This document shows, piece by piece, positions 1 to 64,000 of a DNA stretch of 64,000 nt. Location: assembly GCA_035235625.1 (NCBI GenBank), contig CP141149.1:36821753-36885752 (forward strand). The letters run 5' to 3'. Position 1 is the stretch's first letter. Every line of letters begins with the position of its first letter. Made by a program: the position numbers and the translations under genes. This stretch comes from Saururus chinensis (lineage: Eukaryota; Streptophyta; Magnoliopsida; Piperales; Saururaceae). Under the pieces are notes generated by a model, which saw only the letters and a program-made list of their open reading frames with translations, made no database searches and was not told the origin of the DNA.

Positions 1-3000
1 AGATTTTTGTCATAAGTTTTCTTTGAGGCCGCTGTTTGTGCTGTCGGTGGCCAGCCACTACAACCAGTTGTTGGCCATTCGCCCCGCCCGACGATGGCAA
101 GACCGCCGCTCTGGCCGCCACCCACTCAACCCCCTCAACCCTATTTCGAACGGGATAAAAATTTCCCTTTTTTCCCATTCCGATGTATTGTGAAACACTA
201 TGCCGCTAATCTTTGGCCGTTGGCCTTCTCCTAAATTGGCGACGACAAGGCCGGTGCCTCTAACTGAATTGCTGCCTTCCCCGGCCGTTCACCCTCCCTT
301 TCACCGTTTCGATTCCGGATAAATCTTTGCTCTGGTTTTGCTTTTCTTCTTCTCCGGTAGCATCCGTTCTCCATTGATTGACGTTGCAGGACATCAGGTC
401 GATGTCTATTCGAATCGTCGTGGTCCAACGATTGTTGAATCATCACCGTGTTCTAGGTCTGTCCCTCGACCCCCGTTCGACCAATTGTGGCCGATGATAG
501 CATGCCCACCGCCCTGGCCTTGTACTCCGTCGCCCCAACTAAATTGGATCTCTTCAATTCTCTGACCGGTTGTTCTGCTGCCCGGCATCGGCTAGCGGAT
601 AGCTGTGGATGTTGGCATGACCCAATATCGGCAAGGAGACCGCTATTGGCGAACCTCACCCCTTCCGTGACCAACCAGCCTAACCCCTTAAAAGACCACA
701 TGTTTTAGGGTTTGGCTATGACAAGATGCACATGTGTTGTTCGATAGCCGATTTCCCCCATGAGTGGTTGGATCCAGCTTCCACCAGCCAAATCGTTTTG
801 GAACCCATCGATAACTTACCTTTCCTAGGGTTTCCCTTTACCGTGCACTACCACCTTTGCGGTGTATGGCAGTGGAACAACTCTGTCACTAAGCAATATG
901 GCCATTAAAGCCCTCCTCTGTCTCCCTTATGTCCGTGAGTACGCAACCAAGTCCTCCGCCAAGGTTTGAGGCTTTGACAATGCGAAATTGTTACCGTTGG
1001 TTGTAGTCTGTGGCCAATTTTAATGTTTTGTGGCCAACAAAGTGTTTTAAACCATTGGCCAACCTCCAATCAGTCAGCCCCCATTCTGTGGTCGCTTTTG
1101 CCATTTCTAGTGGCACGACCTTGTGTCTGACCGCCTTAGTGCATCCAAACCTTTGGCTTCAAGTGAAATTAATCTAACTTTATCGATATTAATTTTAGCA
1201 TATCTGAAAATCCTCGGGACATAACAACTCTCTCAGTGCGTTGCTTTTGGCCGCCTATTCCACTATCGACGTCGCCACCGTCGTTTGCTCACCATCAAAC
1301 TCCTGTGGATTATGAAGTAGGGGGCCTTGAACTCATGATTTCATTATAGCATGCTTTGATTGTGTAGTAGCATGCTAGGAGTTTATAATTTAATGTTTAC
1401 ATGATTATGCTAATTATAAAAGCATTTGTATGTATGTGAATTGTGTGCGTTTATTAGTGAAGACTAAGGGTACGTAGTAAGTTGCTATGAATCGTATGTA
1501 TGTGACCAGAGCAGGTGATCTTCGTTGTGGACTGGTGGTATGTGATCCATGGGCACGAGTAAAAGTGTTTGATTGTGAGCTTGGGAAAGGAGTACTTCAT
1601 AAGCTATGACGTGGAAACTGTGATTGTATGTCGGGCGAAGAAAGACAAGATTGAAAGACGAATGTTGAATTTGATGAGTTTGGAGAATTTGTTCAGTTTG
1701 AGTCAGATGCACGTTGGAGCGACGAGTAGGAGACGTGGGGGATGCAAGGAATTGAAGACTTAACATTCAGAGCGTTTTGGGGGATTGTGAGTTAGTAAGA
1801 AATAACGATATAATTGTACATGCATAATGTACGTAATATGAATTGTAACAAAAGAATCATGAGTAAGGAATTAATAAGGGTTTGATGATGAGACTTAGGT
1901 CTAAAGGGTGTCATTTGAGGATTTCGAGTAAGATGATTTAGTTTTAAGGCGGTTGGTGTAAGTTGTAAGGCCGTAAGTGTATGATGGTAAGATTATCAGT
2001 ATGGAATTCGAGTTTAAGTAAGGCTATGCAAAGATCAGAAGGTTGTAAGTGTAAGAGTGGGGGATGAGTTAAGTAAAGAATTCTACCTTTGCGGATTGGA
2101 ACTTTAGAACGGGCATATTTCTAGCCTTGTTGGCTAAAGAATGTTAGACAGAAGTCGTTCTAAGCATAATTGTACATGCATAAGTTACCTAATATAAACT
2201 TGAATGGTAAGTAACCCTAATTTGATAACGTTGTGAGGTTGAGACTGAGGGTTTCGACAGATTAAGTTTCATTTTGTGTCAGTTGATAAGTAATTGACTG
2301 GGCGACCTTTCTGGTCTAGCCATGGTGTTTTCTTGCAGGATTTAGTCTTGGTGTTGTATTTCGGTCTAGACGTTTGATGCTCTATTGAGAGCACTGTAAG
2401 TTTCTGCCCTTCGTAGGATCTGTATGTTTTCTGCCTACAAATGGCACTGTCATTCTGCCCAAGAGTGGCACTGTATGTTTTTGGCCCTTAGTTGGCACTG
2501 TATGGCCCCAGAGAGTGGGCATTTGCGCGCTCAGGTAAGTAGTATCATAGATCTGCTCTTACTTGTTTGATCATGTGCCCCATGAGCATAGGTGTGCCTT
2601 GCCTACGGAAAAGTCCATGGTGTCTAGTTGTTCCCCGAAGGTTAAGGTGACGCCCCAGTGACATTCCCTTCCTTTTCGACGCTAGAGCTTATTAATTGTA
2701 ATGAGCTTCAGTTGTCGGTAGTATGTGTATGATAGTAAGAGTAAGTTATATGTTTCAGATTCTGAGTAAGTTGTATGTGTAAGATTTAGAGTAAGTGCTT
2801 CTTTGGAAGACAGTAAGAGTAAGTTTATGAGTATGAGTAAGTGGTACGAGTAAGTTTCTGAGATTTTGATTTAGACGGTAAGCGTAAGTGTAAGTGTAAG
2901 TGTAAGCATAAGCATAAGTGTAAGCTTCTAAGGAAGATGTAAGAGTACATTTATATGTAAGAGTAAGATTGTACGAGTAAGGTCGTACAAGTGAGTTCAT

Positions 3001-3612
3001 ACGAATAAGGTCGTACGAGTATGTGTATGTTGTAAGTGTAAGCATATGTTTGTACGAGTAAGCTTATAAGACTGATTCAGAGAGTAAGTGTAAGAGCTTG
3101 TTATATGAGTAAGTGTAAGTTCAGCTTGTACGATGATTTGTATGTGTGACCATATTTATGTTTCTTATTCTTTTTGCTTCATGTGTGATTACATAGAAGC
3201 ATCTTTATATGAACGTACGGAGTTCATTGATTTATGTTTCCCTTACTAGGTATTTACCTACTGAGTATGAAAATACTCACCCTATCTTTTTAGCCCCTTT
3301 GTCCAGAGGCTTTTGTAGGTCGATCGATAGCTGTTGAGGCTAGATTTTTCCCCATGGTGGACAATTCTTCCTCGACCTAGAGTGCAGCAAAATCGTAGCG
3401 ATGCTATGTGGATTTTAGTGTCATGATCTAATGTATTGTTTAAGGTGAGAGAAATGTTTTATTTTCTTGACTTGTGCATATATGTATGAAATAGAACTTC
3501 GACTGTTGAAGAACTTGTACTCAGAAAGGCGTAGGGATTGTTGTCTTTAAAGACCATGGCCATGGTGGGTTGTACTTATATATTTTTGTTTTGGGTCACG
3601 CCTGAGAATTTT
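1..3612 (+). mobile_element. Solo LTR A1, first part (cut by window edge)
   Basis: Non-coding sequence collinear with the complete LTR A2 at 55676-60325. Shared landmarks in the same order are the CCG-rich front, the block ending in a TAGCATGCT stretch near 1345-1380 (57865-57895 in A2), the GCGCGCTCAGGTAAGTAG block near 2524 (59190 in A2) and a GTAAG-rich array. By alignment by eye, position 1 corresponds to about 56500 in A2, so roughly 0.8 kb of its start lies left of the window. The element is interrupted after 3612 by LTR B1 and resumes at 10400. No protein-coding domain is visible. Orientation is inferred from the A2 copy. Confidence 0.8.
2735..3125 (+). repeat. Degenerate GTAAG(T/A) array in LTR A1
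   Basis: More than twenty GTAAG pentamers occur in about 390 bases, mixed with variants such as GTACGAGTAAG and GTAAGTGTAAG. A related array lies at the equivalent place in LTR A2 (about 59400-59660), so it belongs to the LTR family. GTAAGT is also the consensus 5' splice-site core; whether that matters is unknown. Confidence 0.75.
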
Positions 3613-6293
3613 TGTCACGACCCGGATTTTTTAAAGCATTTTTAAATAGCACGAACGGTAAGTAGCGAGAATTTTTTTTTCTTTAAATACAAAATAAACC
3701 ATTCAATTAAATATTCAGGTCATGATAACTGGGGTTCACAAATACGAATATCAAATCATACGATATTATTTAACGTCTAAAAATTTCATAAAGACCAGCT
3801 CATCCATCTAAGTACAAGTCCATCGTCCGTCTAAAAATAAATAGTAAGTTGACTCTCATGCTTAAGGTACACTTACGTACCGGAGTTACAAAAACGCAGA
3901 AACCTCTTGTGCACGCCTGCCTTGGTCTCACTTTTTGTCACCTGGAGAATCTGCAACAAAGCAAACCAAACAACAACCACAACCACAATGGAGCATCTCC
4001 GCCTACAGGAGAAGAGCTTCCAAAGGATAAAAGGTTTTATTAATATTTTTTGGATCGAGCCAACGTCACCCGATGTTAGTTGCCTATGTACTCATTAGAC
4101 AACATCTCCATTGTTTCCAACAAGATCGGATCCAAACGTAGTTCTGCCTAGAAACTATTCTATCCTAAGAAGCATAGCATTACACATGCAATGCTCATAT
4201 ATTTTCAACCTACATTTTAGTAACTCATTTAACCGTTCCACTTGCCTAATTAACAAGCAATACCAAACATTGTTATTAATTATCTCACATCCCTTGTTCG
4301 ATAATTAAAACTACCAAATCTGTAACTCAGAGATAACTCGCCGCTAGAGAAATCTCAAAACATGGTACTCCAACCTTGGAGTAGACTGCTTAACAGCAGC
4401 TTGATCCAAAACCCCAGGGCTCTCAATAGCCTGCTACGAATCTGGAGAAGAGGATCCCAACTGTGCTCATAGACACAGATTGGCAAGAAACACAAGCCTT
4501 CCATGATGCTCATGTAACTCCGCTTTTCATAGGTACTAAATAGTCCTAGGAAGACCTGCGGGAGACCCGCGGTAAAGACCCTCTAGTCAATACCCAAACC
4601 ATTGTGGCGATGAAGAAGCATATTGCAATCTCCACCTTCCCAACACTGGGAGAAAATGTCTTATAAGACATTACTAATGTATCAATAGAAGTCTTAGGTC
4701 CTTATGACCATTGACTCCCCCAAACATCTGAAACTTAGAGTAGATTATTTTTATTCAGTCAAGTAACCACTCAACCTTGTGGGTCCTCTTCACCTTGTGA
4801 ATCGGCCCGCAAAATAGCTCATCCACTGAGCTATGACTCAAAGAACATCCTAGAATCGCCCTCGGTTCATTAACCAAAGTCAAATTCTATGTCAGGGCCC
4901 CGTTCACTCCATGAACTGGTCTCAACCCTAAAGAGGGTATTTTAGTCATTATTTTGATTAGATGTTCTCCCTCCAAACCAACAGCAACCCATGTCTCTTG
5001 ATTAATCTTCATTAATCTTAAGTTACTGATATGAATCAACGCATCAATATCAAAAACATACATCATCATAAATAACATGCAATCATACAAATATATAAAT
5101 AATACACGGAGGCCCATTGCATTCATTTGCAGGGCTTGGGCTCAGAGAATTCAAGCCCGATATGTAAATTAACATATTCCACGAGTGACGTATATAATGC
5201 CCTAGTGGATTTCTGCGTTGTGTTACGGACACGTGCAATACACTGCCCTAAACCCTGAGAATTAGGGTTTTTCATTGGTTTCCCGTGACACTGTGACCTA
5301 TCAAGGTCTTCGTGTCACCTACCAGTCACACCCCTTCCTTTTGAAATCATTTATAGGGTACCTTAACTCATGATTAACTAGGTTATTCGTTTCAACGGAA
5401 ACAGAATATATTGCCCCTTAAGGGAATTAGGGTAATTCTACCACTTAGGGGTATGCTACCCTCCCATAGGTCATTAGGTCATCTCACTACCTTTTTTTTA
5501 TTTTAAGTCATTAACCTCTCAGAAGGCTCCACTCTTAAATTGACTCGCGCTTCCGTTCACATGAATGTGGGCGGGTATGCTCAAAGGGTATTTCTATCAT
5601 TTGGTTTAAGGCCTTAATGACATCCAATGGGTCCAAAATTAGGGTCAAGGGTACTACTTGTGTCACGCCCCGGCGATGCCCGACCCGAGCCGAACCCGGT
5701 CCAGGGGCCGGTCAAGCGCACGGGGGCGACGAAGTGAAAATTGAGAAATGTTCTAGCGGAAGACTTAACCCTAACCACGGGCGATTAACAGCAACACGGA
5801 GTGCGCACAATCCTTTGAGCAAGAGTAAATAAAAAGGGAGAAAATGTATTGCTTATCACAAAGTAAACAACAATCTCAAACCCACAAACTTAGTTAAGTA
5901 AAGCCCACACCGGCTCAAAATAAGTCATAAGCATCACAACTGCATAATATGACATAAATCCAAACAAGAACCCTACACAAAGGTTCGAACATAAAGCATG
6001 AAATAAACGCAGATAAGTCACGCAACGATCTCCATCATCACACCCAAGCTACCTCTGACCTTTCCTCATAGAGGCAATCCTGTCCGTCTGCGTGTCGCAC
6101 CACGCAGCCCCAAATCAAAACACAAAAGAGGGGTGAGTTTTAACACTCAGCAATGGTTTTAAATATCACGGTCAACATAGAAAATACAATAGCTTAGAAA
6201 TGAGATTGTTTCAGATCAAAGATTTACATGGTGCATCACTTTCTGATCACACATTCATATCACTTAATACTGCATCATAATGCATAATTCAAC

Positions 6294-6516
6294 CTGCATG
6301 GATGTATCTCTAGCATACATATTCCCACATGCATTCACATCATAACCAATCCCGCATGGATGTATCTCTAACATACATATTCCACATGCATAACATCAAA
6401 ATCAACATGCATGGATGTATCTCTAACATACATATTCCACATGCATAACATCAAATCAACATGCATGGATGTATCTCTAGCATACATATTCCACATGCAT
6501 AGTATCAAATCAAACT
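6294..6516. repeat. 54-58 bp tandem repeat, 4 copies, in LTR C
   Basis: Four head-to-tail copies of a unit beginning GCATGGATGTATCTCTA and containing CATACATATTCC start near 6295, 6353, 6408 and 6462. The short open frame over it simply repeats the same residues and is not a gene. Confidence 0.9.
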
Positions 6517-6904
6517 CCATCAAGGAGTAACCACACAATAATGTCACACGGACGGGAGCATAGACAAGGCCAGGAAGGCGTGTCATGGTTCAAAATTCTA
6601 CACAAGAATTCAAGAAAGATCGGGGTTGTCAATCCCTAATACTGCTCGCCCTGGACGATCCTGGCCAAGGATGTCCCATTCTCACACAGAGAATCTAGAG
6701 CAGGGGTGTTCGCCCAGGGACATCTCCTGTGGAGGGAAGAGTCCGAGTTCTCACACAGAGAACCCTAGAACACGTGGTAGCGGGGTGCACACGGCATACC
6801 ACACTGGATTCTCAGGGTCCAGATGACACACATAATAATATTCTCACATATCCGCAAGACAAGTACACAACTCGTCCCCACATCATTTCATTTACACAAG
6901 ACTC

Positions 6905-6990
6905 AACCCGGGGAGTGCACTCGTTCCACACAGGAACTCCAAATCGTTCCATACAGGAACTTCAAATCATTCTACACAGGAACTTCAAAT
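6905..6990. repeat. ~27 bp tandem repeat in LTR C
   Basis: Three adjacent copies of a unit like TTCCACACAGGAACT followed by CCAAATC. It lies downstream of two similar TTCTCACACAGAGAA blocks (6670-6780), giving this part of the LTR a cluster of short inverted and direct repeats. Confidence 0.7.
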
Positions 6991-8561
6991 CAAAATATGT
7001 CCTTTCGGACCAATCAACTTGCGATTAATCCACGACCGATAAACCCGGCACACAATTCCATCACATTGCACCCAATCGGTCAAATTCGGTTAATCACGAT
7101 GAAGCCTCAATTGGAAATCCATTTTCATGATGCGTGCAGCATGGTACATGCGTGGGCAAAGCCTACATGAATCCTAATCATGATAAGTGCTCTCACCAGC
7201 CCCTAATGCATCATTCATAATCACGATATTAAGCTTCAACATCATCATTTAACCCCCACATGTGTGTGTGTAACTAGTAGAAGCCTTTCACATAATGCAT
7301 ATCAACATGCTTGAAAATCAACTCACTACCACACTACACATGTGAATTTTTATCTAAACATGAATTCCAGCGGAAATCATAGTAGAAGAATCGTTGAAAT
7401 CATAGCTAAATTCAAGACTCAACCACAAAGGCTAAACACTTATAACATCACTCATTTCATCATTGAGTCATGGCAATCACCAACATCCACACACCACTAA
7501 CCACAATCTATCATGACAAATCAGTCCAACCATGATTGTAATCCTACTGAAAGTATATGCTTATCCAAAGGGAAACAACCGTTCATAATTTCAAGATAAC
7601 GATTCCAACATCATGCCACAAAACATAAGTCATCTCACCATTTCTAAGCATATGTCTCAACTCTATAAACTCAATAGCATGTATTTCCAGTAGCCTAACA
7701 TAGCTTAAAACACTCCACATTCATATAAAATTGGCAAGCTAAAGTGGAATCATCAAAATAGGCATCATACACACAACATACAATTTCCTGTGTAGCCGAT
7801 CGATCGCCCTTCAGGCCGTTCGATCGGTTACACGCAAAAATTTGAAATTTTCAGTTCAGCCGATCGATCGCCCTGCAAGGCCGATCGATCGCCAACACGG
7901 CAGAACAGTCATCTTCTTCCTTTCGCAAAATCAAACCGAAACACCATAGATAACACTTCAAATCCACATCTAACACCCTAATCATCATCAAAAGTCCTCC
8001 TTGACTTCCAGAATATCAAACCAAACCATAATAATGCAAAACCCTAAGAAATCGGGATTAAATAATTCCATTTTCTAATCTTACCATTAACACACTAAAT
8101 CAAGCAAACCATTTCGAAATAAGCCAAAAATGAAGAGTTTTACCATGGATAAACAGAGATTTTGAAGACCCATTACCTCAGCACTTGATTAAGCTCGGAT
8201 TGAAGAGTCACCCTTCTTGAAATCCTTAAAAACACAATGAGTTTGAATTAAACTCTAATAGAAATCGATTTACCCAAGAAATCCCTAATTAAACCTTAGA
8301 TCTAGGGCTTGTTGGTAGTAAAAATCGAATTTTGAATGTTAGGGTTTGTAGTAAAACACAAATCAGTAACTTTTGATGGTCAAAAACGAATTGAATCAAG
8401 GGGAAAATGGTAGATTTGGAAGAAATTAAGAGAAAAGCCATGGATTAGTGCTTAATTAGAGCAAGCTTACCTTAATCGGCTTCTAATTCGGGCCTAAGTG
8501 GGGATTAGGCCAGCCCTCCTTCCTTAGCCTATTCCCAAAAATAGAAATGGCTCTGGTTTGC

Positions 8562-8570
8562 CCTTTTATA
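8562..8570 (-). promoter_or_regulatory. TATA box of LTR C
   Basis: The minus strand reads TATAAAAGGG. The same TATAAAAGG context occurs in LTR B1 (10033-10041) and B2 (35158-35166), so it is likely the conserved LTR promoter of related elements. Confidence 0.6.
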
Positions 8571-10032
8571 GTAAGGGTTGGGGTAGGCATAGGTAAGTTT
8601 TGGGGTGTAAATACGAAAAGTAGGCTAAAAGTGGGTATTTTGCAAATTTAAGCACAATTTAAGCCTAATAAAATTCTAAAAATTTTTGTGGGACCTTAAG
8701 AATATGTCTAGGTTCATTTGACACAAAAATAAAATTTTCGACGGTGGGGCCCACAGGGGTCCCACCGAAACCCTAATTTTTGGGAAAATAGTGAAAATTC
8801 CAAAAAATCTTAAAAATTCACATTTGGTTTAAAATCACTCAAAACCACTAATATTGAAGTTAATTTTGGTTAAAACTATCACAAACACTATTTATTTTAC
8901 AAAATCACCGAATAAGATCAGAAAACGTATAAATCTCACGATAACCCATAATTAAAGAAAACCAAAACCGGTTTAAAGATGAGGGTCCTTACAACTTGAC
9001 TTCATGGACTTTGTGTAATTTTCCTGGTGTGTAACGGGTTCGTGAACCCCTTCAACCGACCCAGGTTTTGACTAACAGTTTACTATAAACCCTAAGCGTA
9101 AAAGGGTCAATTAACCACTTATTGGTATTTTTTTCTCACCAAACAGTTTAGCCTATAATTAGGTTACCCATTAAACTCTCACTGAGAATTTTCCCAATTT
9201 TTAAATCAACTCTCAAGCCCCTGAATCGGGGCCCCAAAGTCGTGCAAATGGTTCTCACATGATGATTTAACTATTAGGGGTAAAAAGGTCATTTTAGATA
9301 CTCTGGGATTTTTACTGGTCCTGAAACTTGGTCAAGACACTCATAACCCTCTCAAAGTCCACGGGTAATTTTTCTAATTTTTTAGAACAAGTAAAGGTCC
9401 TTGAACCGGACCCAGTTCAATCCCCCTCTTTTCTCTATTTTTTTTAAAGGCCAAAGTCGTCCCTTTTTCTATTTTTTTTTAAATAGATGGTGGCGTCGCG
9501 ATGGCAGGCCGCCACAGCCAGCTGATGGGCCGGGATTCACCGGATCACCATCGTCCAGTGATTCCGGTAGCCCTGGTCCATCCACCGGCCGCCGGCTGTG
9601 TCGTATCGCGCCGTCGCCAGTCCTCATCAATCAATTTTTTTTTTAAACAAACGGCGGCCAGCACAGCAGCAGCGATTCTGCCGCCGCTAAAGATGCTGGA
9701 GCCAGGGCCTTTGTGGCCATGGCCACCACAGCCAGGGCTGCCATAGCTAGGGCCTCCGCGGCCAGGGCCAGCGCGGCCCCAATCTGAGGGCTGATCCGAC
9801 GACTACAAATCAATTACTATTCACTAAATTACGTGAGCAATAATTGCAGAGATCAATAGAGATTTTAATAAAATTAATTAACAACATCTCTACAGTTCTC
9901 CATTCGAAATCTTACCTCTCATGTCGAGTTGTTGTCGATCCACCGCCGCCAACACTTCACCGAAATCTTGCCGGAAAATTCCATCATCGCTTCACTGTCC
10001 AAAAAAACTCCCCTTCTATTAGACCTAATTCG

Positions 10033-10041
10033 CCTTTTATA
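10033..10041 (-). promoter_or_regulatory. TATA box of LTR B1
   Basis: The minus strand reads TATAAAAGG, matching the position of TATAAAAGG in the other copy, B2. Transcription would run toward lower coordinates into the CCG-rich leader at 9500-9960. Confidence 0.6.
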
Positions 10042-10399
10042 GGCATGGGATCAGGGCTCCTAATCCCATGAGAAATTAGGCCTCAAAAACCCAATTTCGG
10101 AACAGTAATTGATCGGGCCCGTAACGTAGCTTAAACGGATAGTTCGCGCGTTCAATTTGGGTAAATGGGTCCTGCATATTAAAGTAAACTTCAAACAATC
10201 GTATCTCCCTCATCCGAACTCCGATTCGTGCGTTCTTAGTGACATTTCGAAGCTCTTTCTGTCTACTTTCCATCCATATATAATTTAGCTACCACTTCCA
10301 ACTGATGATTAAGTTAGTCCCACGCGAAGATCAAGGGGTCCTACACCTTAATTTCCACGTGTACGACTTCAGGAATTTAGAAAATTCCAGAACGTTACA

Positions 10400-10549
10400 A
10401 TTTTAGTTTTGTCATATGTTGAATTAATTTACGAAAATTGTTTCCACATGTTTTGAATTTTGTTGGTTTATTTGATTTACATCAGTATTTCAAAATAACA
10501 AATTTGCAAAATTTTCAATTAAATGTGTAGAAAAACCTCGGGCATGACA
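10400..10549 (+). mobile_element. Solo LTR A1, terminal part
   Basis: This continues LTR A1 after the B1 insertion and ends CTCGGGCATGACA, matching the A2 end CTCGGGCATTACA at 60325. The first five bases are the second copy of the B1 target duplication. Confidence 0.8.
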
Positions 10550-13500
10550 GCTAGCATCAATCATGCAACGTAGGCCCACACACTTATTTTCTTCATTATA
10601 ATTTCTTGGGTTCATATCACTCGCTCCTAAAATCAGATTTGTACTTTTTGGGGGGGCACTGAATTTATCTCATTGAGTCCTATCAAATGAGAGGTGATTT
10701 TGGGTCATTATCACATACTTTTTTAGTGGGCTCAATTTTTAAACCACATTTCTCTTCGTTATAACTTTCATTATCAATGTTTTCTTGTGATCTTGGGCTT
10801 GTTAGAATCGTTTATTAGTGCCCTATAACCATATTACCTTGTGAAGGTTCCAAGACAAAGAATGAAACCTAAGACAGAGGAAGAACTTTCTCATCGGTTC
10901 TCCTTAAAAGAAGTCTTCTCCTTAATTAATGTTATAGAGGAACATCACATTTTACAAGTTCCTTGTTGGGTTACTCTTAATATATGTAGTGTATATTTTG
11001 TCTTCTTACCATTTTCTATCATATTTTCTATTTTTTAGTATTTCTTATGTTACACAAGTGTATTATCATGATATTATGCTCATTTGAGACAAATATTAGT
11101 ATTTAAGACAAATATCATACATTTTGTTCCAATAAATGCACTCTCACAATCCTATGCTCGTGTTATCTATGTTAAATTATGAAAAATCATGTTGAAACCC
11201 ATTGATTAAACAAACCAATGTCATTTTACATGATATTTTTGATAAATCTTATATCTTTGGCCCACCAATGTATCTACAACATCCAATACTATACTCCTTG
11301 ATTTTGGGTGTTGAAAAGTTTTATACTTCTATATTTATTCTTGGACTCAAGGTAGTTTTTTATTTTGTGTGTGTTGCACTAAGGATCCCTTAAAGGGGAT
11401 TATTTTAGGCCATTTGCCTTAAATCTGTGTAAGATTTGCATAATGACCCAAAAAAACTTATGCATGTGTAAAAGGCACACATGCAGTATAAAATGACCTA
11501 ACCACCCCTACTTCATTCTTCTTCCACTCTAGCGGTAGTAACTCACTTAACTAGTTATGTCTAACCTCTTCTTTTACCTCCTAGTTAGCATTGTCACTAT
11601 TGCTACCACTGATACGCGTAGTTTTTATGCCTTTTATACGCCTTTTTACCTTATTTGCTAGTGTGGGATTAAGCTAATTTAGGGTTAATTAGAGTTTATT
11701 TATGTTAAGACAGATAGTAGTAGTTTGATTTAATAATTAATTAATTTAGGCATTATTAGTAATTTAGGAGTGTATTCAAACCAAGTTGGGATTTTATTTA
11801 ATTTTTACATGTCTCACTTATGATCTTATTCTGCTTTGTAGGTAAATGTCACACTAACAATTTTCTCAATGCTCATGTCACTTAGAAAATATTTGGATAC
11901 CGTTTAGATGTCTCAAATGAATCGGACATCGGACATTGGTACAGAGAAGAAACTGTCTAAGAGCTTGCACATGTTGAGATGTTGGAGTACTTTCATGAAG
12001 AGAAAGTGAGATACGACAAATTTTCTTCTCACTTTTTTTCCAACATCAGCACAAGAAGAGTAAAAGTAACAACAAGCCAATGAAGCCAACAAAACCAATG
12101 AACAAAACAAGTTCAACATCTTATGGAAAGAAGAGAGAATAGAAGGCAACAACATAAATGAAAGGAAGGAGCAGCTTTTGAAAGATGCATGTCCATAACA
12201 TAGATGGTAAGCTTTCAATAGTAAAATAATCATCCAAGAAAACATAGCACAAATAAGAATAGAAAGAAAGATTGAGGAGAATAAAGAAGGAAATGATTGA
12301 GGAGAAAGAAAGAGGAAGGAAAAGGAAAGGAAAATAAGAAGAAAGAACCTATTTAGGGACAGAATGTAGAGCTTGAATTAGAAATAAACAAATTTGTCTA
12401 GCGCATTTAAATAAGAACAGAGAATTGAAGAAGATGGAGGAGAAAAGAATCACGAACTAGAGGTGAATTTATTCAATCTATCCTCCAAAATTATCTAGAA
12501 AAAAGTTTAAAAGTGAGAGAATTGAAGTCCCAAGTTGGAGGGGCGAAGAAGAAGCAGAAAAAAATTACATTTTGTAGGTTACTGTATTGGCACTATTCAT
12601 CACTATAGCGATGGGAGGTTGAAGATGTAGTTATTGTTCATTAGTACTATAGCGAACAATTATTTTTGAATTGTTTTCCTCTTTTCTACCTCTTGTTAGT
12701 CTCTTTTCAATTCTTTCAATGGAAATTTTATTTCTTAGGTTAATGGGTGGCTAAAACTCTTTGCTAGAGCTTTGATGAAGCTTCATTAAATCATAGAATT
12801 TTGATTATAAGACTTGATTAATTTTTTTAATGGTGAATTTAATGTTAATTATTTCTACCTCTTTAATTGATGAGATTAATTTTGATATGAGTTTGGTCAT
12901 GCTTCTCATTATTTAAGTTGATTCTCATTAGTTTCTTACTTGGTTTTGTCTTGTTTAATATTAAAATTAGGTATTAATTTTGATTTATAAATTATGAATA
13001 CAGTTAATTACTTGAATTTTATCCATTGAAGTGAGGAGGAACGATGTATTTTTTTATGGTGCATAAAAGCTTAATAATGATGATTTTCATAATAATGAAG
13101 ATTTAATTCTAGATTATTATGAGATGTAAGTGAAAAAATGATTAATAATTATACTTATGAGTTTTTATAATTTGATGAATGTGGATTCTTATACCCTAGT
13201 GTTTCGTTTATTTGATATTTTAATTATTTTGCATTACTTTCTTTATCTTAGATTAAAGTTTCAAAATTTTGATTTGGATAGTTTAATTGCCTTTAAATTC
13301 TTATTTGCTTTTGTTAGTCACTTTAGTCAAGTTATTCTTTTTATATTTGTTAACTAGATTATTGTTTACTTCAGTTAATTTAAATTTAATTTTTCGATTT
13401 CAAGTTTATGTGGGATCGACCTCATTTAGTTATTTTTTTACCTTTGATTTATACACTTGCAAGTAAATAATTAAAATTCTATAACATCTACATCCCCTAC

Positions 13501-15352
13501 CTCTATCTTTAACTCCATTATAGCCTCCCAATGCCTTCTTCTCCTCCTCCTCTTCCTTCTCTTCTTCTCCTCCTCCTCTTCCTTCTCTTCTTCCTCACTT
13601 TTAGTATTTTACAGAACAAGACACAATCAAAAGTTGTAACCAAGGTCTTTGTGGCTCCAGCCAAGCAAGATTTCACTTGACCATGACATTTATTAGTTCT
13701 AACACATGTTAGAGCTCCATCGATGACATTTTTTAATTTGGGAGCTATATAAATTTTATTTTTTCTTTCTTTACAAGTTTCAAACTTAAACATTAAATCA
13801 TAAACATCTTCGGGTATTTAATATTAATAATAAATTTTATTCTTACTCGATTTGGATTTGTTCTAGTACCCAACAAACTTCAAACTTGCATTGATGGCAA
13901 CTCGCACCTTTCACAATTGGTAGTTAAAACTTTGGCAGTTAGTAGCTGAGAAGTTTACTTTAGTAAATTGGACAATAATACAACATCTTATACAATTATA
14001 TCTCCCACACTATGTGCACTTAAGAATCTAAAAATATGTTAAGTGCCAACTGTCATTTGTATGTTATTTGTTGTTTACAGCATCATTCTTCTCCAATGAC
14101 AGTGCCGACGAATAACAAAGCCTCCATAAAAGAAAACATAGTTTGGTAATTAAAAGTTAGCAGTCATCATACGTAAGCATATTTTGTTTATCATGATTCT
14201 CTCTTAGATTTTTTCATATGCTTAAGAGCATATACTAAGGGAAATACATTTGCTTAATATTTTACATTATTGCCTATTTTACTAAAATAAATCTCTTAGA
14301 TGCCAACTATGAAAGGTACAAGTTATCATTAATATAAGCCTCATGAATATTAGGTGCTTAAAAAAGCTCCAAACTAAGAACAAAATTTATTATTGATATT
14401 AAGTATTTGCATATGTTTATGGGTACAATTTTTAATATTTAAGGTTATAAAAAATTATATTTATAATTCATATAGCTCCCAAAAAATAACATTAATAGAG
14501 TTATAACGTGTCAAAATGGGAGAACATGCAAGCATGCAAAAACATTATCAAGCAGACTAGTCATAGGGGGATGCAACATTGTAATACACATAGGCAACTA
14601 AGGCATCTCAAACAAAAGAATGTTTATCTCAGTATTTTGTATGAAAAGATATGAATGTTACGTTTCCAACATTGCCCTAAGGTTGAACGACTGATCCAAA
14701 GGTCACAAAGTCCCATCTTTCATTCAAAGGGCTCCCAACATGACATCTAATTAATGGATAAGAATAGGCCAGCCATCATACTAGTTGTACACATTAAGCT
14801 CAAATAGTTTCCCACTACTTAATATTAGGGAAATCTTGCATTATACTATAATGACAACCAAAGTGATTCTACCAGCAAACCCAAACCAAAATCCACCAAA
14901 TTACTCCAAAACACTTTAAAGGATCAATCCAATAACACCCCAGTCAACCAAGTGTCCTAACATGGCCAACCATAAGTGTGAAACGCTGAGTAATTCCCGC
15001 AACATATGCAAACCAACAAATGTCACAAGTGGTAATACATACATAACACTAATTGATAAATGCATGGTGGTAATACATACATAACACTAATCGATAAATG
15101 CATGGCCTCCCCACAAACATTAACATTGAGGAGCTTCATAGCTGCATGAAAAGTGTGCTTGAATACAATCTTGATTCTACTTGGGTTTGTTTTTCCCATG
15201 GTCTAGTAAAAGAGCATACAATTAGATTGCAAATGTTCCACGGCTCTTCCTAGATGCATGCAATTCATGTAACTCTGAGACAAATTCAAAACCTTCCATC
15301 TCAAGACAAGGTGTGTCAAAGCCCTAGATGATAGCAATTATACACGTGGTAT
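10550..15352. other. AT-rich intergenic DNA with old repeat remnants
   Basis: No convincing gene was found. A possible old LTR runs from TGATACGCGTAG (11610) to TATAACA (13486). It has the GGGATCGACCTC and CACTTGCAAGTAA blocks often seen near plant LTR ends, but I found no target duplication. A pyrimidine-rich tandem (CTTCTCCTCCTCCTCTTCC units) lies at about 13531-13597. Two 38-bp tandem copies (GGTAATACATACATAACACT units) lie at about 15030-15105. The open frames here are short and unrecognised. Confidence 0.5.
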
Positions 15353-18300
15353 TTACGAATGAGAAGATTTAAATCCTTCTGTGAGAGCAACCACTCTGGC
15401 AGACAATTTCGATTGAAGCTTTGACATAGCTTGCCGTATATCCTGCAATAAACAAGACATATGTTTGCAACAAATTCAGGTAAGAATGTGTAAGCATTCG
15501 ACATGCTTTTTTATGGTAAATTACCTCAAGCTTGTACCGAGAGGAGAAATGAGTAAGCAAAAGAGCTCTGCTTCGGAACCACTGGGCATGTTCAAGGATC
15601 TACATTTGTCAACATAGAAAAAATAAGAATCACTAAAAGCTAAAATATTACAAGGCTCACTCTCTCACTCTCTCTCTTAGTGCCCTCACATACCCAATTC
15701 ATTTCATGTTTGATCTGTAAAAATCTCTTATCGCCACTCACAATCCATTGTTCAAATAGTTGCTTTCTCCAAAGAGGACCAAACTCAAATAGCAACCCTC
15801 AGACACACAAATCATTAACTCAGCCCCTACCATCATGCTACTTCCTAACTACATCTTAAACACCCCTCGCATAGCTATATAAGCCCTTGTCTACACAATG
15901 TAATAGTGCTGTCAATGACAAAAATTGAACGGATAAATGTAGAAATTATAGAGGTGTAGCTAGGAAAACTTTATTTACCTCCAAGACATGCATATGGCCA
16001 TGTTGTCGTGCATGTTCAATGCTAAGATCTTCATCTAGATAAGTTGCCTATAAATACAGAGGGGAACATACTGACAGTACAAAACCAGTAATTCATATAG
16101 AGAAAAAATTAAGAAAATTTTCAATTTGTTTCAGCATTTTAATATTTATAATGCATGTGAATAATCTAGGCAAGAAATAATATTTTTCATCATATTATTT
16201 ATTGGAGGTTCCTCCGAGAACGCACTACACAAGAATAAATACAAACACCATCCTCCCAAGGGCCCCTCTAGTCTCTTGAAATTTAAGGGTGAAGATTTCA
16301 AGGTTTCCATGAGTTCAGATAAAAAAGATCCACAATCCAGAATGGGCAGAAATTTTGTACCTAAATTAAAGCCCCCCTTTCCATCCATCAATCCCATAGT
16401 TGTAAGTCACATGTAAATGGAGGTTTGCATTATATTCTCTTATGGTGTATTCACAAGGAAAACTCTCCAATTGAGTAGCATCAATAAAATATTATAATGC
16501 ACAGGCCGGGTTTTGCTAGAAACTAAGTTGCCTCAAAAGCTCGAGTTGTTAATGAACAACCAAACATTGTATGTGAAGCCCAAATAAGCCCACATATAGA
16601 TGCATATAGATTATCCAATACTCCCCTTGCACGGGCAAGCACAATTTAAGAGATGCATGTGCACATAATGTGCAACTCCAGAGGTAAAGATCAAATCCGG
16701 GATCTCCTGTCATTGAGACTATGGTAGAAATTAAGTTGCTTCAAAAGCTCAAGCCGTTAAGGAACAAGCCAACAATGTATATCAAGAACATATCAACCAA
16801 AACAAGGAAAAAACCTACAATGTTCTATATGTAGACAAACAAATAGATTATCCAACCGGTTTAACTTTGCCAGCTTTAGGTTAAAATGTAACAAAATCCA
16901 TTTCTTTTGTAACCAGCGTATCATGAAATAAATCATATTATTATATAAAGCAAATTGAATTATGATAGAACCTTCAATTTTTGCCCGTTTTACTCATTTT
17001 TTTCACCTTAAATCCTCTCTTACAAATCAATTTTATCCTTAAAATCGACTCCCCGGCATCCTTTACATCATTAGAATCTCTAGTGATCATGACCCCGGCA
17101 TGTTCATCCTCTATATTTGGATATGGAGGACATTTCCGCAATATGCCAAGCAGGAACGTCCTCTATATCCAACAGATCTTCATCAAGACCTCAAACCACC
17201 TCCCAATGAACTGTGGCAACTTCCTCATCATTCCAGGAGACCACTCCCTTGCCTATGCCAGAGTGGTCATGAACTCTATGGCAAGGTGACTCTTCCATCC
17301 AATAATCACCTCTCCTCGTCGACCTGGACAATAATGCCCTTTTTGACATCAGTTGGAGCATGTTGTTATTTGACCCAAACAAAAGCAATATTCTACTATA
17401 CTAAACTATGATAGGTTGAAAGGACTGAAATACCCCTCTACATAAATTTCTCCTTTATAGTTTTATTTGTAGAGATGTTTTAATAGAATAATAAATGTAT
17501 TATACATAAAAAGTAAGATAAATGAATTTAAAAAAATTATTAATAAGAAAGGATATAACTAACTATCTTATACGAAAGAGTTGGCACAAAATAGGCTAGA
17601 ATGGAGGTGTAATATCCATGTTGCCAACTTCAAATTTTTGGGAAAAGGCACTAATTAGGATTGATTTTGGGGAACCTCATTGTCAACTCAAGGCCACCAC
17701 AAAGCATTTAATACCTTATCCTCCCCTCTTATCTGCCCTCCCCCCCCCCCCGGTACATGTATACCACTAGTAGGAATGGATCATCGACATGATATATGGG
17801 AAATGAGGTACATTAATAATGTAAGATATCCAAGTTTCCCAACAGCTCAAGCCACTAGGAAGGGAAAATCTTATTGGTTTCTTTTATATTTTAACAAATA
17901 ATACCCTACTAGAACTATAAAGGTTGAATGGACAATGGCCACAATCAAAGTATTACTTGCATTTGTGTCCAACTTTTATTTGTTGGATAAACCCTTGGTC
18001 ATCTTCAGTCACGATCATAAAAGTGAAATGTTTGCTTCCAACCCTATAAACAGGGGATAATTCCTCCAAAAAGTTTCCCACCTAAATTAGGAAAGAGAGA
18101 AGGAAATTTTAAAGGCTAAATGCCCACTAAGTACCACTTGAAATTACATGTAACTACTTTATGCATCAAATTCTTCCATCTATGTAACCAAATAAAAGAA
18201 AAGATTTTGGTTCCTAAAATATTCTAGTTCCGTTTGCTTCCATTCGCTCCCTTTTCATTTTCCCCTCACTTTCTTTCATTGTTTTTAAATGAGGTGTGTG

Positions 18301-21106
18301 GATCCTTAGACCAAACTAGAAGGGGCAGGGCAACCGCACTCTCAGAGCACTGCATCCCACCAAACCTCTGTTGGCATATATGACACCCACACATCAGATG
18401 TGGCTAAGTCGGGATATAATCCCTGTGGGTGGCCCATGGAGTTTAGGACTCCTACTTCCTTCATTTTCTATTTTCTCACTTTTTTTTGAACCAGGAAATC
18501 CAAAGTCCAGAAAAAGGGAAGGCCAAAAAAGTTGGCACTCCACCTTTGAGCCCACTATAAGACCCCTGAAGTATTGAGAGGCTTCTTGCCAAGAAAGCAT
18601 CTTTGGAGTTCCACACACAATTCCAGAGCTTTAGAGGGTCATTACAAGAAAAATTTTAAGCTGTTTTCTTCTATAGAGAAATTTTGTTAAAAGAAATTTG
18701 TTGGCTGCAATTAAAAGAAGCCTTTTCTTGTTTTGAAAGGAGGATCTAAATGTTTGTCATCTTCTCTCAGGAGTTTCCTAGAGTCAGACAAACTCTTAAA
18801 TATAGCTGTAAACACCACAGGTTCATTCTTTGTTTACCTTTCCTTCAATTTAACAAGAACCAATTCCTATTTTCTGTCTTTCAAACTCAATGTACATTCC
18901 TTATTTAAGGAAAAGAAGTCTGTTGCTCAGACCCTGTCCTTAATACATATTTCATCTTGTAACTTGTTTTCTGTAAACAAACCTCCAAGAACTTGCTTTT
19001 TTATAGTACCTTCTGATTCTCCGGAATAACAATTTCCAGAACATATAGTTTCGAATTGATTATTAAAGCTTCACCACCTACCTATAGTTTCCCACTACTC
19101 ACAAGGCTACTTAAAGGTGTTGGAAATGATGTCACTTTTGCCTTCACCCAGTGTCTTCAAAAATACTACTTTGAGTAAGAGCAATTATACATCACATTCA
19201 ACTCCTATTTCACAGGGAAGCCGATGGCTCCTGATGTACAAATCCTAAAGAAGAAAGCTCAAAACGGATGAAAACAAAATAACATTAAAATGTAGAAGTC
19301 ATTAGGACCTCATTCAACTTATGCTAGATATTTACCTGTGCTCTTTTTCCCTCACTTCTTTTGTTTTGGTTTTGATCCTTTTAACTTGGGACTTACCAAT
19401 CGTTTACAGAGGCAAGTAATCTAAGAATACTCTCAGAATAGTAAGGAAATCACGAAGTTCATTACACAAAACTTCCAGTACAACTCATTAGTCAAGCATT
19501 AGTCAACGCTACTCTATCTGAAAAAAGATCATTTGTATAAAGCAAGAGACTGTGACAAAGAGAAGCAAACCTCAGTTATTAGAATCTTTGATCTTAGTGC
19601 ATCTGCATTCCGGGGGTCCAGTATAAAATCTGAAGTTGTATCTCCTGTAAAGGCTACTTCAGGGGACAAGATAGTGTCTGTAATCTGATCACCATAACAT
19701 GGGTGTCAACAAAAAATCTGATTCAATAACACATAAAACGATATCATAAATGTAAGTACTACCATGAGGTGACAAAATTTACACACCTCTGCACCAGATA
19801 ACTTCAGTTTCTTTATCTGCGGTCCTTTTAAATGAACGTACTGTTTCTTAAGCTTGTTCCTCACGGAGTAAATGACATACCCCTGAGTTGAAAAGAGGAC
19901 CAGTGCTCATGGAAACGATCAGATTGGCAAAGAAATTAGTCCGACATAATCTACCTGGCTGGGTATAACATGGTGTGTCTTGAACGGTCTGACGACAAGA
20001 TCATTACGAATTTCATAAGTCTCACCTGAGGTTCAAGATCGAGAAGTTCAAGTTACTTGCGCTTGGCTAAACTAACAGAGAAAAAGGCAAACGAGGAAAA
20101 AAGCAGAAGGATAAATGAGAAACATACCCACATCCAATGCAACTAAATTTACTTTGAGCTCGGTATTACTAAGAGCTCTATGTATGTCCAACAGCTTCTC
20201 GACATCATCCTTAATGCAAGGAGGTAAGAACACCGTCGGGGATTTTAAGCTGTAGAGGCCACGCGTTGCTACATACATCGGCAGCCCCCCCTGCACATGA
20301 CAGAAGAAATAAAAAAATTGAAGACATTTGTGGTTCAAGGACGGACGGACTGAAAGTTGGCAGCTTTTCGGTGAATTTTGCCTCCACATGCAAGTGGGCG
20401 GAACTCATTTTCCATCACGTAAACGAAAGGAAATTTCATTAAACAATATTCAAAGAAGAAGTTCAAAAGAAAAGCAAGTCGAGAGTGCGGGGAGGGAGTA
20501 AAAAAAAATGCAGGGAAGGAAGTAGAAGCGAGAAATTGAGAAGAAGAAAAGATAGCTGAGGAGAGAAGTGCTCAAGAGTTGAGAGATGAAGCAACACTTG
20601 TGGGATGGGGGTGGGGGGGAGCGTACAATGTGGTCAAGGTGGGCATGGGTGATGAAGAGAAAGTCCTGATGGACGGCCCGGGCCGGGCAGCGGCCGATAT
20701 CAAAGGCGGCGTTGAGGCTGGGAACGATGACGCACGTCTCGTGGCCGCCTACGGAGATGCCCTCAATCAAATAGCCCTCGACGTCGACCCCTCTCCGGTT
20801 GACCTCTGCCCTTGCCTTTCGATACTCCTCCTGCTCGATGGCGTGGCTCAGAGCCGACAAGAATCCCGAGCGCTGAGCAGAGACAAGAGAGGACCGTCGT
20901 CTAAGATGCGAGGAAGAGAAGCTGTTGGCGGGGTGGTGTAGATGGCTGTAGGTTGTTGCCGTCACAGCGGTGGTTGTGGTGGAGCTGAGAGACGGGGCTC
21001 CTCCTCCGTGCGCAGGGTTAGGGACCGGTGGGGACTGCGGAAGAAAGGATGGGAAAGGGTAGTTGGGCCAAGCGCCCATGAGAGATATCATCATGCTGCA
21101 TGTCAT
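15353..21106 (-). CDS. TRZ2: tRNase Z, short form, TRZ2-like (chloroplast)
   Basis: Zinc-dependent endonuclease that removes the 3' trailer of precursor tRNA. The plant TRZ2 branch works in chloroplasts. Eight exons, all with GT/AG junctions and continuous frame: 20627-21106, 20128-20290, 19955-20025, 19787-19882, 19571-19684, 15979-16047, 15525-15599 and 15353-15442, giving 385 residues. Arabidopsis TRZ2 is somewhat shorter, about 354 residues as I recall. The first ~80 residues are Ser/Pro/Thr-rich, fitting a transit peptide. Visible metallo-beta-lactamase motifs are HAHLDH (154-159), THHVIPSQ with the motif III His (231-238), the Asp in FTGDTTS (285), the HGHMH region (324-328) and LTH (His348). 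The frame closes with TAA. Methionines 5, 6 and 10 are alternative starts; the first was chosen as the longest. No break is seen, so it is probably functional. Confidence 0.93.
16048..19570 (-). other. Intron 5 of TRZ2 (3.5 kb)
   Basis: Separates the exon ending ILITE (19571) from the exon starting ATYLDE (16047). It contains a duplicated segment: about 16510-16600 and 16725-16800 share AAGTTGC-TCAAAAGCTC and ACCAACAATGTAT-like blocks. There is also a C-run at about 17740-17751. I recognise no element ends or genes in it. Confidence 0.75.
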
Positions 21107-22840
21107 CTATTCTTTTTCTTTCTTCGGTGAGTTTGGAAGAAGACGCAGGAGGGGGGGTATTAAGAAAAAAAAAAAATGAAAAAATAGGGGATGATGATAA
21201 GCGCAAGCCAAACGGAAGAGACAGATTGCAGAGGGAGTGGGAGAAATTTTGGACTTTTTACCTGGGTGATTGCCGTCTCGGCGAGATCTCGCCGAGATCT
21301 CGCTCTCGGGATAAGATTGGGTAAAACCGCTTAGGGTCGGCTGTGGTGCACTCTTACCGGAATGGGTGAGAGTGCCCCCACGTCACTTACGGGGTCAGTA
21401 TAGTTAAGCAGGACTTTCCTCTGACCCAAAACGTGATCATAGTTTACCTCCGGGCAGAGCTCCACTATCCTAATCGCCCATAACCCTCTCGTCTGGAGAA
21501 TTTTCTCTGCTCTAGCCGCCGGAAGTAGAGGCTTGCTCTTGTCAGAGACCACCGGGACCCAGCAGTGGAAGGTGGTCTTGTCGTCGATAGGGATTTAGAT
21601 CGATTTCAGCCTAGCTGAGTAGAAGTTGCAGTGAGGTTGTGGCGAAAATAAAACTAAGATGGCCGATTCACGAATGTCTCTCCTCGGTTCCTTTTTGTCT
21701 TCTTCCGATGCCGGAGAGGGTTGAGATGAAAAGATAAGACAGAATCCTCAAGGAAACTGCTCTCTTCCGTCGTCCAGAGAGATCTTCAACCCAGATCGGG
21801 TTCCATTTCTTCCGCAACCCTCATATTTCCTCCGGAGCTCCACTGCCCTAATCACCCTCAACAAGCTGTGAGAGACGAATAGGAGGTTCCTCTACCGCCA
21901 CCTAAAGGAATCCCCTTTTACAACGCCCTAATCGCCGAAGCTTGCCTGCGAGGTGCTTCACAGTGAATCCAAAGTGTAGGATGCTGATTTCTGGGTATTC
22001 CATACTCAGATGCTTCTGTATTGAATCACTTTACCTCCCTGCATTGTTTATTTGTTGATTTACTAATTTTGAGTTAGTAGAACAAGTTGTTTCATTGTAA
22101 GAAGAAAGAGGAATGGGTTTATGATTATTATCTTATGACGGTGAGAGGGAGTCAAGTAGTAGTAAATAAAAATCTTTTGCTTACCATGAGAAATTTGTGA
22201 TTTGGAACAAAAAAATGTTGTTTGGTTGAAGAAGTATTGGTTGAGGCTCAAGTTGGCCATTTGCAAAAGTTTACAGCTCACCTTTACAGCTCACCTTCTT
22301 TGAAAGTACTATACTTTCACACTTATTGTACTTTATTTTCTATCAATTATTTGCTTTTACTTTATCTTTATCTTTTATAGTTTATTTTTTTACTAGCTGC
22401 TATGTGATTGGCTGATTACATTATCTTTTTAACGATGTTGGTTGTTTAATACATAGCTATATCATTTTAAGATGCTCAATTCACAGTACTGGGGAGCAAT
22501 ATGAAATGCCCATTACCTAGTTTACTTTGGACCCATTTTCAATCAACAACACGTGATTCTAGGTGAATAAATTATATCAGCAGTTCAAGTTCATATCCAA
22601 TTAAAGAATGATTTCGGAAGCACTAAAACATTAGCTTTTTTTTACTGCAAATCTACATTCTACATATTTACTTGCATTCATTTTGATGCTAAATTTTCTT
22701 TGGATAATACGTTCATAGGTTAGTGAATAGGTGACTAATTTTAAAAAGATTCAAGTGGATAGGTATCTTTTACTGTAATTAGATAACTATTTTTTACTGC
22801 TAATTGATAGAGTTTCGTCTAATAAATGCCAGGGTCTTAC
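21107..22840. other. TRZ2 upstream region
   Basis: The likely promoter side of TRZ2. It holds poly-A/poly-G runs at 21150-21180 and a strong self-complementary block at 21280-21310 (GGCGAGATCTCGCC). Two related CCTCCGG-GAGCTCCACT-CCTAATC segments lie near 21450 and 21831. From about 22000 onward it is AT-rich with no recognisable gene. Confidence 0.5.
21280..21310. repeat. GATCTCG palindrome cluster
   Basis: Overlapping self-complementary blocks, GGCGAGATCTCGCC followed by GAGATCTCG. They lie about 175 bases upstream of the TRZ2 start codon, so they may be a repeat remnant or part of the promoter. Function unknown. Confidence 0.6.
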
Positions 22841-22884
22841 ATTTTCTAAGCTTTGATGAATACGAAGAGCACCACCTGCCATAG

Positions 22885-23610
22885 TTGCAAAAGGGCATTG
22901 TAATAAAGCACAATGCAAACCATCGTTATGCAACAAGTGGAATAACAGCTTTTCTTTTCAAAGAATTAGCCAAAATGTATAACCTTCCAACTCAGGTATT
23001 GATACTTGTTAGGAACACCAGCTCCCATATGATTACTTATGTGGAAGCATCAGTCACTATCAGAAGGGTATTTTGAGAATTTTGCAAGCAGAAGGGTATC
23101 TTAAAGAGAGCCAGAGGCATGACAAGGCTGGTTACAATCCTACCAAGTTGTTTGCTCGTTTGAAGAATAGTATTCGGCTAATTGACATGTAAAGTGGAAT
23201 TATTAAAAAGGTTTTCCAAAAGATAATCTAAGAGACCGTATATCTTTGTATAATATTTCTTTGTATTGTATCCTATCCTGAATGGCATTTGTTTGATATA
23301 AATTTGCAATCCACATGGGCAGCATTATGTTGTTTGGGCAGAAGATGCTGCTAGATTTATGGAATACAAGAGTGAGATAAATGATCTAGGTGTAATAGTT
23401 GTTGGTTCTAACCAGATTTATCTTACTTTTCCTGCAGAAAGCACCACATTTAGTGTACAATGTAAGAAACATGGGCAACCTTTGGGGTCGTTGCAGTCAC
23501 CTATCACCTATGAAATCTGCACCATCTTATCTCTCTCCTCCATCGCAAAGGAAATCATTCCAGACAATTTGCAGGCTCCCATCTATAATGGTTGCAGGAC
23601 TTATTTGTTA
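22885..23610 (+). pseudogene. CCCH zinc-finger/RRM protein gene fragments
   Basis: Two exon-like pieces resemble the C-terminal half of plant CCCH zinc-finger proteins with an RRM (C3H18/22/53-like; family assigned from memory). Piece one (about 23062-23190) reads ILQAEGYLKE, then KAGYNPTKLFARLKNSIRLI. Piece two (23323 to about 23477, after a ...GGGCAG acceptor) reads DAARFMEYKSE, then GSNQIYLTFPAES. In the family that last stretch leads into the RRM, but here the frame is lost soon after FPAES. The upstream frame (22885-23076) runs out of register with piece one. No CCCH fingers are present. The end of piece two forms the left tip of the palindrome at 23441. Confidence 0.6.
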
Positions 23611-26600
23611 ATTTTGGAAATTCACAACCTGCACAGTATAACGATCTTGCTAATTCGTATGTATCTCAAGGTCATCATTAGCCAATGGCAATGGCTTAGA
23701 GCCACTGCATACTCCATATTCATTTTGTGCCTTCTAATGAATTCTCACACTATATTACTGTAGAAGCTAGCATTCATTTTTAAGCAGTGGGTCATATTTA
23801 GTTTCCCAATAGTATATTGGTTTAATCACAGGTCTGCATACACAGAGTATCCTTAACAGAACCCTTTGGATAGCATATATGAAGCAGATTAAATGCTGAG
23901 GAACATGAAATATACCAGCCATTTTACTGCACTGAATTTCACAATTAAAATTGTAAAAATCTACAAGAAGTATTGGGTCTAAGTGCAGGTTTTGGGAGTG
24001 TCATTGACAGTACCTTTGAGATAAAAAATTTGCAAGAAAATTAAATGCTGAGGAACAACCATTTTATTGCACTAAATTTAACAATTAGAATTGTTAAAAT
24101 ATGCCAGATCCAAGTATCGTTGACTATTATTGATTTTCCAAAATTGCTGCAAGGTTGAATAATATTGCAGTAGAGTTAGAGCAATATTGCTCCAAGGTTG
24201 TAGCCATATTGCTATATAATTTTAGTAATATTACTCCAATCATGTAGAAATAATATTGCAAACATTAGAGCAATATTGCTGCAAGGTTGTAGCAGTATTG
24301 CTCTTTACCTTATAGCAATAATGCTCCAACAGTGTAGTAATAATATTGCACTATTAAAGCAATATTGCTCTAATATTTTAGCAATAATGTTGCACCATTA
24401 GAGTAATATTGCTTCAACGTTGCAGCAATATTGCTCCAACCTCATAATAGTATTGCTGCAAGCTTGATGCAAAATTGCTAGAAGGTTGGAGCCATATTGT
24501 TACATAGTTGTAACAATATTGCTACATAGTTGTAGTCATATTGTTATATAAGTTTAGCAATATTGCTCCAATCATGTATAAATAATATTGCAACATTGGA
24601 GCAATATTGCTGCAAGGTTGTAGCAATATTGCTCCTGCCTTTTAGCAATAATGCTCCAACAGTGTAGTAATAATGTTGCATCATTAGAGCAATATTGCTC
24701 CAACATTGTAGCAATAATGCTGAGCAATAATGTTGCACCATTGGAGCAATATTGCTCTAACATTACAGCAATATTGCTTCAACCTTATAACAATATTGCT
24801 GTAAGTTTAATGCAAATTTGCTACAGGGTTCGAGCCATATTGTTACATAGTTGTAACAATATTGCTACATAGTTGTAGCCATATTGCTATATAATTTTAG
24901 CAATATTGCTCCAATCATGTAGAAATAATATTGCAACATTGGAGCAATATTGCTGCAAGGTTGTAGCAATATTGCTCCTACATTGTAGTAATATTGCTAC
25001 AAGGTTGTAGTAATATGGTTCTAACAGTGTAGTAATAATGTTGCACCGTTAGAGCAATATTGCTCTAACGTTATAGTAATATTGCTCCGACCTTATAATA
25101 ATATTGTTGCAACTTTGATCCAAAATTGTTGTAGGGTTGGATCCATATTGTTACATAGTTGTAACAATATTGCTACATAGTTGTGGCCATATTGCTATAT
25201 AATTTTAGTAATATTGCTCCAATCATGTAGAAATGATATTGCAATATTGCTCCTACCTTGTAGCAATATTGCTCCAAGGTTGTACCAATAATGCTCTAAC
25301 AATGTAATAATAATGTTGCACTATTAGAGCAATATTGCTCCAACATTGTAACAATAATGCTACACCATTGAAGCAAATATTGTTCCAACCTTATAACAAT
25401 ATTGCTGCAAGTTTGATGCAAAATTGTTATAGGGTTGGAGCCATATTGTTACATAGTTGTAACAATATTGATACATAGTTGTAGCAATATTGCTCTAACC
25501 TTGTAGCAATAATGTTGCAAGGTTATAGCAATATTGTTGCAGGGTTAGAGCAATATTACTAAAAGGTTGCAGCCATATCCATACAATGTTGGAGCAATAA
25601 TACATTAATGTTGGAGCAATATTGCTCCAACATTGTAGCAATATTGCTGCAATGTTGGAGCAATATTCCTCCAATATTCCTACCACGTTGCAGTAATATT
25701 ACTACATCCTTATAGCAATATTGTTACTATGTTGTGCCAATATTATCACATCATTGGAGCAATATTGTTACTACATTGCAGCAATATTGCTACATCCTTA
25801 GAGCAATATTTTTATTACGTTAGAACAATATTGCTACATCCTTACAACAATATTACTACAACCTACCACGTTATAACAATATTGCTACCACCTTTTAGCA
25901 ATATAGCAATATTCTTTTGTAGCAATATTGCTACATCCTTAAAGTAATATTGCTACCTCCTTACATCAATATTGCTACCACATTACAACAATATTGTTCC
26001 TCTCCTGCAGCAATTTTGCATCAACTTGCAGCAATATTGCTCTAACATTCAACAATATTGCTACAAGGTTGCAGCAATATTGTTCTAATATTGCTGCATT
26101 GATAAAGCATTATTGCTACAACCTTACAGTAATATTGTTACAACGTTTTTGCTACAAGGTTGGAGTTTAATATGAATATGGCTACAACCTTGTAGCAATA
26201 TTGCTCCAACCTTATAGCAATATTGCTCCAACTTTACAGCAATATTCTTCCTACTTCACAGCAATTTTGCATTAACTTATAACAATATTACTATAAAATT
26301 GCAGCAATATTACTATACTATTAGAAGATTATTATTATAACCTCGCAGCAATATTATTTTAACGTTGCAGCTTTTTTGAGAAAACAATAATAATCAAAGT
26401 TACTTACATCTAACATATTTTATAATTTTAATTATTGATTTCAGTGGAATAAAATGACAGATATAATTGATGTTCCTCAGCATTTAATCCGCTTACAAAT
26501 TTTTTATCTGAAGGGTACTGCCAATGACACTCCCAAAACCTGCAATTAGACCCAATACTTCTAACATATATTTTTAATTTTAATTATGGAATTCAGCTTA

Positions 26601-26872
26601 ATAAAATGGCTAGTATAATTTATGTTCCTCAGCATTTAATCTACTTACATATATGCTATCCAAAGGCATCTGTCAATGATATTCTCTCTGCGTATGCAAA
26701 CCTGCGATTAAACCAATATACTAGGGAAACCAAATATGACACACTGCTTAAAAATGAATGCTAGCTTCTCCAACAATATAGTGTGAGAATTCATCCGAAG
26801 GCACAAAAAGAAGAAAGTTGTAAGGAATGATAACATAGTAATATTTCTTACATTGGACACTAAATGTGGTGC
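23441..26872. mobile_element. Foldback-like 3.4-kb imperfect palindrome
   Basis: The left arm from GCACCACATTTAGTGT (23441) is matched in reverse complement by the right arm ending ACACTAAATGTGGTGC (26872). Further paired blocks are GAATTCTCACACTATA (about 23741) with its complement near 26790, AAATGCTGAGGAAC (23890, 24042) with GTTCCTCAGCATTTAAT (26470, 26625), and GGTTTTGGGAGTGTCATTG (23990) with its complement near 26525. The pairing continues to the array edges, where ACTATTATTGATTTTCC pairs with its counterpart near 26390. Each arm contains an internal ~165-bp direct duplication. The left arm has about 240 extra bases after 23477. The midpoint is near 25156. No transposase is encoded, and no clear target duplication was found. 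Confidence 0.8.
24140..26370. repeat. AGCAATATTGCT palindromic satellite-like array
   Basis: About 2.2 kb of degenerate 22-25 bp units, each centred on the perfect 12-base palindrome AGCAATATTGCT or a close variant, joined by linkers such as CCAAGGTTGT. A higher-order repeat is visible: the landmark CCAATCATGT recurs at 24235, 24568, 24911 and 25219, spaced about 333, 343 and 308 bases. Both strands look alike because the core is self-complementary. Open frames across it encode only repeats of the unit and are not genes. Confidence 0.92.
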
Positions 26873-26954
26873 TTGAATATTAAGCCTCTATACTAGTTTT
26901 GTTTACAATTCCTAAAATACCCCTCTTCTTATCATCCTTATGCCCACACTTTTA

Positions 26955-27118
26955 TAACGGCTCCTCCCACCATCGGGCACCTCTTCCACTGGCGTTTCCT
27001 CCCACCACCAGGCACCTCTTCCACCGGCGTCTCCTCCCAACACCGGGCACCTCTTCCACCAGCGTCTCCTCCCACCATAGTGCACCTCTTCCACCGGCGT
27101 CTCCTCCATTCTTCTCTT
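26955..27118. repeat. 36-bp minisatellite
   Basis: About four and a half copies of a unit containing GGCGTCTCCTCCCACCACC and GGGCACCTCTTCCACC, within the CT-rich leader of the presumed MULE. Confidence 0.85.
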
Positions 27119-28299
27119 CTCCAGCATTCTCTTCAACTGGCACTTCTTCCACCGGCATCTCCTCCCTCTTCCTCTTCTCCTGCATTCTCCTCAACTGTGT
27201 AAATGATTTCATTCACTGGAGCTTATTCCCCCATCTACACATTTTCCGCCTCCCTCTTTTTCTTCCAATCTCAAGCTTGAAACCTCTCCAAAACCCTATC
27301 CAAAACCCTTTGTTAGACATCATATGCTTTTTGGCACTTTGTACGATGGAGTTTTTGGTGAGCATCTCATGTCTGTTGAGTTTGATTTTTGATTTTTCTT
27401 AGATTTGTTGTTTTCTCCGATTGGCGATATAGATTCTTTTTTCTCTGTGTGCAATCGATTGACAATTTTTATGTTGATTGCCTAATCTAACATCACTCCA
27501 TGACAAGGAAGAAATTTTTCTGGAGGTGATGGTTATAGGAGCAAAACTGGTCAAATCAGTAACAAAGCCTGACTAGAACTATTAATTATTTGCTACACAA
27601 AAGCACGAGGTGTTAAGATTCATGTTGTAGATATTTCATGTGTAACTCCTTCAAGGTTATACTAAACCAGTGACCTTATTTTTGAATATTGCTCAATAAT
27701 AAGATTATTTACTTATTTGTTTTAAAAGAAAGATCAATTTTTTTCTAGCAGTCCTAGTTGTTGAATCTCAATATTTGTTAGGTCATTTGTTTTCTAGCTT
27801 TGTTTAGATCTAGATCTGTGCTTGGTGTTGGGTGTCATGCATTAATTAGATGTTGTTTATTGAAATTAACTTTTTGTTGATATTTCTATATATGTTCCAG
27901 ACTTCTATGTTTCAAGGACTCACTAAGATACATCTTATTGTGCAGAGTACATACAAGGGAATGTGAAGAATTAGGAGATTCCTTGGGGCAACTACACAAA
28001 AAATATTCTTCCGATTTGAGAGCTAGTTGGAATTAAGTTAGAATTTTTCAATGTTATTTGAAACTTGAGGGATAGTCCTTAGCAAACCACTTTGTGAGTT
28101 TTCTATCCAATATTAGAGTTTTGTTCTCTTTTATATATTACTTTCTTGTAATCCATCATTATATTCCTTTGTAATGACATTGGTCATTTGTGTTGTTTTA
28201 CTCTATGTTTTTTTTTAGAATTGCTTATTAAGGTGGATTAATATTCCTTAAACAAAGGAAGAATAATCAATTCATATTCTATTGAAGGCAGAAATCAAA

Positions 28300-28640
28300 T
28301 ATAAATAGCAATCAATTTATACTATACTTACATTCACACAACAATAAATATATACTCTATTATTCACATCCACCACAGAACATAACAGTAAATATATACT
28401 CTGTTCACATATATGGAAGAATAAAATTATACTTTAATTTCATATATAAAAAAATAAATTTATATTCTATTCGCATATATGGAATAATAAATTTATACTC
28501 TGACCTTATATATAGAACAGTAAATTTATACTCTGTAAACATATATGGAATAATAAATTTATACTCTGTACACATATATGAAATAAAAAATTTATACTCT
28601 AACCACATATATGGAAAAAAAATTATACTTTATTAATAAA
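28300..28640. repeat. AT-rich motif block (AAATTTATACTCTG family)
   Basis: About ten variants of ACAGTAAATTTATACTCTGT separated by CATATATGGAA linkers, roughly 30-40 bases apart. Similar blocks occur at about 31445-31690, 32780-32960, 33740-33890, 34690-34768, 38077-38240, 39480-39690 and 40830-41480. They sit between and inside the MULE genes, including introns of the ULP1-like gene. Confidence 0.85.
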
Positions 28641-28963
28641 ATTGTTTAGATTAATATTTCTAAGTTTAGCAAAACCTACACTTACATTATACTTGAAATT
28701 GTTGGGAAAATGTACAATTTTATTATAATTATAATTATGATTATGATGCAGAATTCATAAGTTTCATACTTTGTTTATTACATAGTATAATTTTACTATT
28801 CTCATCAATTGGAATCATTATTTATTGTGTATCATTGAATTGATTTTTTCCCTTGTTACCAATTTTTGTGATTTATTATGAATCAAATTTGTATAGTTGT
28901 TCTCCATGTTATTATAAATGTCTTTTTCATTATAATGATTAATGTTTCATTATATGTAGGTTA

Positions 28964-31300
28964 ATGGATTCATTTCTTCTTTTAATGTGCAAATACATTA
29001 CTAATACTACTGTTATTCGGGTTGATATCAAGAACACACACAAGGGCTTGATTTCTATGATTTGTGAACGATGGAGTAACTTGAATGCTAAGAATGTGAG
29101 GTTGTCTTACTCTTTATCGGGTCATACATGTTGTAATCTTCACAATGATGTTGACATGGAAAATTTATTCTTACTTGCTTCCAATCTTAGAGTTAAGACT
29201 ATTGATGTTTCTGTTACGGATATTTCAATTTCTAGCGATGTGTCCATTGGTTGCCAGCCCAGTTTTAGTAATCATTTGTCAAGTAGCAATATCCAGAGTA
29301 TTGATGGCAGTGTGTTTGATGAGGTGACTAACTTTGATCTTCCTTCCTCCTCACATGAAGATTCAATGCTTATGACTAAAAATTGGTCCAATGAAATAAG
29401 TCATGTTGGGCAAAAGTTTGTTGGAGGAGTCCAAGAGTTCAGGCATAAATTGTGTCACTATGCTATTCAAGTTGGCTTTTAGTTTAAGTATGTAAAAAAT
29501 GATGCAAATAGAGTGACTGCAGAATGTAAATTCAAGGAATCCACTGGAAGTGAATCGCAAGTTCATGAAAGGAAAGATAACTGGAATAATTTTTTATATA
29601 TTCTTAATCTAAATACTATTCATACATGTGGTTTTGTTGTGCAAACAAAGAAGAACTCGAGGATGATAGCTAAGATTGTTTCTAATGAGTTGTTGAGCTA
29701 GGTTGTGAACAAGCCCCTTACTCGCCCAATTGATGTGGTGTGTGAATTCAACACTAATTATGGTGTTGATATTTCGTATAAAGTTGCTTGGAAGAGTGTA
29801 CAAAAGGCTCAAAATCAGGTCTATGGTGATCATTCAACATCTTACAATGATCTTCATTGGTACGCCAGGGCTATTTTAAGTACTAACCATGGTAGTCATG
29901 TAGTACTGGATATTAATGATCTAAATTTACGTTTTAGAAGGGTATTTGTGTCCTTTTTTGCATGCATTTCTGGATTTGAGTATTGTCGCCTAGTTTTATT
30001 CTTGGATGGTACTCATTTGAACGGTCATTATAAAGGACATTTGTTGGCTGCTACTGGTAAAAATGGTAACCAAGGTAAAAAAAATCTCTTATTCTAGAGA
30101 GTTTGTTTATATATTTTTCATTTTATATGTTATTTTTTATTAGTATATTTTTCAATATACTTTGCTTTAATTGTTTTTTTTACTATAGAGTATAATTTTA
30201 TTCTTTTCTGAAGTAGATCATTTTTTTCATGCTCTTGATGTTATATTTTTTTGTCTATTTTATTAGGTATTTTTCCACTAGCATATGCTATTGTTGATTC
30301 TGAGAATTTAGATAATTGGAGATGGTTTCTCGAAGAATTGAAGAAAATATTAAATCCTTCTCGTCAGCTAACTATTGTTTCAGATTGAAACAAGGGACCT
30401 GTTGAAGGAATGACACAAGTGTTCCCTTATTTTCCACATGCCTACTGCTTATATCACCTAAGAACAAATTTGAGGAATTGTTTGAGAGGAAGGACCAAGC
30501 ATGTTCGTAACAAAATGGATTTTATGCTAATAGAGTGTGCAAATGCAACAACACCAACATTGTTTCACAAGAAATTGGAGGAGCTAAAAATAGAGGGTGG
30601 TCAACAAGTTATTAGTTTCTTTGAAAATCTTCCTAATGAAAATTGGACAAATGCTTACTTCAAGGGTAAGCGTTATGGTGATTTGTCTTCAAATGTTGTA
30701 GAAAGCTTCAATTCATGGATCAATTATGAAAGGCACTTACCAATTATGAAGATGATTGATTCTATACGGGTCAAAATTATGAATATGATGATGGAGAGTA
30801 GTAATCAGCCAAGCAGCTGGACAAGTGTTCTTTGTCCAATAATGGAGAAAAAATTGTCTGATAATATCAATACTTGCATCACTTGGGTGGTGGTTGGTTC
30901 TACTCCAAATGTGTATGAAGTTATGTCAACCCTATCTGCATATGTGAATATTGAAACTCATGAGTGCTCCTATTTTCGTTGACAGATAAATAGGTTTCCA
31001 TACTCACATGCAAGTGCTGCACTGATGAAGAGTGGAAAAGATCCCCGTTCTTATTGTGATGAGTACTTGACAAAAGAGTTTTTTGAAAACTCTTACTCTC
31101 AACCGATCAATCCTATTCCTACCTTGGAAAAGCCAGATGAAGAAAATTTAGTATTGCCACCATTAACAAGAAGGCAACCTGGGAGGCCCAAGAAGAAGAG
31201 GATTCCTTCTCTTGGTGAGAAAATAAAAAGAAAAACTAAATGTGGTCGATGCGGTAAACTTGGTCACCACAACAAAAAATCATGTAAAGAGGCTTTGTAG
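28964..31300 (+). pseudogene. MuDR/MULE transposase, decayed
   Basis: Two exons, 28964-30074 and 30267-31300, joined across a GT/AG intron. The frame is constant throughout (715 codons) but has in-frame stops at 29480 (TAG), 29699 (TAG), 30386 (TGA) and 30980 (TGA). The N-terminal part has the MuDR-type KNDANRVTAECKF block (about 29501-29540). The MULE catalytic domain follows, with LDGTHLNGHYKG (first Asp, 30005-30007), then FPLAYAIVDSEN and TIVSD (second Asp). After that come the YHLRTNLRN and FNSWINYERHLP blocks. The SWIM zinc finger is damaged: ECSYFR-stop-QINRFPYSHA has Tyr where two Cys are expected. A basic region and a CCHC knuckle (CGRCGKLGHHNKKSC) end the protein. No frameshift was needed. 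It would have cut and pasted the element, but it cannot be translated intact now. Confidence 0.9.
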
Positions 31301-33035
31301 TCCCTCATATATAAATGTTTTTTTTATTATTTTTGTTTTAGGAATACATAATTTTCAATTTTTATATGCAAATCATAATTTCATATTCAAAAGGTATTGC
31401 TTAGTTGACATTTTAATTTCCCTTCATGTACTAAACCATTAATTTAGTGTTACAGTAAATTTATACTCTGTCAGGATCACAGTATAAATTTACTTGTATT
31501 CACTTTACGATTTTATATTGACAAGTCATGTACCACAGTAAATTTATACTCTGTTCTGATTACATATTAAAAGGTCATGCCTTACAGTAAATTCATACTG
31601 CTGTAAATTATTTTTTTATTGAAAAGTCATGTACCACAGTAAATTTATACTCTGTTAGAATCATAGTATAAATGTACTATAATTCACACGATTATAATTT
31701 TATCATGAAGTTAGGTGTTACAAAAAATTATGTAAAGGCAAAGTTTATTGTAATCCCTTAGCCAATTTTTATTTTTATGGGTATACCCTAAAACCAGCAG
31801 CCAGGATTATTTCAACAAATGATATGGTATTGGCAGCCTAACATATATAGCAAATGGTTTTTTTTTGTTGATATGGAGTCACAAGCTACTAAGGCACATG
31901 AGGATAATGCTTTGAATAGGTTTTCAAATAAAATGGTTCCTAATGGGCTGATAGCCCCCATATGTGTTAGCAAATGGTTGCTATAACAATTTCATCATGA
32001 AGTCATTTGTTACAAAATACATTTTACAACAGAAAATCAGTTTTCACATGAAGTTGGCTTCTGCACTTGAATCATTCCCCTATGTGATTCACCACAAGAA
32101 GCTTCTAGACGGTCATCTAAGTTGCTCCTGCATAGACAAATGTCACACTTAGGCACAAGACATGGCAGTCATCTCAAGGAAGAAAAATGCTTTAATTCTA
32201 TAATCAACATCACATTGCTATGACTGACATTAATCCAAACATATTTTTATTGTCCATGCACAAGCATCTAATTCCCACATACCGACTCATATGTTGCTTT
32301 CTTCCAAGAAGCCGAGAAAGGTTTAAACATATCCAGCATGACATAATTTATTCTCTTATCAATTTGCTATCAGTAGGTACTAAAGGAATTATTGAATAAG
32401 CTTCATCCAACAAAGAAAACTAGCGTATTAGCAAATTAGAAAAGGTAAAATTTGAGATGAAAGTGAGGATTAATCAAATTGTAGTTTTGAAAAGCTGAAA
32501 AGTATCCGAGGATTAAGAAAATCAAGTGCAACCAAAATATTGTTAGGGCCTGTTTCCTACATACTGAACACACAAGAACAACTGCGCTCAACATTCACCA
32601 CAATATAATAAAAACCAAAATTTTAAAATTAAGAATTTAATTTTCAAAGAGGACCTAATGGGAAATCATAGGCCTTTTGGGGTTCTGGTGAGAATTTTCT
32701 CTAAATTCTTTTAGTTATCAAGACATTTACATGCATAGTTTATATTAAACTTAGTCAAAAGAAAAGGTAAATATATCATCATAACAATCAATTTATACTC
32801 TATTGAAGGGAGAGATCATGTATAAATCACAATCAATTTATACCATAATTACAGAACAATAAATATATACTATGTTATTTGCATCCACCACAGAACAAAA
32901 CAGTAAATATATACTCTGTTGTTTACATCCACCACAGAACAGAACAAGAAATATAGTGCTCCAACATTGTTATGTGTTCATCAAATTCAAATGAGTGCAC
33001 CAGTTTATCCTCCATAAGCCTCCTTATGTAAATTC
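31301..33035. other. Space between MULE genes
   Basis: AT-rich. It carries the TTTATACTCTG motif at 31445-31690 and 32780-32960, and otherwise shows no recognisable gene. The open frame at 31964-32152 is unrecognised. Confidence 0.5.
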
Positions 33036-33330
33036 CTACTCTTTCAAACCCATAATTCTAGTGTTCTCCCTGACTCGCTTGAATGTAAGATACAAGGGGC
33101 TATAAAACAGGCAGCACAAACCAAATGGAACTACTATCATGGATAATAGTCCTCTTGAGAGGGCCAAAGCTTCAGGCACTGAACTATACATCAATTTCAC
33201 AGCCTTTGAATCATAGCCATAGATCATAGTCCGGTGCTTTGCTGGGACCACCTCTGCAAACATGGGATTATTTGCACAAGTACCACTAACTAATAGTGAG
33301 GCACATAAGGAAGAGCATTGTGGCAAAAAT
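33036..33330 (-). pseudogene. MFS (spinster-like) transporter fragment
   Basis: The minus strand reads CANNPMFAEVVPAKHRTMIY, then GYDSKAVKLMYSSVPEAL and SRGLLSMIVVPFGLCCLFY, ending in NTRIMGLKE and a stop. This resembles the C-terminal part of plant major-facilitator transporters related to spinster-type proteins (assigned from memory of the family). The segment that normally lies between TMIY and GYDSKAV is missing, as if an exon was lost. The upstream continuation (FATMLFLMCLTIS, to about 33480) is in another frame. It sits inside the presumed MULE, next to the ULP1-like gene, so capture of a host fragment is likely. It is not functional. Confidence 0.65.
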
Positions 33331-34074
33331 TGACCAGCTATTTACTGATCTAGGGATCATAGATAAGATAAAAGCGAAGTTGTGAACAGTCAAATTTTTA
33401 TCTTGCCCCATGTGATTTGTTATATAAACTATGGTCTCTGAATTAGGGCTAGCATTGCATTCAACCAACCGTTCCATTTTCTTCTCAATAGAAATTTATA
33501 TTTGGTTGGAGTGAGGGTGGATAATCCATCATTAGGTGGTCATGTGTTCCATATTCTTGAATCATGACCGGCCATTCAGTCACCCTACTTGTGTTGTGGT
33601 GTGAGTTGCCAATCAAACTGGGAAAATGGCCCATAATTATGAAGTGGGGCCAGCCCAAATTCATTGATTGATGCACGACCAAACTGCATTTTCCTGTTCC
33701 TGTAATGCTTTGTAAGCTCGCAAATGGAAAAGCTCACATATATACTTTAATGACCAAACAGTAAATATATACTCTGCTCACATATATACTTTAATTTCAT
33801 ATATAGAAAAACAAATTTATACTCTAACCTCATATATGGAACAACAAAATTATACTTAAATTTCACATATAAACAAACATAGATGTTCATAAAAAATAGA
33901 TGTCACTGCACTTACCTTTTCTTTTTCCTGTAAGGTCTTCTCTTCCTATTGATCATCATTCAAGAACATATGGATCATTTGGGCTCTAAAATTTTCAATT
34001 GATCCATCTTCTAAATTTTTCTTTACTTCATGTCCTTTGACTATTTCATATATATAGTAGCACATGAATATGCC

Positions 34075-34077
34075 ACT
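34075..34077 (-). other. Cys-to-Ser at ULP1 active site
   Basis: The minus-strand codon is AGT (Ser) in the motif DDSGIF, where the C48 family has a nucleophilic Cys. A single base change from TGT would give it. Confidence 0.75.
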
Positions 34078-34768
34078 ATCATCTCTGCAAATAGTAAGTT
34101 AATATTAGACCCATATAATTTCTTTGCTGTTAACATGTGTTTCTTCAAATTTTTTTTCAAAACTTGCAAATTTTTTGACTGTTTTGCAATATTTTTTACT
34201 TCAATGAACTCTCCCATCAAGTCTTGCGTTGAAATGTCTAATTTAACTCTTCTTTTCATCTTCTCTTTTGAATATTCAACCAATTCATTTTTCTCTAAAA
34301 AAAATCACATGTTAGAGAATGAAAGTATAATTTTACTTAATACACACAATACATAATTATTATTGTAAGTAAACTAGAATTTATTCTTGCAATAGAAGGA
34401 AATTTACCAACTTCATGGCATCTTTCTCATATTGGTCAAGTGAAAGTCTTTTTGATTTACGTGAATTGTAGTGCATCCATTCTCCTGTCTCATCATCACT
34501 TAACATAAAGTGCCAATGATATAATCCATGTCCAGTATCCTTTAGATTTGATGCAGTAGGAAAATTTTGATATCTTATTTTCCCACATTTATCTAAATAT
34601 GGGTAAAAGATAAACCTTCTCATTTCCTCTTTCTTCCCATTTTCCAAATATATCTGTTTTAACAAGAACTCATTAGTCAATTATTCAAGCTATATCATGT
34701 ATAATAATATATAAAAAATAAATTTATATTCTTGGTCACATATATGGAAAAGTAAACTTAATACTTTA

Positions 34769-37700
34769 TGTAATATCCCTAATTTTCCCAAGTTTTGAAA
34801 TTTAAATACGTGGAAAATAGGGTGTTTGACCTTTTGACATTCTTAGTAAATAACTTCATCCTTAGATAGAAATTATGGCTGAAACTAATTCTATTACAAA
34901 GTAGATAGATAGAGCTTCTAAACGCCACCAAGAATGCATGAATCGGAGTCCAGATGAGGGAGATACGACCGTTTGAAGTTGAACATATCGTGCAGGACCC
35001 ATTTACCTGATATAGACTGTATTTGGCCCATTTAAGTCATTTTGCGGGCCCAATTGTTTATAATTCCAAAATTAATTTTTAAGGTTCTAATGAGGTGGCC
35101 TAATTGGGGAGGATTACCCAAAATTCTAGAGGGTTTAGGAACCCTAATCCCCAGGTTTATAAAAGGCCTTCTTAGGGCACAATTAGGGGGGTCTTTTGCC
35201 CGATTGGAGGAGTTTTTTTTGGGACGGAGGGAATTTTTCGGCGCGACTCTGGCGAAGCGTTGGTGATGGTGGATCGATGACAAATCGGCCTTCGAGGTAG
35301 GATTTTTAAACAATATCAAAGATATTTTATTATTAAAATATAAATCTTTTTTTGTAATGTCATGAATAGTGATATCTACAATCACTGTCTACTTCTGGAT
35401 GTTTCTGAATACCGGCCAGTCACCGGCCTACCATTAGTGGCTAGACCTATTGCGAGAGGGGCATTCCAGTCCTGGCGGTGGCAGTTTTGGATCCGGCGAC
35501 CATGACGGCGGCGGATTTGCTACTGCTGGGTCAACACAAAAAGAAAAAGAGAGAAGAGCCTTACTGCAGCGCGGCGTAGCCGCCGGCCAAAGGAAGGACC
35601 AGGGCTGCCGGAATCGCCGGAAGATGGAGATCCAGTCAAGCCCGGCCCATCGGTTGGCCGTAGTGGCCTACCATCGTGACAGAACCGCCGGATTTAAAAA
35701 AAAAAGGGACAAAAAGAAAGGGTGACCTTTGGCCGCCGGCTAGCCACCGGGCAGCGGCAGAACAGATGCCGTCAGTTCCACCATTCGCCGGCGGTCCAGG
35801 AACACCTGGGCCATCCCTCCTCGGCTGCAGTGTTGGCGGCCCCGCCAGAGGCTGTGGCCGGTTGAGGAGAAGACGACCCGCGATGCGGGTCGTCAGCCGC
35901 TGGACCGGGTTGGGTTTCCCAACCCGATCGGGTCCGGTCTGATTTGATAAAAAAACAAATTTAACATCCTAGAAAATTACTATTGAACCTTGAGAGGCGT
36001 GGGAGTTTTCTGACTAAGTTTCATATCAGCTAAAAATCTCAGAGGTTGAAATGACCTTTTTACCCTTGTTAGTTTATTATCGTACAATATTAACTTACCC
36101 GAGTTCAAGGCTTTGATTCAGGGTCATATGAGTGGATCTAAAAATTGGGAAAATTCTCAGTGAGATTTTAATGGGTAACCAAACTATAGGCTATGCCTTT
36201 TTGGGAGGAAAAATCCCAGTGAGTAGAAATTAATCTTTTTGTCCCTAGGTTTAATCGGAAATTGTTAAATAAACCTGGGTCGGTTCAAGGGGTTCACGAC
36301 CCTGTCACATGCCAGGAAAATTACACAGAGTCCATGAAGTCAAGTAGTGCGCTTGAGTTCAATTTTGGACCCATTGGATGTCAATAAAGCCTTAAACCAA
36401 ATGACAGAACTACCCCTATGCAAACTAGCCCGCATTCACGTGGATGTTGTTAACGGGCCAATGTAATACTGAAACCTTTTGGGAGGTTAAAGACTTACCC
36501 GAGTGCAGAGAGGACTGTATCCAATGTTGGATAATTACTTTAATAACCTTAGGTGCATTACGACCAGTTTAATAAAGATTTATTAAGATAACCCAAGGAG
36601 GGTTAGGGCATGAGAGCTCAAATAATTCTTATATCATTAATGAATTTTATTATTGACATTATGATCTGCTTGGACCTGTGTAGTTCTGATGGTTTATGTT
36701 GTTCTTTGTTTCGATTTTTGATATTGATGTAGTGATAGTAATTTATCACTATCTTAAGATTATTGAAAGATTAATTAATGGGGTTTGATAGCTTTGGATT
36801 GGGCGAGAACACCTAATCAAGATAAAGACTAAAATACCTCAGAGGGGTTTGGGACTAGTTCATACAGTGAACAAAGCCTTTGACCTGATGATTTGCCTTG
36901 GTTGATGAACCGATGGCATGTTTCGAGTTGTAAACCTTAGTCTAGAAGGGACTAATAGGATTTGGGACAGTCATTTGGAATCCTGGCTTATAGATGAGCA
37001 AGATAGGGTTCATAATGGTTTCCTGAGTTTTAGCTCTGTTGAGGAGCTGCTGATTTGACCGTGTAGTTGCACCTCCCCATTGGAGGGAGTTCTTTGTGAG
37101 TCGGGCTCACCGCAGATCTATTGAGGATCTTTTAGTGTACACGCAATTAGGGTCGCTGACATCCTGCTTGGTTGGCGTCTTTGACCACTTCTGTTCAGGT
37201 ACAGTTGTAGGCTATGCCCTTCCACTCTGGTCAGGTCCTTATGGGCTAGGTTTGAAGATAGCACTTCCTGGTGGATTCGAAAGGCCTGGTGGATTCTAGG
37301 GTGTTTCATTGTCATTTGTCACTTAGGTTGATATCTGATGAGTCTGTTTGTCATTGGGATTAGACAGAGATATTAATTATCGAACAATAGTTTGAGAAAT
37401 AATTAATAACATTGATTAATATTGCTTGTTTAATTAGAACAAGTAGAACAATTAAAGGACTTGCATAAAATGTAGGTTGCTTGAAAATACTTAAGCATTG
37501 CATATGTGATGCTATGCTTCTTAGTATAGTGTAGTATTAGGCAGAAATACATCTGGATCCGATCTTGTTGAAAACATTGGAGATGTTATCTGATGAGTAC
37601 ATAAGCAACTAACATCGGGTGATGTTGGCCCGATCCAAAAAATATTAATAAAACCTTTTGTCCTTTGGAAGCTCTTTTCCTGTAGGCGGAGATGCTCCAT

Positions 37701-38076
37701 TGTGGTTGTGGTTGTTGTTTGGTTTGCTTTGTTGCAGATTCTCCAGGTGACGACAAGTGAGACCAAGGCAGGCGAGCACAAGAGGTTTTCTCATTTTTGC
37801 AACTCCGATACGTAAGTGTACCTTAAGCGTGAGAGTCAACTTGTTATTTATTTTCAGACGGGTGACAGACTTGTACTTAGATGGATGAGCTGGTCTTTAT
37901 GAATTTTCAGACGTTAAATAATATCATATGCTTTGATATTCGTATTTGTAAACCCCAGTTATCATGACCTGGATATTTAATCGAATGGTTTGTTTTGTAT
38001 TTAAAGAAAGAAAAAAATTCTCGCTACTTACCGTTTGTGCTATTTAAAAATATTTTTAAAAATCCGGGTCGTGACA
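34769..38076 (+). mobile_element. Solo LTR B2
   Basis: It is 3308 bp, starts TGTAATATCCCTAATTTTCC and ends AATCCGGGTCGTGACA, with perfect 5-bp duplications CTTTA at 34764-34768 and 38077-38081. It has no internal coding region and no second LTR. It is the second copy of LTR B, with B1 on the opposite strand at 3613-10399. The pre-insertion site, rebuilt by removing the LTR and one duplication, is the local TACTTTAATTTCAT motif. The insertion therefore hit the MULE motif block within an intron of the ULP1-like gene. It carries a TATA box, a CCG-rich leader and a GTAGGATTTTT donor-like site near 35300. Confidence 0.93.
35158..35166 (+). promoter_or_regulatory. TATA box of LTR B2
   Basis: TATAAAAGG in the context GGTTTATAAAAGGCCTTC, about 390 bases into the LTR, with the matching box in B1. 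Transcription would run into the GC-rich leader at 35220-35940. Confidence 0.6.
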
Positions 38077-38864
38077 CTTTAATTTCATTTATAGACTAAT
38101 AATTTTATACTATATAGAATAATAAATTTATACTCTAACCTTATATATGGAACAATAAATTTATGCTACTGTATATAAACATGGAATGGTAAATTTATAC
38201 TATGATTTCATACATAGAATATTAAATTTAGACTCTGATGAGGTATATTTTCAACGTACAAGCTAAAATGTTCAAAACCATGCTAAAGTAAAGTCATTTG
38301 AGAAAAGCCACAACAATAAATGACTAGACATCTCTATCCATTTTCTCAATATCTATGTTTTATTAAGATGACTGATTGGTGAATTATTTAAACTAAATAA
38401 CATGCATTAAAATTTATGACTTGCTAAATGATAAATACTTACAAAGGATAAGGAGTTGTGTAAGAAAAATGTTGCACTTTTTGACCAATTCTTCCCATCT
38501 TCTATGTCTTTCTTGATTTCTTTTAAAAGAATTTCCAAAAAGGCATCTATGACCTAATAAAAGATCAAAACAAGTTACTATGTTCATATGCATTAAACAA
38601 AATATTTGAAAACTCAAATACTTACATTAATGTTCAAAATTTTTTGATCAAGCAAAATTTTCACATCTTCCATTGTGATTTTTGCTTGTCCAGCGCTTTT
38701 GGAAACCCATATTAAAGATCTGCAACACATTCAAAGTTTGTTTATTAACAAAAGCTTATTTATTAATAATATTAATAAAATCATTCACATCATCTAATAT
38801 GAGAGTTTATTTATACCTTGTAATTAAAATTAAAAAATAAAATTTGAAATACTTACATTGGCTC

Positions 38865-38902
38865 TTGTTTTTTTTCCAATTCATTGTTTTTTTTCCAATT
38901 CA
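38865..38902 (-). repeat. 19-bp tandem duplication in ULP1-like exon 4
   Basis: Two adjacent copies of a 19-base unit (38865-38883 and 38884-38902) whose core is TTTTTTTTCCAATTCA. Since 19 is not a multiple of three, the frame is broken and a stop arises. With one copy the exon 4 to exon 5 joint is in frame, so the duplication is a secondary mutation. Confidence 0.85.
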
Positions 38903-40829
38903 TTTTCTGAAAGATAGGACCACACAATCCCACTATTTCTTTTTGTTTTCTTAGGCTCCTTATCATTAGACCCCTTTGCAAACTTCCTTTTGTAGGCCCT
39001 TACTTTCTTCTCAACCTTTTCATAAACATGCACCAAATCATTTTCATCTTGGTTCTTTGTCTTTCAAGCCCTGCATTTGATTCTTGTTATCTTTGATGGC
39101 ACCTCAGTTGCTGAATAGATTGAATGTTGGGGTGTCTCATTGGTTGTCATCTCACCCTCATATTTCGAAGTAAATTTTCCTGATTGTGCTTCATCAACCA
39201 CCAAAGGTAAAGAAGAAGGGGTTGCCTCATGGACTGCCTCCTTACCCTTAGTTTTAGAACTAGTCCATTCTAATTCTACCCTTGCTACTACCATCTCTTC
39301 AATTTGTTGAACTAGTTTCTCTTTTTCTTTTTCCTTTTCTTCCAAAGCTGTTTTAAGTTTCAAAATTTCTTCATCTTTCGCTTCAACAACTGCCTTCAAC
39401 TCATCAACTAAGTGTTGTTGATTGTTACCTACAACATATGTTCACATCAATCCATAAGTAAATTTGTATGTGTAAGTAATAGAATAACAAATTTATATGT
39501 TTGGGAAATGAAGATAATAAAAACAATACTACAGTAAATTTATACTCTGATGTAATGCTTAGGCTATCAAACAATAATAATATCATACACTAAACAGTAA
39601 ATTTATACTCTCATATTATATACATAATTATACACCTATACCTTGAGATTTTATAGTTCATAATTATATCAACAATGAAATAGTAAATTTATACTATTAC
39701 CAAAATTCTCTCCTTGCTCTTGCCCTCCAGGTTGAACCAATGGTTCAACCTCCACTTCCTCATTAGTCTCTTCTTCTCTCCCATAAAATGCAAAAAAATC
39801 TTTTTCTTCATTTGTCTTCTTCAACTGACCATCATTAACCTGTATTAAATATTACAATATTTTGTTAATTTTGTAAAAAGCAATAATTCAAATTTTTACT
39901 ATCAAGCAACAAATATTACCATTTCATCTGTCAAAGCAGTCAATTGGCCAAATGCTTTTGAGAGATTTGTCATGCTCCACTTTATCAATCTAGGGATTGA
40001 CACATTGTGGTCCCTCATTTGAATAATAGTGGAGTGTTCACATATCCAATACTACAAAGCAAGCCATATGTTAACAACTAAAAACATAAAAGTGTATTGA
40101 GCAGGAGAGAGATGTTATTCTTACCAACAGTGCCATAGTGCACCCTGTGACATGCTCTGATTTTCCATGTAAATCAATTGAATGCATGAGATTAACTTTG
40201 ATTGCCCTTGGCCATGCATATGTCCGCATATCTTGTATATTTTCAACGTATTTTGCAAACCCCCATGGAATAGATGTTTCCTTTGTAGGGAACAACAAAG
40301 TCATACATGCATAAAGGCATAAAAGTCGCACCAAGTCCTCTCTTTCATTTTGGCCATCTATTCTTATAATTTCTTCAATGGCTGTTTCTAAACATGGTTT
40401 ATCTAATGACTTGACTTCCCTAAGCCTCCTATTTACAAAATCTGTATTTCTTTTCCTCTTCTCACTAAAAGTAATAGTTACCTCACCCATTGGTATACCA
40501 AAAATAAGAGAAATGTCTTTTGAAGTTAATTCTACTAACTTCATGCCTAGCGTAAATCTATTTGCTTCATACATACCCAAGACATCCCAGATATGTTCAT
40601 CAACCTTTGCAACCTCGTTATATTTTAAATTTTTATTTAAAAATACACTAAAAATTCCCCAAAAAGGAGTCTCTCTTAAAATCTCTCTAGTCTCATCTCC
40701 AAACAACCCTTTATACTTATTGAACAGCCGCCACATTGAAGTAAGATTGGATCTGTATTGAACCATGTCTTAAATCACAAAAAATAGATAGAAAATTGTT
40801 TAGATTAATATTCCTTAAACAAAGGAGGA

Positions 40830-41480
40830 ACAGTCAATTCATACTCCATTGAAGGCAAAAATCACATATAAATCACAATCAATTTATACTATAATTGCAT
40901 TCATAGAATAGTATACTTTATTGTTTACATCCACCACAAAAACAGAACAACAAATATATACTCTGTTGTTTACATCAACCACAAAAACACAACAACAAAT
41001 ATATACTCTATTCACATATATGGAACATCAAAATTATACTTTAATTTTGTATATAAAAAATTAAATTTATACTCTGTACACATATATGGAACAATAAATT
41101 TATACTCTGACCTTATACTATAATTACATTCACATATAAATCACAATCAATTTATACTATAATTACAATCACAGATCAGTAAATATATACTCTGTTGTTT
41201 ACATCCACCACAGAACACAACAGTAAATATATACTTTGTTGTTTACATCCACCACAAAACAGAACAGTAAATATATACTCTATTGTTTACATCAACCACA
41301 AAAACAGAACAACAAATATATACTATGTTCACATATATGGAACATCAAAATTATACTTTAATTTCGTATATAGAAAAATAAATTTATACTTTGTACATAT
41401 ATATGGAACAATAAATTTATACTCTGACCTTATGTATGGAACAACAAATTTATAATTTAATTTCATATATAGAAAAAACT
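40830..41480. repeat. AT-rich motif block upstream of ULP1-like gene
   Basis: A longer block of TTTATACTCTG units with CATATATGGAACA and ACATCCACCACA linkers. It is a close direct counterpart of the block at 28230-28640: both are introduced by TTAATATTCCTTAAACAAAGG. Confidence 0.85.
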
Positions 41481-43386
41481 AGTATTTTTTTCATTTGTTT
41501 TCATGTCATTCGGTGGACTCGTTTTTTTGTTATTGTAAAGAATCTGACTAATGATAGGTACATACGTAAAATGAGAAATGGCCGACATCAGCCGGACCTC
41601 AAAATCACAAACAGCAAAGATGAAAACTTCAAAGCAACAATCTTGACTTCACATAAGTGAAATAGATCACATCGTTTATCAGTAACAACAAAAACCCAGG
41701 CATTTCCCCAGTACAAGTAGCTCACTCAACTAAACCCCAAAAATGACAAACGAAAAACCACAAACTTCAACTTCAAACATTTAATAAATGACCTACAAAC
41801 ACAAGAAAGACAAACAAGAGTCTACACTACCTAAATACGGAACTCCAAATCCGAACCAAAAACTTTGCAGTCGACAAAGTGGAAAATGTCAAGTTTTAGC
41901 GGAAAATGCGAGAGCAGCGGAACGATGAATTGGGGGTGGTGGAGGTGGTACTGCCGGAGAAGGTGGTCACCGTCGAAAAGCTCGGTGGGGGTCCTAAGAG
42001 CAACAACAATCAAAGAAGAAGACGGCAAGTAATGGATCACAAGCGCATGAAATCGCCGGAGCTTCGGTTTTGGTCAGGAGCAAATAGCGCGCAATCCCAA
42101 ATTTGGGCAGTTAGAGTCTTAAATTTGAAATTCAATGCGAAAAGAAAGAAGGGTATTTTAGGTTTTTTAAAAGTTAAGTATATTTTAGTTACTTATTAGT
42201 CAAATTAAAATAGTCGGGACTTAACGATAATAAAATTTCAATCTTAGTCCTAAATGGTCACGCACCCTTCTATATAATTGTCGAAAACCTATCCATCTCA
42301 TCTAAACAGCCGTCGCCCAAAAATAAGTGACTAACATAGAAAAGAGAAAGAAAAGATTAGATGAAAATACATCAAGGAGTGAGACTGAGGGAGCAGAGGC
42401 GGCGACAAGAGGTAAGGGATGACCATCTCCTGATGTATGACCATGACAACTTTTAAGCCGTTGGGTTGGGTGGTCCTTCCATTCTATTGATAAAAACTAA
42501 TTGCGAGGACTATCACCGACGGCTCAACCGTGAAGGAGCAGTGGTTTAGCTGCAATTAGACAACCGTGTTTTTCAATTCAATCAAACTATCCTGAGGCTT
42601 GGCAACAGGACGATGCAAGTTAAACGCTGTCTCCCTAATATCCTAGAGACCAATCACTCATACCACATATCAGGACTTGTAATCCGGTTATATCAATAGT
42701 ATACCATTCATCTTGAAGACGGATTACGATAGTCTTGAGACTCCACACGCATTTGCCCCTCTCCACGCTTACAATATGTGAAACAGTATTCTCTCATTTT
42801 CCTACTCCAAGCTTCCACCAACAAAACTATAATATCAAACCCACGTTCTAGGATAACGTAAAATCATCAGAATTTAGTTCTAACTCATAAATAATCAGTA
42901 TTTATTCCCATCTCAGGCAAACCAACGAAAAACAGGGCCCTTGTAAAGAGAAAATTTAATCAACCACCCCTGAAAGTGAGAAGCACTGTGCTACCCAACT
43001 TCAACAAAACTTGAAACTTCCCTTAACTAACGAAATATCCCTAAACGAATGTGGTCACACCACCAAACACCAAATGTAGCTGAATGGAACTACAAAAAAA
43101 TTTCAAACCTTCCCTGGATATCATGGCCATATGAAACAAATCCTTAAACCCAAGCATCAAGCACAATCATCTAACGTGCCAAAAGAGGCTTGCCCTTATC
43201 AAAGAATTTCAGTATTTATTTTAACCTACGTCAGCCACAGTTTCTGCTTCCGCCCTGCACAAAAGCAAATCCTTGTTTGAGAATTTTCACGATGATATTC
43301 ACGCACATATTCACTCAATATATTAAATACATGGAATTAAGGTCAAAATTCTGCCAGCACTCATCCGACAAAACTATGCCACATTC
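41481..43386. other. Presumed MULE right end and EF-Ts 3' flank
   Basis: At 41860-42060 is the CCG/CTCC-rich leader expected upstream of the minus-strand ULP1-like gene. GGGTATTTTAGG at 42151-42162 is the complement of the CCTAAAATACCC at 26911, so the MULE may end near 42.2 kb. From about 42250 to the EF-Ts stop I see nothing recognisable. Confidence 0.45.
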
Positions 43387-46300
43387 TTACTTGTGAATTC
43401 CCTCTCCAACTTCCATTCTGAAGAATTTTCCAATCTTCACAGACGAACCAACTTCCTCGGACAAATCTTTAAGGATTGACTGATGACAAACACACCAGAA
43501 AGTCAGCTTTCCACAATATCAACAAATGCATGGGATCTATCGAATGTTGAACAGTCAATAACTGCACAGCTACCTACTAGCTAGATGGGTACACGTTTAC
43601 ATAGGACTGGGAAAAGGGTCAGGTCGGCAATGATGTACACTCAAATCAGGTCCCTAACCCTACTTGGGTCAGGTATGTGGGTAACCCTACAATTTTTTTC
43701 TCAACAGAGTTTTGTTTTTTTATTAACCAGGTATTTTATACCTTATCTTTGCAAGGGCAAAAAATTGAAAAATATAGATGCATTGCAACATAATGAACAG
43801 ATGTCAAACACTTTCTGTGTTATTTGAGAAAGGGAGATTTGGAGAAAAAATGCATTGCAACATTATAAAACAAGTGTCCAAAACCATAACAATCCCACAA
43901 AAATTACTAAATGACTATCAAATAAAACAAAAATCTACAAGAACATAGAATTTGAAGAAAATTTATTTCTAATTTTCCCCACCTTGGGCCACGACATTAT
44001 TAAAAAATTGAGTCAAGGTCGGGTTGCCTTGGTTATGCAAATAAATCCTGACCTCATTCTATTTTTAGAACAAAAAAAAATTAAACCCTGCACCTTGACC
44101 TTATTTTTAGTCGGGTCGGGACAAGTGCGGGTTATGCGGGTCAGGGTTGGATCAGGTATGTGGGAGTTGGGTTGAATTTTCCAAGTTGTATGTTTACATT
44201 ATAAAAATAGCATAGTCAACTGATAACATGCATCTTTGCCCAGAACACTGATAGAGTTAAACAACTGTTGGAGAGAGCATTTCCTGATTCATCCACAATC
44301 AATTAAAAAACCCAAGGCATAAACATTGTGTCCTCCATCCGGTGGGCAAAAGCAGACATGCACAAAGAGAGTGGTCCAGTACAAACAGATAAAATGATTC
44401 TTGAAGGGTAACAAATCGAAAAAAAAAACAGAAAAAATCTCATTAACCTTCACATTAGTGGTGTCATTCATAACAAACTTTTGTTCCAACAACACAACTT
44501 CTTCAAAATACTTCCGCAAACGACCTTCCACCATTTTCTCAATGGCCATTTGAGACTTTCCCGTGCTTTCCGCCTGACACAAGAAAGTCAATTTCAAGAT
44601 TTCACAAAAGCGAAAAATAAATACAGTTATAAGATAATAAGCACAATAATAAACTAAATTATCTCTCAACCTTATATATTTCATAAGTATAAACATATGT
44701 GTATTGTAACAAAAGATCACTCTTCCAGCTCTTATAAAAAGCCAAAAATAAATTCATAGTATGGTCTACGCAACAGTACAGTCAACTCAACAAATGAAGC
44801 TACAAAATGACTTGAAAAAGAAAATACTTGTGTTAATAAACTAAACTATCTCTCAACCTTATATATTTCATAAGTATAAACATCTGTGTACTGTAACATA
44901 AGATCACTCTTCCAGCTCTTATAAAAAGCTAAAAATAAATTCATATTATGGTCTATGCAACAGTACAGTCAACTCAACAAATGAAGCTACATAATGACTT
45001 GAAAAAGAAAATACTTGTGTTTTGAGTATATCCCGTTCACTCTCAATTGCTTCAGAAGAAACAAGTTCCTTTGATAAGAACAAAGGTTTTGCCGCAACAA
45101 TGTGCATAGCCAATGAAGAACCAACTTTTTGAAGTGCATTCAATGAGATGTTTTTATCATCCGATTCAAGAGTCAAGATTCCAGCAATACGACCCAAACC
45201 TGTGCCAAATAAAGCTGACATATTAAAATCAAGCTATTCACGTTGCAATTTTGTAGACTGTTCTTAAAGTTCGGCTCTAGACACCACAAGATTCCAAATA
45301 TACACACGTTGTTTGAAGATTTCCTAGACTTAATACCACAGTACACAACTTCTGCACACAATGCTTCGAAAAAATCATGTATCACCTCTCTCTCTCTCTC
45401 TCTCTCTCTCCTGACACACACAACATTCTAATTTTTAATATGATAGTCAAAATGCATGTCATGTCTCAGCTCTATAGTAAAGACAACTAAGAAATCAAAA
45501 TAAACAGAATGGTACAATTCTGATTTATTTCCAAATTAACTGCAGATTCTACTCAGACCTTATTTACCAGATCAACTCCGATAGGCCACTGTTCATGAAG
45601 AATCAAACCAAGATAAAACTCAGATATTGGAGCACAAACACTCCACTATAAAATACCCAAGAGTGTTATATGAGCACTAAAACTACCCAACTTTTCTATT
45701 GTTTAACTCAGCCAAGTGTCAGTTGATACCATCACAAGAATCAACACGAATAATAAGCTTCCTATACATGTCATTACATAAATCAGCAAATACAAGTGCA
45801 AGGTTCCTGGTTCAACTTAGCTATAGAGACTTTCATCAGACAAATCAAGCATCAACCTAGTCACCACCAGCCCCAAAAATACTTTACCATGATAATTTGA
45901 TGCATATCATCTTTGGAAGATTTTTTATTCAATGAAGGCAGGAATACATGGTAAGGATTAAGGAAGGTGGTGGAGGTACATTATACGAGCTTGTTGGAGT
46001 CAGTGCTAGAATTGGAAGACCAAACCCAACTGGAAGAAGGGATGTCCGCTGGGTGAATAGAGGATATCTTGCTGATGGATAAAGCTTGGAAGCCGTTGCA
46101 CTGAAGACTCATATTGCAGGCACATGAGCAATTTGAAGAGACATAGTTGGAGCAGCTCTTTAATTATGGAGATTTGTCTTATCATCTTGGAGTTTTGTTA
46201 GGAGTTTTATTTCTTTTAGAATCTTGAATAGCCAATAGGAATTTAGCCTTTATCACTCGCTCATATTAAGGATTTCTTTATGTGACAATTACTTGATTTA

Positions 46301-48655
46301 GAATTTAAGATGAAGTCCATAAAAGCCCCAACGTGGCAGCCTATATAGGTGGTGTGTTTATGGTTTAAAGTTAATAAAAGTTTATGTAGTTTCTCTTGAA
46401 TTCATGTTGTGTGAGGGTGTGCCTCTACACTTCAATCTACCTGTTCAAGTGTTAGGTTTGCCCTGCCTTGACAACTACCCTGGCCAAACTCTCCAAGAAG
46501 GAAATTCAGCTTCAGAAGACAGATTTGTGAGTGTTCCATCATCACACTCTCAAGTGGTTAGCGTGTTTTTTGTTGGTTTCCTACAAACAAATTGCCTTCA
46601 TTGTTGCATCATCCTGGTTTTCACCACTATGCATCATCATTAGTGCAGGTACGTTTCATAATTTGCAAGTGTTACATACTTAATGATTTAATTTCTTCAC
46701 GACCAAAGAATACTACAATACCACTAACTTATTAGACTACCAACAAACAGCAGATTCACATTTATCAACCTTCATATAAGCATATCGATTTATTGTCCAT
46801 AAAAATTATTAGTAATGGTAATAATAATAAGGATAACAATCACAATTTTTCAAACAGGCAAACAAATAATAGGGACTATTTTATGGCAGTCAGCAAAAAA
46901 ATGACTCACTTTCATCTCAAGGAGGGTATGCTTCATGTATATGAAAAGAAGCCGATCTATCCTCCTCCTTTAATTGACTTTTCATTTTATATTTTAACTC
47001 TGCTAAGAATATACATTATGCAACAACAAATTTAAACACCTGGCTGTGGACATGAATGAAGGTAGGATGAGACAATGCCATGTGAAGATGTGCACACTGA
47101 AAACCCTCTTCTAAGCTTTATATTCTCGCCCACCATTGCAGCAACTTCCATGATTGCACTTCGTGCTGTTACTTCTCCATTTAACTTGGGATGATTAAAA
47201 TTGATCTTTACATCCTATAGAAAATATTAAGCTTTCTTATTCAATGATAGCAAGAATATTAATTGTTAAAACAAGATTTTGAACTAGAAAGACAGAGATG
47301 AGAAAAGGTCCCACATAAAGGTCTCAGAGACAGAAAATTAGTCTCTTGTCATGATAAACATTGTCAGAACCTTTAACATGAATTTCCTTCTTTGCCCCCG
47401 AGGGACAGGCAGTAGATACTGTTGGTGAATAAACAAGAGAACTTGAAACCTCTTGACAAGATTCAAGATCCCTTGCCAGCATTCCATGGTGCAATCACCA
47501 TTTATTTAACCATCTCAATTATTACTTGACTACTAGGGAAAGAATGTGACGAAATAAAAATCTTACCTGTAAGTGCTCAGGACTAATAACAGAGCCCAGA
47601 GAACTTTGACCGCCTTCAACAAACAGTGCTGTCCTCGCCAAAGATAGAGCCTAGAAGTAATACACATTACAATCGTACAAATGAGGCAAAATATCTCAAA
47701 AGTTTACAACGACCATAAATATACTTGAGGCCACAGATAACTGGGATGAACATTTACTTAGCAAACCAATTGAGCGATGTGTAGTGCTCACTGCAATGAA
47801 GAGGAGTTCACATGTGTATTCTACAAATACATTAGAAATTATCACAGTTAAAATAAACAATTTATTTTCTAGGGGTGGAAGAATTATCTCATTACTAACA
47901 AACTAGACAGGCAGAAGATAAATTCTACCACAGGGATTTCACATTTTATCAAGGGAAAGAAGCTCTGGACTGGTGCCATAAGAAACTCTGTGTGTGCAGG
48001 AGCGTGTGTATGTGGGCCTGCATGCAAGTGCACTACTGCATATAAACGTTATACAACACTGACCAAGTACTGAAATATTTCGTTCCTTGCAACAAAGTCC
48101 GTCTCGCAGTTAAGTTCAATTACAGTAGCCTTGGTCTCATTGTGGGCTAGTGCAAGCAAACCTTCAGCAGCAGTTCGTGACGACTTTTTTGACGCTAGAA
48201 CAACCCCTCTCTTCCTCAATTCCTTCTGTGCAGCGTCTGTAAGAAGCAGAAATGTAAGGCAGCAGTTGAAAGAGAGTGTTACGACGCCTGGATAAGCAGT
48301 GGGGTAAGTGGGAGATGGACACAAAAAGTCTACCGAAGTCCCAGTTGCAGCTAATAAGAGCCGATTTCACATCCTTGAGAGGCGCACTCGTCCTTTCCCT
48401 CAGTTGCCTGATAAGATATATATGGTCGGAAGCAGATGGGGCAGCAGCAGTGAACCTCCTTGGTAACAAGATGCCTCCACCACAATAACGTTGAGAGTGA
48501 TCATTGCTGCAACAAAATGGAAGAGCCAAGTCTCTAATTGGAGGCATGGGTTGTGCTGTGTCAATTCCTCTTGATATGCAACTGAAGTGGCGATGGGCAT
48601 TGATGATGTTAAGAAGATCCCAGATGGGGCGTTTCGATCCTGGAGACAATGCCAT
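43387..48655 (-). CDS. EFTS: Elongation factor Ts, mitochondrial
   Basis: Guanine-nucleotide exchange factor that recycles EF-Tu in organellar translation. Seven exons with GT/AG junctions and continuous frame: 48334-48655, 48064-48236, 47567-47650, 47040-47214, 45015-45199, 44448-44573 and 43387-43479, giving 385 residues. The basic, Ser/Arg-containing N-terminus fits mitochondrial import. Signature 1 is [16 protein letters not shown] (85-100), in the UBA-like domain. Signature 2 is [15 protein letters not shown] (148-162). [12 protein letters not shown] and [12 protein letters not shown] mark the second core subdomain, [16 protein letters not shown] the C-terminal helices, and the protein ends in [12 protein letters not shown] before TAA. 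The start at 48653-48655 is preferred over an upstream in-frame ATG at 48697, because the sequence before it (GTGGCGGATCCAG) looks repeat-derived. Introns hold a hAT MITE and a duplicated splice site. It appears intact. Confidence 0.93.
43603..44191. mobile_element. hAT-like MITE in last EF-Ts intron
   Basis: A 589-bp segment bounded by 8-bp direct repeats GTTTACAT at 43595-43602 and 44192-44199. The ends are imperfectly inverted: AGGACTGGGAAAAGG on the left, ATACAACTTGGAAAATTC on the right complement. GGGTCAGG / GGGTCGGG motifs near both ends are typical of hAT-derived non-autonomous elements. There is no transposase. It lies between the last two exons of EF-Ts. Confidence 0.65.
44646..45023. 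repeat. 189-bp tandem duplication across an EF-Ts splice donor
   Basis: The copy starting AATAAACTAAA at 44646 is repeated at 44835 with few differences. Each copy runs to a GAAAATACTTGTGTT stretch. In the right-hand copy that stretch is the real end of exon 5 and its donor (ACACAA then GTATTT on the minus strand). The left-hand copy (44821-44834) is a decoy of the same donor inside the intron. Confidence 0.88.
45200..47039 (-). other. Intron 4 of EF-Ts
   Basis: It holds a (CT)n microsatellite at 45386-45411. A stretch at about 45930-46640 includes a TTAATAAAAG segment and looks like an old LTR or retroelement remnant, though I cannot define ends. There is no gene. Confidence 0.6.
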
Positions 48656-49497
48656 TGTAGTATATCCTATCACCAGTGGCGGATCCAGGAATTTCAATCA
48701 GTCAAATATTAAATTCCATACTAGTCACAGAGCTAACCATGCAGTGGCGTCTCTAGTTTTTCCCTGTAGTTTCACCTGAAAATGTGATTTCAAAATTATC
48801 GTCTAAACCAGCCACAATCTTCAAAGCAGTTATTCAAGGACCCAGCCGCTCAGGCACAATCTTCCTTCACAAATGCGCGAAGTGAAAATCTCATCTTATA
48901 AAAAAAATTCACCGATAAAAAAGTTAATTTTGTTCCATTTTTTCAATTAAAAACATAGCAGCCTTTCACACGATTCAGGGCTCAAACTCAGTGTGTGAGA
49001 GTGTGTCTTGGGGGGGGGGGGAGTGGGGGGTTGTTTCAAAACAAAAAAATTGCGAAATAAAAGCCTTTTGTAAGGGATGGAAGGGAATATAAGAGGGAGG
49101 TACCTGACAAAGGGCTGATTAAAAGAGAAATAGCTGAGGAGGGAGTTGATTCCACCAATGCCGGGAGAAGGAGGCGGACTGAAGACAGGTGCTGGATTTT
49201 AGTTTTCTTCACTCAATCAGATACACCACAATCACATGAAAGAGACTGGAGGTCTGGAAGAGGCCGAGTGTAAACATTGCTCAAACTTTTTGGGCTGTGG
49301 AATGGAACATTCCAATCGAGCCAGACGGATACAAAGAAACTTCAGCTTCAACGGCAAGCGAGGCAACTTACAGCCTAGCCTACACTAGAACTTGAGCGAT
49401 GTGATGAGAGAGAGAGAGAACGACGTTTGACGCCGGGGGCAGCGGCAGCGTGCAGGCCAGAAATAGGGACGATGAAGAGAAGACCACTACCTACGGA
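48656..49497. other. EF-Ts upstream region
   Basis: It includes the repeat-like CAGTGGCGGATCCAGG (48674) and a related GCAGTGGCGTCTCTAG (48740). There is a G-run at 49011-49022 and (GA)n at about 49405-49420. The promoter is presumably here; no clear TATA box was chosen. The last eight bases (49490-49497) are a copy of the hAT target duplication. Confidence 0.5.
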
Positions 49498-52400
49498 TAA
49501 GGGTGCTAACCAGTCGAACCGAGTTTTCAGGTTTTTTAACTCGAGCTTGATTTCTAAAAGCTCGGCTCGAGCTTGATCGAACAGCTCGAAGCCTAGCTTG
49601 AGCTCGGTTCGGTCAAGGAGCTCGAAACTCAATTTAAGCTCGAGCTTGAAAATATACTATAGTAGTTCAAACCTATGTTCGAATTGAGCTCGAATCCCAT
49701 TTACAACCCAAGTTATTTTTCCCTATAAAAAACCATATTAATTTAAAAATCACATCAACATTACAAAAATAAAAAAGATTATAACAACTATAATTCCATT
49801 CCATTAAAGTTGTAAATATCACTTCAAAATCTATAGTTAAAATAAGAGTTAATAAATTACCCACAAAAACCTTTCATTGGTCACTGTTCAGATCTCTTAT
49901 ATAATAATCCACCAAAAATTGAACTAGTCACCAAAGTGACATGACAACGCCAATTCATAGATTTAGTGACTACAAAAAAATTCTTCATTAGAACACTATC
50001 TGGACCTCAAGGTGTGCATTGCTTGCAAATATAAAAATCAATAGGTAAGACAAGGTCCAACAAAAACAAAATAAACACATTATCTTAATTTTTACACAGT
50101 CAAGAAGAGACCTCATAAAAAATTATTCAAAGTACAACCTCTCTCACTTATAACATTAAATAAGTTACAAAGGTCAGCTTAGCAACCACCAAAGTTTTGC
50201 TGTCTAATTTAACATGTGGACATGTTCAAAGCAGCCTCAAACTTCATGAATTGGTGTAAGTAGTGTGTTTACCACATTTATTCACTTTTACACAGTTTTG
50301 TCGAAGGAATTTTGGACAGCATCAGATTTTATAAAAAAAACTCTTGCCATACATATCAAGTAGTATAAAATCCAGTTACAAGTAAAAGAGCCATCCCCAA
50401 AGTAAAAGCCACTAGGTGCGTGAGTCTGGCTGATCAAAAAGAAAACGGACCTTGTGGGAATTTAAATTCAAGCATCAAGAGCGAGAGTTCCAAGGTTGAA
50501 ATTTTTACACAGTATACCCTATGTGGAGTAACAAATGGTTGAATCTTCAAGAGTCACCAAGGTTCCCTGACTGACCAAAAAAAGTCCTTATGCAGTGACG
50601 ATGGGGTCATGTCCAGTTAATTTACTCTTTTAAACCATAGATGACTAATATTAAACCTGTCAACCTGGCTGTTAAGTCTGGGAAACTCTGTAAGTTGCTG
50701 GCAATGTGATCAACGCCTCTGAAAGTGAAAGGCATTCCAACCAGAAGCGATCAATTTGCGTTTGTCTGTTGTAGTTTGGGCACCCAACAAAAAAGACAAA
50801 GGCTGCTGAACTAAATTCTACGGAGCAACAATTCAAATACAAATGTCTGAGGGCTACTCAACAGTTGAGGGGCTTCATACAGCAGCAGTCCAGGAATAAA
50901 AAATTTAGTTGCAACTATGATTAAATACAATTGTACTAAAGAATGATAAAAAAAGCATCAGAAATCTAAATAGGCTCCGGTGATAAGATTGAGAGAATGA
51001 AAACCTGATACATATTTTATAGCATTTGGATACTATAATTTTTTTTCTTAGTGAAAATGCAAGGCAGTAAATCTAAAAATAGAAAAGAGTAAATTTCCTG
51101 AGAAAGTACATAAAATTGGCGTCTAACTACGTTCCAAACAATCCATGCATTGGATTCGAAATTTGGATGCCACCTCAGATGGCCACCCCCAATCCCATCT
51201 TCTGGATGTGTCACAGACATTTAGGTTGATATCAAAATCTAAATCTCAAGAACATCGACACATATATCACAAATTCCGTAGTGGTCTCTCCCTTAATCAA
51301 ACTCCCAACATCAGTGTATAAAAAAATACTTAGAAACAAAAAAACACAGAACTTTAAATAAAAAACAATAGAAAACCGTGATTCCCAAATTTATTGATAA
51401 AGAGGACAACTGCAGAAAGGAAAAGAATGGTTTTTACGTGAGGGAGGACTGGACTGTTGTGCGTGATGCGTGTTGAAGATCTCCTCCAGAACTCCACGGC
51501 GGCAAGCGGCGGGCGGCGTGCGGTGTCCTCACTCCTCCGGACCTCCACTACGGCGGGCGTTGGGTAAGGAGTGGCGACCTCCACTGAGGCGGGAGGCGGG
51601 AGGCGGGAGGCGGGAGGCGGGCGACGGGCGGCGACCTTGCTCCACAGCTCGCTGCCCTCAGTCAGTTAGAGATTCAGGCTTCAGGAAGACCAACCTGACC
51701 GAGTTTAAAGTTGTTAAACTTTTATTACTTAGGTAAGCGTAAGCAGTAAGCCGGTAAGGCAGCCGCAAGAGGAGTAGAGGATTCAGGAAGACCAACCGGA
51801 CCGGTTGGTCCCAAACGGAAGGCCAACCAGTCCGGTGGTTCATTTTTTTCTCATTTTATATTTTATGCATTTGGGCCAAAGTAAAATAGAGGCCTCTATT
51901 TTTTATAATATATATATATATATATGAAGATATATTTATCTATATATATTTATTTATTATTGATTTATACAAAATATTTTTATAGTAGAGAAGATTTATT
52001 TATTTTTATTCTAATAAATAACTTCGATCTTTGTCTTCGTTCAACTCTAAAGAGCTTTAAATTCGACTAGACAGAGCTATCTAAGAATATCATTAGTTGG
52101 TTAACGGCTAGAATAAAATAAGAAAAGTTGTATGGAAGTTGCAAAAGTAGAAGAATTAAAAATGCAGATCGAATAGATGGTAGGGCTAGGGTCTCAAACC
52201 TTGCCTAGCACTGAAAGAGAAAGCCTTGTTCTGCAGGGTACAACTCGGGATAGTGGAGAAATAGAATAATATGGAGCCTACCTACTTGGTTTGAACAAAG
52301 TAGATAGATCAAAGGAATTGAATCTAGGTAGTTCTTATGTCACTTTGGATGGTCTTGGTTCAAACGAGATATATGGAAAACCATTAGATCAATAGTCAGG

Positions 52401-53898
52401 GTAATTTCTTTCCCACTTTGAGGAAGATTGATCTAGATCCCTCGGAACTAGTCTTAGAGAAGTAGATTGCTCGGCTCCACTGGGAGATGATAAACTATAT
52501 GCGGAGCTAGAGGCAGAGGGACTTGTACTTGGCTCACCGTCAGATGGATAGGAAGTAGGTTGCTCGATAGCTTACCTCGGATATAAAATAATATACATGT
52601 GCTAGTGCATTATTGATCATCCATGTTGTTTCCTATGAAATAAAAGATCATTGAAAAATAATATATTATGTATATGTACAAATATATTTTTTGATAGACA
52701 TTCATGTATATGTATTAATAGGAAATTGTTCATATGTGTCTAGTGCATTACAAGTCATCAAATCGATATCTGAAAGCTCGCATAAAATATAAGAGGGATT
52801 TGGTGATTGCTTTATCAAAGGCTAATCACCCTGAAATAGCAAGATGACTATCGAACACTTGTTGGCAAGTACCAAGTACAAATATGACATTTATAATATT
52901 TTTATTCATATAAATAGTATTGATATGAATTTAAAATCTTTAAAATTATATGATTTATTTTATATAATTTACTCATTATATTGAAGTCAATGTTATAATG
53001 TTGGAGCCTCCGCAAGTGTGTGAAAGAGTTTTGACAAAGTTAAGATACTCAACACATTATAAGTAAAACTTTTGGACCCATAGTTGATTTCATTTATTTT
53101 ATGGTTTATAAATATAGGGGAGGAGCTAATGATTGTTTCTATTCAATTATATTTTATAGTAGTCGTGACTCATGATTAAAACTTTATACATACACACACA
53201 TATATATATATATACACACATACATACACACGTGTGTGAGAGAAAGAAATAATCTAGTAGTTACTAAGAGAAGTACAATCGTACGCACATAAGCATAAAA
53301 GACCAATATAATTACTTAAATTAAGAATATGCAAGTAAAATTATATATTTATATTTATTAAGATTAGAATGATTAAAGGTAGTATTTAAAAATTTAATAA
53401 TATATATTATATAGATGAATAAGGGTATAATAGGAATAAAATAATTTTTCATACCTACATTCTAAATTTTATTAGTAGTAGGGTTTATATTTATTTTAAA
53501 TATAATAAAATAATATGAATATTATATACAATAATATATAATATATTGCATACTATATACTAATGTATATATAGTGTATATATATATATTAGTATAAAAT
53601 AACATAGAATATTATGGGTATATGAAAGGTGAAAGTTAAAAAAATTATATAATATAGGTATAATATATTAATATGTAAAAAGTGATATATAATAAATTGA
53701 GTCAAGTTTGAGCTGAGCTTCAAGTCGAACCAATCAGGTTTCGAGTCGATTCGAGCTGGCCCATGTTCGAGATTGGCTCGTTTGCTTTCAAGTTCGAATC
53801 AAGCTCGATCGAGCTCTATTCGAGTTGAGCCAAATTCGAGTCAAACTGAGCCAAGCATGTTCAGCTCGACGAGCTGGCTCGACTTGTTAGCAGTCTTA
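49498..53898. mobile_element. Non-autonomous hAT-like element, 4.4 kb
   Basis: The ends are inverted, TAAGGGTGCTAACCAGTCGA on the left and TAAGACTGCTAACAAGTCGA on the right complement. They are flanked by perfect 8-bp duplications CCTACGGA at 49490-49497 and 53899-53906. Subterminal GAGCTCGAGCTCGG-type repeats lie at both sides (49540-49650 and 53700-53890), a hallmark of this hAT type. The interior is mostly AT-rich with a GC-rich island (51470-51840), a (TA)n run near 51905-51925 and a TA/CA run near 53190-53235. No transposase was recognised, so it depends on another copy or is dead. Confidence 0.85.
51580..51625 (+). repeat. GGCGGGA minisatellite
   Basis: About five copies of GGCGGGA followed by GGCGACGGGCGGCG, inside the GC-rich island of the hAT element. 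The G-runs could form quadruplexes; that is inference. Confidence 0.8.
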
Positions 53899-54237
53899 CC
53901 TACGGAGCCGCTCCTATTTTTGCTACTACTTCCCTGCAACCCGACAGTCAGTTTATAGGAGTGGCCCTCATGTAACACCCTAACCCAAATGTCATGCTCG
54001 TTCTCTTGTTTGGCGTATAATATTGATGTGTAATGTGATTTATATGTTAGTTGTGGGGATATTAGCATGTTATATCCGATAATAGAGGATGTTATATAAG
54101 AAAAAATTATTTAAATAATATTAAAAAAATAATTACTAAAATTGTGGAGAGAGAAAATTATTTTTTAAAGTAGTGTCCATTTTGGTTACATAAGCGCTAG
54201 CCAAGTGTTGGTGCCTGCATGACATTTTTTATTTTTT

Positions 54238-54460
54238 ATTCGATTTCATCTTTGAGAAGGATGAAATCCCTTTTAAGTTGATTTCTTCCTTCATAAGGAT
54301 GAAATCCCCACACTGGGCCTTCTGATTGAAGAAAGACTGAAGGTTTTGGCTTTTAAGTGGATTTCGTCTTTCACAAGGACGAAATTAACTTAAAATTGAT
54401 TTCGTATGACGAATTCAACTTACAATAGATTTTTTCCTTTGAAAGGACGAAATCTTCTTA
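54238..54460. repeat. GATTTCGTC...GACGAAATC hairpin repeats
   Basis: About five short inverted repeats: GATTTCATC-TTTGAGAAG-GATGAAATC first, then variants with GATTTCGTC and GACGAAATT. Each can fold into a small hairpin with an 8-10 bp stem. Confidence 0.8.
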
Positions 54461-54497
54461 AATTTCTTTTAGATAACTTACAATCGGAAGCAACCTC

Positions 54498-54635
54498 TGT
54501 CCCTATATAACATCACATATGTTCCATACAAAACATATAAATTCGTCCTTGTATAACATCACATATATTTCACACAAAACATATAAATTTGTTCATGTAT
54601 AACATCACATATGTTCTACACAAACAATATATATA
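54498..54635. repeat. ~57 bp tandem repeat, about 3 copies
   Basis: Repeating unit TATAACATCACATAT, then GTTCCATACAAAACATATAAATTCG-like sequence split by small changes. It lies between the hairpin block and the PMD gene fragment. Confidence 0.75.
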
Positions 54636-54743
54636 TCATAATAATATCAACACATCAAGTGATTAGAAAGTCAATGGGTAGTATATAAATTATATGCAAT
54701 GTTCTCAAAATATTTTGGTTTACAAAACAAGTATAAAACAACT

Positions 54744-55148
54744 CTAAGTCGCTCGACCTCTCCTAACCCTATGACTATGACCTCGACCCCGACCCCGATG
54801 GTGTTGTATTGGCTCTTCCTGTTCCTTCTGCTCCGGCTCCACATAAGTGACAAATGACTCACCATAAGTAACAGAAGGCTCTGTATAATATAATGGGATA
54901 AGATCCGCACAAGCTACCCACTGTCGTCTATGATATACTATCGGATATAGTTGTGGGTAGGCTAGATGTGGAGCAACCGGAGATGATGAACATAGAGGAG
55001 AGCCAGGTGTTGTAGATAAAGATGGAATATCTGGGAATGGAGCGTGCCTGGGCGGTGTGTGAGCTGCCTCGTCGGTAGGATAATGTCCATGAACGTTTGT
55101 AATAACCGACTAAAATAGTGGCAAGCTACGAAGGACATCCTCATGGTA
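54744..55148 (-). pseudogene. PMD (plant mobile domain) gene, last exon
   Basis: The minus strand, after an AAG acceptor at 55149, reads YHEDVLRSLPLF, a TAG stop at 55110-55112, then SVITNVHGHYPTDEAAHTPP. It continues with YHRRQWVACADLIPLYY, SVTYGESFVTYVEPEQKE and ends HHRGRGRGHSHRVRRGRAT with a stop at 54744-54746. This is the tail seen in plant mobile-domain proteins (MAIN-like / phosphatase-7 long-form-like annotations; from memory). It joins in phase with the exon at 61433-61679. The internal stop shows it is broken. Confidence 0.65.
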
Positions 55149-58100
55149 CTTGATGATCGATTAACATGAAGCTAATGTTACACCTAAACTATTAATTTAT
55201 CAAATTGAGCCAAAGCTTAGGTTATATTACTTGCAAGTGCACAAGTGGATGTAGTCTTGCAAAGTCGAATCCATAAGGATTGCCTGTGTGACTATCACAA
55301 TGATTACAAAACAAGAGGAGTACAAAAAGATTAAGAGAGAAAAAGTAGAAGAGTATTGAGGTAATAAAGAGTTAATAAATTAATAAGATAAAACATTAAG
55401 GCATTAAGGGTCATTGTAACATCTAGTGATGTTCTTCATGTGTCATGTTATCTCAGTTATAATTAAATGAAGATTCTATCTAACCGGAAGATATGAACAT
55501 TAAAAACAAAAATAAAGATAAGAAATATTTTGGATAGATGAAGGATAAAAGGAATTATTTCTTCAAGAGTTCTATGTATCAAAACCACAAAAGATCAAGA
55601 AAGAGAGCTTTCAAGCATCTTATCTGCTAAGATCACAAAGAAACAAGAAGATAAATAATATTAAATAACCAATATTGTAAGGTCCCTGATTTTTCTACGA
55701 TTTTCTGTGATTTTCCTGCTATTTTTTTGGTTATTTTCGGCAAAAAAATGTGACCCTTCGGCGTATTTGGTCACGACCCGTATAGTCGGGTGTGAGTCCA
55801 GTCGTAGGCCATGGGCCTAGACGTGCTTTATGGCGCAAAAAATTGTTAAAGAAGGTACTGCAGACGATAAGGGGAAATTGGGGAAAAAAATAAAAAGAAA
55901 AAGGCTCGGGATCGGGCTCAGCCGAGCCCGATCCAGAAGCGTCTAGATGACCCCTTCCCCCCTTCATTCTGGCTGAGCCGGAGGAGTGCCGCCGGTAGGC
56001 CGTCGGCCGACCTCGGCCTGATGACGGCCAGCGCCTCCCTGACGCTGCCCCGTGCTCCTCCCCTATTTCCACCGATCTCTCTGCTCTCTCGCGGATTTTG
56101 TGCTGTGGCAGCACCGGCGGTGGCTGGTGGGCTCCGCCCGGCCTCAGTCCGGCTAGCCTCGGGCGGCGACAGCAAGGCCGCCACCTAGGCCAGCCGTGTC
56201 GGCTCCCCCACCTGGATTGTCCCAGTTAGCTCTCTCTGCCCCTCTCTCTATTGTGTTGCTCCACCGCCGCCACGGGCTAGCAAGGCCTGGCCGGCCGGCT
56301 ATGGCCCCCCCCTTGGGCCGGTGACGGCGGGAGGCCACCCCTCCCGGCCCCAGAGGCATATGCTCCGCCGCCCCGTCCTCACCCCCCTTCACCCCTGTTT
56401 TCCGTCGCCTTACTGTTTTGATTAAACAGTGGCCGATGGTGACGAGCCACCGCCGACTAGAACATTGTCTGGCCCTACCTTGGTCCGGCGACGGCGATGG
56501 GCCGTCCCTCCCGGCCCCAGTTAGCCTCCCCGCGGCCCCATCCTCTCCTACCATCTTCTCCCCTTTGCCCTATCTGCCGGTGCTCTGTTTTTGTGAAACA
56601 GAGGCCGCCGGTGCCGAGCCTTGGCTGATGGACCTCCATCCTACTCCGCCCCGGCCTGACGACGGTTGAGCCACCGTCCCAGCTCAGGTTCACCGACCTA
56701 GCACTATTCCGGTCTGCCTCTCCCTCATTTCCCTGTTTTTGCTGTGTATAAGTTCACTGGCTTCCACCGTCAGCTGGACGCCAGATGCCGGATGTCGGAC
56801 TTGACCCACCAGACCTTTGTTTGGCTTCTCTCCGGCCGAGCAACGATGGTGGATGTTTCCACCGAGCCTGGTTTAGCCTTCATCCCATCCGTTCCGCTAG
56901 AACGAGATATGTCGCCCGCCGGTTGATGTGCTCATCCACAGAAAACCGAGCCTTTGCTCCTCACTATGCAATTTGTCCGGCGTGTCGCCGTTGACTTTGG
57001 TTGTCACCTCTAGCCAGAGATAGCTCCTCCTGGCCGCTAGGGCCACGATGGAGTCAGCCAGAGCCGCCAGTAACCCTTGCTCCTTTGTGCCCAGGGTTTT
57101 CCACCCATTTTGGGCTGTCAAGCATCATTGGATGCCGAACACCCTTTGGACCACCTTAGTGTGGCGGGCCTCAGCCTGGAGATGGCTGGCCGCCCTAGTG
57201 CGGCACCGCCCCTCTTCTTTGGCATGAGGCAGATTCCCTCTCTGCCAATGATATGTGTTTGACCGCGCTATAGAGAGCACCATGTTTTTCCCTCTTACCG
57301 TCCTACCTCCATCGGACACTGTATGGCCTCTAGTCGGCCTACCTCGGCACAGCAATGGCAAAGGCCGTCTTTGTTGGTCACCACCCTTGGGCATGGCCCT
57401 ACCGCCCTTCCGAGTCTTGGGCTAACACCGTCTAGCCCTCTCCCCCTCCCTTTGGCCGCATGTGCGGGTTAGGGTATTGGTGCCACTTTGGCGCCTCCCG
57501 ACCGTCAGATGGCTCTGCCATCATCTGGAGTTGACATCGGAGTCCTCCTTCACCTCTACTCTGTCCTTGAGTGTACGCCTAGACCTTCTAGTCCTTCGGT
57601 TGCACCTGCCACTCGTCAGCATGACCTTTCTCCCGGCCGCCGTAGTGTGCCGTCGTGGATCACGGATTTTGCCGCATTGATCAGTGTCACCCCTGTTTGG
57701 CCGTGAGTAGTTCTGGCATTTCCTAAAACCTTGGGACAATAGCTCTCTCTACTTGGCAAAGCTTTTGGCCGCCAACTTCGCCATTGACGTCGCCACTGTC
57801 GTATGCTCGCCATCAAACGTCATGATTACGAGGTAGGGGAGCTTTGAACACGTAATTTCATGATAGCATGCTTTGAATGAATATTAGCATGCTAGAATAT
57901 TATGATTCCATATTTTGGATATTAAATCATGGCCTGGTTGCATTATGTAAGAGAATGAATTATGCTACGTTGAGATGCATATGTCATGTATGTGAATTAT
58001 AAGCATGTTTTATGTATGTGTATGATGTATGCGCTAGTGATGGCTAGCGAACATGTTAGTGTGCTACGTATGTGTATGATGGACATGCTAGTGATGGCTA

Positions 58101-58829
58101 GCGATGTCGAGTATGTTACATATGTGGACTATGTGTGAGGGCAGAGGTATGGGCGATGGACAATAAGAAGTGGCAGGGTGTTTGGTGAGGATTTGTATGT
58201 GTATGTGGATGTGTAAGTGTGTGACAGAAGACAACAGACGTAGGTTTGACAGGCAAGGAGTGGAGCAGATTGGTTTGGTTCGGTTTGGAGCGTATGTCAG
58301 GGGTTCTGTAAGTAAGTGGATTTAGGCTTGGAGCCTTATGAGGGTTTATTAGACAGTAAGAGCGTGCATAATTGTACAAGTATAACATACAAATTATGAG
58401 GTGAAAAGTAAGTATAATAAGTGAGGAATTAAGTAAGAGGATGATAACGGGGATCTGCTGTGAGGAGCTCAGTGTGACGATGTAAGTAAGATGTCTGATC
58501 GTAAGGTGGATGTCAGAGGATGTATGAGTACGAAAGGATCTGTGTATGGTGAGCTATGTTGTGACTTGGATGGGTAAGTGAAATCTGCTGCCCCGATGAA
58601 CTAGGGTTTCAATCGGGCTCAGCTTCGGTTTGATCAGTCAAGGACTGTGAGTCAGTTTGACATAATTGTACCGCATAATATACTTAATTCAAACTTGAAT
58701 TATGAGAAAGCTAATAATAGCGTTGTGAGTTGGAGACCTGAGGGTTCGACGGATTAAGTTTCGTGTTGAGCTAGTCGATAATGAGTCGGCTAAGCATTTT
58801 TCATGTCTTGCCATGGTGTTATCCTGCGG

Positions 58830-59020
58830 GATGTTGTCTGTGTGCTGTATAGAGCACCGGACGTCTGATGCTCTATTGAGAGCTATGTATGTTTTCGATT
58901 TGGTCTGTGTGTTGTATGAAGCCCAGACGTCTGATGCTCTATTGAGAGCAATGTATGTTTTCGATGTGGTCTGTGTGCTGTATTAAGCCCAGACGTTTGA
59001 TGCTCTGTTGAGAGCGTTGT
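58830..59020. repeat. 66-67 bp tandem repeat, 3 copies, in LTR A2
   Basis: The landmark ACGTCTGATGCTCTATTGAG recurs at about 58860, 58927 and 58993 (last copy ACGTTTGATGCTCTGTTGAG). LTR A1 has a single copy near 2370, so the copy number differs between the two LTRs. Confidence 0.85.
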
Positions 59021-59399
59021 ATGACTCCTGCCCAAGAGTGGCATTATATGATTCTACCTAAGAGGCACAGTATGATTTCTGCCCAAGAGTGGCACTGGTA
59101 CTATAAGACCCATAATAGTGGGCAATCGTATGGCACTATAAGACCCCTTATGTGTGGGCAATTGTATGACCCCTTGTGTGGGTGTATGTTTGCGCGCTCA
59201 GGTAAGTAGTATCATGGATCTACTCTTACCTGTTTGATCATGTGCCCCATGAGCATAGGTGTGCCTTACCTTCGGAAAAGTCCATGGCGTCTAGTCACTC
59301 CCCGGAGGTTAAGGTGATGCCCCAATGACATTCTTTTCCTTTTCGACGCTGGAGCTTGTTAGCTGTAATGAGCTTCAGTGGTCGATAGTATGTATACAA

Positions 59400-59660
59400 C
59401 TGTATGACTGAGTATGTGCGTTTCTGAGTAAGCGTATGATTGTGAGTATATATAAGTTGTATGAGTTAGCATACGACTGTACGAGTAAGGTCGTATGAGT
59501 AAGTGTAAGACTGTACAAGTAAGGTTGTATGAGTAAGTGTAAGACTGTATGAGTAAGGTTGTACGAGTAAGTATAAGATTGTACGAGTAAGGTCGTACAA
59601 GTACGTGTAAGCTGTATGAGTATGCCTTTGATGGTATGAGTAAGTTGTAAGACCCTGATT
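59400..59660 (+). repeat. Degenerate GTAAG array in LTR A2
   Basis: Many GAGTAAGGT / GTAAGTGTAAGACTGTA units, the counterpart of 2735-3125 in LTR A1. Confidence 0.75.
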
Positions 59661-60520
59661 AAGGGTGTTTGTGTAAGTTTGATATGATGGTGTGTTATGC
59701 GTGCTTACAAGCTTATGTGCATAATTATGTTATACATTGTTTGCCTCATGTTGAGTTGCATGACGCATGTAATTATGAACTTATTGAGTTCACCGTTTGG
59801 GATTTCCCCTGCCGGGTATTTTCCTACTAAGTATGAAAATACTCACCCTACTTCTTTTAGCCCCGTTGTTCGGGAGGCTTTTGCAGGTTGTGTTGGAGAG
59901 CTCCTGGAGTTGGATGCTTGATTCTGCAGTGGAGTGTTTCCCCTTTTGATTCAGGTTTAACCTTGACTCTCTGTGAGTATATTTGGTGCCACGATCTGAT
60001 GTATTGGGTGAGATGAGATTTAAGTGTTTATATCTTCTGGACTTTTAATTTGGATCAGATAGTAGATTGTTTATGGGACTTGTACTCGGGGATGCCTAGG
60101 AGTTATTTATATTTAAAAATCCATGATCATGGCAATTTAGTCGTACGTTTGTTTTCGAGTAATGCCTAAGGATATTTGATTCAGCGGTACGATATTTAAC
60201 CGTATGATGTTTTAAATTATAAATTATTTATACAGGTTTTGATTTTGTCATTTTGACTCCGATTCATCGTATTAAAAAAATCCGTGAGTTTTAAGAAAAT
60301 TGTATGAAAAATCTCGGGCATTACAAATACTTACTTGAAACCATTTATGAAATATAAATATAATTCAATTAGATTATTACAAATCACCTCTAGTCTTAGC
60401 TAGAGAGCTTAGAAAGTCATTACAATAAAACTAAAAATATAAAATATAAAAGAAGAGAAGAAAAATAGGAGAAGAGAACTCCAAAGAGGAGAAGATGATG
60501 CATCTACCACGTCCACCCCT

Positions 60521-60529
60521 CTATTTATA
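60521..60529 (-). promoter_or_regulatory. TATA box of LTR D
   Basis: The minus strand reads CTTCTATAAATAGAGGGG, about 0.8 kb into LTR D in its own orientation, followed by a GA-rich leader. Confidence 0.5.
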
Positions 60530-61432
60530 GAAGTAGGAGGGGTTGCTTTAAATGGGAAGGTCTAATCATATTCCTTGATTGCATCCTGATAAATTATTTG
60601 ACTGGTTACTTCTTTGAAAATGATTAGATTATAAATCAATCAAATAAATCAATGATTTATTTAGAAAATAAGTATCTTTTAGTCTTCATTTAGTTATCCA
60701 ATCAGCATCATTATATTTCCTTATGTACATCAATTACGACTAGTAAAAAAATCCTTCATGTGTTGGCCTCGGGTTTCTTAACTAGTTATCCCTTTGAATG
60801 CTAGATTTAACCCATATAGCTTCCTAATTATGAATTGCTTCCTGAAATAATGATTATAGCCATGGAAGTCTTATTTCTAAGGCCACAAGAATCATATCAA
60901 TCCAAATTATACATAGAAAGATATGACCTAAAGACTAAGCTGTGTCAATCTATCCAAATAAGCTTCTTCTCGAATTTAGTTCTCTTGATGCAAATATAAA
61001 ATCTAATGGTCCACAAGGTTATGTTCGACCATTCCATACATGTTTAAACCATTAGGAGCTCATTCTTAACTTTTAGATAGCTTTAGGTAATTGAGCTTCA
61101 CTTCCTCTTCCACTTGGATCCTATCGAAGCCTATTTGGATATGTAAACACAACGGAGGCCCAACTCACCTATTCAAGATATGAATAACCCAAATAAGCAA
61201 TTAATTAACATAAAATAGGATTTCAATTCAAGATTTGAAAAAATTTAATTGAATATTATTTTAGTGCATTAGATAATAAGACCTAACCCGAAGTATAGGT
61301 GTTAACTGCGGTAGTCAAATGTGTATATGTTTGTTGCACTAAACCAAGTTATAAAAAATAAAATAAAAGTCATATAAATAATAAATGAGAAATAAGAAAA
61401 TATTATTATATATTTAATTAAGATATACTTAC

Positions 61433-61679
61433 CAAAGCCGCCTCAGACTCACCCCTAACTTGATATGTCATCTTCTCTACATCATCGTGTACTAAAATAT
61501 ATCTGCACGTAATGGGTAAATACCACTGCATATACGGGCAACGAACATCTTGCAATATTGTAGACATCTCCACTTGAATAATAGTGGCTATCCTATTATC
61601 CCACTGAGCGATATATGCTGCATGATGTAGAGCCCAGTCAGTAATATGGAGGCCTTGTCAAGTGATCTAATGGACAAAC
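61433..61679 (-). pseudogene. PMD gene, upstream exon fragment
   Basis: The minus strand reads QGLHITDWALHHAAYIAQWD, then MQWYLPITCRYILVHDDVEK and GESEAAL, followed by a GTAAGT donor at 61432-61431. TDW, YI-QWD and MQWYL-IT-RY are hallmarks of the plant mobile domain. Two in-frame stops (TAG and TGA) precede QGL. The exon is cut at 61680 by the start of LTR F, so the N-terminal part is missing from view. Confidence 0.7.
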
Positions 61680-62287
61680 TGTAGCATCCGGGAATTTTCA
61701 GGTATTTTTTTACATTTTTTTAGATTTTCCCATATTTTTTAAGATTATTTGATAAAAAAATAGCATAGTTAGGGTTTTGGTAAAGAGGGGTATTGAATTA
61801 GTGGGGACCACCTAGGATGACTTGGTGGGGGGATGCCAATGTTACATACCACATCCTACTCCTATTAGGAATAGGCAAAGCACACCCTCTCCTTTACCTA
61901 TTGTAAACCACTTCCTAACCCTAGTCTCCATATCTTTCTTCAAAGAAACCCTTGAAGAGAAGCCATTAAAGTAGAGAGCTTGGAGGTTCCGGTGACCAAA
62001 AAAGAGAGTTTGTTACCAGCAAAGGAGGCAAGGGGGAGGAGCATACCCAAGGACATTGTCGGGAAAGAGGTAGGATCTTTGTTTATCAAATTTATTTGTG
62101 GGAATTTGCTTATGAATATATACTTAAAGATTAGATCATTAGTAATTTTATGTAATTAGTGTAAAAAAGTCGCCGACATTAGTGTCCACACCCTCTCGCC
62201 GGTGGTTGTCCGGCTCAGTTGAAAAAAAAAAACTAAGAATCAAGCTACACTGAACCATGGCTAATTGTGTAGGCATGAGATTTTTTC
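61680..62287 (+). mobile_element. LTR F start (truncated by Copia)
   Basis: It begins TGTAGCATCCGGGAATTTTC, the same style of start as LTRs A and B, exactly where the PMD coding sequence stops. It contains a leader with a GTAGGATCTTTG donor-like site (62070), as in LTR B2. It is lost where the Copia LTR appears to begin. Its far end is outside the window. Confidence 0.5.
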
Positions 62288-63500
62288 AGTTGGAGACTTT
62301 GTCACCTCTGATAGTGGGCATTAAGATGAGCTATGAGCGACAATCTGAATCGTGACGGGTTGGCCGGAAATAAGTGAGGATAGGCAGGCGGGTAATAGGG
62401 AATGGGCCAGCGGGGTCTAAGAGGGTGCTGCCGCCCAGATGAAATATCAATGCTGGGCAAGGGCCTCTGTAGAGTGGCCGGCCAGCAGCGGAAACAGTGG
62501 TGGGAGAGGTGGCGCACACAAAAAATCCAATCTTTACACGATCTACACCATAAGCATGCAAATTCTAACAACAATTAACAATATACATGCATATAAACCA
62601 TTCAATCAAAGGAAAACTAATTAACATGGAATGATACGAACTGACCTGGGCTTGATCCAACCCTAGCACGCCCTCCAATTCAGCCTTCTCGCATCAATAA
62701 CAAGATCAATAAGAAGGGATTAAGATAATACCTTTTTGTGACGATTCCTCTCAAACCCTTGCTTGGAGTGAAGGAATTCTCAGCACAACAGCCCCTTCTC
62801 TTCAGCCCTTCTACAGCCTCCTCTTCACAATAAAGAATGAGAGATCCTCCTTAAAAAACCCCGCTCAGGCCGCACTCAAACAAGAGAGAGGGAGGGACGG
62901 ACTGGTTTTGGGAGAGAGGAGAAGCTAGAAAGATGGGAGGGGGTTGAAGAAGAGGGAGAAGTGAGATCTAATTCTCAAATCATATCCACAAAAGAGGGGG
63001 ACGCCCCATTCAAGAATGAGAGAGAATATTCTCTCTATTCTCTCCAATATTCCCTCTCTCTCTCTCTACCTTCCATAAATGGCGGGCTTGAAACAAATGG
63101 GCTGAGATTACATGGGCTTGAGTGCTTAATTCCAACAGGTTTAACATAGAGGCTCGATCACAACGGGAGCGGGCTCTGTCACACAGAGCTCGCGTAGGCC
63201 TGGACCCCCTACACACGGGCAAGCCCGCAACAGGGTCGACCCCTCGCTAATCAGATGGGTCCCACCCTCAACATTTAATTCGCGCGTCTAGGCCCCACAA
63301 AGTGAAAATGCACACCTAGATGTATGTCTAGTGTACGTGTGTGCCAAATGAGGGTCCCACTAGAATTATGTGTAACGAAGGTGCATGTGGGGTCGGCGCA
63401 ACCGCCCCCACCACTCTTGGACCCCGTAGCCCGTACCGGCTCACCCGGACTGCGACAACGATGGATCAAACTGGGCCTGAGCCCATACCAAGGTCCAACA
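62288..63500 (-). mobile_element. 3' LTR of a Copia element
   Basis: On the minus strand it begins TGTTGGACCTTGG at 63500, directly after a polypurine tract. The far end near 62288 is set by AGTTGGAGA, an imperfect inverted match to TGTTGGACC, so that border is uncertain. It contains a GA-rich leader (about 63000-63070 and 62880-62950). Length is about 1.2 kb. The 5' LTR and primer-binding site lie beyond 64000. Confidence 0.65.
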
Positions 63501-63509
63501 TCCCCCACT
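63501..63509 (-). promoter_or_regulatory. Polypurine tract of Copia element
   Basis: The minus strand reads AGTGGGGGA immediately before the LTR start TGTTGG, the normal priming site for plus-strand DNA synthesis. It lies about 45 bases after the pol stop codon. Confidence 0.8.
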
Positions 63510-63553
63510 ATGGGTGAAGGGCTCATATGGTCCAACAGCGACCAACGCTAGTC

Positions 63554-64000
63554 CTATCGAAGACCAATGCTATGAGCGTGCTTTGAAAATAGATCCGTCG
63601 TTAAGGCCTTATTGAACGAATCAGCCAACATCTCAGAAGTAGGAAGATGACTCACAGTCACTTTTCCTCTCTGTAGCATGTCGAAGATGTAATAGTAATG
63701 CACCTCAATGTGCTTACCCCTGGCACTGATCTCCCCATACTTAAGTGTCGACATTGTAGCCACATTATCACAATACATTTGGACAGGAGCATCAGTCCAG
63801 TTTTCTAGCCCCAATTTTGCTAGAAACTCCTTAATCCAAACTGCCCGGGAAGCTGCAATACTGCGTGCATAAAACTCAACTTCCATCGTAGACTTAGAAA
63901 CACTGCTTTGTTTCTTGCTTGCCCACGATATAGCACCGCCTCCAAATATGAAGACATATCCAGCAGTGGATTTCCTGTCATCTAGATCCCACGCATAGTC
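63554..64000 (-). CDS. Copia pol, RNase H domain (partial)
   Basis: C-terminal 148 codons of a Ty1/Copia polyprotein, open to the window edge. Recognisable blocks are DYAWDLDDRKSTAGYVF, GGGAISWASKKQSSVS, STMEVEFYA (usual STTEAEY), MYCDNVATMSTL with the active-site Asp, KHIEVHYYYIFDML and HLPTSEMLADSFNKAL. This is the RNase H that degrades the RNA template during reverse transcription. No stop or shift is seen in the visible part. Reverse transcriptase, integrase and gag would lie beyond 64000 on this strand. Confidence 0.92.
   Translation of the reverse strand, partial: DYAWDLDDRKSTAGYVFIFGGGAISWASKKQSSVSKSTMEVEFYARSIAASRAVWIKEFLAKLGLENWTDAPVQMYCDNVATMSTLKYGEISARGKHIEVHYYYIFDMLQRGKVTVSHLPTSEMLADSFNKALTTDLFSKHAHSIGLR

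What the first reader, a model, noticed from the sequence alone, without database searches (positions are those of the whole stretch)
23441..26872. Giant palindrome whose core is a self-complementary satellite
Two ~0.7-kb inverted arms enclose a 2.2-kb array of units built on the perfect palindrome AGCAATATTGCT, with a ~330-bp higher-order period. The arms also carry an internal duplication. The transcript could fold into a very long double strand, and the DNA into many cruciforms. It matches no element class I know, though foldback elements and MITE-derived satellites are the closest ideas.
Basis: partly seen in the sequence, partly recalled or inferred. Interest (0 to 1): 0.75.

Follow-up and report, generated by a model that had tools for sequence, protein, structure and literature searches.

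The report
Jumping gene carrying palindromic satellite array
The giant palindrome is the inside of a broken plant jumping gene (a Mutator-like transposon) whose full-length relatives carry the same self-complementary repeat in front of their own genes, probably as landing sites for a transposon protein that fights silencing.

Summary
Its left end matches a terminus that other copies carry at both ends, with identical 9-bp target duplications in 7 of 7 copies read at both ends. Long relatives (12-27 kb) share the terminus and encode a MULE transposase and, convergently, a DUF1985 + Ulp1 protein. The one read in full, C8:22526912-22548216, has 1.9-kb TIRs and three 22-bp palindromic arrays: one before each gene and one between. 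The unit AGCAATATTGCT+CCAACGTTGG has dyads 11 bp apart, so the array is its own reverse complement. A related satellite sits at 8 of 20 chromosome ends sampled. The layout resembles Arabidopsis VANDAL/KIU elements, whose DUF1985 protein (VANC) binds tandem motifs to remove silencing. It is not a VANDAL: TIRs are long and the transposase is FAR1-related. Element identity about 0.95 sure; anti-silencing role about 0.45, untested. Against it: no significant constraint on the motif among recent non-autonomous copies (p = 0.065), and 2 of 20 fetched loci have arm but no array. New variant of a known kind.

The parts
21328..26910 (+). truncated non-autonomous Mutator-like element; right end missing
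   Evidence: homology to L013, L014, L016, L018, L019, L021 and others runs, with gaps, from about 21320 to 26910; left terminus; no second terminus match in the window with up to 3 mismatches; no transposase, DUF1985 or Ulp1 match inside
21328..21345 (+). left terminus CGCTTAGGGTCGGCTGTG (2 mismatches to family terminus CGCTTCGGATCGGCTGTG)
   Evidence: alignment of the window and 6 copies shows similarity starting here; (0.01 matches expected by chance)
21328..23437 (+). outer left arm; in 3 of 6 complete copies the corresponding ends are 1.9-kb terminal inverted repeats
23439..23472 (+). 34-bp block AAGCACCACATTTAGTG..., inverted copy at 26841-26874; an internal repeat, not a terminus
23473..23718 (+). 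246 bp of left arm without right-hand counterpart in the window
23719..24150 (+). inner left arm
23845..24108 (+). internal duplication of left arm (23845-23968 / 23996-24108)
24158..26371 (.). self-complementary 22-bp satellite array, 343-bp higher-order period in its first 1.4 kb
26367..26812 (-). inner right arm
26419..26684 (-). internal duplication of right arm (26419-26532 / 26571-26684)
26841..26874 (-). inverted copy of the 34-bp block
26910..26911 (.). breakpoint: family homology ends; sequence starting CCTAAAATACCC begins

Best explanation
Shown: the palindrome is the interior of a truncated non-autonomous member of a Mutator-like DNA transposon family, and the 22-bp self-complementary array is a usual part of that family. 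In the coding relative read in full, arrays lie just inside both long terminal inverted repeats, in front of the transposase gene and in front of a convergent DUF1985-Ulp1 gene, with a third array between the genes. Inferred: the array is a dense row of binding sites for the DUF1985-Ulp1 protein (a VANC/KIU-like anti-silencing factor), probably as a dimer since every 11 bp presents a CAANNTTG dyad. Binding would strip silencing marks from family members that carry the array, including non-autonomous copies, so that these are opened and mobilised in trans. The array grows and shrinks by unequal exchange, which gives the higher-order repeats and the fast turnover.
For: Element: 9-bp target duplications identical in 6 of 6 copies with both ends plus C8; terminus 59 + / 60 - exact copies in the genome against 0/0 for the control; 32 convergent terminus pairs under 30 kb among 99 listed copies on C1-C9. 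Coding partners: MULE domain 98 bits and SWIM over cut-off; DUF1985 exon 1.1e-7 and PMD 3e-7, both just under cut-off, while relatives 74-76% identical are over the DUF1985 cut-off; Ulp1 Peptidase_C48 6.3e-5, over cut-off. At least 8 of 32 pairs hold both transposase and DUF1985 matches, at opposite ends, 3.0-4.4 kb inside save one DUF1985 at 10.6 kb. DUF1985 exon dN/dS median 0.43, max 0.93, over 168 of 190 pairs of 20 stop-free copies. Arrays: of 35 array places entered from the capped list (C1-C9), 29 lie within 3 kb inside an exact terminus. The window element and all 6 complete non-autonomous copies hold an array but no transposase, DUF1985 or Ulp1 match. Arrays differ by 1-23% between elements whose DUF1985 exons are 96-99.8% identical in DNA. 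An open frame over tandem repeats lies between the DUF1985 and Ulp1 frames. Precedent: VANC has DUF1985, binds short motifs in tandem repeats in non-coding TE DNA, and its variable regions hold tandem peptide motifs (passages of PMC5735166).
Against: No binding, methylation, expression or small-RNA data. The family differs from VANDALs: long TIRs, FAR1-related transposase. Among 5 recent non-autonomous copies the core is not significantly more constrained than the spacer: 32 of 438 core columns vary against 41 of 367 spacer columns, Fisher p = 0.065, and variation follows C/G columns. Two of 20 fetched arm-bearing loci (L022, L024) have no array; neither shows a terminus in the stretch fetched, so they may be fragments. 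The complete copies were picked by arm homology, not at random, and the array list is the best-scoring part (40 of 696 candidates scored). DUF287, the second VANC domain, was not found in the frames tested. A related repeat at chromosome ends could mean that the arrays are mobile satellite, not binding sites.
Confidence: 0.5

Rival explanations
1. The arrays are sub-terminal transposase binding sites (as TNPA sites in CACTA elements, recalled), needed for synapsis and excision, not for anti-silencing.
For: In coding elements with exact termini the arrays start 1.3-3.2 kb inside both ends; the unit is a dyad suited to a dimer; the 6 complete non-autonomous copies keep it.
Against: A third array lies mid-element in C8. 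With 1.9-kb TIRs the arrays are far from the termini. In MuDR the transposase binds the TIR itself (recalled).
Confidence: 0.2
2. The arrays have no role: they are satellite DNA picked up from, or spilled into, chromosome ends, and the MULE is only a vehicle that spreads it.
For: A 22-bp satellite with nearly the same 12-bp core (AGCAATATCGCT) and another spacer lies at 8 of 20 sampled chromosome ends; recent copies show no significant constraint on the core; 2 of 20 arm-bearing loci lack the array.
Against: Arrays sit at regular places in the coding elements. Element units are fully self-complementary, chromosome-end units only 16 of 22. The core has the higher mean conservation in all 8 array sets examined, though A/T-rich columns partly explain that.
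Confidence: 0.2
3. One reading: a foldback-like element whose transcript makes a long hairpin and siRNA; the palindrome is a silencing source.
For: Very stable predicted fold, z = -20.8; inverted arms. [quoted passage not shown]
Against: Arms are not termini; the element is a MULE. Most of the 20 fetched loci have no full arm pair around the array. No small-RNA data.
Confidence: 0.08

Closest known systems
VANDAL / KIU Mutator-like elements with VANC anti-silencing protein (Arabidopsis; Hosaka 2017, passages of PMC5735166; review passages of PMC13317346)
   Same: MULE with a DUF1985 protein (in KIU with Ulp1 domain), tandem arrays of a short motif in non-coding parts, fast turnover of arrays, tandem repeats in the variable part of the protein
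   Different: long near-perfect TIRs (1.9 kb, 98%) instead of absent or degenerate TIRs; FAR1-related transposase; palindromic motif; host not named; DNA binding and hypomethylation not shown
Jittery / FAR1-related MULEs (group 36 in the table of PMC6446971, passages)
   Same: transposase with MULE and SWIM domains and a weak FAR1 match; closest relatives named FAR1-RELATED SEQUENCE 5-like
   Different: the table lists a single ORF for the dicot and monocot members of that group; here there is a second convergent DUF1985-Ulp1 gene and large arrays; no tree was built
MULEs with multiple TIRs (Ferguson and Jiang 2012, abstract and section 3.1 of PMC3310237)
   Same: MULEs with extra inverted blocks inside the ends
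   Different: in that paper inner and outer TIRs are alike over at least 100 bp; no such likeness between the inner arms and the terminus was seen here
Tetris foldback transposon of Drosophila virilis (search listing only, PMC4079207)
   Same: transposon linked to an emerging satellite
   Different: foldback, animal; not compared by sequence

Membership tests
Mutator-like element (MULE) | 9-bp target site duplication | tested here: met
   6 of 6 copies with both ends, 0 mismatches, and C8 GTTGACGCG; the window copy itself cannot show it (right end lost)
Mutator-like element (MULE) | shared terminal inverted repeats | tested here: met
   terminus at both ends in 7 of 7; ~1.9-kb TIRs at 95-99% in 3 of 6 non-autonomous copies and 98% in C8; in the other 3 no pair that long was listed, and the first 60 bp agree at 47-56 of 60
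Mutator-like element (MULE) | MULE/MURA transposase in autonomous partner | tested here: met
   PF10551 98.3 bits (cut-off 27.6) in C8; PF10551 matches inside at least 9 of 32 pairs
VANDAL | absent or degenerate TIRs | tested here: not met
   (PMC6446971 notes that some Brassicaceae members of the clade do have TIRs)
VANDAL | transposase of the VANDAL clade | tested here: inconclusive
   best relatives are FAR1-RELATED SEQUENCE 5-like; no tree was built
VANC/KIU protein | DUF1985 domain | tested here: met
   1.1e-7, 32.4 bits against cut-off 35.1; relatives 74-76% identical are over cut-off
VANC/KIU protein | DUF287 domain | tested here: inconclusive
   not among Pfam hits of the frames tested; gene structure not established
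VANC/KIU protein | Ulp1 (Peptidase_C48) domain of the KIU type | tested here: met
   23.3 bits against cut-off 20.7; a second frame 17.2, under cut-off
VANC/KIU protein | sequence-specific binding of tandem motif and loss of methylation | not testable with these tools
   needs bench work
VANC target | tandem arrays of a short motif in non-coding regions of the element | tested here: met
   three arrays in C8; arrays inside termini at 29 of 35 entered places
Foldback element | inverted repeats with internal tandem repeats reach the element ends | tested here: not met
   array and inner arms are internal; flanks conserved
MITE | short (under about 800 bp, recalled) element | tested here: not met
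   complete copies 4.6-9.2 kb

The most novel reading that the evidence does not exclude
A transposon-encoded DUF1985-Ulp1 anti-silencing protein of long-TIR, FAR1-type MULEs reads a fully self-complementary satellite, and relatives of that satellite have colonised the chromosome ends, so that a transposon protein could bind and change the chromatin of subtelomeres. This would be a VANC-like system that arose or moved outside the non-TIR VANDAL lineage, with palindromic instead of asymmetric targets.
Probability: 0.2. Interest if true: 0.85.

Novelty: new variant of a known kind. Interest (0 to 1): 0.6.

Why it matters
If right, anti-silencing by a transposon's own DUF1985-Ulp1 protein is not tied to TIR-less elements. 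That tests the published suggestion that VANDALs lost their TIRs to escape RNA-directed methylation (passage): here long TIRs, a self-complementary array and the putative anti-silencing gene coexist in elements with near-identical TIRs and coding exons. It also offers a concrete link between a transposon's regulatory array and a chromosome-end satellite, and so a case for how satellites are born and kept.

Tried and rejected
Rejected: that 23439/26874 are the element's ends (flanks conserved in copies). Rejected: foldback or MITE class (see membership table). Considered without support: that CpG decay of a palindrome AGCGATATCGCT made the motif; neither it nor AGTGATATCACT occurs in the 11 array sets counted. 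Led nowhere: Rfam 0 matches at gathering score; tRNA 0; the DUF1985 exon found no homologue at E <= 0.001 in the protein collection, perhaps because length limits exclude full proteins; naming the species failed. The top-listed protein relatives are magnoliid (Tasmannia, Magnolia), a hint only. Core-versus-spacer constraint test not significant. Arrays of the 75%-identical sister DUF1985 family could not be read. The right-arm genome search was not repeated after the left arm answered. Not in print as far as searched: the listings showed no palindromic array shared by MULE genes and chromosome ends; Sasaki 2022 (EMBO J) is not held and is known here only from a review passage.
Full report
WHAT IS THERE. 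The window lies on C10 (36,821,753-36,885,752) of an unnamed 516-Mb, 11-contig genome; a gene beside the element matches plant proteins. The arms are unequal, 712 and 508 bp. The inner 426 aligned bases are 88% identical, and a 34-bp outer block is 94% identical.

IT IS PART OF SOMETHING LARGER. A genome search with the left arm gave 92 matches at about 30 dispersed places (40 of 61 candidates scored). I fetched 20 of these places. The supposed outer end AAGCACCAC... is flanked by conserved sequence in the copies, so it is internal. Homology to the window begins at about 21328 and stops at 26910. The six copies aligned at the left end begin with GCTTCGGATCGGCTG; the window shows the same start with two changes and no partner on the right. 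No match to the fetched copies follows 26910 as a continuation, so the window copy is truncated.

IT IS A MUTATOR-LIKE ELEMENT. Six copies with both ends have lengths of 9151, 9032, 7310, 7318, 4625 and 8632 bp. All six are flanked by identical 9-bp duplications: TTCTTTTAG, TTACCATAG, GTGCCAATC, CACCCAAAC, GAGAAAGTA, CACTGAAGC. Three have terminal inverted repeats of about 1.93 kb at 99, 97 and 95% identity; for the other three no pair that long was listed. The terminus occurs 59 times forward and 60 reverse, against none for the backwards control. Among 99 listed copies on C1-C9, 32 form convergent pairs under 30 kb apart. None of the six complete copies, nor the window element, has a match to the family's transposase, DUF1985 or Ulp1 frames, so they are non-autonomous.

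CODING RELATIVES. PF10551 MULE transposase matches fall 3.0-4.1 kb inside one end of long pairs, and DUF1985 matches inside the other end; at least 8 of 32 pairs hold both. These are lower bounds: each search scored 150 candidates (of 2831 and 1524) and I entered rows by eye. I read one long element in three pieces: C8:22526912-22548216, 21.3 kb, target duplication GTTGACGCG on both sides, TIR 1876 bp at 98%. It has a transposase frame of 673 aa with MULE and SWIM domains over cut-off and FAR1 under it; its top-listed relative is a FAR1-RELATED SEQUENCE 5-like protein of Magnolia sinica, 54% identical over 79%. Facing it are frames of a second gene: DUF1985 (1.1e-7; PMD 3e-7), an acidic frame over tandem repeats, and Ulp1 protease (6.3e-5 over cut-off, and 0.0046 under). 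The splicing of these frames is not established. The DUF1985 exon has 25 places, its own included, of at least 91% identity over all or nearly all of its 205 residues; some hold stops. Twenty stop-free copies (15 close, 5 of a sister group) give a median dN/dS of 0.43, maximum 0.93, which indicates purifying selection during spread; choosing stop-free copies favours this somewhat.

THE ARRAY IS A USUAL PART OF THE FAMILY. In C8, AGCAATATTGCT arrays lie just inside both TIRs. One (C8:22528784-22529603) ends about 90 bp before the first in-frame ATG of the transposase's N-terminal frame; the other (C8:22545032-22545998) lies upstream of the DUF1985 frame. A third, with core AGCGATATTGCT, lies between the genes (C8:22535835-22536568). 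Of these 29 lie within 3 kb inside an exact terminus; the other six lie 3.2-20.5 kb from one, as the far end of elements with only one exact terminus would. Of the 20 fetched arm-bearing loci 18 have an array; L022 and L024 do not, and show no terminus in the stretch fetched. The unit consensus in the coding element is AGCAATATTGCT followed by CCAACGTTGG. Both halves are palindromes, so a CAANNTTG dyad returns every 11 bp, about one helical turn, and the array is exactly its own reverse complement. Random A/T-rich 22-mers reached 20 or more of 22 in 0.1% of 5000 trials. In seven elements compared, arrays are 77-99% identical to the C8 array while DUF1985 exons are 96-99.8% identical in DNA; the array figures may compare non-matching repeat units.

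CHROMOSOME ENDS. C1 begins with a 22-bp satellite, AGCAATATCGCTCCATTAGTGT; cores are listed up to 24 kb, of which I read the first 3.4 kb and a piece at 22 kb. Seven of 19 further end segments of 700 bp also carry cores, 4 to 23 each (C4, C5 and C11 starts; C1, C2, C3 and C6 ends); one segment is all N, and two ends were not sampled. The 12-bp core differs by one base from that of the element's main arrays and matches its middle array. The spacer differs, and the unit is only 16 of 22 self-complementary. The direction of transfer is not known.

HOW IT MOST LIKELY WORKS. In Arabidopsis VANDAL elements the DUF1985 protein VANC binds short motifs that form tandem repeats in introns, intergenic and terminal non-coding DNA, and removes methylation from the whole element (passages of PMC5735166). 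KIU-type VANC genes carry a Ulp1 domain (review passage). The family described here has the same parts in like places. The simplest reading is that the arrays are the targets of its DUF1985-Ulp1 protein, and that non-autonomous copies such as the one in the window keep the array so as to be opened in trans. This step is inference.

RESULTS AGAINST. The family has long TIRs and a FAR1-related transposase, so it is not a VANDAL by its TIRs and probably not by its transposase. Among five recent non-autonomous copies the core varies in 32 of 438 columns and the spacer in 41 of 367 (Fisher p = 0.065). Variation is concentrated in C and G columns, so mutation bias explains much of the apparent conservation of the core. 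Two of 20 fetched loci lack the array. The copies were chosen by arm homology. Nothing here measures binding, methylation or RNA.

THE WINDOW'S OWN SECOND CASE. Another element lies at about 28.4-41.5 kb: transposase fragments on the + strand (PF10551 0.053, under cut-off), a DUF1985 exon on the - strand (0.002, under cut-off; 26% identical to the C8 exon, 2.9e-10) and a weak Ulp1 frame (0.012, under cut-off). It carries its own tandem motif, AAATTTATACTCTG, 10 exact copies all on the + strand, in front of both genes and between them. Related arrays occur at dozens of places; whether those places hold DUF1985 genes was not tested. It suggests that DUF1985 MULEs with private tandem motifs are common in this genome, but its parts are degenerate.

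VERDICT. A real and well-bounded family of Mutator-like elements explains the palindrome. The array is most likely the regulatory target of the family's own VANC/KIU-like protein.

Noticed in passing
window 28389-41474: Second, degenerate VANDAL/KIU-like element: transposase fragments 28943-30982 (+), weak Ulp1 frame 33949-34098 (-), coiled-coil-like frame 39067-39441 (-), DUF1985 exon 40074-40769 (-), with its own non-palindromic tandem motif AAATTTATACTCTG in front of both genes and between them.
   Followed up: partly
window 20450-21106 and 21328: The element's left end lies about 220 bp upstream of an open frame matching tRNase Z TRZ2 N-termini, a typical place for a MULE insertion (recalled).
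   Followed up: no
L035:6198-6479 (-): The C8 element holds a frame matching E3 UFM1-protein ligase 1 (PF09743, 1.1e-15) between its two genes, which looks like host gene capture.
   Followed up: no
L002:1979-2006: A short run of plant telomere repeat (TTTAGGG) inside the chromosome-end satellite of C1.
   Followed up: no
window 3613-10360 and 34808-38076: Several inverted matches between these stretches, the longest 706 bp at 89%; possibly two copies of one repeat in opposite orientation.
   Followed up: no
window 1190-3320 and 57708-59888: Direct repeats at 69-76% with GTAAG-type minisatellites, also matched at C4:30.42 Mb.
   Followed up: no
L027 and L028: Two copies with arms in the opposite sense: arrays both between and outside an inverted arm pair.
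   Followed up: no
L031: A coding copy (C11:0.78 Mb) with transposase about 80% and DUF1985 78% identical to the C8 element, the transposase broken over several frames.
   Followed up: no
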